Origin: a virus
Direction: 5' to 3' (one strand)
Length of the DNA: 27,903 nt
IMG/VR virus record: IMGVR_UViG_3300025873_000034
Location: 1-27,903 of that record
The notes beneath the pieces were generated by a model that worked only from the letters and a program-made list of their open reading frames with translations, was not told the DNA's origin and ran no database searches. A program made the position numbers and the translations under genes. Shown piece by piece: positions 1-27,903 of the stretch; the stretch's first letter is position 1; each line of letters starts with the position of its first letter.

Positions 1-135
1 TACGAATGGGTTACTGGTCTGGCAAAGAATGAAGACAGATCCATTTCTGCCCAGTTCAGTAGGATCATCCGTTCTGCCAAGCGAGTCAAAGAGGAAGAGA
101 TTGTGAAACTTGGCAATCAAACATCACTTGAGTGA
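1..135 (+). CDS. C-terminal end of a ribbon-helix-helix-like protein (partial)
   Basis: An open frame runs in from the left edge and stops at TGA 133-135, giving 44 residues. They include the segment LAKNEDRSISAQFSRIIRSA, which resembles the second half of an Arc/MetJ-type ribbon-helix-helix domain: a short turn followed by an amphipathic helix. Proteins of this type usually bind operators as dimers. The start and N-terminal strand lie outside the window, so the fold cannot be confirmed. The gene converges on the minus-strand gene that ends at 124, with the two stop codons overlapping in a 12-base shared stretch. It could also be an unrelated small helical protein. Confidence 0.45.
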   Translation, partial: YEWVTGLAKNEDRSISAQFSRIIRSAKRVKEEEIVKLGNQTSLE

Positions 136-636
136 TACAGGTATATGTCTATTGACCGCGTAATAGTTACTCAGACTACTGAGTCCTGATTTCAAACTGC
201 GAAGCTGTGATTGATTGGCGATCTTTGATTCATCCCAGATGACAGAGATCACCAATCGCACAGTGTTTCGCCCAACGTCTGACTGCAATTGTCTCACAGC
301 AGATGAGACCCTACCAATTGCATAGACGAACTTCCCCCCAATTTCACCACCACCTATTGATCCAACAAGGCTAGCGATACAACTGCGTTTGCCGCCCGCT
401 CGATCCAGATCCCAACTTAACTTTGTACCAGCAGTGTGCTGCTCTTCTGTTATCAATTGACTAGCCAATAGACGATCAAGCTCACATCCATCAGTGACTC
501 GGACTCTGACTCGTCCAACATTTAACCCTGCCGCCTCAATCACAACGGCATGGTGACGCTGTAGTTCTGGGGTTCCGAAGTCAGAAGTTTCTGATCGTTT
601 CTTCCCAGTCTTCCGATGGATCTTCTTGCTCTTCAT
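124..636 (-). CDS. DUF6456-like phage protein
   Basis: This 170-residue protein has a strongly basic N-terminus (about residues 1-15, rich in Lys and Arg). A segment at about 53-80 reads LDRLLASQLITEEQHTAG followed by LSWDLDRAG. That layout (hydrophobic-Arg-Leu, an ITxxQxxAG step, then an aromatic-Arg-Ala-Gly helix) resembles the DUF6456 domain of alphaproteobacterial and phage proteins, where it often accompanies DNA-binding regions. No catalytic motif is evident. Its first 56 bases overlap the end of the primase-helicase gene in another frame, so it is probably translated from the same message. An AGGA sits four bases before the ATG. The role is unknown; a small DNA-binding or regulatory protein is a reasonable guess. 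Confidence 0.7.
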   Translation of the reverse strand: MKSKKIHRKTGKKRSETSDFGTPELQRHHAVVIEAAGLNVGRVRVRVTDGCELDRLLASQLITEEQHTAGTKLSWDLDRAGGKRSCIASLVGSIGGGEIGGKFVYAIGRVSSAVRQLQSDVGRNTVRLVISVIWDESKIANQSQLRSLKSGLSSLSNYYAVNRHIPVSLK

Positions 637-2335
637 AGGTTCCTGTTGCTATATCATATGTTAATTCAGCTACGCCTTGCTTTCCTATGTGCTTAAATCT
701 TACTTTCCATGTATGGATTTCTACTAATCCCGTGTCTGGATTTTGGTGGACAGTCAGACCAACGTCAGCCTTGGCAAAAAATTGTGCTGATCCTGCCAGA
801 TCCCATCCTTTTGGGATAGGATACTGGCCACCCTTATCTCGATACATCTTGGCCGGATGAGCCACAAAAAATACAGCCGCATCATGTGCCGCCGCCCAGT
901 TCCTAACCTTAGTCAGCATCTCAGATATTAGGTTGGTCTCTGACTTGCTACTTGCCCCAAGATCGAGGTAGGAAAATGGATCGATGGTCAAAGTTCTTGC
1001 CCCGTTACGAGCGACAGCGATGGACGCTCTGCTCAACAGGTCTTCGATGGTCGCGGTTACATTGTTTGATTGCTCCATGAAAAGAAAGTGGTCACCAATC
1101 CAATCAGATGCCCGTATCATTTCAGCCTCACTCATTCTGGGAGTTGGGCCAGAATAAAAAGGCTTTGCCAACACCTTTTCCATAAGTTTTGGGATGTGCA
1201 TACTTGGAGGGGATTCAAATGAGCATACACAATGCCGCCAATCAAAGTTCCTCGACAGGTTAAACAAGAGTTGATCGACAAACTCTGATTTGCCCATCGA
1301 TGGTACGCCTGTGACCACATACAGCATACCTGTCTTGATGGTCATCAGGTCATCCACATTTGCGAAGCCCGTAGACAATCCCTTCCCTGCCCCGTGTCTG
1401 TATAGAGAAATAACTTCGCTCATGTAATGAGCTACGTCATAGAGACCAGCAATAGGCCAAGGTTCTGCCTCGTTTATGGCGTTAGCAACAGCAGCCTTAC
1501 CATGTTTCACCAGACAATCGTTAGCGTCCTTGCAATCATCTGGCCATGTGACGCTCCAACATTTTCCCTTCCCCACACGACGAGCTATCTCTTCACCTAA
1601 CGCACGACCAGCGGTGTCAGAGTCAGAACAGATGATAACTTTTTCTGTTTCCTTGAGGAGGTCGTGTGCATCCCAGATGTAGCTGAACTTTCTGTCATCC
1701 CGTGGATCAACAGTCCCATCCGACACACGGACAGGTGCGCCGTTAGGAACGGAGATAGAGTTTAAGATTCCAGCTTCGCGGACAGAGAGGCAATCTACTT
1801 CGCCTTCGCAAACAACTATTGGCTCGCCAATCTTTACTCTCTCAATACCATAGAAGGATCGCGCCGCACCCTCTTGCGTTAAGCCTTTGCCCTGTTCTTG
1901 TTCATCTTCAACCGACCTGAACTTCACGGCATAAACACTGTCGGTTCCCCACTCCACATACGGAAAGCCAACACCTAATCTTTCTTCGCCTAACTTGGGA
2001 AAATATTTGATCGCACTCATTACTCTGCCGGACGCGATTGTTTCATCAGACAGACCACGGTTCCTCAGATAATCAGAGGCACGGCTTGTTATACTGGTAG
2101 ACTTAGGTGGGACAAACTTCACCACCTTCTCACGTTTTGGCTCTAGGCTAGCGCCCCCCTGCTCGCCACAATGATGGCAGTTCCATTGAACATCTGGGTA
2201 TTCTACCCTAACACTTAGGACTTTCTCCTTTTGATTCACTGGCTTACGCCTGTGGCTACAGCTTGGGCATGTGTCTCTATACTGACCGTCTGCTCTCCCA
2301 ACAAACATGCCAACCATTGTTTCATGGATCTCCAT
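581..2335 (-). CDS. Bifunctional DNA primase-helicase (T7 gp4/Twinkle-like)
   Basis: This 584-residue replication protein would make RNA primers and unwind DNA at the fork. An N-terminal zinc ribbon is formed by C23-x2-C26 and C53-x2-C56. The TOPRIM primase core follows: CEGEVDCLS with acidic E178, then CSDSDTAG with D238 and D240. The RecA-fold DnaB-type helicase begins near residue 320, with Walker A GVPSMGKS (343-350), a Walker B-like ID ending at D452, and FFVAHPAK with H493 matching the sensor motif H4. KVRFKHIG near 544-551 sits where the arginine finger is expected. The length matches T7 gp4 (566 aa). A strong GGAGGGGGA ribosome site precedes the ATG. The start overlaps the upstream small gene by 14 bases, so the genes are translationally coupled. 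The family call is secure. Confidence 0.95.
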   Translation of the reverse strand: MEIHETMVGMFVGRADGQYRDTCPSCSHRRKPVNQKEKVLSVRVEYPDVQWNCHHCGEQGGASLEPKREKVVKFVPPKSTSITSRASDYLRNRGLSDETIASGRVMSAIKYFPKLGEERLGVGFPYVEWGTDSVYAVKFRSVEDEQEQGKGLTQEGAARSFYGIERVKIGEPIVVCEGEVDCLSVREAGILNSISVPNGAPVRVSDGTVDPRDDRKFSYIWDAHDLLKETEKVIICSDSDTAGRALGEEIARRVGKGKCWSVTWPDDCKDANDCLVKHGKAAVANAINEAEPWPIAGLYDVAHYMSEVISLYRHGAGKGLSTGFANVDDLMTIKTGMLYVVTGVPSMGKSEFVDQLLFNLSRNFDWRHCVCSFESPPSMHIPKLMEKVLAKPFYSGPTPRMSEAEMIRASDWIGDHFLFMEQSNNVTATIEDLLSRASIAVARNGARTLTIDPFSYLDLGASSKSETNLISEMLTKVRNWAAAHDAAVFFVAHPAKMYRDKGGQYPIPKGWDLAGSAQFFAKADVGLTVHQNPDTGLVEIHTWKVRFKHIGKQGVAELTYDIATGTYEEQEDPSEDWEETIRNF

Positions 2336-2588
2336 TCTCTTCCCCCTCCTGATATGATTGCTCGTAATTTTTCATAAGTTTGTCGAGATATATTACCCCC
2401 TGTTGAGGAGGTAACTCTTGTAGATACTCGGCGGCTTGGATTACTTTTTCGATATTAACACCAGCGTGATCACAAACAATCCTTAAATCTTTAGTTCGTC
2501 TGGTGAGATAGGCCGTGGCTTCACCCCGAATGCGCGGGACTTCAGACACCATGTCACGGAGGCAACGGTGTAAAACTGCTACCCACAT
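2322..2588 (-). CDS. Small conserved phage protein (VCDHAGV type)
   Basis: This protein has 88 residues from the ATG at 2588; a TTG at 2606 would add six. It begins MWVAVLHRCLRDM and has the segment DLRIVCDHAGVNIEKV near residues 40-55. This pattern, a Trp-led helix followed by an F/I-x-x-VC-x-x-AG-x-x-x-x-x-V step, is one I associate with short uncharacterised proteins of alphaproteobacterial phages and prophages. The composition is mostly helical, with no transmembrane segment and no catalytic motif. It sits between the RusA-like gene and the primase-helicase, so a role in replication or its control is possible. The start is uncertain: the TTG follows a G-rich run very closely, while the ATG lacks a clear ribosome site. 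Function unknown. Confidence 0.7.
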   Translation of the reverse strand: MWVAVLHRCLRDMVSEVPRIRGEATAYLTRRTKDLRIVCDHAGVNIEKVIQAAEYLQELPPQQGVIYLDKLMKNYEQSYQEGEENGDP

Positions 2589-2595
2589 CCGTGTT

Positions 2596-3015
2596 TCAGG
2601 AAACAAGTTCCCCCACTTTGATATCTGTTCGTGGATTATTCTTGTCTAATCCGTGGCAGATAATTTTCATTTTCACCTGACGATCATTGACATAAGCCAC
2701 CCCCTGTAAGAGATCACAGATTAAACTCTCATCAAGGTCGGGTCTCCTGCTGCTATAAAAAATTTTACAGTAGAGCAGGACATCTTTGTCTATTAGCGGG
2801 TCAATAGATGTTGCCTGTTCATTGAAGCCCTTCGCATAAGCCAATGCCTTGCTACTCTTTATGGACATTATACGTCCTGTATTTTTTAGATTGATTATCC
2901 TCCTGCTGTTAGCCTTGGATGCTGGCTCCCCAAGTATTGTCTTTTCAAACAACCACTTACCACCCTTCAAGTAGAGGGTTGTAATTGTTTCAGTTAATGG
3001 ATATATAATGGTCAT
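2596..3015 (-). CDS. RusA-like Holliday junction resolvase
   Basis: This is a 139-residue protein, or about 118 if the TTG at 2952 is the real start. RusA enzymes are dimeric Mg2+-dependent nucleases that cut Holliday junctions in recombination or late replication. The signature is visible: GEPASKAN near residue 29 (the usual G-E/R-P-x-x-K strand), then SSRRPDLDESLICDLLQG, then YVNDRQVK. The aspartates in RPDLD and NDRQV correspond to the acidic metal ligands of the family. DES replaces the common DN(L/I), a modest deviation. The first 21 residues have no family counterpart, and the ATG start would overlap the divergent plus-strand gene by eight bases. The TTG, with AAGGG upstream, is therefore a serious alternative. 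First gene of its operon. Confidence 0.8.
   Translation of the reverse strand: MTIIYPLTETITTLYLKGGKWLFEKTILGEPASKANSRRIINLKNTGRIMSIKSSKALAYAKGFNEQATSIDPLIDKDVLLYCKIFYSSRRPDLDESLICDLLQGVAYVNDRQVKMKIICHGLDKNNPRTDIKVGELVS
2953..3007. promoter_or_regulatory. Possible divergent early promoter region
   Basis: The two early operons diverge here. If the RusA-like gene starts at TTG 2952, this short AT-rich gap is the only place for promoters of both. A TATAAT hexamer lies on the plus strand at 3004-3009, with a TTGTAA at 2979-2984 that is 19 bases away. That hexamer overlaps the ATG at 3008, which would argue for a later start or a leaderless message. The evidence is only string matching. Confidence 0.25.
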
Positions 3016-3877
3016 GGCCTACACCAACAAACATGATCTCCCACTTCCTGTAGTTCGCGCACTCACCTCCTTTGAGAAGTCAGAGAAGGTAGAGGGCCTT
3101 AGAGTAACAACTCTTATAGATGCTCCTCGAATAAGTCAATTGCGTCAACGACATAAGGCTCCAGATGAGGACGTAAGCACAATGCTTTATCGCATCCTTG
3201 GGAGCGCGGCACACCTGATCTTTCAGGACGGTGCGAAGGGCTTGAGCAACTCTTATATTCCAGAGGAACGGGTTAGCTGTGAGGTCGATGGAACAACTAT
3301 CAGTGGTCAGATTGACTTTCAATTTATAGAAGATGATGAGGTCAATGTTATAGACTACAAGGTGACCGCCGCTTATAGCATCATCTATGGTAAGCCTGAG
3401 TGGGAGAAACAACTGAATGTTTATGCCTTTCTTTTGCGTCATGGCAAGGGCATGAGGGTTAAAAATCTAAGTGTCTGTGCTATAATTAGAGACTGGACTG
3501 CGCGAAGGGCTACCACCACGAAAGGCTACCCTGCTTCTCCAATCGTAGAAGTTCCTGTCAAAATGTGGACCGATGAAGAGCAGGACAGATATGTGTCTCA
3601 TAGAGTTCAATTACATATTAACGCCACTGCCATAGAGGATCTGGATGGATCATTGCCTTTATGTTCCGATGAAGAACGATGGGCCAAGCCCAAGGTCTTC
3701 GCGGTGTATAAGGAAGGACGGGTGTCTGCCTTGAAACTGTTTGATAATCAGGCGGATGCTGAAAAGTTTGCTAGCAAATCTTTAGATCGTAAGGTGGTCG
3801 AGCGCCCTGCCACCTATACGAAATGCGCTGGCGATTACTGTAGGGTTGCACAACATTGCGATCAATGGGGATTGTGA
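3008..3877 (+). CDS. PD-(D/E)XK nuclease of the RecB/Cas4-like type
   Basis: This 289-residue protein is probably the exonuclease partner of a phage annealing system, trimming DNA ends. Motifs appear in order: GSAAHLIF with H69 (family motif I His), SGQIDF with D103, VIDYKVT with D116 and K118 (the D...DxK metal site), and QLNVYAF with Q135 and Y139 (the conserved QxxxY helix). Near the C-terminus, C273, C278 and C284 in KCAGDYCRVAQHC are spaced like the cysteine cluster of Cas4/AddB-type nucleases. The fourth cysteine of an iron-sulfur site is not obvious near the N-terminus, so cluster binding is uncertain. It begins the plus-strand operon, 9 bases before the ParB-like gene. A second ATG at 3014 is an alternative start. 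No CRISPR array is present, so this is not a Cas4 in context. Confidence 0.85.
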   Translation: MVMAYTNKHDLPLPVVRALTSFEKSEKVEGLRVTTLIDAPRISQLRQRHKAPDEDVSTMLYRILGSAAHLIFQDGAKGLSNSYIPEERVSCEVDGTTISGQIDFQFIEDDEVNVIDYKVTAAYSIIYGKPEWEKQLNVYAFLLRHGKGMRVKNLSVCAIIRDWTARRATTTKGYPASPIVEVPVKMWTDEEQDRYVSHRVQLHINATAIEDLDGSLPLCSDEERWAKPKVFAVYKEGRVSALKLFDNQADAEKFASKSLDRKVVERPATYTKCAGDYCRVAQHCDQWGL

Positions 3878-3886
3878 GGAACAACG

Positions 3887-4738
3887 ATGTCATATGACAA
3901 TCTAACTTTTAGTATTGAGACCATTACTCCCGATGATGCGAGTAAATATCTTGAGAGTAACGTAGAAAATAATCGTCCAATTTCTGACCGCCATGTCGCA
4001 AGTCTTGCGCGTGATATGCGGGAAGGAAACTGGGCTAACAATGGAGAGACTATTAAGATATGCCCACAAGGCAGTGTGCTTGATGGTCAACACCGTCTTT
4101 GGGCATGTGTAGAATCTAAACTCCCTTTCACCACCGCTGTGGTACGAGGCGTGGAGAACTTGGACAACGTAGATCGTAATCGTCCACGCTCATTGGGAAA
4201 CGCATTACACATGCGAGGTTATGAGCGAGCGCCTAGATTGGCGATTGCCCTTAACACTTGCTGGCGTTGGGAGAATACTAATTGGCGGTCATCCACTGAC
4301 AAGCCAACTGTCTCAGAGGCCGTCCGTTTTCTGAACGATAATTTCCAATTGGTTAATGCGGCCATGAGATACGGCCTCAAGATCAAGTTGATTGAAGGTT
4401 CGTTAGAGGCAGCGGCCTTGGTATTCTGGCGGTTGAGCAAAGTGGTAGGCGCGAAAACGGCCATGAGATTGTTTGAGCAACTGGCAACGTCAGAGTGGGA
4501 TGATGTCAATGATCCTCTCTTTCGTTACTATGAGATGGCCATGAAGGCCAAAGGTATGAGCCGGAGACCACACAAATTAATGCGGTTGAACTGGCTGATC
4601 CGTGCTATCGATGCGAAGTTGAATAATGAAAAGCATCCAAGTGCAAGGTTCTTGCGTTGGGATATCGGTAGGAAGTTACGTCTGCTTACTGGTGAACAAG
4701 CGATTAAGAATAACAACATACAAAAAGATTTGGTTTAA
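3887..4738 (+). CDS. ParB/sulfiredoxin-fold protein with DGQHR motif
   Basis: This 283-residue protein has the N-terminal ParB-like signature: ITPDDASKYLE, RPISDRHVASLARDM, GNWANNGETIKI, then VLDGQHRLWACVES with DGQHR at about 66-70. In ParB-family proteins this region forms the nucleotide-binding pocket. The many phage members of this DGQHR type are of unknown role, with nuclease or CTPase activity proposed for relatives. The remainder (about 100-283) is helical and basic, suggesting DNA contact. A GAGG ribosome site lies seven bases before the ATG. It follows the PD-(D/E)XK nuclease and is the last gene before an intrinsic terminator. It is not a plasmid-partition ParB: there is no ParA or visible parS nearby. 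Confidence 0.85.
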   Translation: MSYDNLTFSIETITPDDASKYLESNVENNRPISDRHVASLARDMREGNWANNGETIKICPQGSVLDGQHRLWACVESKLPFTTAVVRGVENLDNVDRNRPRSLGNALHMRGYERAPRLAIALNTCWRWENTNWRSSTDKPTVSEAVRFLNDNFQLVNAAMRYGLKIKLIEGSLEAAALVFWRLSKVVGAKTAMRLFEQLATSEWDDVNDPLFRYYEMAMKAKGMSRRPHKLMRLNWLIRAIDAKLNNEKHPSARFLRWDIGRKLRLLTGEQAIKNNNIQKDLV

Positions 4739-4747
4739 ATCCTGTAG

Positions 4748-4779
4748 CCCAGTGGTGTAATGCCGCTGGGTTTCTTTTT
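4748..4779 (+). terminator. Intrinsic terminator after the ParB-like gene
   Basis: CCCAGTGG (4748-4755) pairs with CCGCTGGG (4763-4770) through eight base pairs including one G-U, with a seven-base loop. TTTCTTTTT (4771-4779) follows directly. It lies nine bases past the ParB-like stop codon and twenty before the ERF start, inside an otherwise continuous operon. It may attenuate transcription or be overridden by antitermination. Confidence 0.72.
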
Positions 4780-4798
4780 AATATTGACGGAGCAATAC

Positions 4799-5692
4799 AT
4801 GATTGCCAAAGAAATTGCAGAGGCGTTGTTTGCGACAGCCCTCGACATATCCAAGAACCCTTTGGTGAAGGATGTGGAAAATAAGTTTGCTAAATTTAAG
4901 TACGTTCCGATTGATGCGTACTACAATGCGATCCCGAAGATAGCTCTTAAACATGGACTCTTCTGGCGGTGCAGAGAACAAGAGGTCACCGCAGAAGGCA
5001 AGACAATCTTCTTCAAATTCTCTTTCGATCTGTTACACAAAAGTGGCAGTGGTGTTGAGAACTTTGATACTGTTACCATCCATCATCCAGCGCAAGGACC
5101 GCAAACGGCAGGGTCTGCCAGAAGTTACGCGGAAAAACTTTTTATGCGTACAGTGTTTAAGGTTGTGACAGGTGAGAAAGATTCTGAATACTTCCATGAG
5201 TCAGAAGCAGAAGACTTGTCTATCCCTGATGCTGATGGTTCCAACAACAATGACGAGGGCTTAAACCTTCAGCAAGTCAAGGACTTGGAGAAGAAACAAA
5301 AGAAATCCAAGGACGTAGATGGAGCAAAGGTTAAGAACCTGTCTGAGTTCCGTAAAGAATTTCGTGATGACTCAGAGAACAAGAAACTCTGGGAAGATAC
5401 TGACAATGGCGTCATCCTCAAAGAACCCAATGGCCTTGCTGGCGGTTGGGATAGTGTGGAAGACATAGTTCATACCTTCATGCCGAGACTTGATGACATG
5501 CAAGGTGATGAGAAGAAGTTCAAAAATTCCCAAGAGTGTGTCAAGGGTGTTCAGTTATTCTTCAAGATTAATCGCTCAATGATTGAGGGAACGATGAACG
5601 AAAAAAGCCCAGAGACTTTCGGCAGAGTCATGGCAATGTTCAAGGCAGCAAAGACTGCTGCCAACGCTGGTGAAATCTACGATTCAAAATAG
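4799..5692 (+). CDS. ERF-family single-strand annealing protein
   Basis: This 297-residue protein would anneal complementary single strands during phage recombination. The N-terminal half has the ERF layout: an N-terminal helix, then SKNPLVKDVENKFAKFKYV and IPKIALKHGLFW, then beta-rich sequence, then GPQTAGSARSYAEKLFMRTV near 105-125 with the family's GSA-x-(S/T)-Y-A step. D/E-rich TGEKDSEYFHESEAED follows, as after the ERF core. The C-terminal part (about 165-297) is a charged linker plus a region I do not recognise. The ATG at 4799 is chosen because GGAG lies six bases upstream; a longer frame from 4760 would start inside the terminator. Sequence support is moderate, but neighbours (nuclease, SSB-like protein, resolvase) fit well. 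Confidence 0.75.
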   Translation: MIAKEIAEALFATALDISKNPLVKDVENKFAKFKYVPIDAYYNAIPKIALKHGLFWRCREQEVTAEGKTIFFKFSFDLLHKSGSGVENFDTVTIHHPAQGPQTAGSARSYAEKLFMRTVFKVVTGEKDSEYFHESEAEDLSIPDADGSNNNDEGLNLQQVKDLEKKQKKSKDVDGAKVKNLSEFRKEFRDDSENKKLWEDTDNGVILKEPNGLAGGWDSVEDIVHTFMPRLDDMQGDEKKFKNSQECVKGVQLFFKINRSMIEGTMNEKSPETFGRVMAMFKAAKTAANAGEIYDSK

Positions 5693-5701
5693 GAGAAGCT
5701 A

Positions 5702-6067
5702 ATGCCTAGCCAAAAATTTGGAGCAGGTAATCTGTTCCGCAATCAGAGGGCTGTTGCTTCTCTGGAGATCAAAACACAAGATACGGACAACCGTCATCAG
5801 TATGCGCCGGACTTAACTGGTGACATGGAGATGACGAAAGGCCAACTCCAAGCACTCGTCGGTATCTTCAAAAGTGGTGACACTGAGATCAGTCAGCGCT
5901 CGGCTACGAAAGGAGAACCAATCGTTAAGGTCTCTATTTGTGGTAAGAAATATGAAGGTGCAAAAGCTGGAGACTATCTTGCTGTGTGGCTGGAAGAGAA
6001 GTGGAAGCCAGAGAAGAAAAAAGAAGCGCCGAAGGATGAGCCACTAGATGACGACATCCCGTTTTAG
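5702..6067 (+). CDS. Small protein with SSB-like acidic C-terminal tail
   Basis: This 121-residue protein ends in PLDDDIPF. The last six residues are identical to the C-terminal tip of E. coli SSB, which binds replication and repair partners. The body (about 40-105) holds short predicted strands (IVKVSICGKKYE, DYLAVWLEE) and a Lys-rich spacer (KPEKKKEAPKD) before the tail. That matches the SSB plan of a core, a disordered linker and an acidic tip, although a full OB fold is not evident from sequence. AGGAG overlaps the upstream stop, six bases before the ATG. It lies directly after the ERF gene and overlaps the next gene by 20 bases. The likely role is protecting single-stranded DNA or recruiting host SSB-interacting proteins. 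The tail match is seen directly; binding is inferred. Confidence 0.75.
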   Translation: MPSQKFGAGNLFRNQRAVASLEIKTQDTDNRHQYAPDLTGDMEMTKGQLQALVGIFKSGDTEISQRSATKGEPIVKVSICGKKYEGAKAGDYLAVWLEEKWKPEKKKEAPKDEPLDDDIPF

Positions 6068-6317
6068 ATCACGGTCTCATCTTAACAAGGTGAGGGGGAA
6101 GCCATGTCTGGTATGTGCTTCCCCCGAAACTGTTGCTCATCATCTTATGTTTACCGATCACCCTGCTCTCTCCCTTAAAGTTTCTGACCTTAACACTGTG
6201 CCATTGTGTACACAGCATCATAGGAAACTTCACTTACACGGAAACGAAGAACAATGGTGGGCCTTGCAGGGAGTAGATCCAATCAAGTTTGTAAAAGAGG
6301 TAACTAAAGATGACTGA
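6048..6317 (+). CDS. DUF968/HNH-type nuclease-like protein
   Basis: This 89-residue protein carries KPCLVCASPETVAHHL (zinc knuckle C-x2-C, then HH) and VPLCTQHHRKLHLHGNE. The second stretch supplies a third Cys and the HH of an HNH or beta-beta-alpha-metal core. The order C-x2-C, AHH, PLC-x2-HH-x3-H matches DUF968-type proteins of phages, which include relatives of the P1 Ref nuclease. EEQWWALQGVDPIKF at the C-terminus is also typical. A metal-dependent DNA nuclease or nicking role in recombination is likely but not shown. It overlaps the SSB-like gene by 20 bases and the next gene by 8 bases, so all three are cotranslated. A 9-bp perfect inverted repeat lies inside its coding sequence. Confidence 0.8.
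   Translation: MTTSRFRSRSHLNKVRGKPCLVCASPETVAHHLMFTDHPALSLKVSDLNTVPLCTQHHRKLHLHGNEEQWWALQGVDPIKFVKEVTKDD
6094..6125. repeat. Perfect inverted repeat with GGGGGAAGC arms
   Basis: GGGGGAAGC (6094-6102) and GCTTCCCCC (6117-6125) are perfect complements separated by 14 bases, inside the HNH gene. The outer eight bases of each arm recur in the hairpin at 7366-7392. No T-run follows, so it is not an intrinsic terminator. Confidence 0.55.
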
Positions 6318-6762
6318 TATAAAAGAAATCTCTTATGCCTTTGAGGCAGTGAAGTCTGCACTACGCCAGACCAAAGACGGCATCAGCATTAGCTTGGTCA
6401 TCCATCCAAATGATGTCCCGAACCCATTGCTTAGTGATCCTGTCGGCTCAAGATACATGGTAGGTATGGCTAGGCTGGGTGATGATAACCAACCTATTGA
6501 ATCCGAAGAACAAAGAGAAGCAAGGCGTGATGTTATTTCTGCTGGCGCACTGTGCCGTGACACGGACTTCCAAAAATGGCTGATGAATAATGGCTACTGT
6601 GATGATCTATCAGAAGATGAAGCAGCCAAATCATTAAGGACATTACTTGGTGTGGAGAGTAGAGCAGAGATCAAGACTAACCGAGAAGCCCAGCGCAAGT
6701 GGCGTATCATGCGTAATCTATTTATTGAACGGTCAATACTTATGGAGACTGACCTTGGATAA
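6310..6762 (+). CDS. Conserved phage hypothetical protein
   Basis: This is a 150-residue soluble, mostly charged protein. The N-terminal half has SYAFEAVKSALRQTKDGISI, LVIHPNDVPNPLLSDPVGSRYMVGMARLGDD, a pattern I have seen in uncharacterised phage proteins: a beta strand, an HPxDVP turn, and a PVGSRY step. The C-terminal half has EDEAAKSLRTLLGVESRAEIKTNREAQRKW, where a short helix resembles a compact helical tail found in various phage early proteins. No catalytic motif stands out. AGAGG precedes the ATG by nine bases, and the gene overlaps both neighbours, so it is cotranslated with the HNH and DUF6378 genes. Position in the recombination operon suggests a DNA-metabolism accessory. I cannot name a function. 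Confidence 0.75.
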   Translation: MTDIKEISYAFEAVKSALRQTKDGISISLVIHPNDVPNPLLSDPVGSRYMVGMARLGDDNQPIESEEQREARRDVISAGALCRDTDFQKWLMNNGYCDDLSEDEAAKSLRTLLGVESRAEIKTNREAQRKWRIMRNLFIERSILMETDLG

Positions 6763-7105
6763 AGACCGCAAAGCTGACCTGTTACAGGAAGTACATGACA
6801 TGGTGACTGGCCCCAGAGCCAGCGCCTACGGAGAAACAGCAATCAATCATTCCCGCATTGCAGACTTCTGGAATAACTGGTTGAAGAATAGATCATGGTC
6901 ACATCACAATGTAATAACACCTTATGATGTGGCGATGATGATGGCACTGGTTAAATTTGCTCGCTGCCAACAGCAACCATCACATGATTCACATTGCGAT
7001 ATCGCAGGGTATGCGGCTGTTGCTGAAGATATATACGAACAAATTATGGAGGTCGAAGATGGCGGGGAAGATAGGTCGGCCACGCAGAATAGAGGAACCG
7101 AGTAA
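6755..7105 (+). CDS. DUF6378 domain protein
   Basis: This protein has 116 residues from a TTG start. It carries TGPRASAYGETAINHSRIADFWNNWL, VITPYDVAMMMALVKFARC and CDIAGYAAVAEDI. This is the DUF6378 arrangement: a (K/S)xYGxxxxNxxxIAxxW helix, an ITPxDVAxxMxLxKxAR helix, and a DIAGYAA helix. It is an all-helical family common in phages and of unknown function; the conserved acidic and His positions recall all-alpha NTP-pyrophosphatase-like folds, but that is only an impression. The TTG is preferred because GGAG lies eight bases before it and it overlaps the upstream stop by eight bases. The longer upstream frame is only a shadow of the previous gene. The next gene starts inside its last 47 bases. 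Confidence 0.8.
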   Translation: MDKDRKADLLQEVHDMVTGPRASAYGETAINHSRIADFWNNWLKNRSWSHHNVITPYDVAMMMALVKFARCQQQPSHDSHCDIAGYAAVAEDIYEQIMEVEDGGEDRSATQNRGTE

Positions 7106-7382
7106 GCCGTGGAACATCGTGTTCCCTATCACATTGATTGATACTGTAAGGGAACGTGCGGAGAAGGACGGACTAACCCCAGCCTCATTGGTTCGTAAGG
7201 CTATTCATGCCTATGTGTCACAAAATTCAGCGAAGGGATACAAGGCTGGCGTTAGAGATGCTCTTTATTTTCTAAGAGAAGAAGCGACACAGCCAAGATT
7301 TCCATCAGGTCAGACACTGGGAGACAGGCTGGCAGACAGAGTATTGAAAAGATTGGATATGGAAAAGGGGGAAGATGACTAG
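7059..7382 (+). CDS. Ribbon-helix-helix DNA-binding protein
   Basis: This 107-residue protein starts at an ATG with GGAGG seven bases upstream. An N-terminal GRPRR patch resembles an AT-hook. It is followed by PWNIVFPITLIDTVRERAEKD and GLTPASLVRKAIHAYVSQN: a beta strand, helix, turn and second helix in the Arc/MetJ/CopG order. The Gly-Leu-Thr-x-Ala-Ser-Leu-Val-Arg-Lys-Ala-Ile step is typical of the second helix. The C-terminal half (about 60-107) is charged, helical and unassigned, possibly for oligomerisation. Such proteins are small operator-binding repressors or activators. It lies directly before the integrase, so it could control int or the early operon. Its stop codon sits in the loop of a strong hairpin. 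Confidence 0.78.
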   Translation: MAGKIGRPRRIEEPSKPWNIVFPITLIDTVRERAEKDGLTPASLVRKAIHAYVSQNSAKGYKAGVRDALYFLREEATQPRFPSGQTLGDRLADRVLKRLDMEKGEDD

Positions 7383-7392
7383 TCTTCCCCCT
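7366..7392 (+). promoter_or_regulatory. Strong hairpin between regulator and integrase genes
   Basis: AGGGGGAAGA (7366-7375) pairs perfectly with TCTTCCCCCT (7383-7392) around a seven-base loop that contains the TAG stop of the ribbon-helix-helix gene. The integrase ribosome site GAGG follows a few bases later (7400-7403). No T-run follows on the plus strand. It may be an RNA structure affecting int expression, a processing site, or an operator with dyad symmetry. Confidence 0.5.
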
Positions 7393-7409
7393 GAATCGTG
7401 AGGTAACTA

Positions 7410-8264
7410 ATGGCCGTAACCATTAATGCTAAGATAACAACTGTTGCCGATGTGGTAAATAAATATCTTGATGAACACATAAATTTTTTGGCAATAGATT
7501 ACAAGCGTCCGGTATCAGCATGGAAACAGATGGAGCCACATCTCGGATCTGTCCCCATAAATAAATTAACTGGTGCTATCGTTAGCTCTTACATAAGAAA
7601 AAGAAATGTTAGTCCCGGTACAATCAACCGGGAGATAGGAGTTCTAAACTCTGCCCTGCGGTGGGCCAATGCTCAAGGATATATTGACCGCCTAATATTT
7701 ATTCCACGCCTACCATCTCCCCCGCCTAGACAACGATGGTTGACAGAAGAGGAATGCACAAGGCTTCTCAGGGCAGCGAAAAAGTACCCTCATGTGTACG
7801 CATTTATTGCCATTGCTCTGTTAACAGGACAGAGGAAAGAAGCAATCTTGTCGTTGCTGTGGGAACAGGTCAGATGGAGTGAAGGATATATAGACTTCAA
7901 TCAGGATGATCCACTTTCCGGCAGAAGAAAGGGAAGGGCTGTTATCCCCATAAGCACGGAGATGGAGCAGCTATTGCACAGCCTTCAGTCCAATAGCCTA
8001 TATGTTGTTAACAACAATGGGAGAAGGGTTCGGGATTTCCGAAAGACATGGGGAAAGATTATAAAGGAAGCGGGTCTCGAAGGAGTTACCCCGCATACTA
8101 TTCGACACACAGTGGCTACGCAGCTAGTGCGAAAGGGAGTCCCAATAATAGAGGTAGCAAAACTTCTGGGACATCGAGACAGCAGGATAACAGAAAAAGT
8201 ATATGCGAAGTTCAGCCCCGACTACTTACAGAACGCTACTGAAAAGTTGTCGATTGCTGCGTGA
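7410..8264 (+). CDS. int: Tyrosine recombinase (phage integrase)
   Basis: This 284-residue site-specific recombinase is the likely enzyme for insertion into and excision from the host chromosome. An N-terminal SAM-like core-binding domain covers about 10-95. The catalytic domain follows with LLTGQRKEAILSLLW (R142), the beta-hairpin Lys near GRRKGRAVIP (about 174), HTIRHTVAT (H229, R232), LLGHRDSRITEKVYAKF (H255 and nucleophile Y265). All catalytic positions are present, so it should be active. There is no arm-binding AP2-like domain, which fits its modest length. GAGG lies six bases before the ATG. It is the last plus-strand gene and converges on the small zinc-protein gene, overlapping it by 29 bases. 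No excisionase or att core is recognisable nearby. Confidence 0.95.
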   Translation: MAVTINAKITTVADVVNKYLDEHINFLAIDYKRPVSAWKQMEPHLGSVPINKLTGAIVSSYIRKRNVSPGTINREIGVLNSALRWANAQGYIDRLIFIPRLPSPPPRQRWLTEEECTRLLRAAKKYPHVYAFIAIALLTGQRKEAILSLLWEQVRWSEGYIDFNQDDPLSGRRKGRAVIPISTEMEQLLHSLQSNSLYVVNNNGRRVRDFRKTWGKIIKEAGLEGVTPHTIRHTVATQLVRKGVPIIEVAKLLGHRDSRITEKVYAKFSPDYLQNATEKLSIAA

Positions 8265-8442
8265 GTCCGTCGCAGCAGTCATGGAGAGGTCGGCGACATG
8301 CCGTACAGGTATAGTGGCCGTGGACAAATACATAAGTCACCCTTGTTGAAGCGCCACACCACGGGCAGTCGTGCCACCCGGTTGGGTCAAATGAAGAATC
8401 TCTTCTCCCATCTTTTGTGTCTGAGCCACGGGATAAAGACAT
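8236..8442 (-). CDS. Small cysteine-rich zinc-ribbon protein
   Basis: This protein has 68 residues from the ATG at 8442 (a TTG at 8469 would add nine). It carries CPWCGAST, then VHGHYTCTACRRPLHDCCDG. The pairs C26/C29 and C46/C49 make a zinc ribbon, with an HGHY turn before the second knuckle and a terminal CC (56-57). I have seen the CPxCG...HGHYxCxxC...PCC pattern in short uncharacterised proteins of alphaproteobacteria and their phages, which supports a real gene despite its awkward position. It overlaps the end of the hydroxylase gene by 56 bases and the integrase by 29. It is the last gene of the late operon. Function unknown: it may be a metal-binding accessory or a nucleic-acid-binding protein. 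Confidence 0.6.
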   Translation of the reverse strand: MSLSRGSDTKDGRRDSSFDPTGWHDCPWCGASTRVTYVFVHGHYTCTACRRPLHDCCDGLTQQSTTFQ

Positions 8443-9076
8443 ACGGAAACACTCTTGAGATCCATACAATGGAATAGTTCAGCCAGTTCAATGGCCTCGG
8501 TAGTGGCTTGAGGACATCCATGAACAGGACGGCCCTTAGCTCATCAGTATTATTTACTGCTAAATGTTCATAGGTATCGTCAAATAAAAGGCAGTGGCCT
8601 TCTCTCCAATAGGCCCGCTCCCCTCTAACCTGTAGATAGCAGCGGTGTGGGTGAGGAATATCCAAGGCAAGATGTAACCTTAGAACTCCAGAGTAAGGCC
8701 CTGAATGGGGGTTAAGCTTTTTCCTTGGACCCAATACAGAAATGTAGGCAGAGATCACATAAGGATGCCGCTTCAGAATAGCGGTGGTGACAGGCATGAG
8801 CTTACAGTTTTTCCTGAACCAGATGCGAGCGCCCTTGAGGAAGAACAATCTCCACTTGTCATCGTTACTTATGTAAGTCTGGTGAGGGCTGATGGTTTGA
8901 AACGGAGCGAAGTCATCATACCTCTGGATGATACGGTCATACTCTTTCCGTATATCTTTGAAGCTCCCCTCCAGATCACGGGTGATCGGCACCGTGTCAC
9001 TATCATAGAATCTCTTCACCCCCAGAGTATTCTTCTTTCGGAACCACGGCTGTATTAATTTTTCTAAGACTAGCAA
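8387..9076 (-). CDS. Aspartyl/asparaginyl beta-hydroxylase-like (LpxO/AspH) dioxygenase
   Basis: This 229-residue protein starts at a TTG. Members of this 2-oxoglutarate, Fe(II)-dependent family hydroxylate peptide Asp/Asn (AspH) or the secondary acyl chain of lipid A (LpxO). The core residues are all here: NPHSGPYSGVLRLHLAL with H124 as iron ligand and R133 nine residues on, and DDTYEHLAVNNTDELRAVLF with H171 as second ligand and R181 for 2-oxoglutarate. The spacings H-9-R, H-47-H and H-10-R closely match the AspH arrangement. A hydrophobic aromatic segment near 198-218 (YSIVWISRVFPYVFIPWL) could anchor it to a membrane, which favours an LpxO-like lipid target. It follows the lysis genes by two bases, the usual place for a moron. 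Substrate unknown. Confidence 0.85.
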   Translation of the reverse strand: MLVLEKLIQPWFRKKNTLGVKRFYDSDTVPITRDLEGSFKDIRKEYDRIIQRYDDFAPFQTISPHQTYISNDDKWRLFFLKGARIWFRKNCKLMPVTTAILKRHPYVISAYISVLGPRKKLNPHSGPYSGVLRLHLALDIPHPHRCYLQVRGERAYWREGHCLLFDDTYEHLAVNNTDELRAVLFMDVLKPLPRPLNWLNYSIVWISRVFPYVFIPWLRHKRWEKRFFI

Positions 9077-9078
9077 AG

Positions 9079-9312
9079 CTATTCGCAGAGGGCTTCCCAG
9101 ACTGAGTTATAATTATCAGCCCAGCTTAAAGTTTCTTCATTCCAAAAGAGACAGCGTTGACAATCATGTTGTGGATAAAGGAAAGGACCGGGGAGGCTAA
9201 CGCAAGGAATATAATTAACTGTCGGAGGAGGGGCGTCTATACTTGTGACGCAACCGTTTACTGTCAACATTATCAGCAGCACGCTTGGCGCGATCAATAG
9301 CTTTGTAAGCAT
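9079..9312 (-). CDS. Small outer-membrane lipoprotein, candidate o-spanin (Rz1-like)
   Basis: This protein has 77 residues from the ATG at 9312, chosen because AGGA lies seven bases upstream inside the preceding gene. MLTKLLIAPSVLLIMLTVN leads to a lipobox-type VNGC with C21, followed by a short Pro-rich stretch (DAPPPTVNYIP). A cleaved lipoprotein of about 57 residues anchored at the outer membrane matches the o-spanin plan, where the protein completes lysis by fusing outer and inner membranes with an i-spanin. Its start lies about 100 bases inside the 73-aa gene, the nested layout typical of Rz/Rz1. It follows endolysin and holin genes. The extra cysteines (CVS, CQRC) in the mature part are unusual and could form disulfides. 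Identity is inferred from layout and signal. Confidence 0.65.
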   Translation of the reverse strand: MLTKLLIAPSVLLIMLTVNGCVTSIDAPPPTVNYIPCVSLPGPFLYPQHDCQRCLFWNEETLSWADNYNSVWEALCE

Positions 9313-9436
9313 CAACTAGTCCTTTGTTAACTGCTTTAGCTTCCCCGGCTTTCATCAACTGACGGTTCTTTGCCCATTCTGATAGAACACCAGCTAGTCT
9401 TAACAGACTTTTTACAATGCCAAATATATTAAACAT
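9215..9436 (-). CDS. Small helical lysis-cassette protein, candidate i-spanin
   Basis: This 73-residue protein begins MFNIFGIVKSLLRLAGVLSE, an N-terminal hydrophobic to amphipathic helix. It continues as a charged helix rich in Ala, Lys and Arg (NRQLMKAGEAKAVNKGLVDAYKAIDRAKRAADN) and ends in a basic tail. Phage genes of this type often follow holins in alphaproteobacterial phages. The nested lipoprotein gene beginning inside its 3' half suggests the inner-membrane spanin partner. Against that, the N-terminal helix carries Lys9 and Arg13 and is weak as a transmembrane segment, and the protein is short for an i-spanin. It starts 14 bases after the holin stop. No strong ribosome site is seen. 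It could instead be an unrelated accessory of the lysis block. Confidence 0.55.
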   Translation of the reverse strand: MFNIFGIVKSLLRLAGVLSEWAKNRQLMKAGEAKAVNKGLVDAYKAIDRAKRAADNVDSKRLRHKYRRPSSDS

Positions 9437-9450
9437 TGATCATTCAATCT

Positions 9451-9645
9451 TCACCCATCGTCTGCATTACGATTCTTTAATACATTGCCAGCAACTGTAT
9501 TCAGGATTTTCAAAATCCATCCTACAATTTTGTCATCAGAAGTTGACTTCGTGAGTGCGGTTACGGCTGTCGCTGCAACCATCACACTGGTCACGGCATG
9601 AAGCCATGCCGGAAGACCGTCGAAGAAATTTAATACTATATCCAT
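9451..9645 (-). CDS. Holin-like small membrane protein
   Basis: This 64-residue protein has a hydrophobic segment at about 12-32 (PAWLHAVTSVMVAATAVTAL), a short polar turn (TKSTSDDKIVG), and a second weaker apolar helix WILKILNTVAGNVL before a charged tail. The size, the Asp-rich turn and the conserved-looking TALTxxxxDDxIVG step fit small phage holins that form inner-membrane lesions to release endolysin. Its ATG overlaps the endolysin stop in TAATG, so it is translationally coupled to the lysozyme just upstream, which is standard lysis-gene pairing. The topology (one or two segments) cannot be settled from sequence. Its stop is 14 bases before the candidate spanin gene. Confidence 0.72.
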   Translation of the reverse strand: MDIVLNFFDGLPAWLHAVTSVMVAATAVTALTKSTSDDKIVGWILKILNTVAGNVLKNRNADDG

Positions 9646-10091
9646 TAGTTATCACCAACGTAGTTATTGCCAAGTCTCATCATATCAGCAATTCGTCCTG
9701 CCCTCTGGCCGACTTGCGTAGCCCACCTAGAGTCCAATAACTCATCGCTTACTTGAGACCATGTAACCCTACCTTCGATTGATTCTTCTATCAACCCAAT
9801 GGTTTTCTTGAATGTTTTCAATCGGTTAAGGCCAAGATTAAAGTGTAGATCAACGACAGCCATCTGTCTTGTATCGTCCAGTAGATGGAACCAATTGAAC
9901 GCACGCTGTAATTCCTTGATAGATATTTCTATATCATTGGATAAAAGAAAGCGTGCTTCCTCTTCAGTGATCCCTCTGTCTTCTAAGTTTCTTCCTATTC
10001 CTATTGACCATTTCTTCTGCGGGCATTTGTATAATTTTAATTCCATACCTTCGTGACGTATCAATTGATCAGTCAACTTTTGTATGTCCAT
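9645..10091 (-). CDS. Phage lysozyme endolysin (GH24, T4-lysozyme-like)
   Basis: This 148-residue muramidase degrades peptidoglycan at the end of infection. The catalytic block RHEGMELKLYKC and KKWSIGIGRNL aligns with T4 lysozyme: E14 matches Glu11, C23 matches Asp20 and S29 matches Thr26, with the usual spacing of eight and five residues. Cys at the Asp position is common in this family and compatible with activity, while Ser for Thr is less common. Downstream segments AVVDLHFNLGLNRLKTFK and DSRWATQVGQRAGRIADMM match the helical lobe, including the W-x-x-Q-x-x-x-R-A motif. There is no signal peptide or SAR segment, so it needs a holin for export. A strong AGGAGGGA site lies before the ATG, which overlaps the stop of the giant gene by one base. 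Confidence 0.93.
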   Translation of the reverse strand: MDIQKLTDQLIRHEGMELKLYKCPQKKWSIGIGRNLEDRGITEEEARFLLSNDIEISIKELQRAFNWFHLLDDTRQMAVVDLHFNLGLNRLKTFKKTIGLIEESIEGRVTWSQVSDELLDSRWATQVGQRAGRIADMMRLGNNYVGDN

Positions 10092-13000
10092 TATTCCCTC
10101 CTGAGAATTTCGGCCCTTCTGTCTGTGATGTTAGAAACAATTTCATTTGAAAGCCTGTCGATGTCCATCAACATTTCTTTCTTACGCTCGCCACTCATGC
10201 CACGGTCAGACTGTACTTGGCGTCGGAACTTACGCAGTCCATCCAGTTGATCCTTGGTATCGGCAATAGCATCTTTATAGATAGCAATATTCTTTCTTGA
10301 TCTAAGATAGTCAGTAGCTCTTCTTGGATCTGTCTCCGACAAAGTTTTAAGAGAGTTGTTGAATATATCCAGTTCATTATAAAGTTCATTGAAAGCCTGT
10401 ACTGGGCCACGCCCTTGCTGTTCCTGAAGGAACCGTGCCATCGGTGGCTGTTGATCCAGCCTCCTGTCTGCCCTGTCTGGAATACCAGCCGCATTTCTCA
10501 TCACAGAATCAGCAGCCATCAAGGCATAGCTACCAAGTGTTCCTGTGTAACCCCTGATCATATGGTCTATCTGTTCTGCCGACCACCTGATCCTCATCTT
10601 CTCTTCCAGAGCCTCCGACAATTCAAGTGACAGCGGTGATACATACTCTGGATCAGCAAGCCATGACTCATTCCGCTCGCCCCAGTAAGTAACAATAGGT
10701 CTGCCAGCATACCAATTATGGTTGGTCATACTCTCAAGAATAGGCTGGAACCACTGCGGGAAAGAAACATTAAACGTAGTAGTCAGATGCCGAAGAGCAG
10801 ACTCTCTTGTGTGAGTTAAATCAGTCTCACCATCTATTAGCCGCATAATTCTTTCTGGAATAACCTTGAACAGGACACCAACCTCAAATGGTATCGGTAT
10901 TCTGTAAGCTGGAGTCTCTGGCCCCACATCCATACCGAACCATGTAGGTGGAATAATCCAGTAGTTGTCCTTAATATATTCCGGGGCATTGTGATACCAC
11001 GGGTTCTCGTCTTCATCTCCCGTGGCCATTTTGTAGGCTATGGTTAAAGCTACGATCTGAGCAGCCCTGAAATAGAACCTTCTCTTTCTGGTGGCGGCAT
11101 CCATACGGGGTGTCATCTTCCCTGTAGCGCCACGATACAAAACATCCAGACCTTGGATGCGTGCGTTTAAGAATGGAACCACGGCAGTAAGATACCTGAC
11201 GGCAGCACTAGCCCCCTTCCGACTAAAGTTGATTACCTCAAGGGCCTCTATGATAGCGGCGGTCTCATCACCTGTTTCTTTTAATACACGCTCATACACA
11301 GCAATACGGGTAGCAGTATCGGATGCACCGCTAAGTTTGTTAGCCCACTCCCACATAGATCGTGCCGGATATCTATGAGGAGACTTCATCCTCAGATGTT
11401 TCCTGAATGCTTTGATTGCATTCTTCGGGTCACCCTTAAAATCATAACCGCCCACTGCTCCGCTTGCTTCCAATGCTGCGGCACTGGAAGAGTTGAGGAG
11501 CGCCTGACCATATCCTTTCAAAGTACCTATAACCGGGATCATCTTAACCCCAGAGGTCGTCCATGCACTGATGGTATCACGAAGCATATTCGCTGCCATG
11601 AACGCAGGATCTTTTGTTACCAACTCCCTTAGTAGGGTAGCTGGAGCAGCCTGTAGACCAAGGGCTGGCATGTTCACATCATCAGTGATCATAAGTGAGT
11701 CCAGCATTAAACTGTCCTGCACCTCATACCACCAAGTTTCTCCGTTCACCCTGACCCCAACCAGAGACGGGTGGACTTCTCCTCCCGGTGGTTGATCACT
11801 TTTGGTAGGCTCAGATGCCAGACCAAGCTCTCTTAAATCCCTGATACCACGACTGACCAGCATATTTTGGAGAGATGATGTAACAGCAGCATCTAGATTG
11901 CGGAGCATGTTGTTAAGAGGATCAGCTATACGCTGATTGTCAGCAGCAACTCTTATCTGTACATCCGGTCCATTCCGATCACGAAGCTGCTGAACCCTTT
12001 TAAATAATTCATCGCTCTTGGAACTAAACCTCTGATGATCAGACACATTGTTGACCATAATCCAGTATACAGGCTTGCCGCCCTTCAATTCTCTTGGAGT
12101 CTTGGTGCTATAGAAACTAGAAAGCATCCTGTTGTTGGAATCTTTCATGCTCCTATACATGACATCTCTTGTCGCCACACCCTCTGGGCTTATGACTTCA
12201 TAAGTAACCCCAGCGTCATCGAATAGTTCACGATAGAAGGGGAGGTAATCTGCGTTAGCCTTCCATAATTCAGCAGCTTCAGCACTGATGACACTACTGT
12301 CACGCATGATGTTAACCACTGCGTTATTCCACAACTGATACTTGCGGTATGCCCTGTCAATTGCAGGACTTACTTCTCCAGCACGCAGACCTATCTCTAT
12401 ATCCTCATCTGTGAATGTCTTCTCGCGGCCCTCCGCTATAAATCTTTGCGCTCTTCTGGCTGCGGCATACAGGAAAAACTCTCCCCATAATTGTTCCTTG
12501 TCTATCTCGGCAAGGATATCAACAAGGCCAGCAAGCTCAGATGGATCTTGTATGCGTACCTCTTCTTTTGTTACTGGGTCTATGTACGCTGTATCTTCCA
12601 CCATCCTGTCATAGGCAGCTTTATATTGCTCTGCTATTCGTGGATCACTGTGATTTATAAGACCTTCATGCAGAGCATAGATCCTGCCACGGTCTCTGAT
12701 GAGAAATCCCTTTGTTATCCCGGCAGCAGTTATGCCAGATTTCCTACTCAGGAGAGCAGCAGCAGATGATGTGGCAGAATCAAGAGCTATGTCAGCGTCA
12801 ACCCCCGACTCCTTACGGAGCTTTATCCTCTGCCTTTCTCTGGCAATAAAGCCTGCAAACCTATCAACTATTCGCTGTCTAAACTTTGTTCCGAATGTAT
12901 GGTCAGCAGGATCAGTGGCTCGGAACATGGAAAAGATTTTCTCAAAGAAAGTCTGGTCGCCACCTGTATTCATAACCCTCTCTGCGGCTTCCCGCATATC

Positions 13001-16000
13001 AGGTTCCATACGGTCAAGCCCTCTATCAATAGAATATTTTCTCCTGATAGCAGGATCTAGGGTCAGCTTCTCTTGAAACAATGGCGGCTTATCAGCGGCT
13101 GCTTTAACAGCGTCCTGAATACCACGCTGCTTTGCCAGCCGTACCTTTCTTTGCATATAGTCTGACATTGGCCGTTCAATACCTATATTCGTAGCAGGCA
13201 TGGGAGCAGGTTTGTCAGTCTTACCGTCTGAAGGACCATTCCATCCCGTAAGCAATGAGATAGCATGTTTCCCTGCAAGGTCTGGCCTTCTTATAAGCAC
13301 CCTTGGATATGCGCCGTATGGAATACGATGGAATATAAATACAGATGGATACCCAAGATCAGGGCTAGTCCATTCCATTCTTACTTTTTCAAACCCGGCA
13401 GCAGTTCCTTCTTTGTGTATAACAAACCCTGCCGCCTCCGGGTTATTACGGTTAGGCCAGTACGCTTCCATCGCGGCTTCCAATAAATCCCGCACTGAAT
13501 TGTATTTGCCATTAGTATTCTTAGCTACTTGAGTGTCATGCTCTCTAGCAATAATGTGTGCTTCCCCGAATCCAGTTTCGGCCTGAACACTTTCAGACCA
13601 CTCATGGTGACCCTTGGGGATGAATACTTGGCTTACCTCACCGTCATACAGTAAGCTCTTCTCTGTTTGATACACAGGATTAACAACATCTACAGTAACT
13701 GGTTGCTCAAAGTTTTTGAGTAACCGTTCAACAGTTACCTCTGGCTCACGGTCTATAGCAAACTTTCTTGTCGGGGCCACTTGCTCTGGTGCTATCTGTT
13801 CTAATCCAACAAGAGAAGCATCAACTGTTGGATCGCCAGTCCTTACAAACTCAAGGGGGAGAAGGTCAACCTTCTGTTCAGAGAACTGTCGTTCCCGTAG
13901 TGGTAGTTTCTCTACCCCTTCTCTGAAATTAACCCAGCTATTCTGGCCTCTTGTTTCAGAAGTTAACGCCCATCTTGCCCAAGGACTTTGCGTCATTAAC
14001 ATATGGTTACGCCATGCAGCTTCTTCTCCTCTCGGCCCGAAGGTAACAGGTGACATGGTGTGTGCATAATAATCATGGACAGCACGAAGCGTATCATTAT
14101 AGACAAGGGGCCTACCATTGACATCAGTTCTTCCACTGTCAGCAAGCAATGGGTGGTTGTCATATACAACTCCGGGTGGCCCGAATCCTTCTGCATCAGT
14201 GCCTTTTATATAAAGATGATTATTAGACAGCACATCTTTCCTCATGGCCTGTGACATCTTCTTGCCATCGTAAGGCTCACCTCTTCCTTCCCATACCTCT
14301 ACCTTGATAGGCATAGCGTCATACTGCTGCCCAACTTCATCTGCAAGTTCTTCATATGCACGGCGTACATCAGGCTCGCTCAAGGCATCCATCCTCATAT
14401 CATCGAATGCCTTGGCTATCCTCTTCTGTAAAGCACGCTTCTCTTTTGTTATTGCTAGCGCTTGTTGAGTTGGCTTGAATAAACGATTAGATAGACGGGA
14501 TGCTACGCGGAGCGCGGAGGCTGAGGCTTGGTCATCTTCTGAGAGCCGAAGGTCACCTTGTATTTCTTCGTAGCTGTTGGTTGCCTCTTCTCCACTGCCG
14601 TAGACCCAGAGTCTTTGAACATCTCTCCTAGTATCGCTGATGCTTCTTCCAATGGATTGCCCTGCGCGTTCCGTAGCCTTGATAAAATCTGCGATTTTGT
14701 TGGCATTATCAGGATCTCCTACATAATAAGTTTCAAGGTATTCATCAGTGGCTGTTAGCCCAGCAAGGCCAGAAGATTTAATTGCCTTCTCAATTTCTAG
14801 CCTAGACAGCGGAGAAGCTAATTCAAATCTAACAGTAACAGTGTTATACGATCCATCTTCATACTTAGTCCCCCAAACAGAGAGTGGTTCTACATCTTCT
14901 CGCACATGAACTTGGCTCTGATTAAAGTTACCAGCAAACTTAGCCAAAACAGATAAAGAAACATCTCTATCCGGCTCCAAGAAAGATGCCTCCATACCAA
15001 TAGCTGGCTCTGCATCACCAAAGTACAAGCCACTGGCTGGGGTCAAGGTAAGCTCTAATGATTCAATACCAGAGGTAAGATACCTGAGAGAGTCAGCAGT
15101 TATCTCCTGAAGCAGGACTGCCGCGCTTTCATCTCCATTATTAGCAGCAACTGTAAGATTCTTAATTCCCTCAATCTCATCCGTAGAAGAGGACAGGTTA
15201 ACAAGTATCCTTGCCCTAGCTATATCTGCTTCAGTCTGCGGGACTTGAGGCAAATCCCTCTCTATAGCAAACTTTCTTCCCGTCCAGTCTTTTGCAAACC
15301 TATTCACATAGAAGTCAGGGTCTTCAAGCGCACGATCAACTACATATTTAGCCTCATCTAAAGTATTTGTTGGGTCTAACTCAATCTCCTGTTCCCCATC
15401 CCTAAAAGCACCAGTGCCTACGATCCTGTTATATTCTTCTCCCTCTATTTTAGGATGTCTAACATACCACCGCAAATAATCAGCACCCTCTTCTCGGCTA
15501 TACCTCTCTAGTTCAAACCCACGATACATATAAAGTCCGGGCTTTAATTTCGTAGCTGTCTTCTTGTTTATTTTGAGAGCAAAGGCTTCTTTCTGGATAG
15601 AGTTAGTATCCCTATCTATAGAGAACTTCCTTGTCGCTGCATCTGGAAGGTCAGGCTCTGTCTGGCGTATCCTCTCCAAATACTCCTCTGCTTTCTGTGC
15701 ATCTTCAGGAGTAATCTGTTCTGCTGCCGCAACAGGAATGATGCGCCTAGCTGGAGTCTCTGGTTCGCCATACAAACGGACGAACACTTGATTGCTGTTC
15801 CTGATATCTGCACTGGTGAGACCATTCTTCAGGGCAATAAAGAAGTCTACGATACGCCTGAACAATGAAGCTGGTTTGCCAGACACTCCCTTGCCAGCGG
15901 CCCAGTCACTAAAGCCATTGGCTATTGCCTCTTCAATAAATAGCTCTTCCTGTCTCTGCTCAGTCTCATTGGAATACTTGCCAGCCTTAGTATATATTCT

Positions 16001-18970
16001 CTTGGCTTCCTCGTACCAAGTTTCCTTTCCTCTTGTGGCAGGAGCGGCCTGCTTCTTCACAAACTTGGTGAGTAACTTCCACTCCTTGTCAGTGATAATC
16101 CCTGCCTCTTTTAAGCCATGAATCACCTCGTGGTTAAGGGTATCACCTAATGCTTTAGCGGCTTCCTTAACTGTTGAATTAGGTTTGATTTTATCTAGGG
16201 CCAAAGAGATAATCAGTCTCTTGCCCTCCCAATCAATAGTACCCTTATCCCCAGCCAAGGTATCAACAAACTTTGCCCTTAACCCATCCATCTTCTTTGC
16301 GAGATCAGGATTATTCTTGGTGTATTTATTTAGCCTTTTCTTAATCTCTTTCCCAACAGCAGCAAGTACCGCTCTTCTACCACCCTGTGCCTCAAGCCTT
16401 CTGCTTACCTCTTTGTTTATACTGGCAGCAGCAAGCTCTGCTTTGTACTGTGCAGACGCCTCGTCCAGAGACATGGTTGAATCAACAGTTCTCTCTGATC
16501 TCTTTATGATGATCCCTCTGCCTGTACCACCAGTATCTTCAGGAGGGATTCTCAAACGGGCAGAACGCCGCCAATCAACAGCAGCAACACGCCCTCTCTC
16601 AGCGGCAGCCTCTACTTCTCTACCCCTAGCAGCCTCCGCTGCTCTGGCTTCTACTTCTACCTGCTCACCACGAGTGAATGGCGTTGTGCCTTCTATGTCC
16701 TCTTGCTTTACAGCCCTTCTGATCTGAGCGAGGGTTGGCTTCTTGCCTTCCTTAGTCGGTACTACGGTAGGCTTAACTCTATATTCCTCATGCCAAGCCT
16801 TACGGTTAACCACATCTTTATGGATGTAGGTATTCTTCTTGCGCGGCACTACGATCAGATCGCCTCTAGCAACCGCACTATCAAGGATAGCCTCAGTAGG
16901 AACCTTGGTCTTTCTCTTTCCTTCAAGAGCCTTGGTTATATCAGACCTTAACACCTCTCCTTCACGGAGCTTCCTGTCAGGCCGCGCTGCCTGTGTGCGT
17001 GCAGCGGCCATAGCAGTGATATACTGAGAGCGGTTAAACATTGGCCGCTCAATAGTTGGTAACGACTGAGGAGTAGTCCCCGGCAATGTCGGTAATTCAT
17101 TCAATGCACGAGCAAGATAGTAAAGCTGGGTGTTAGACATCCTGTCTAAGTTCTTACTGCCTACCTTACGAGCAGCAAATCTCTCAAATCCGGGGTCATC
17201 TATTTTGATGTTCCTCTGATAGGCAAGACTTGCAATGGCAGTCTTGTTCCAAAACTCAAGATCAACTTCTACAAGCGGTGGGGGCAGTAACGCATCTATC
17301 TTATTCGGATCTAGTCCAATAGCATCAAGCTCCTCTACTGGAACTGTATCGCCTTCTACATACTGTCTTTGTCTCGTCTCACTTCTTCTTTGATTAAGCC
17401 TGACGGCATCAGCGTCAGCCATATCATTAAAGTCTATCATTGTATCTGGTCTGGTGAGGATAGCAGCCGCCCTGAGAAGGTCGTTGCGTTCATCAACCCC
17501 TGCTTTCCTGAGCGCCTCAGTTGCTAGGATTTCTGTCTCTGCCTCATCCTGCTGTCTCAGGATATCATTGACCCCGATATTAAGCTCATCACTAAACAGT
17601 TGTGCCTGTGCCTTGGTAGAGAAACGGGGAGAAGCACGCACCCCATGCTTTGTCTCTACAAAAAAGCCGCCATCCTTGTCTTCAGGCAACATCACTGGCT
17701 CACCACTGGCATCCAATACCGGATCACCTGCCGTATTAGTGGCCGGGATTCTATCCGGGCTTATCCTGTAAACATCAGGTGTACCTGTCTCATCTGTGGT
17801 GATAAGCCCCCTGTTGAATGCCAAAGGAATATCAGTGCCAAATTGGGCAAGAGTATTCTGTGCCAACAATGCGGCATCTTGATCAGGAGGAAGTACCTTC
17901 GTGCTTGATGCACTATGATCTTCCAATTGTAATAGGGGGGGAGTGATAGGTGGGCCAGTGAGAAGCAATGGCTCAAGTGGTTCAGTTGTCTCTTCTATAG
18001 GCTTGTCGGTAGTATCTTTTGCCTTCTGAGGGCCACGCATATCCCTGTCTTTATATGTCTGTAAGCCAGTACCAATTAGGCCACCAACAGCAAGCGCTGC
18101 TGCACCAGCTTCAGCGTATTCCATTAATGCGTCTGGAGTTGTTAGGTCTAATCCTGCCTGCCAACGCTCTGCCATTTGCTGGTATATTTCAGCCGGGACT
18201 TCAGTAGCAGCGCCTTTGGCAGCACCGTGTTGCATAGATGTGAATACGCTCCTAGCGGCTTGTTCCACAACCTCCTTCCCAGCCTTTGAAAAAAGACCAC
18301 CAGTAATAAGGAACAGAATATACTCAGCAGCAGCCTGTGTCGGAGCAATAAGAACAGCCTGCGATATCTTTAGCTCTTCCTGAGTCTTGGCCCCTGCCTC
18401 TATTTGACGTTGAATATTTGTTCCAATGAACTGTAATGAAGCAGATGTTATGAAACCAGCAGCCGCACCGGGAGGGCCAGCAAGGAAAAATCCTCCCGCA
18501 GCAGCGGCAAGCGGAGTAACCAACCACGGAACAGATCCAGCAAAGGCTTCAGATACAAACTGAGGTATCCTGCTTGCAACTGTTAAGACACCTTCCTCAT
18601 TATATAATCTTGCGAGTTCAGCAACATTCATAGGAGGAACTTGATTTGCCCGCTCCCTATTCTCCTCTATTAACTCAGCCCGCTCTTCCTGAAACTTCTC
18701 CTCAGTCCCAAAAGCAGCACCATAGAAACCCGGTATATCTGCTAACGTGCCAAAGCCTTCCTTCCCTGCCCTCCATGTGCCACCGAAGAGATCACCTACA
18801 CCAGAGAAGGGACCTTCCTCTTCTTCCTGTGGAGGGGGGACAAACAAACGTGCATCGAACTCCTCTCTGTCCATATCAGAGTAATATTTATTATACAAAT
18901 TATCAGCCACTTCCTGATCACTCATATAATTGTATTGTGGATACTTACCCCTAAACTCTTGAAGGTTCAT
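10091..18970 (-). CDS. Giant polyvalent internal virion / DNA-ejection protein
   Basis: This is a 2959-residue, roughly 330-kDa protein, placed like T7 gp16 just before the lysis genes. The N-terminus (FRGKYPQYNYMSDQEVADNL, then YYSDMDREEFDARL) is a helical module I associate with phage virion proteins. Residues about 110-315 are Ala/Gly-rich and hydrophobic, suited to membrane passage. A zincin-like site lies at 947-951 (HEVIH) with E1013/E1014 as candidate third ligand. Four RK(F/Y)(S/A)I(D/E)R linkers at 1114, 1232, 1735 and 1977 separate further modules. One has RAVHDYYAH (about 1629-1637), one is BECR nuclease-like (GFGEAHI, H1805), and a C-terminal LPD38-like region has PFLNARIQGLD near 2600. 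It is likely packaged and injected with the DNA, acting as an enzyme carrier. Module names are by recognition; ejection is inferred from order. Confidence 0.93.
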   Translation of the reverse strand: MNLQEFRGKYPQYNYMSDQEVADNLYNKYYSDMDREEFDARLFVPPPQEEEEGPFSGVGDLFGGTWRAGKEGFGTLADIPGFYGAAFGTEEKFQEERAELIEENRERANQVPPMNVAELARLYNEEGVLTVASRIPQFVSEAFAGSVPWLVTPLAAAAGGFFLAGPPGAAAGFITSASLQFIGTNIQRQIEAGAKTQEELKISQAVLIAPTQAAAEYILFLITGGLFSKAGKEVVEQAARSVFTSMQHGAAKGAATEVPAEIYQQMAERWQAGLDLTTPDALMEYAEAGAAALAVGGLIGTGLQTYKDRDMRGPQKAKDTTDKPIEETTEPLEPLLLTGPPITPPLLQLEDHSASSTKVLPPDQDAALLAQNTLAQFGTDIPLAFNRGLITTDETGTPDVYRISPDRIPATNTAGDPVLDASGEPVMLPEDKDGGFFVETKHGVRASPRFSTKAQAQLFSDELNIGVNDILRQQDEAETEILATEALRKAGVDERNDLLRAAAILTRPDTMIDFNDMADADAVRLNQRRSETRQRQYVEGDTVPVEELDAIGLDPNKIDALLPPPLVEVDLEFWNKTAIASLAYQRNIKIDDPGFERFAARKVGSKNLDRMSNTQLYYLARALNELPTLPGTTPQSLPTIERPMFNRSQYITAMAAARTQAARPDRKLREGEVLRSDITKALEGKRKTKVPTEAILDSAVARGDLIVVPRKKNTYIHKDVVNRKAWHEEYRVKPTVVPTKEGKKPTLAQIRRAVKQEDIEGTTPFTRGEQVEVEARAAEAARGREVEAAAERGRVAAVDWRRSARLRIPPEDTGGTGRGIIIKRSERTVDSTMSLDEASAQYKAELAAASINKEVSRRLEAQGGRRAVLAAVGKEIKKRLNKYTKNNPDLAKKMDGLRAKFVDTLAGDKGTIDWEGKRLIISLALDKIKPNSTVKEAAKALGDTLNHEVIHGLKEAGIITDKEWKLLTKFVKKQAAPATRGKETWYEEAKRIYTKAGKYSNETEQRQEELFIEEAIANGFSDWAAGKGVSGKPASLFRRIVDFFIALKNGLTSADIRNSNQVFVRLYGEPETPARRIIPVAAAEQITPEDAQKAEEYLERIRQTEPDLPDAATRKFSIDRDTNSIQKEAFALKINKKTATKLKPGLYMYRGFELERYSREEGADYLRWYVRHPKIEGEEYNRIVGTGAFRDGEQEIELDPTNTLDEAKYVVDRALEDPDFYVNRFAKDWTGRKFAIERDLPQVPQTEADIARARILVNLSSSTDEIEGIKNLTVAANNGDESAAVLLQEITADSLRYLTSGIESLELTLTPASGLYFGDAEPAIGMEASFLEPDRDVSLSVLAKFAGNFNQSQVHVREDVEPLSVWGTKYEDGSYNTVTVRFELASPLSRLEIEKAIKSSGLAGLTATDEYLETYYVGDPDNANKIADFIKATERAGQSIGRSISDTRRDVQRLWVYGSGEEATNSYEEIQGDLRLSEDDQASASALRVASRLSNRLFKPTQQALAITKEKRALQKRIAKAFDDMRMDALSEPDVRRAYEELADEVGQQYDAMPIKVEVWEGRGEPYDGKKMSQAMRKDVLSNNHLYIKGTDAEGFGPPGVVYDNHPLLADSGRTDVNGRPLVYNDTLRAVHDYYAHTMSPVTFGPRGEEAAWRNHMLMTQSPWARWALTSETRGQNSWVNFREGVEKLPLRERQFSEQKVDLLPLEFVRTGDPTVDASLVGLEQIAPEQVAPTRKFAIDREPEVTVERLLKNFEQPVTVDVVNPVYQTEKSLLYDGEVSQVFIPKGHHEWSESVQAETGFGEAHIIAREHDTQVAKNTNGKYNSVRDLLEAAMEAYWPNRNNPEAAGFVIHKEGTAAGFEKVRMEWTSPDLGYPSVFIFHRIPYGAYPRVLIRRPDLAGKHAISLLTGWNGPSDGKTDKPAPMPATNIGIERPMSDYMQRKVRLAKQRGIQDAVKAAADKPPLFQEKLTLDPAIRRKYSIDRGLDRMEPDMREAAERVMNTGGDQTFFEKIFSMFRATDPADHTFGTKFRQRIVDRFAGFIARERQRIKLRKESGVDADIALDSATSSAAALLSRKSGITAAGITKGFLIRDRGRIYALHEGLINHSDPRIAEQYKAAYDRMVEDTAYIDPVTKEEVRIQDPSELAGLVDILAEIDKEQLWGEFFLYAAARRAQRFIAEGREKTFTDEDIEIGLRAGEVSPAIDRAYRKYQLWNNAVVNIMRDSSVISAEAAELWKANADYLPFYRELFDDAGVTYEVISPEGVATRDVMYRSMKDSNNRMLSSFYSTKTPRELKGGKPVYWIMVNNVSDHQRFSSKSDELFKRVQQLRDRNGPDVQIRVAADNQRIADPLNNMLRNLDAAVTSSLQNMLVSRGIRDLRELGLASEPTKSDQPPGGEVHPSLVGVRVNGETWWYEVQDSLMLDSLMITDDVNMPALGLQAAPATLLRELVTKDPAFMAANMLRDTISAWTTSGVKMIPVIGTLKGYGQALLNSSSAAALEASGAVGGYDFKGDPKNAIKAFRKHLRMKSPHRYPARSMWEWANKLSGASDTATRIAVYERVLKETGDETAAIIEALEVINFSRKGASAAVRYLTAVVPFLNARIQGLDVLYRGATGKMTPRMDAATRKRRFYFRAAQIVALTIAYKMATGDEDENPWYHNAPEYIKDNYWIIPPTWFGMDVGPETPAYRIPIPFEVGVLFKVIPERIMRLIDGETDLTHTRESALRHLTTTFNVSFPQWFQPILESMTNHNWYAGRPIVTYWGERNESWLADPEYVSPLSLELSEALEEKMRIRWSAEQIDHMIRGYTGTLGSYALMAADSVMRNAAGIPDRADRRLDQQPPMARFLQEQQGRGPVQAFNELYNELDIFNNSLKTLSETDPRRATDYLRSRKNIAIYKDAIADTKDQLDGLRKFRRQVQSDRGMSGERKKEMLMDIDRLSNEIVSNITDRRAEILRRE
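10571..11293 (-). other. LPD38-like C-terminal region of the giant protein
   Basis: Residues about 2560-2800. INFSRKGASAAVRYLTAVVP, PFLNARIQGLDVLYRG, an aromatic helix (RAAQIVALTIAYKMATGDED), then PIPFEVGVLFKVIPERIMRLI match my recollection of the LPD38 domain near the C-terminus of phage polyvalent proteins. The role is unknown; the hydrophobic helices may act in membrane or virion assembly. Confidence 0.55.
13022..13042 (-). repeat. Linker motif copy 4 (RKYSIDR)
   Basis: Residues 1977-1983 of the giant protein, at the end of the nuclease-like module and before the long helical C-terminal half. Confidence 0.7.
13043..13747 (-). other. BECR-type nuclease-like module of the giant protein
   Basis: Residues about 1742-1976. 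GFGEAHIIAREHD (G1800, G1802, H1805, H1811) followed by SVRDLLEAAMEAYW and a beta-rich tail (FVIHKEGTAAGFEKVRMEW) resembles the phage Barnase-EndoU-ColicinE5/D-RelE-like group of polyvalent proteins, which carry a GxGxxHI signature. Such modules are probable RNases. Linker copies 3 and 4 frame it exactly. Confidence 0.5.
13748..13768 (-). repeat. Linker motif copy 3 (RKFAIDR)
   Basis: Residues 1735-1741 of the giant protein, directly before the nuclease-like module. Confidence 0.7.
13769..15256 (-). other. Unassigned module with RAVHDYYAH and TETRGQNSWVN motifs
   Basis: Residues about 1239-1734 of the giant protein, between linker copies 2 and 3. The second half has H1632-D-Y-Y-A-H1637, then EEAAWRNHMLM and LTSETRGQNSWVNF. 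The clustered His, Asp, Glu and Arg residues look like a metal or catalytic site. I recall a similar His-rich block in other aquatic phage virion proteins but cannot name a family or reaction. Confidence 0.5.
15257..15277 (-). repeat. Linker motif copy 2 (RKFAIER)
   Basis: Residues 1232-1238 of the giant protein. With copy 1 it brackets a module of about 110 residues rich in charged strands (YRGFELERYSREEGADYLRW). Confidence 0.7.
15611..15631 (-). repeat. Linker motif copy 1 (RKFSIDR)
   Basis: Residues 1114-1120 of the giant protein, right after the zincin module. One of four near-identical heptads. Confidence 0.7.
15641..16333 (-). other. Zincin-like metallopeptidase module of the giant protein
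   Basis: Residues about 880-1110. DTLNHEVIHGLKEAGIITD contains HExxH (H947, E948, H951) followed by a GLxxxG turn. EELFIEEAIANGFSDWA about 60 residues later offers the glutamate third ligand. This matches zincin modules described in phage and conjugative polyvalent proteins. It directly precedes the first RKFSIDR linker, so it might process the giant chain or attack a host protein after injection. Confidence 0.6.
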
Positions 18971-18980
18971 AACCTTAACC

Positions 18981-21611
18981 TTATTTCTTCCAATTTAACG
19001 GATCATCATTGCCAGAACCACCTGATTGAATGCGACGTAACTCAGGAAATCTCTGATGTAGAGCCGCCTGAATCTCCGGGTCATTTATATATCTTTCATC
19101 TTGAGTGATCGCCCACATCTGGTACATCACCATTGACGTAGGATCATCTACAGTAGCGCCCTCTGGGAGAGACAAACCATTAGCTGCCATCCATTGCTTG
19201 AAAGGGCTGTCCCCAGCCAGTAACTCCCTATCAAACTTCTCATCAGCTAACTTCATTGCATCTGTTTTAACATCATTGATTGTGTTAAGAACGTCCTTTT
19301 TATATTTTTGTGCCGCAAAAAACGCTGTCTGTCCTGCATAACTAGGTGCTTTTGGGTCAACAGTTTCATAAGCAGTGGTGTAGGCGTGAGCAGTTGGAGT
19401 AGCTGTACCATCGGTAGCTACAGTAAACCATTTTGGATCATTCCCATGTTCTGTAAAGAGAGCTTTCAGCACATCTTGAGCCGCCGCCCTCTCAGTTCCA
19501 AAGAGGTTCATATGCGCGACATACTTCTGAGCCTCGATACGTTCTATATCAATATTTCTGCCAAGTGCCGCATCACGGGATGCGCTGGCGGAAGTGATAT
19601 ACTGAGCAGCCCTGTCTCTATCTCCTTGCACTTCCGCTCTTTGTGCTTGGGTAATCAACTGCTTCTGTGCAAAAATATCCGCAGCGCGTTGCGCTTCAAG
19701 TCCAGCCACCTGCATATCCAGATCGACCAGCTTCCCCATAGTCTCCAAGCCTTCTTTTCTTAATTCTTCTTTCCCTTCCGTGTAACCAATCATTGCATTG
19801 GTCATGGCTATCAACATGGGTTGACGGCCATTAATAGCAGCAGCAGCAGCACGCATCCACGGCAGAGGATTTCTTTCCAAAGCCTCAATAGACTTGGCTA
19901 TATGGCCCCGTATGTCCTTAACACTTTGCGGAACAACTTTCTGATCTTCAAAAGTTTTGAGATCAGCCGCTGCCTTCTCATTAATTACCCTTTCTCTCTC
20001 AGTGAAATCCCCCGCAAGCGCCTTTCTCTCTGCTACCATTTCTGACAAAGTAGAAACCGCAGGCAGACTAACGTCTCCGTCTAAGTCCTGTTTCTTAGTA
20101 ACGTTCAGCTTCGATATATCAGCATCACCTAAGTCCAGAAGTGTAACCTTTGGTGGTTCTTGCTGTGTTGCTTGCCTAATGGCAAGCTCTAAGGCTTCTT
20201 GGTCGTAACTTTGTATCAGGGCGCTGGGATCATCCCGCGCTTCTGGTGCTGCTCTCTCTTCCTTGCTAGTTAAGCGAGCAGGCGTGGCAGGAACTTCTCT
20301 TATTGGTTGGTCGTAACTTTTCTCTCCAGTACCAGTGACTGTTTCATAATATTCTGTTGGGTCATCAACACCACCTGCGTGAGAGACCATCCCCTCTTTC
20401 CAGTCTTCAGGCAATACTCCATATTTATCAAAATATTCCTGTAGCTTGGCCTCACTTATCTCTTGTGCGCGTAATTGCGATTTGCCTCCTCCTGCGGTAG
20501 CGACACTCACTCTTTCACTAGGACTAAAATCACCGCTAAAAGTAGGAACAGCTTCGCCAGCGGTAAGCCCTGATTGTTGGAAATAAGGAGATGATATAAA
20601 AGATTCGTAGCCACCTTTTATATCCCCCCTCCCAGCGCCCGGATACCTTGGCTCAACACCCTCTATTCCCACAAGAGGACGCTCCCCCGGAGGAAGATCA
20701 GCAGCAGAGGCAGGGAAAGGATTTCGCCTCATAAGTTCTGTAAAATCTTCTTCAGTAAAATACTGCCCTCTTGTTGCCACACTTGGTAAAATATCTTCAA
20801 TCCTTGACTGGCCCCAATCCACACCTTCCCATCCAGTAATGGCAGCCAATTCATTAGGTGCTACTCCCTGCATCCTGACTGTCGGTAGATTACCAACAGG
20901 ACCGCCACGAGAACCCGTCATACTATAGGGAAGTGTATCGGAACCACCATAAGCCCTGTCTCTTTCAACAGCCGCTAACTGACTGAGGATGCCACCAAAG
21001 GCAGGCTCTGATGTTGGCTTGGCCCCTTTTACATAAGCCTCTTCAAACCTTGCTTTGCCCTGTCCATACAAACGAGGATCACCCCTCTTCTGACGGGCAG
21101 CAGTGATCATAGCCCACATCTCAGGCGTTAATTTCGGCGTGTCTCTATTGGTTGTGAGGCTACCTATTGATTTACCGGGATACATAACAGGAGGATGGTA
21201 TCCTCTAACCGCCCTCACTGTTGGCATACCCCCGCCAGCCATTCTAGCGGTTGGGTTCTGTGCCGCCATCAATGCCTGTATGGCTGGGTTGGGCTGAGGT
21301 GGCGCTGCCGCAGCAGTAGCCCCTGCATTCGACAGGGGATTAGGTGCCGTCATATCTACTGTAGTATCGGGGGCCGCTTCAGGAATATTACCTACTGCAT
21401 CCATAAGACCATCAACCACAGTAGACGGCTGAGAAGCATTTTGTGCTGCTGCTTGTTGCGCTCCTGCTGTAGCTAAGTTCTTTAATTTCTTGTCAAGTTC
21501 TCCAGTCAAAATCCATATAGGAATATGGCTGCCTTCCTGAATATGTCTCCGAATTTGAGCAACAGACATATCTTTAACATCATCTGCTATCTGTACTAAA
21601 TTCCTAGCCAT
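18981..21611 (-). CDS. Large internal virion protein (876 aa), T7 gp15-like by position
   Basis: This protein has 876 residues. The N-terminus (MARNLVQIADDVKDMSVAQI followed by HIPIWILTGELDKKLK) is a helical module seen in other phage virion proteins. Residues 45-125 are Ala/Pro/Gln-rich and flexible. Two copies of the repeat motif shared with the 1487-aa protein occur: GGMPTVRAVRG (127-137) and GGPVGNLPTVRMQG (236-249). A long charged alpha-helical, probably coiled-coil region covers about 535-730 (for example VAGLEAQRAADIFAQKQLIT). The C-terminus is charged, ending GSGNDDPLNWKK. No enzyme motif was found. It lies 3 bases after the 333-aa gene and 10 before the giant gene, matching the T7 gp14-gp15-gp16 order. 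I infer an ejection-apparatus protein; homology to gp15 itself is not shown. Confidence 0.88.
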   Translation of the reverse strand: MARNLVQIADDVKDMSVAQIRRHIQEGSHIPIWILTGELDKKLKNLATAGAQQAAAQNASQPSTVVDGLMDAVGNIPEAAPDTTVDMTAPNPLSNAGATAAAAPPQPNPAIQALMAAQNPTARMAGGGMPTVRAVRGYHPPVMYPGKSIGSLTTNRDTPKLTPEMWAMITAARQKRGDPRLYGQGKARFEEAYVKGAKPTSEPAFGGILSQLAAVERDRAYGGSDTLPYSMTGSRGGPVGNLPTVRMQGVAPNELAAITGWEGVDWGQSRIEDILPSVATRGQYFTEEDFTELMRRNPFPASAADLPPGERPLVGIEGVEPRYPGAGRGDIKGGYESFISSPYFQQSGLTAGEAVPTFSGDFSPSERVSVATAGGGKSQLRAQEISEAKLQEYFDKYGVLPEDWKEGMVSHAGGVDDPTEYYETVTGTGEKSYDQPIREVPATPARLTSKEERAAPEARDDPSALIQSYDQEALELAIRQATQQEPPKVTLLDLGDADISKLNVTKKQDLDGDVSLPAVSTLSEMVAERKALAGDFTERERVINEKAAADLKTFEDQKVVPQSVKDIRGHIAKSIEALERNPLPWMRAAAAAINGRQPMLIAMTNAMIGYTEGKEELRKEGLETMGKLVDLDMQVAGLEAQRAADIFAQKQLITQAQRAEVQGDRDRAAQYITSASASRDAALGRNIDIERIEAQKYVAHMNLFGTERAAAQDVLKALFTEHGNDPKWFTVATDGTATPTAHAYTTAYETVDPKAPSYAGQTAFFAAQKYKKDVLNTINDVKTDAMKLADEKFDRELLAGDSPFKQWMAANGLSLPEGATVDDPTSMVMYQMWAITQDERYINDPEIQAALHQRFPELRRIQSGGSGNDDPLNWKK
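20866..20885 (-). repeat. LPTVRMQG-coding 20-mer, copy in the 876-aa gene
   Basis: CCCTGCATCCTGACTGTCGG on the plus strand. It differs at four positions from the copies at 24184 and 24931 in another gene and encodes the core of the same peptide motif. Confidence 0.6.
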
Positions 21612-21614
21612 CTC

Positions 21615-22616
21615 TTATGTCCCCATAACTGAGCGAGCCAGACCAAGACCACCAAGGCCGAAACCAAGCATTTGCTGGCCCATACTTGGTTGTGCTTGAT
21701 ACTGACTAACCTCTGAGATTGGACTGACAGGAACTCCGTGGAGGATGCCTCCATAGTAAGCCAGTTGCTGTCTCGGAAAATCTCTCTGCGATAGGAAGTC
21801 AGACAGTCCTATATCTAACTGTTGCTGTTCAAAGGCTCTCTGTTGCTCTCCTACCTGACGGAGAACATCCGCTCCTCGCAGCCCAAGGGCCTGTTCCTGT
21901 GCGCCCAACGCTGCCAACTGCGGTGCAGCCCGCATACCAAGCTGCTCCCCAGCGAGACCAAGGCGGGCCTCTTGCTGCGCTGCCTGCTCCTGTAACGCCT
22001 GCGCCCTAAGAGCGGCAGTCCTGTCGCGCTCAAATAATGTACCAGCCTCACGGAATGCCTGCGCTCTTTGGGTGGCCTCAAGATCACCCAGCCTGTCTTC
22101 CAGCCTTGACCTTGCCAGACCACTCGTTATCGCTTCGCGAGAGCCGCCAAAGGCTCCAGCCTGTGTAGCCTGAGCAGCAAGCTGTGGGGCAACATCTTCT
22201 TCAAACTGGCGGCGTGCGCGGGCCTGCTGGACATCAATAACATTTTCAACGAACGGATTCTGGTATCTCTCGGCTACCCCCGGAGCAGTAAAATCGCCGG
22301 GAGCGAACGTGCCTGCGGTATAGCCCGGTCTGAAAGCTGCAACATCCTCCAACCTCTGGCTTGCGATACCAAGTTGCTCAGGGACACCAGCGCGTCCGAT
22401 ATCACCTGCAATACCAAAAGATTCAAGTTGTTCAGGAGAAAACTCAGCCAGCCTCTGCCCCGGAAATGTTTCATACGGACGCAGGCTCTCAGCCTCTGTA
22501 CGCTCAAGAACATTCTCAAAGAAAGGCCGAACATATTCAGGCAAGTTCGTTTGCGTCACCGTCGATTCGGTTTGTGTCGGTGCTTGCTGCCCGCCGCCGC
22601 CGCCGCCTTTACCCAT
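21615..22616 (-). CDS. Gln/Ala-rich virion protein (333 aa), T7 gp14-like by position
   Basis: This protein has 333 residues from the ATG at 22616, chosen for AAGGAG seven bases upstream; a longer frame to 22679 is a shadow of the preceding gene. It starts MGKGGGGGGQQ, then NLPEYVRPFFENVLERTEAE, LRPYETFPGQRLAEFSPEQL, YQNPFVENVID and QATQAGAFGGSREAI. This string of motifs is characteristic of a widespread family of phage virion proteins in podovirus-like genomes, usually unnamed or called internal virion or head-tail-region proteins. The central part (about 150-290) is a long Gln/Ala/Arg-rich helix, probably coiled coil. The C-terminus is Gly-rich and hydrophobic. It overlaps the GNAT-like gene by eight bases. 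A part in the ejection complex is inferred from its neighbours. Confidence 0.9.
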   Translation of the reverse strand: MGKGGGGGGQQAPTQTESTVTQTNLPEYVRPFFENVLERTEAESLRPYETFPGQRLAEFSPEQLESFGIAGDIGRAGVPEQLGIASQRLEDVAAFRPGYTAGTFAPGDFTAPGVAERYQNPFVENVIDVQQARARRQFEEDVAPQLAAQATQAGAFGGSREAITSGLARSRLEDRLGDLEATQRAQAFREAGTLFERDRTAALRAQALQEQAAQQEARLGLAGEQLGMRAAPQLAALGAQEQALGLRGADVLRQVGEQQRAFEQQQLDIGLSDFLSQRDFPRQQLAYYGGILHGVPVSPISEVSQYQAQPSMGQQMLGFGLGGLGLARSVMGT

Positions 22617-23040
22617 TGTTTTTCTCCTTGAACATCTTCTCAAATACCGTGTACTCAGGTGTCCACCCATGAGGGGCAAGAACCTTTGTGAATCCTTTGC
22701 GTCCAGTCATCTCCACCCCGTCACAGTTGTTGTCTTTCGCCCATCTCTCCAGCGTCTCAAGCATTGGATCACGCCACTGCATGATCTTTTCTCCGCCTAA
22801 AAATTGACCAGCCAATAGACGTTTGTCAGGATAGTCCACAAATCTAGTGGTAAGTGCTGCGATAATCTTCTTATCGTCATCGAAGACAACCCAGAGATGC
22901 TGCTCAAAATTCACGATCTCTCTGAGAATACTCTTCATTGTATAACGGCCATGTGCCGTAGGAAGCGACTTCCCAAGAATTGGTTCTACCTGATCCCAGA
23001 TAGCAGAAACATAGTTATGATCGACTAACGAAACCTGCAC
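22609..23040 (-). CDS. GNAT-like internal virion protein (T7 gp13-like)
   Basis: This 143-residue protein starts at GTG, overlapping the previous stop by one base in TAGTG. It has GRYTMKSILREIVNFEQHLWVVFDDDKKIIAALTTRFVDYPDKR, FLGGEKIMQW, then LERWAKDNNCDGVEMTGRKGFTKVLAPHGW. The order of strands, the QLWVV-type strand, the YP-x-K-x-L loop and the GR-x-GF-x-x-x-L-x-x-x-GW helix fit the small GNAT-fold proteins found next to virion genes in T7-like phages, of which gp13 is the model. The acetyl-CoA loop (normally Q/R-x-x-G-x-G/A) is not clear, so acetyltransferase activity is doubtful and a structural or assembly role is more likely. It precedes the 333-aa gene, as gp13 precedes gp14. Confidence 0.8.
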   Translation of the reverse strand: MQVSLVDHNYVSAIWDQVEPILGKSLPTAHGRYTMKSILREIVNFEQHLWVVFDDDKKIIAALTTRFVDYPDKRLLAGQFLGGEKIMQWRDPMLETLERWAKDNNCDGVEMTGRKGFTKVLAPHGWTPEYTVFEKMFKEKNNG

Positions 23041-26000
23041 TAACCATAAGCCCTACGCAGTTGCTCTTCTCTCTCACTCACTATCATAGCCCCATTCTTT
23101 GCTGTCGGAGGCAGTCCAGCAGACTTCGCCTCACGCTCCAAACCATCAGCAGGCATTATGTATTCATCTTCACCAACCCGAAGGTTTGCTGTCTGCTTGC
23201 CAGTCTGTGGATCAACTATCATCCCCGCAATAACATCAGGCCCTTGGTTCTCTAAACGCACATCCATCTCAGACATACCCACAGTATCCTGACCATTAGC
23301 AGGTTTAACTATACCGCCCTTGTCTCTAGTCTCATTAACTAGAGCCTCTAATTGAGCAAGCGCATCTGCTCCGAATACTTCCACAAATTCATCCACAGCC
23401 ATCTGTGCTTCCTCATTCTCTAACTGCCCCTGTAAAGCAAGAAGCGCCCTGTTATAGATCGCATTCTCTTCTGCATTCTGGGGCTGCTCTGGTGTTGGCA
23501 TAACCATGCCTCTTTCCGCTAAGTCAGCTTGAGCTTCGGGAGTTGCTCCCTGCATTACACCAGTAGCTGTGATATCCACTGGCTCTCCAGCGACACCACC
23601 GAATTGTTTCTTTACTTCTCCAATGTCTGCTCCCGGTCTACGAGAAGCAGCATCTCGTCTGGCTTCCGCTATATGAGTAAGAACAGGGTATTTATCTTCC
23701 TTCCCACTTAAATATGGAGCCGATTGTAAGGTAGTTGATTCCTCTAACTCACCGGAACCGGGGGTCCAGTCATAACCTTCCTGCTTGCGTTCCCAAGCAC
23801 GGAGCGCCGAAGGCACAGTCCGATTTACAAACATCGATGTACCCAAACCTCTACCTGTACGCCTCAACTCACCCTCAAGATAACGAACTCTATTGGCCTC
23901 CTCTTCGCTATCTATCCCATTTTCCATAAGTTGCCGAAGTTCTCTCTCAGAGTCCTTAGCCGTCCTCGTCTTCTGCCTCTCCTCTCCAGTACCATAAAGT
24001 TGCAAAGCGGTACTTGCGGCAAGCCCAACCGGCAGTATCGACGCACCACCAAGAACCGCAGCGCCCCCACCAACAGGTGTATCCAGAAAGTCCGAAGCAC
24101 GATCAACCATATTGATCATGGGGTTCACCCTCACAGTAGGATCTGCGCCAGTGTATATATTCCCTCTGTCCCGGCTTCTCCTCCCCTGCATCCTAACGGT
24201 AGGTAAACCAGCTATACCGCCTTGTGCCTTACCATAAGTAAGAAGGGCTTGTTGTGGATCAAACATTTCAGCGCCATAAGGAGGTATGTTTCTCCTTTCT
24301 CTGGGGACTTCAAACCCCATTCCTGCCTGTCTCCCCCTAACCTGCGGAACACGCTCTTGTGCCACCCGCTGAAGGGCCATTGCACGAGCAGCTTCATCCT
24401 CTCGCTGCGCTTCTGGCTGATTAAGTTTCTTACCTGCCAGCATAGCAGCTATCATTGCCCCTACACTAAGAGGCCCACCAGCAAATTTTGACGCTACTTT
24501 AGGAACATTCCTTACAAGGTTTCTAGTATCAATCTTGGCATCAAGATCTTTCCACTGATTAGGAGCAAGGATTCTATCCAGCCCACCCTGTTGCTTTATA
24601 GCTCTTTCTATACTCGCCTTCTCAATTTGCTTATTTAATAGCTCCGTTTTACCAGCATCTAAACTCTCTAATGCAGTACGCCACGGAGTCATCTCACCCG
24701 CCATCCTAACGGTAGGGAGACCAGCTATGCCTCCATATTGTTTCTTTACTTCTCCGAGTCTCAAATCCACTGGAACCTGAAGAGCAGCTTTCTGTTTTGC
24801 TAATGCCTCTCTAAGAGCTATCGCCCTGAGACGTTCCTGATTGGCCTCACTCCTCCCCCTGTTCTTAATATCCGCATAACCTTCCATAGCCTGAGCTAGA
24901 GCGGCTCTTTGATTAGATGGTATCTCTACTCCCTGCATCCTAACGGTAGGGAGATCACTAGCATATCCACCATTTCTGGCGAACATCTGTTGTCCCGGCA
25001 TCTGACCCGGAAGAGTTGGTTGGCGCTGGCCTGTTAACCCTGTTAACCCTGCTGTTAACAACGGGTCTTGTCTAGGAACAGGTGCAACTTGCTGTGGCCT
25101 AGCTTGAGCTTGAGCAAGCTGGTTCCTTAACGCCATTCTTGGATCTGTAGTGTAAAATCCTAGCCCTTTCGGCTGCGCTATGGCACCCAATCCTGTGTTG
25201 GCTGCTCCTGCGGCAGCTAACATATCCATAGCAGGACTTGATTTAGGCTGTTGTTGTTGTCCATACCCGGTTATCGCCCGTATTGTCGGCAAACCACCTA
25301 CATAACCGCCCTTGTTACCATAGGAGTAGTACTGATACGCGGGGTCAATGCCCGGTTGATAGTCTGCGGGTGGTGCGAATGCTGTTCGTGGACGAGGTAG
25401 ATACGGGCCTTGATAATCATAGGTATCGGGATACTCATTATCCCAATCATATTCAGGTGGATCAAATGCACCGAAAGCATCAGCAGTACTAGCAGCCAAG
25501 GCAGCCCCCGGCGCGAGTGTCTCTTTCAAGCCAACTGTACCCGGAGTGGATGCCCACTGTGTTGGGTCAAAATGTTGAGTTAACCCTTCCCACACACCCG
25601 CTGCACTGGGGTCTGCTCTAGCCGCTCCTTTCCCCGCTGCCATCAAAGCAGCATTTGGGTCTGTTAAAGATTGTGCCTGCAATGCCTTCTGCGCAGCAGC
25701 ATCCATTCCTGAATATAGTTGGTTTGGAACAGCGGCTTTTGCAGCAAGACTTTGGAAAGGATCAACTGGTACTGGGACATTGCTTGTGAGAGAGTTTGCT
25801 GCTGACAAAAAGGCATTGCCTCCCTGTGCGGCACTAGCTGGAAAACCTGTCCCCACACTTGACCCAACAAGATTCGACGGGTTGAATGCATATGCCCCCT
25901 GCGACAAACTTGTGGGGACTGTTTGAAGAGTTTGTGCTGCCAGTTCACCGCCAGCAACAGGCACCTGAGCGGCGGCTGCTTCTGCTGCTTGCGCTCCCGC

Positions 26001-27503
26001 AACCTCCGTAGCACCACCCATTATATTCCCAAGTTCTCCAGCGCCCCATCCGCCAAGGCCAGCTAGGAACATTTTACCAATATCAACCTCTTCACCTTCC
26101 AGTTTCTGGCCAACTAAGCTGCCAGCACCTGAAGCCAATCCAAGCGCCCAAGGTGCAGCAGTACCACCACTAGCAAGTGTCAGGCCAATACCAGCCAATG
26201 CTGGCAGTACGCTACTGAAGAATCCTGCTTCGGGTAATCCTGTTTGAGGATTGATGGCCATACCATTGGAACGGAGACCGCCAATACCAGAGCCAGCCAA
26301 CGCATTCATCGCGTCAACTTCACCCTGTGTCATGTGAACTAATTGGTTATGTGGGCCAGTACCAGCGGCCTGCAACCGCATGGCATCTTGAACCATACCG
26401 CCAGTATTCATAGTTGTTGCTCCAGACTCTGGATAGTAATTCCATTGGGGGTCAATGCCGTGTTGATAATCTTCAGGTGCAGCGGTGTACGTCCCCAAAG
26501 ATAATGTCTGAACCGGGCCACGATCTACTGCCGAAGTACCACCATCTGAAGAAAGTTCGCCTTTGGAAATAAAACCGGGGCCAGCCCCAATCCCACCTGC
26601 TGTAGTATAAGCACCGCCTGCTTCTTCTATTGTCATAAGTTTTGGCCCACCCATTGCTCCCATTCCCGGCACCCATGTCATTCCAGAGGGAGGTGGTTGA
26701 GACCCCGGATAACCACTTCCTGTCCAGAGAGATCCCTGCATCCTGACAGTAGGTAGACTAGGATTGTATCCATGCTTTGCCGCTAAATTAGGAATCCCCG
26801 CAGAGGCTAACAGGAATCCATCTTGCGCTCTGATAGTCGGAAGACCGTGTTGCGCTGTAACAATTGGCATTAGACTCTCCTCTGGGTTAGTCTCTATCCC
26901 ATCTTCTTCATCTTCTGGGAAGTCACCAGAAGGGTGGTCACGATATCTTGTGTCAATTAACTGACCGCCCGGAGAACCTGCTGATGTGTACCCCCCAGTG
27001 TTAGCAAGTGACATTCCCAAAGTAGTCGCTAAAAATCCTGCGAGTTTCCCGGTTATAGGTGCGAAGGGGCCTTGGGTGGCATTAGTAATAGACTCGCCTA
27101 TGTTCATAAACGCCTCAGAAGCCTCAGGGGCAACTGGCGCTGATAGGGTTCCCGGAGTAAGGGGCGCTTGCATACGCGTCGTCGGCCCCATTTCGCTCCA
27201 ATTTACAGTCGTGGGACCACCGTCTGGAGATGGTGGTGCTGGTGCTGGTGGTGCTAGAGGTACTGGTGCAGGTGGTGGGGCTGGTGGAGGTGAATAGATG
27301 GTAGGTGCTTGAGGAGCAGGGCCGGGACCGCCACTGCCACCACTGCCACCGGGGCCACCGGGGCCTGAAAATCCTACGCCACTAATGCCCCCACCCGGGC
27401 CAAGTGCAGCAGTAAAACCCATGCCGCTTTGCGCTCTAACAATGGGGAATCCAGCTATCCCGCCTCGTGCCTTATCATAAGTAAGAATAGGGTATCTAGG
27501 CAT
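23040..27503 (-). CDS. Repeat-bearing Gly/Pro-rich virion protein (1487 aa)
   Basis: This protein has 1487 residues. It contains at least seven copies of a GG-x-x-x-LPTVRMQG-type motif (starting near 14, 221, 250, 732, 845, 924, 1095) and degenerate ones near 213 and 1302. Other repeats are APEDYQHGIDPQWNYY (343-357) with PADYQPGIDPAYQYY (712-726), and GEVKKQYGG with GEVKKQFGG. Residues 39-100 are Gly- then Pro/Ala-rich. About 430-500 is hydrophobic and Gly-rich after NPQTGLPEAGFF. The C-terminus has DKGGIVKPANGQDTVGM and GEDEYIMPADGLEREA, resembling the GEFVIPAD C-terminal segment of large unnamed virion proteins in aquatic phages. No enzyme motif is visible. It lies between the 100-aa structural gene and the GNAT-like gene. 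A tail or internal structural role is likely, but the exact part is unknown. Confidence 0.88.
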   Translation of the reverse strand: MPRYPILTYDKARGGIAGFPIVRAQSGMGFTAALGPGGGISGVGFSGPGGPGGSGGSGGPGPAPQAPTIYSPPPAPPPAPVPLAPPAPAPPSPDGGPTTVNWSEMGPTTRMQAPLTPGTLSAPVAPEASEAFMNIGESITNATQGPFAPITGKLAGFLATTLGMSLANTGGYTSAGSPGGQLIDTRYRDHPSGDFPEDEEDGIETNPEESLMPIVTAQHGLPTIRAQDGFLLASAGIPNLAAKHGYNPSLPTVRMQGSLWTGSGYPGSQPPPSGMTWVPGMGAMGGPKLMTIEEAGGAYTTAGGIGAGPGFISKGELSSDGGTSAVDRGPVQTLSLGTYTAAPEDYQHGIDPQWNYYPESGATTMNTGGMVQDAMRLQAAGTGPHNQLVHMTQGEVDAMNALAGSGIGGLRSNGMAINPQTGLPEAGFFSSVLPALAGIGLTLASGGTAAPWALGLASGAGSLVGQKLEGEEVDIGKMFLAGLGGWGAGELGNIMGGATEVAGAQAAEAAAAQVPVAGGELAAQTLQTVPTSLSQGAYAFNPSNLVGSSVGTGFPASAAQGGNAFLSAANSLTSNVPVPVDPFQSLAAKAAVPNQLYSGMDAAAQKALQAQSLTDPNAALMAAGKGAARADPSAAGVWEGLTQHFDPTQWASTPGTVGLKETLAPGAALAASTADAFGAFDPPEYDWDNEYPDTYDYQGPYLPRPRTAFAPPADYQPGIDPAYQYYSYGNKGGYVGGLPTIRAITGYGQQQQPKSSPAMDMLAAAGAANTGLGAIAQPKGLGFYTTDPRMALRNQLAQAQARPQQVAPVPRQDPLLTAGLTGLTGQRQPTLPGQMPGQQMFARNGGYASDLPTVRMQGVEIPSNQRAALAQAMEGYADIKNRGRSEANQERLRAIALREALAKQKAALQVPVDLRLGEVKKQYGGIAGLPTVRMAGEMTPWRTALESLDAGKTELLNKQIEKASIERAIKQQGGLDRILAPNQWKDLDAKIDTRNLVRNVPKVASKFAGGPLSVGAMIAAMLAGKKLNQPEAQREDEAARAMALQRVAQERVPQVRGRQAGMGFEVPRERRNIPPYGAEMFDPQQALLTYGKAQGGIAGLPTVRMQGRRSRDRGNIYTGADPTVRVNPMINMVDRASDFLDTPVGGGAAVLGGASILPVGLAASTALQLYGTGEERQKTRTAKDSERELRQLMENGIDSEEEANRVRYLEGELRRTGRGLGTSMFVNRTVPSALRAWERKQEGYDWTPGSGELEESTTLQSAPYLSGKEDKYPVLTHIAEARRDAASRRPGADIGEVKKQFGGVAGEPVDITATGVMQGATPEAQADLAERGMVMPTPEQPQNAEENAIYNRALLALQGQLENEEAQMAVDEFVEVFGADALAQLEALVNETRDKGGIVKPANGQDTVGMSEMDVRLENQGPDVIAGMIVDPQTGKQTANLRVGEDEYIMPADGLEREAKSAGLPPTAKNGAMIVSEREEQLRRAYG
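24184..24203 (-). repeat. LPTVRMQG-coding 20-mer, copy 1
   Basis: CCCTGCATCCTAACGGTAGG on the plus strand, encoding the core of GGIAGLPTVRMQG at residues 1095-1107 of the 1487-aa protein. Confidence 0.65.
24697..24716 (-). repeat. LPTVRMQG-coding 20-mer, copy 2
   Basis: CCCGCCATCCTAACGGTAGG on the plus strand; two differences from copy 1, giving LPTVRMAG. Confidence 0.65.
24931..24950 (-). repeat. LPTVRMQG-coding 20-mer, copy 3
   Basis: Identical over 20 bases to copy 1 at 24184, about 750 bases away, although the surrounding sequence differs. Confidence 0.65.
26734..26753 (-). repeat. LPTVRMQG-coding 20-mer, copy 4
   Basis: CCCTGCATCCTGACAGTAGG on the plus strand; two differences from copy 1. 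Encodes SLPTVRMQGS near residue 250. Confidence 0.65.
27204..27389 (-). repeat. Low-complexity Gly- and Pro/Ala-rich coding tract
   Basis: Residues 39-100 of the 1487-aa protein: GPGGPGGSGGSGGPGP followed by PPPAPPPAPVPLAPPAPAP. Short GGTGCT/GGTGGT-like units repeat on the plus strand. Probably a flexible, extended linker that can vary in length by slippage. Confidence 0.7.
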
Positions 27504-27515
27504 CAGCGATAATTC

Positions 27516-27818
27516 CTATGATGTAGTAACAGTTACCGAGCCAACAGCGCCAGTGCCTTCACCGCCTGCTGGATTTGGGTAGGCAACGCGACTTATCTTT
27601 ACGAAGCCGTCGTGCTGAAACAATGCCCCTGTCTCAAGTCCAACATCATTATGTGGCAGTGCAGTAAGCGTTAACCTTGTCGCACGACCTACACCCGGCT
27701 GTATGGCTTGAAACACAAACAGAGAGAGCGCCCTCAATGTATCTGCAAAATAAGACTGGTTATAATCAACTGGCGGCACACTAAATTGCGGAGGAACTAG
27801 AGAGCGACTGACTGTCAT
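27516..27818 (-). CDS. Conserved small phage structural protein (100 aa)
   Basis: This 100-residue protein has VPPVDYNQSYFADTLRALSLF near the N-terminus, then TRLTLTALPHNDVGLETGALFQHDGFVKIS. The LP-x-x-D-x-GL-x-x-G-x-L-x-x-x-G-x-V/L-x-I strand pattern is common in short beta-rich proteins encoded among virion genes of podovirus-like phages. There is no signal peptide or enzyme motif. The tail end is Gly/Thr/Val-rich (GEGTGAVGSVTVTTS). The ATG overlaps the stop of the gene to its right in ATGA, and it ends 12 bases before the 1487-aa gene, so it belongs to the late structural operon. The name of the virion part is unknown. Confidence 0.8.
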   Translation of the reverse strand: MTVSRSLVPPQFSVPPVDYNQSYFADTLRALSLFVFQAIQPGVGRATRLTLTALPHNDVGLETGALFQHDGFVKISRVAYPNPAGGEGTGAVGSVTVTTS

Positions 27819-27903
27819 CTCATGCCATCCTTCCGTATCTCAACACGAGGAGACCCAAGCCTCCACGACACACCAAGACCAGTTGTCTCCACCCTTAATC
27901 CAA
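27815..27903 (-). CDS. C-terminal end of an upstream late gene (partial)
   Basis: An open frame enters from the right edge and stops at TGA (27815-27817), overlapping the next ATG in ATGA. The visible 28 residues end TTGLGVSWRLGSPRVEIRK, then DGMR. This is consistent with the end of a late virion protein coupled to the 100-aa gene, but too short to assign. Confidence 0.5.
   Translation of the reverse strand, partial: GLRVETTGLGVSWRLGSPRVEIRKDGMR

Follow-up and report, generated by a model that had tools for sequence, protein, structure and literature searches.

The window analyzed here is a whole virus record of 27,903 bases, in which one phage-encoded chain of 2959 aa combines several unrelated domains (a zincin, a RAVHDYYAH module, a nuclease-like module and LPD38) and carries four near-identical heptads. 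This raises the question of whether the heptads mark the joints between modules and, if so, what reads them. A Pfam search of the 2959-aa protein placed LPD38, which is listed among the domains of large polyvalent proteins, near the C-terminus (E 7e-32, above cut-off), and an NCBIfam search of the same protein gave no match. The product is a large polyvalent protein, predicted to be packaged and injected with the DNA. Close upstream on the same strand, a gene (window 21615-22679, minus) has a match in a family of DNA ejection proteins (PHROG 4287, E 4.5e-21), in keeping with an injected cargo. Elsewhere in the window, the minus-strand ORFs at 23040-27503 and 18981-21611 have their own scattered short repeats (GGIAGLPTVRMQG, LPTVRMQG and MPTVRA), and a plus-strand ORF at 7410-8264 resembles, by eye, a tyrosine recombinase/integrase (HTIRHT...LGH motifs), which suggests that the phage may be temperate.

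Table 1 Features of the giant protein, with residue numbers in the protein and positions in the window.
Feature	Residues (aa)	Window positions	Strand	Basis
Large polyvalent protein, 2959 aa		10091-18970	minus	ORF; Pfam LPD38; PHROG 9854/18222/3170
Zincin module	892-1095	15686..16297	minus	Profile match (window itself among the profile's sequences); pLDDT 83-97 over ~aa 910-1049
Zincin HExxH (HEVIH)	947-951	16118..16132	minus	Invariant in 40 aligned zincins; downstream Glu pair aa 1013-1014
Heptad 1, RKFSIDR	1114-1120	15611..15631	minus	Pattern match; model pLDDT about 31-34
Cassette 1, small beta-rich module	1121-1231	15278..15610	minus	Missing in relative L002; structure model
Heptad 2, RKFAIER	1232-1238	15257..15277	minus	Pattern match; model pLDDT about 29
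Cassette 2, including RAVHDYYAH module (PHROG 3170)	1239-1734	13769..15256	minus	Alignment of relatives
Heptad 3, RKFAIDR	1735-1741	13748..13768	minus	Pattern match; model pLDDT about 29
Cassette 3, nuclease-like	1742-1976	13043..13747	minus	BECR-like by weak structural evidence; model pLDDT 81-95
Heptad 4, RKYSIDR	1977-1983	13022..13042	minus	Pattern match; position conserved in relatives whose upstream cassettes are unrelated; model pLDDT about 39
C-terminal helical module with LPD38	1984-2959	10094..13021	minus	Domain match

The first-pass annotation had reported heptads at aa 1114, 1232, 1735 and 1977, and all four are present there in the 2959-aa ORF. The pattern RK[FY][SA]I[DE]R thus occurs four times in the protein, compared with a mean of 0.0001 and a maximum of 1 in 20,000 shuffles, and it is absent from every other reading frame of the window. 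No heptad lies N-terminal of the zincin in the window protein. In the structure models, all four heptads fall at pLDDT 29-39 and are flanked by folded modules; low pLDDT alone is weak proof of disorder given the shallow alignments behind the models. None of the heptads was placed inside a folded domain, where it would have spoken against a role at module borders, and the models predict that they lie in exposed flexible linkers joining folded domains.

The segments between the heptads differ in how well they can be named. Cassette 2 consists of ~260 aa plus the RAVHDYYAH module, and relatives align over aa 1247-1730 as a single block. Hypothetical-protein genes of about 187 Mycobacterium phage records match the RAVHDYYAH module (window 13769-14473, minus), indicating that the module occurs outside this protein family. 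For cassette 3, a VIA comparison gave weak matches to the toxins BrnT and HigB (Z 4-6), and Pfam and PHROG searches gave no match. Foldseek returned nothing at E<=0.001 for either structure model, and in a second fold search matches reached Z<=6 at most, with the zincin part barely covered and another part of the model dominating the matches.

Gain and loss of whole segments in a close relative, L002, whose best segment is 87% identical to the window protein, revealed how the heptads relate to these borders. L002 lacks the whole of cassette 1 and retains a single heptad in its place, whose left flank corresponds to that of window heptad 1 and whose right flank corresponds to that of heptad 2. 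Its RAVHDYYAH and nuclease-like modules are separated by an additional stretch of roughly 160 aa that has RFSIDR on either side. This extra cassette (L002:6408-6878) shows an R...S-x-S...E-D-E pattern that by eye is like ADP-ribosyltransferases; Pfam and PHROGs gave no support for that likeness. More broadly, homology edges fell at the motif about 5 times as often as at random cassette-region positions in both protein sets described below (8.4% and 12.2% of homology starts lay <=5 aa from a motif, vs the 1.8% and 2.3% that cassette-region positions would give by chance), with most edges still elsewhere. A breakpoint tally (133/296), for which there is no null, serves as description only. At the C-terminal junction, 26 sequences whose upstream cassettes differ were aligned, and most rows retain a recognizable version of the motif (RKYSIDR, KKYSVKR, KRKYSLKR, DIRYSLK or KVKYSLP), with a few exceptions such as RYQIR. 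The position of the motif is thus kept in orthologues, and neither of the two refuting outcomes named in the first-pass annotation was seen. The earlier proposal that the heptads lie between modules held in its main point, as cassette loss and gain and the homology edges support the borders, and was refined in one respect, in that aa 1239-1734 form one cassette. We are therefore highly confident that the heptads are copies of a linear border motif in linkers joining exchangeable cassettes.

Comparison of related sequences indicates that the heptads are one lineage's version of a motif, [RK][FY]S[LI](R/K/D)x, that occurs in many phage large polyvalent proteins. In 110 long ORFs taken from related IMG/VR and phage loci (the first set), the looser motif [RK][FY]S[LI] occurred 128 times vs 19 in shuffles, counts that are not independent events because all samples come from module-based searches of related phages, and it ranked top among all 24 orderings of its four residue classes. 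Together, the shuffles and permuted motifs rule out a chance origin. In the 56 proteins where zincin and C-terminal module could both be placed, motif density per 1000 aa rose from 0.024 ahead of the zincin to 0.46 within it and to 1.41 across the cassette region behind it (~58 times the value ahead of the zincin), then fell to 0.17 in the C-terminal part; the remaining ORFs of the same loci had 0.04 copies per 1000 aa. Having been defined on the first set, the motif was then checked on a second, disjoint set of 41 zincin-seeded proteins from which proteins resembling the first set had been removed. Here the densities were 0.20 in the N-terminal part, 0 in the zincin, 1.72 in the cassette region and 0.05 in the C-terminal part, which confirms the enrichment in the cassette region. 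Copy number showed no significant increase with the length of the cassette region (rho 0.13, P 0.23).

The strict motif is not universal. It is lacking in 13 of the 56 long zincin proteins, many of which carry variants in the corresponding region (FSR, QYSI or DKEAR-type repeats). Among strict-motif-free relatives, L062, L066 and L113, L075 and L090, L046 and L056, and L016 carry linker-like repeats there, of the forms DKEAR(R/N)F, P(V/A/M)FSR, E(K/R)FSR and QYSIA(R). The distant HExxH proteins L311 and L312 have no strict motif. The PLxRFG domain, a name attached to a plasmid relative, was considered and dropped, as L311 has no PLxRFG string; plasmid searches returned only non-mobilizable records.

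We asked whether the signal resides in the peptide or in the DNA that encodes it. A DNA-level element (a promoter or recombination site) merely translated as the heptad might be suspected from the DNA of heptad 1, TTCTCTATAGATAGG, which has five loose matches in the window vs 0.9 expected, but the in-frame heptads account for four of the five. Variation at synonymous positions is in line with codon usage, with 10 codon identities among the window copies vs 9.0 predicted, and the amino-acid motif is kept across lineages. The codon analysis thus disfavors a DNA-level signal, which we regard as extremely improbable. Copies within one protein are more alike than copies in different proteins, mainly at the motif positions and most clearly at +4/+5, and the flanks are not. 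Conservation at the protein level over about six residues also speaks against a duplication scar or long duplicated linker, and the motif is likely selected and recognized as a peptide.

A protease is one candidate reader, and the zincin immediately ahead of the first heptad was the one put forward in the first-pass annotation. Its HExxH and downstream Glu are intact: H947, E948, H951 and E1013-E1014 are invariant in 40 sequences, and the model has helices at both places, while a Pfam search for the zincin module gave nothing above cut-off. Of the 56 proteins with a zincin, 32 had at least two motif copies; of the 30 that lack one, 2 did (Fisher P 2e-6, uncorrected for common ancestry). The suggested co-occurrence of heptad and HExxH module therefore stands for multi-copy proteins and does not extend to the 13 zincin proteins without a strict motif. 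Motif and zincin covaried in the first set (partial Mantel r 0.37, P 0.002), a signal that was not reproduced in the second set (r -0.03, P 0.60) and that we thus do not count as support. Zincin autoprocessing of polyvalent proteins was proposed in the main text of Iyer et al. 2017 (PMC5512222), and self-cleavage at the heptads by the resident zincin is plausible. Two known proteins argue against zincin cleavage: recombinant N4 virion RNA polymerase (vRNAP), which has an HExxH domain, stays whole, its structure having been solved with the chain intact (PMC12633501), and the phage P1 zincin protein DdrB, reported in the same main text to be processed before packaging (PMC5512222) and tried here as a positive control, has no clear [RK][FY]S[LI] copy. 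A further processed head protein of P1, DarA, is cleaved by the prohead protease Pro (PMC12810830). We place the chance that the motif is a protease site at somewhat below even, with the zincin as our best guess for the protease that would read it.

These data can be reconciled in several ways. The reading we favor, to which we give about an even chance, is a short linear motif at cassette linkers that is read as a peptide, likeliest by a protease, with the zincin as leading candidate. The giant protein would be packaged and injected alongside the DNA, and the zincin, which closely precedes the first copy, would cut it either inside the virion or once injected, freeing separate effectors. An incoming cassette with its own motif would join the processing scheme at once; cassettes that arrive already carrying the motif would explain why gains and losses occur at it. 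The full version of this scheme, in which [RK][FY]S[LI] is a cleavage code common to many lineages, each copy read by the protein's own zincin after one-chain delivery and brought along by newcomers, we hold only tentatively.

Alternatively, the motif may be a tolerated linker whose similarity permits in-frame recombination of cassettes and that is functionless in the mature protein. The chimeric heptad left by cassette loss and the heptad-bracketed gain in L002 fit this recombination adapter, as do the homology edges that coincide with motifs and the excess codon identity among copies in L063 (40 vs 18), L002 (17 vs 9.7) and L053 (15 vs 7.7), an excess also expected if cassettes sometimes bring their own linkers. 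The window and most proteins show no codon likeness beyond usage, however, and an adapter does not account for about six conserved residues without similarity in the flanks or for the same residues being retained across lineages at the C-terminal junction, so we consider it somewhat unlikely. It is also conceivable, though unlikely, that the motif is a docking or packaging signal that binds a virion or portal component, such that modules are held or threaded uncut. A short basic-aromatic-Ser-aliphatic motif in disordered linkers, present in several copies per protein and conserved at the protein level, would suit such a role, as would the neighboring ejection-family gene. Yet a single copy would be enough for packaging, whereas the copies are placed at borders and nearly missing from the N-terminal third; docking also does not predict the zincin association.

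The motif can be used as a ruler to divide polyvalent proteins with poor annotation into modules that can be expressed or submitted to structure prediction. It also offers a sequence handle on a question raised in 2017, namely if giant injected proteins of phages undergo processing, at which sites, and how modules are exchanged among them. Strings such as DIRYSL or RKFSID were not found in the open-access literature, and the six-residue border signature is apparently newly recognized here.

Comparison with known systems places the motif beside several domain families. N4 vRNAP is giant like the window protein and injected as that protein is predicted to be, and both combine long flexible linkers with an HExxH domain. 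In bacterial genomes, NPDIRYSL gave 56 matches, many of them short or out-of-frame chance matches, so that only the 16 in ORFs >700 aa were used. In bacterial contigs, giant ORFs with NPDIRYSL usually have ART-PolyVal (PF18760) as well, and in 9 of the 16 giant ORFs the motif starts within a few residues of the Pfam ART-PolyVal end; in phages, residues like the ART-PolyVal start (TPEF, then W-F) are enriched directly after the motif. The window has no ART-PolyVal match, and its cassettes are other modules, indicating that the motif is not tied to one domain family. The phage and conjugative-element polyvalent proteins described in the main text of Iyer et al. 2017 (PMC5512222) are likewise giant and multidomain, with swapped modules, a zincin and LPD38. 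Neither "linker" nor "RYS" occurs in that main text, and the border motif was not found in it; relative to that account, our analysis adds the motif and its role as a cassette joint.
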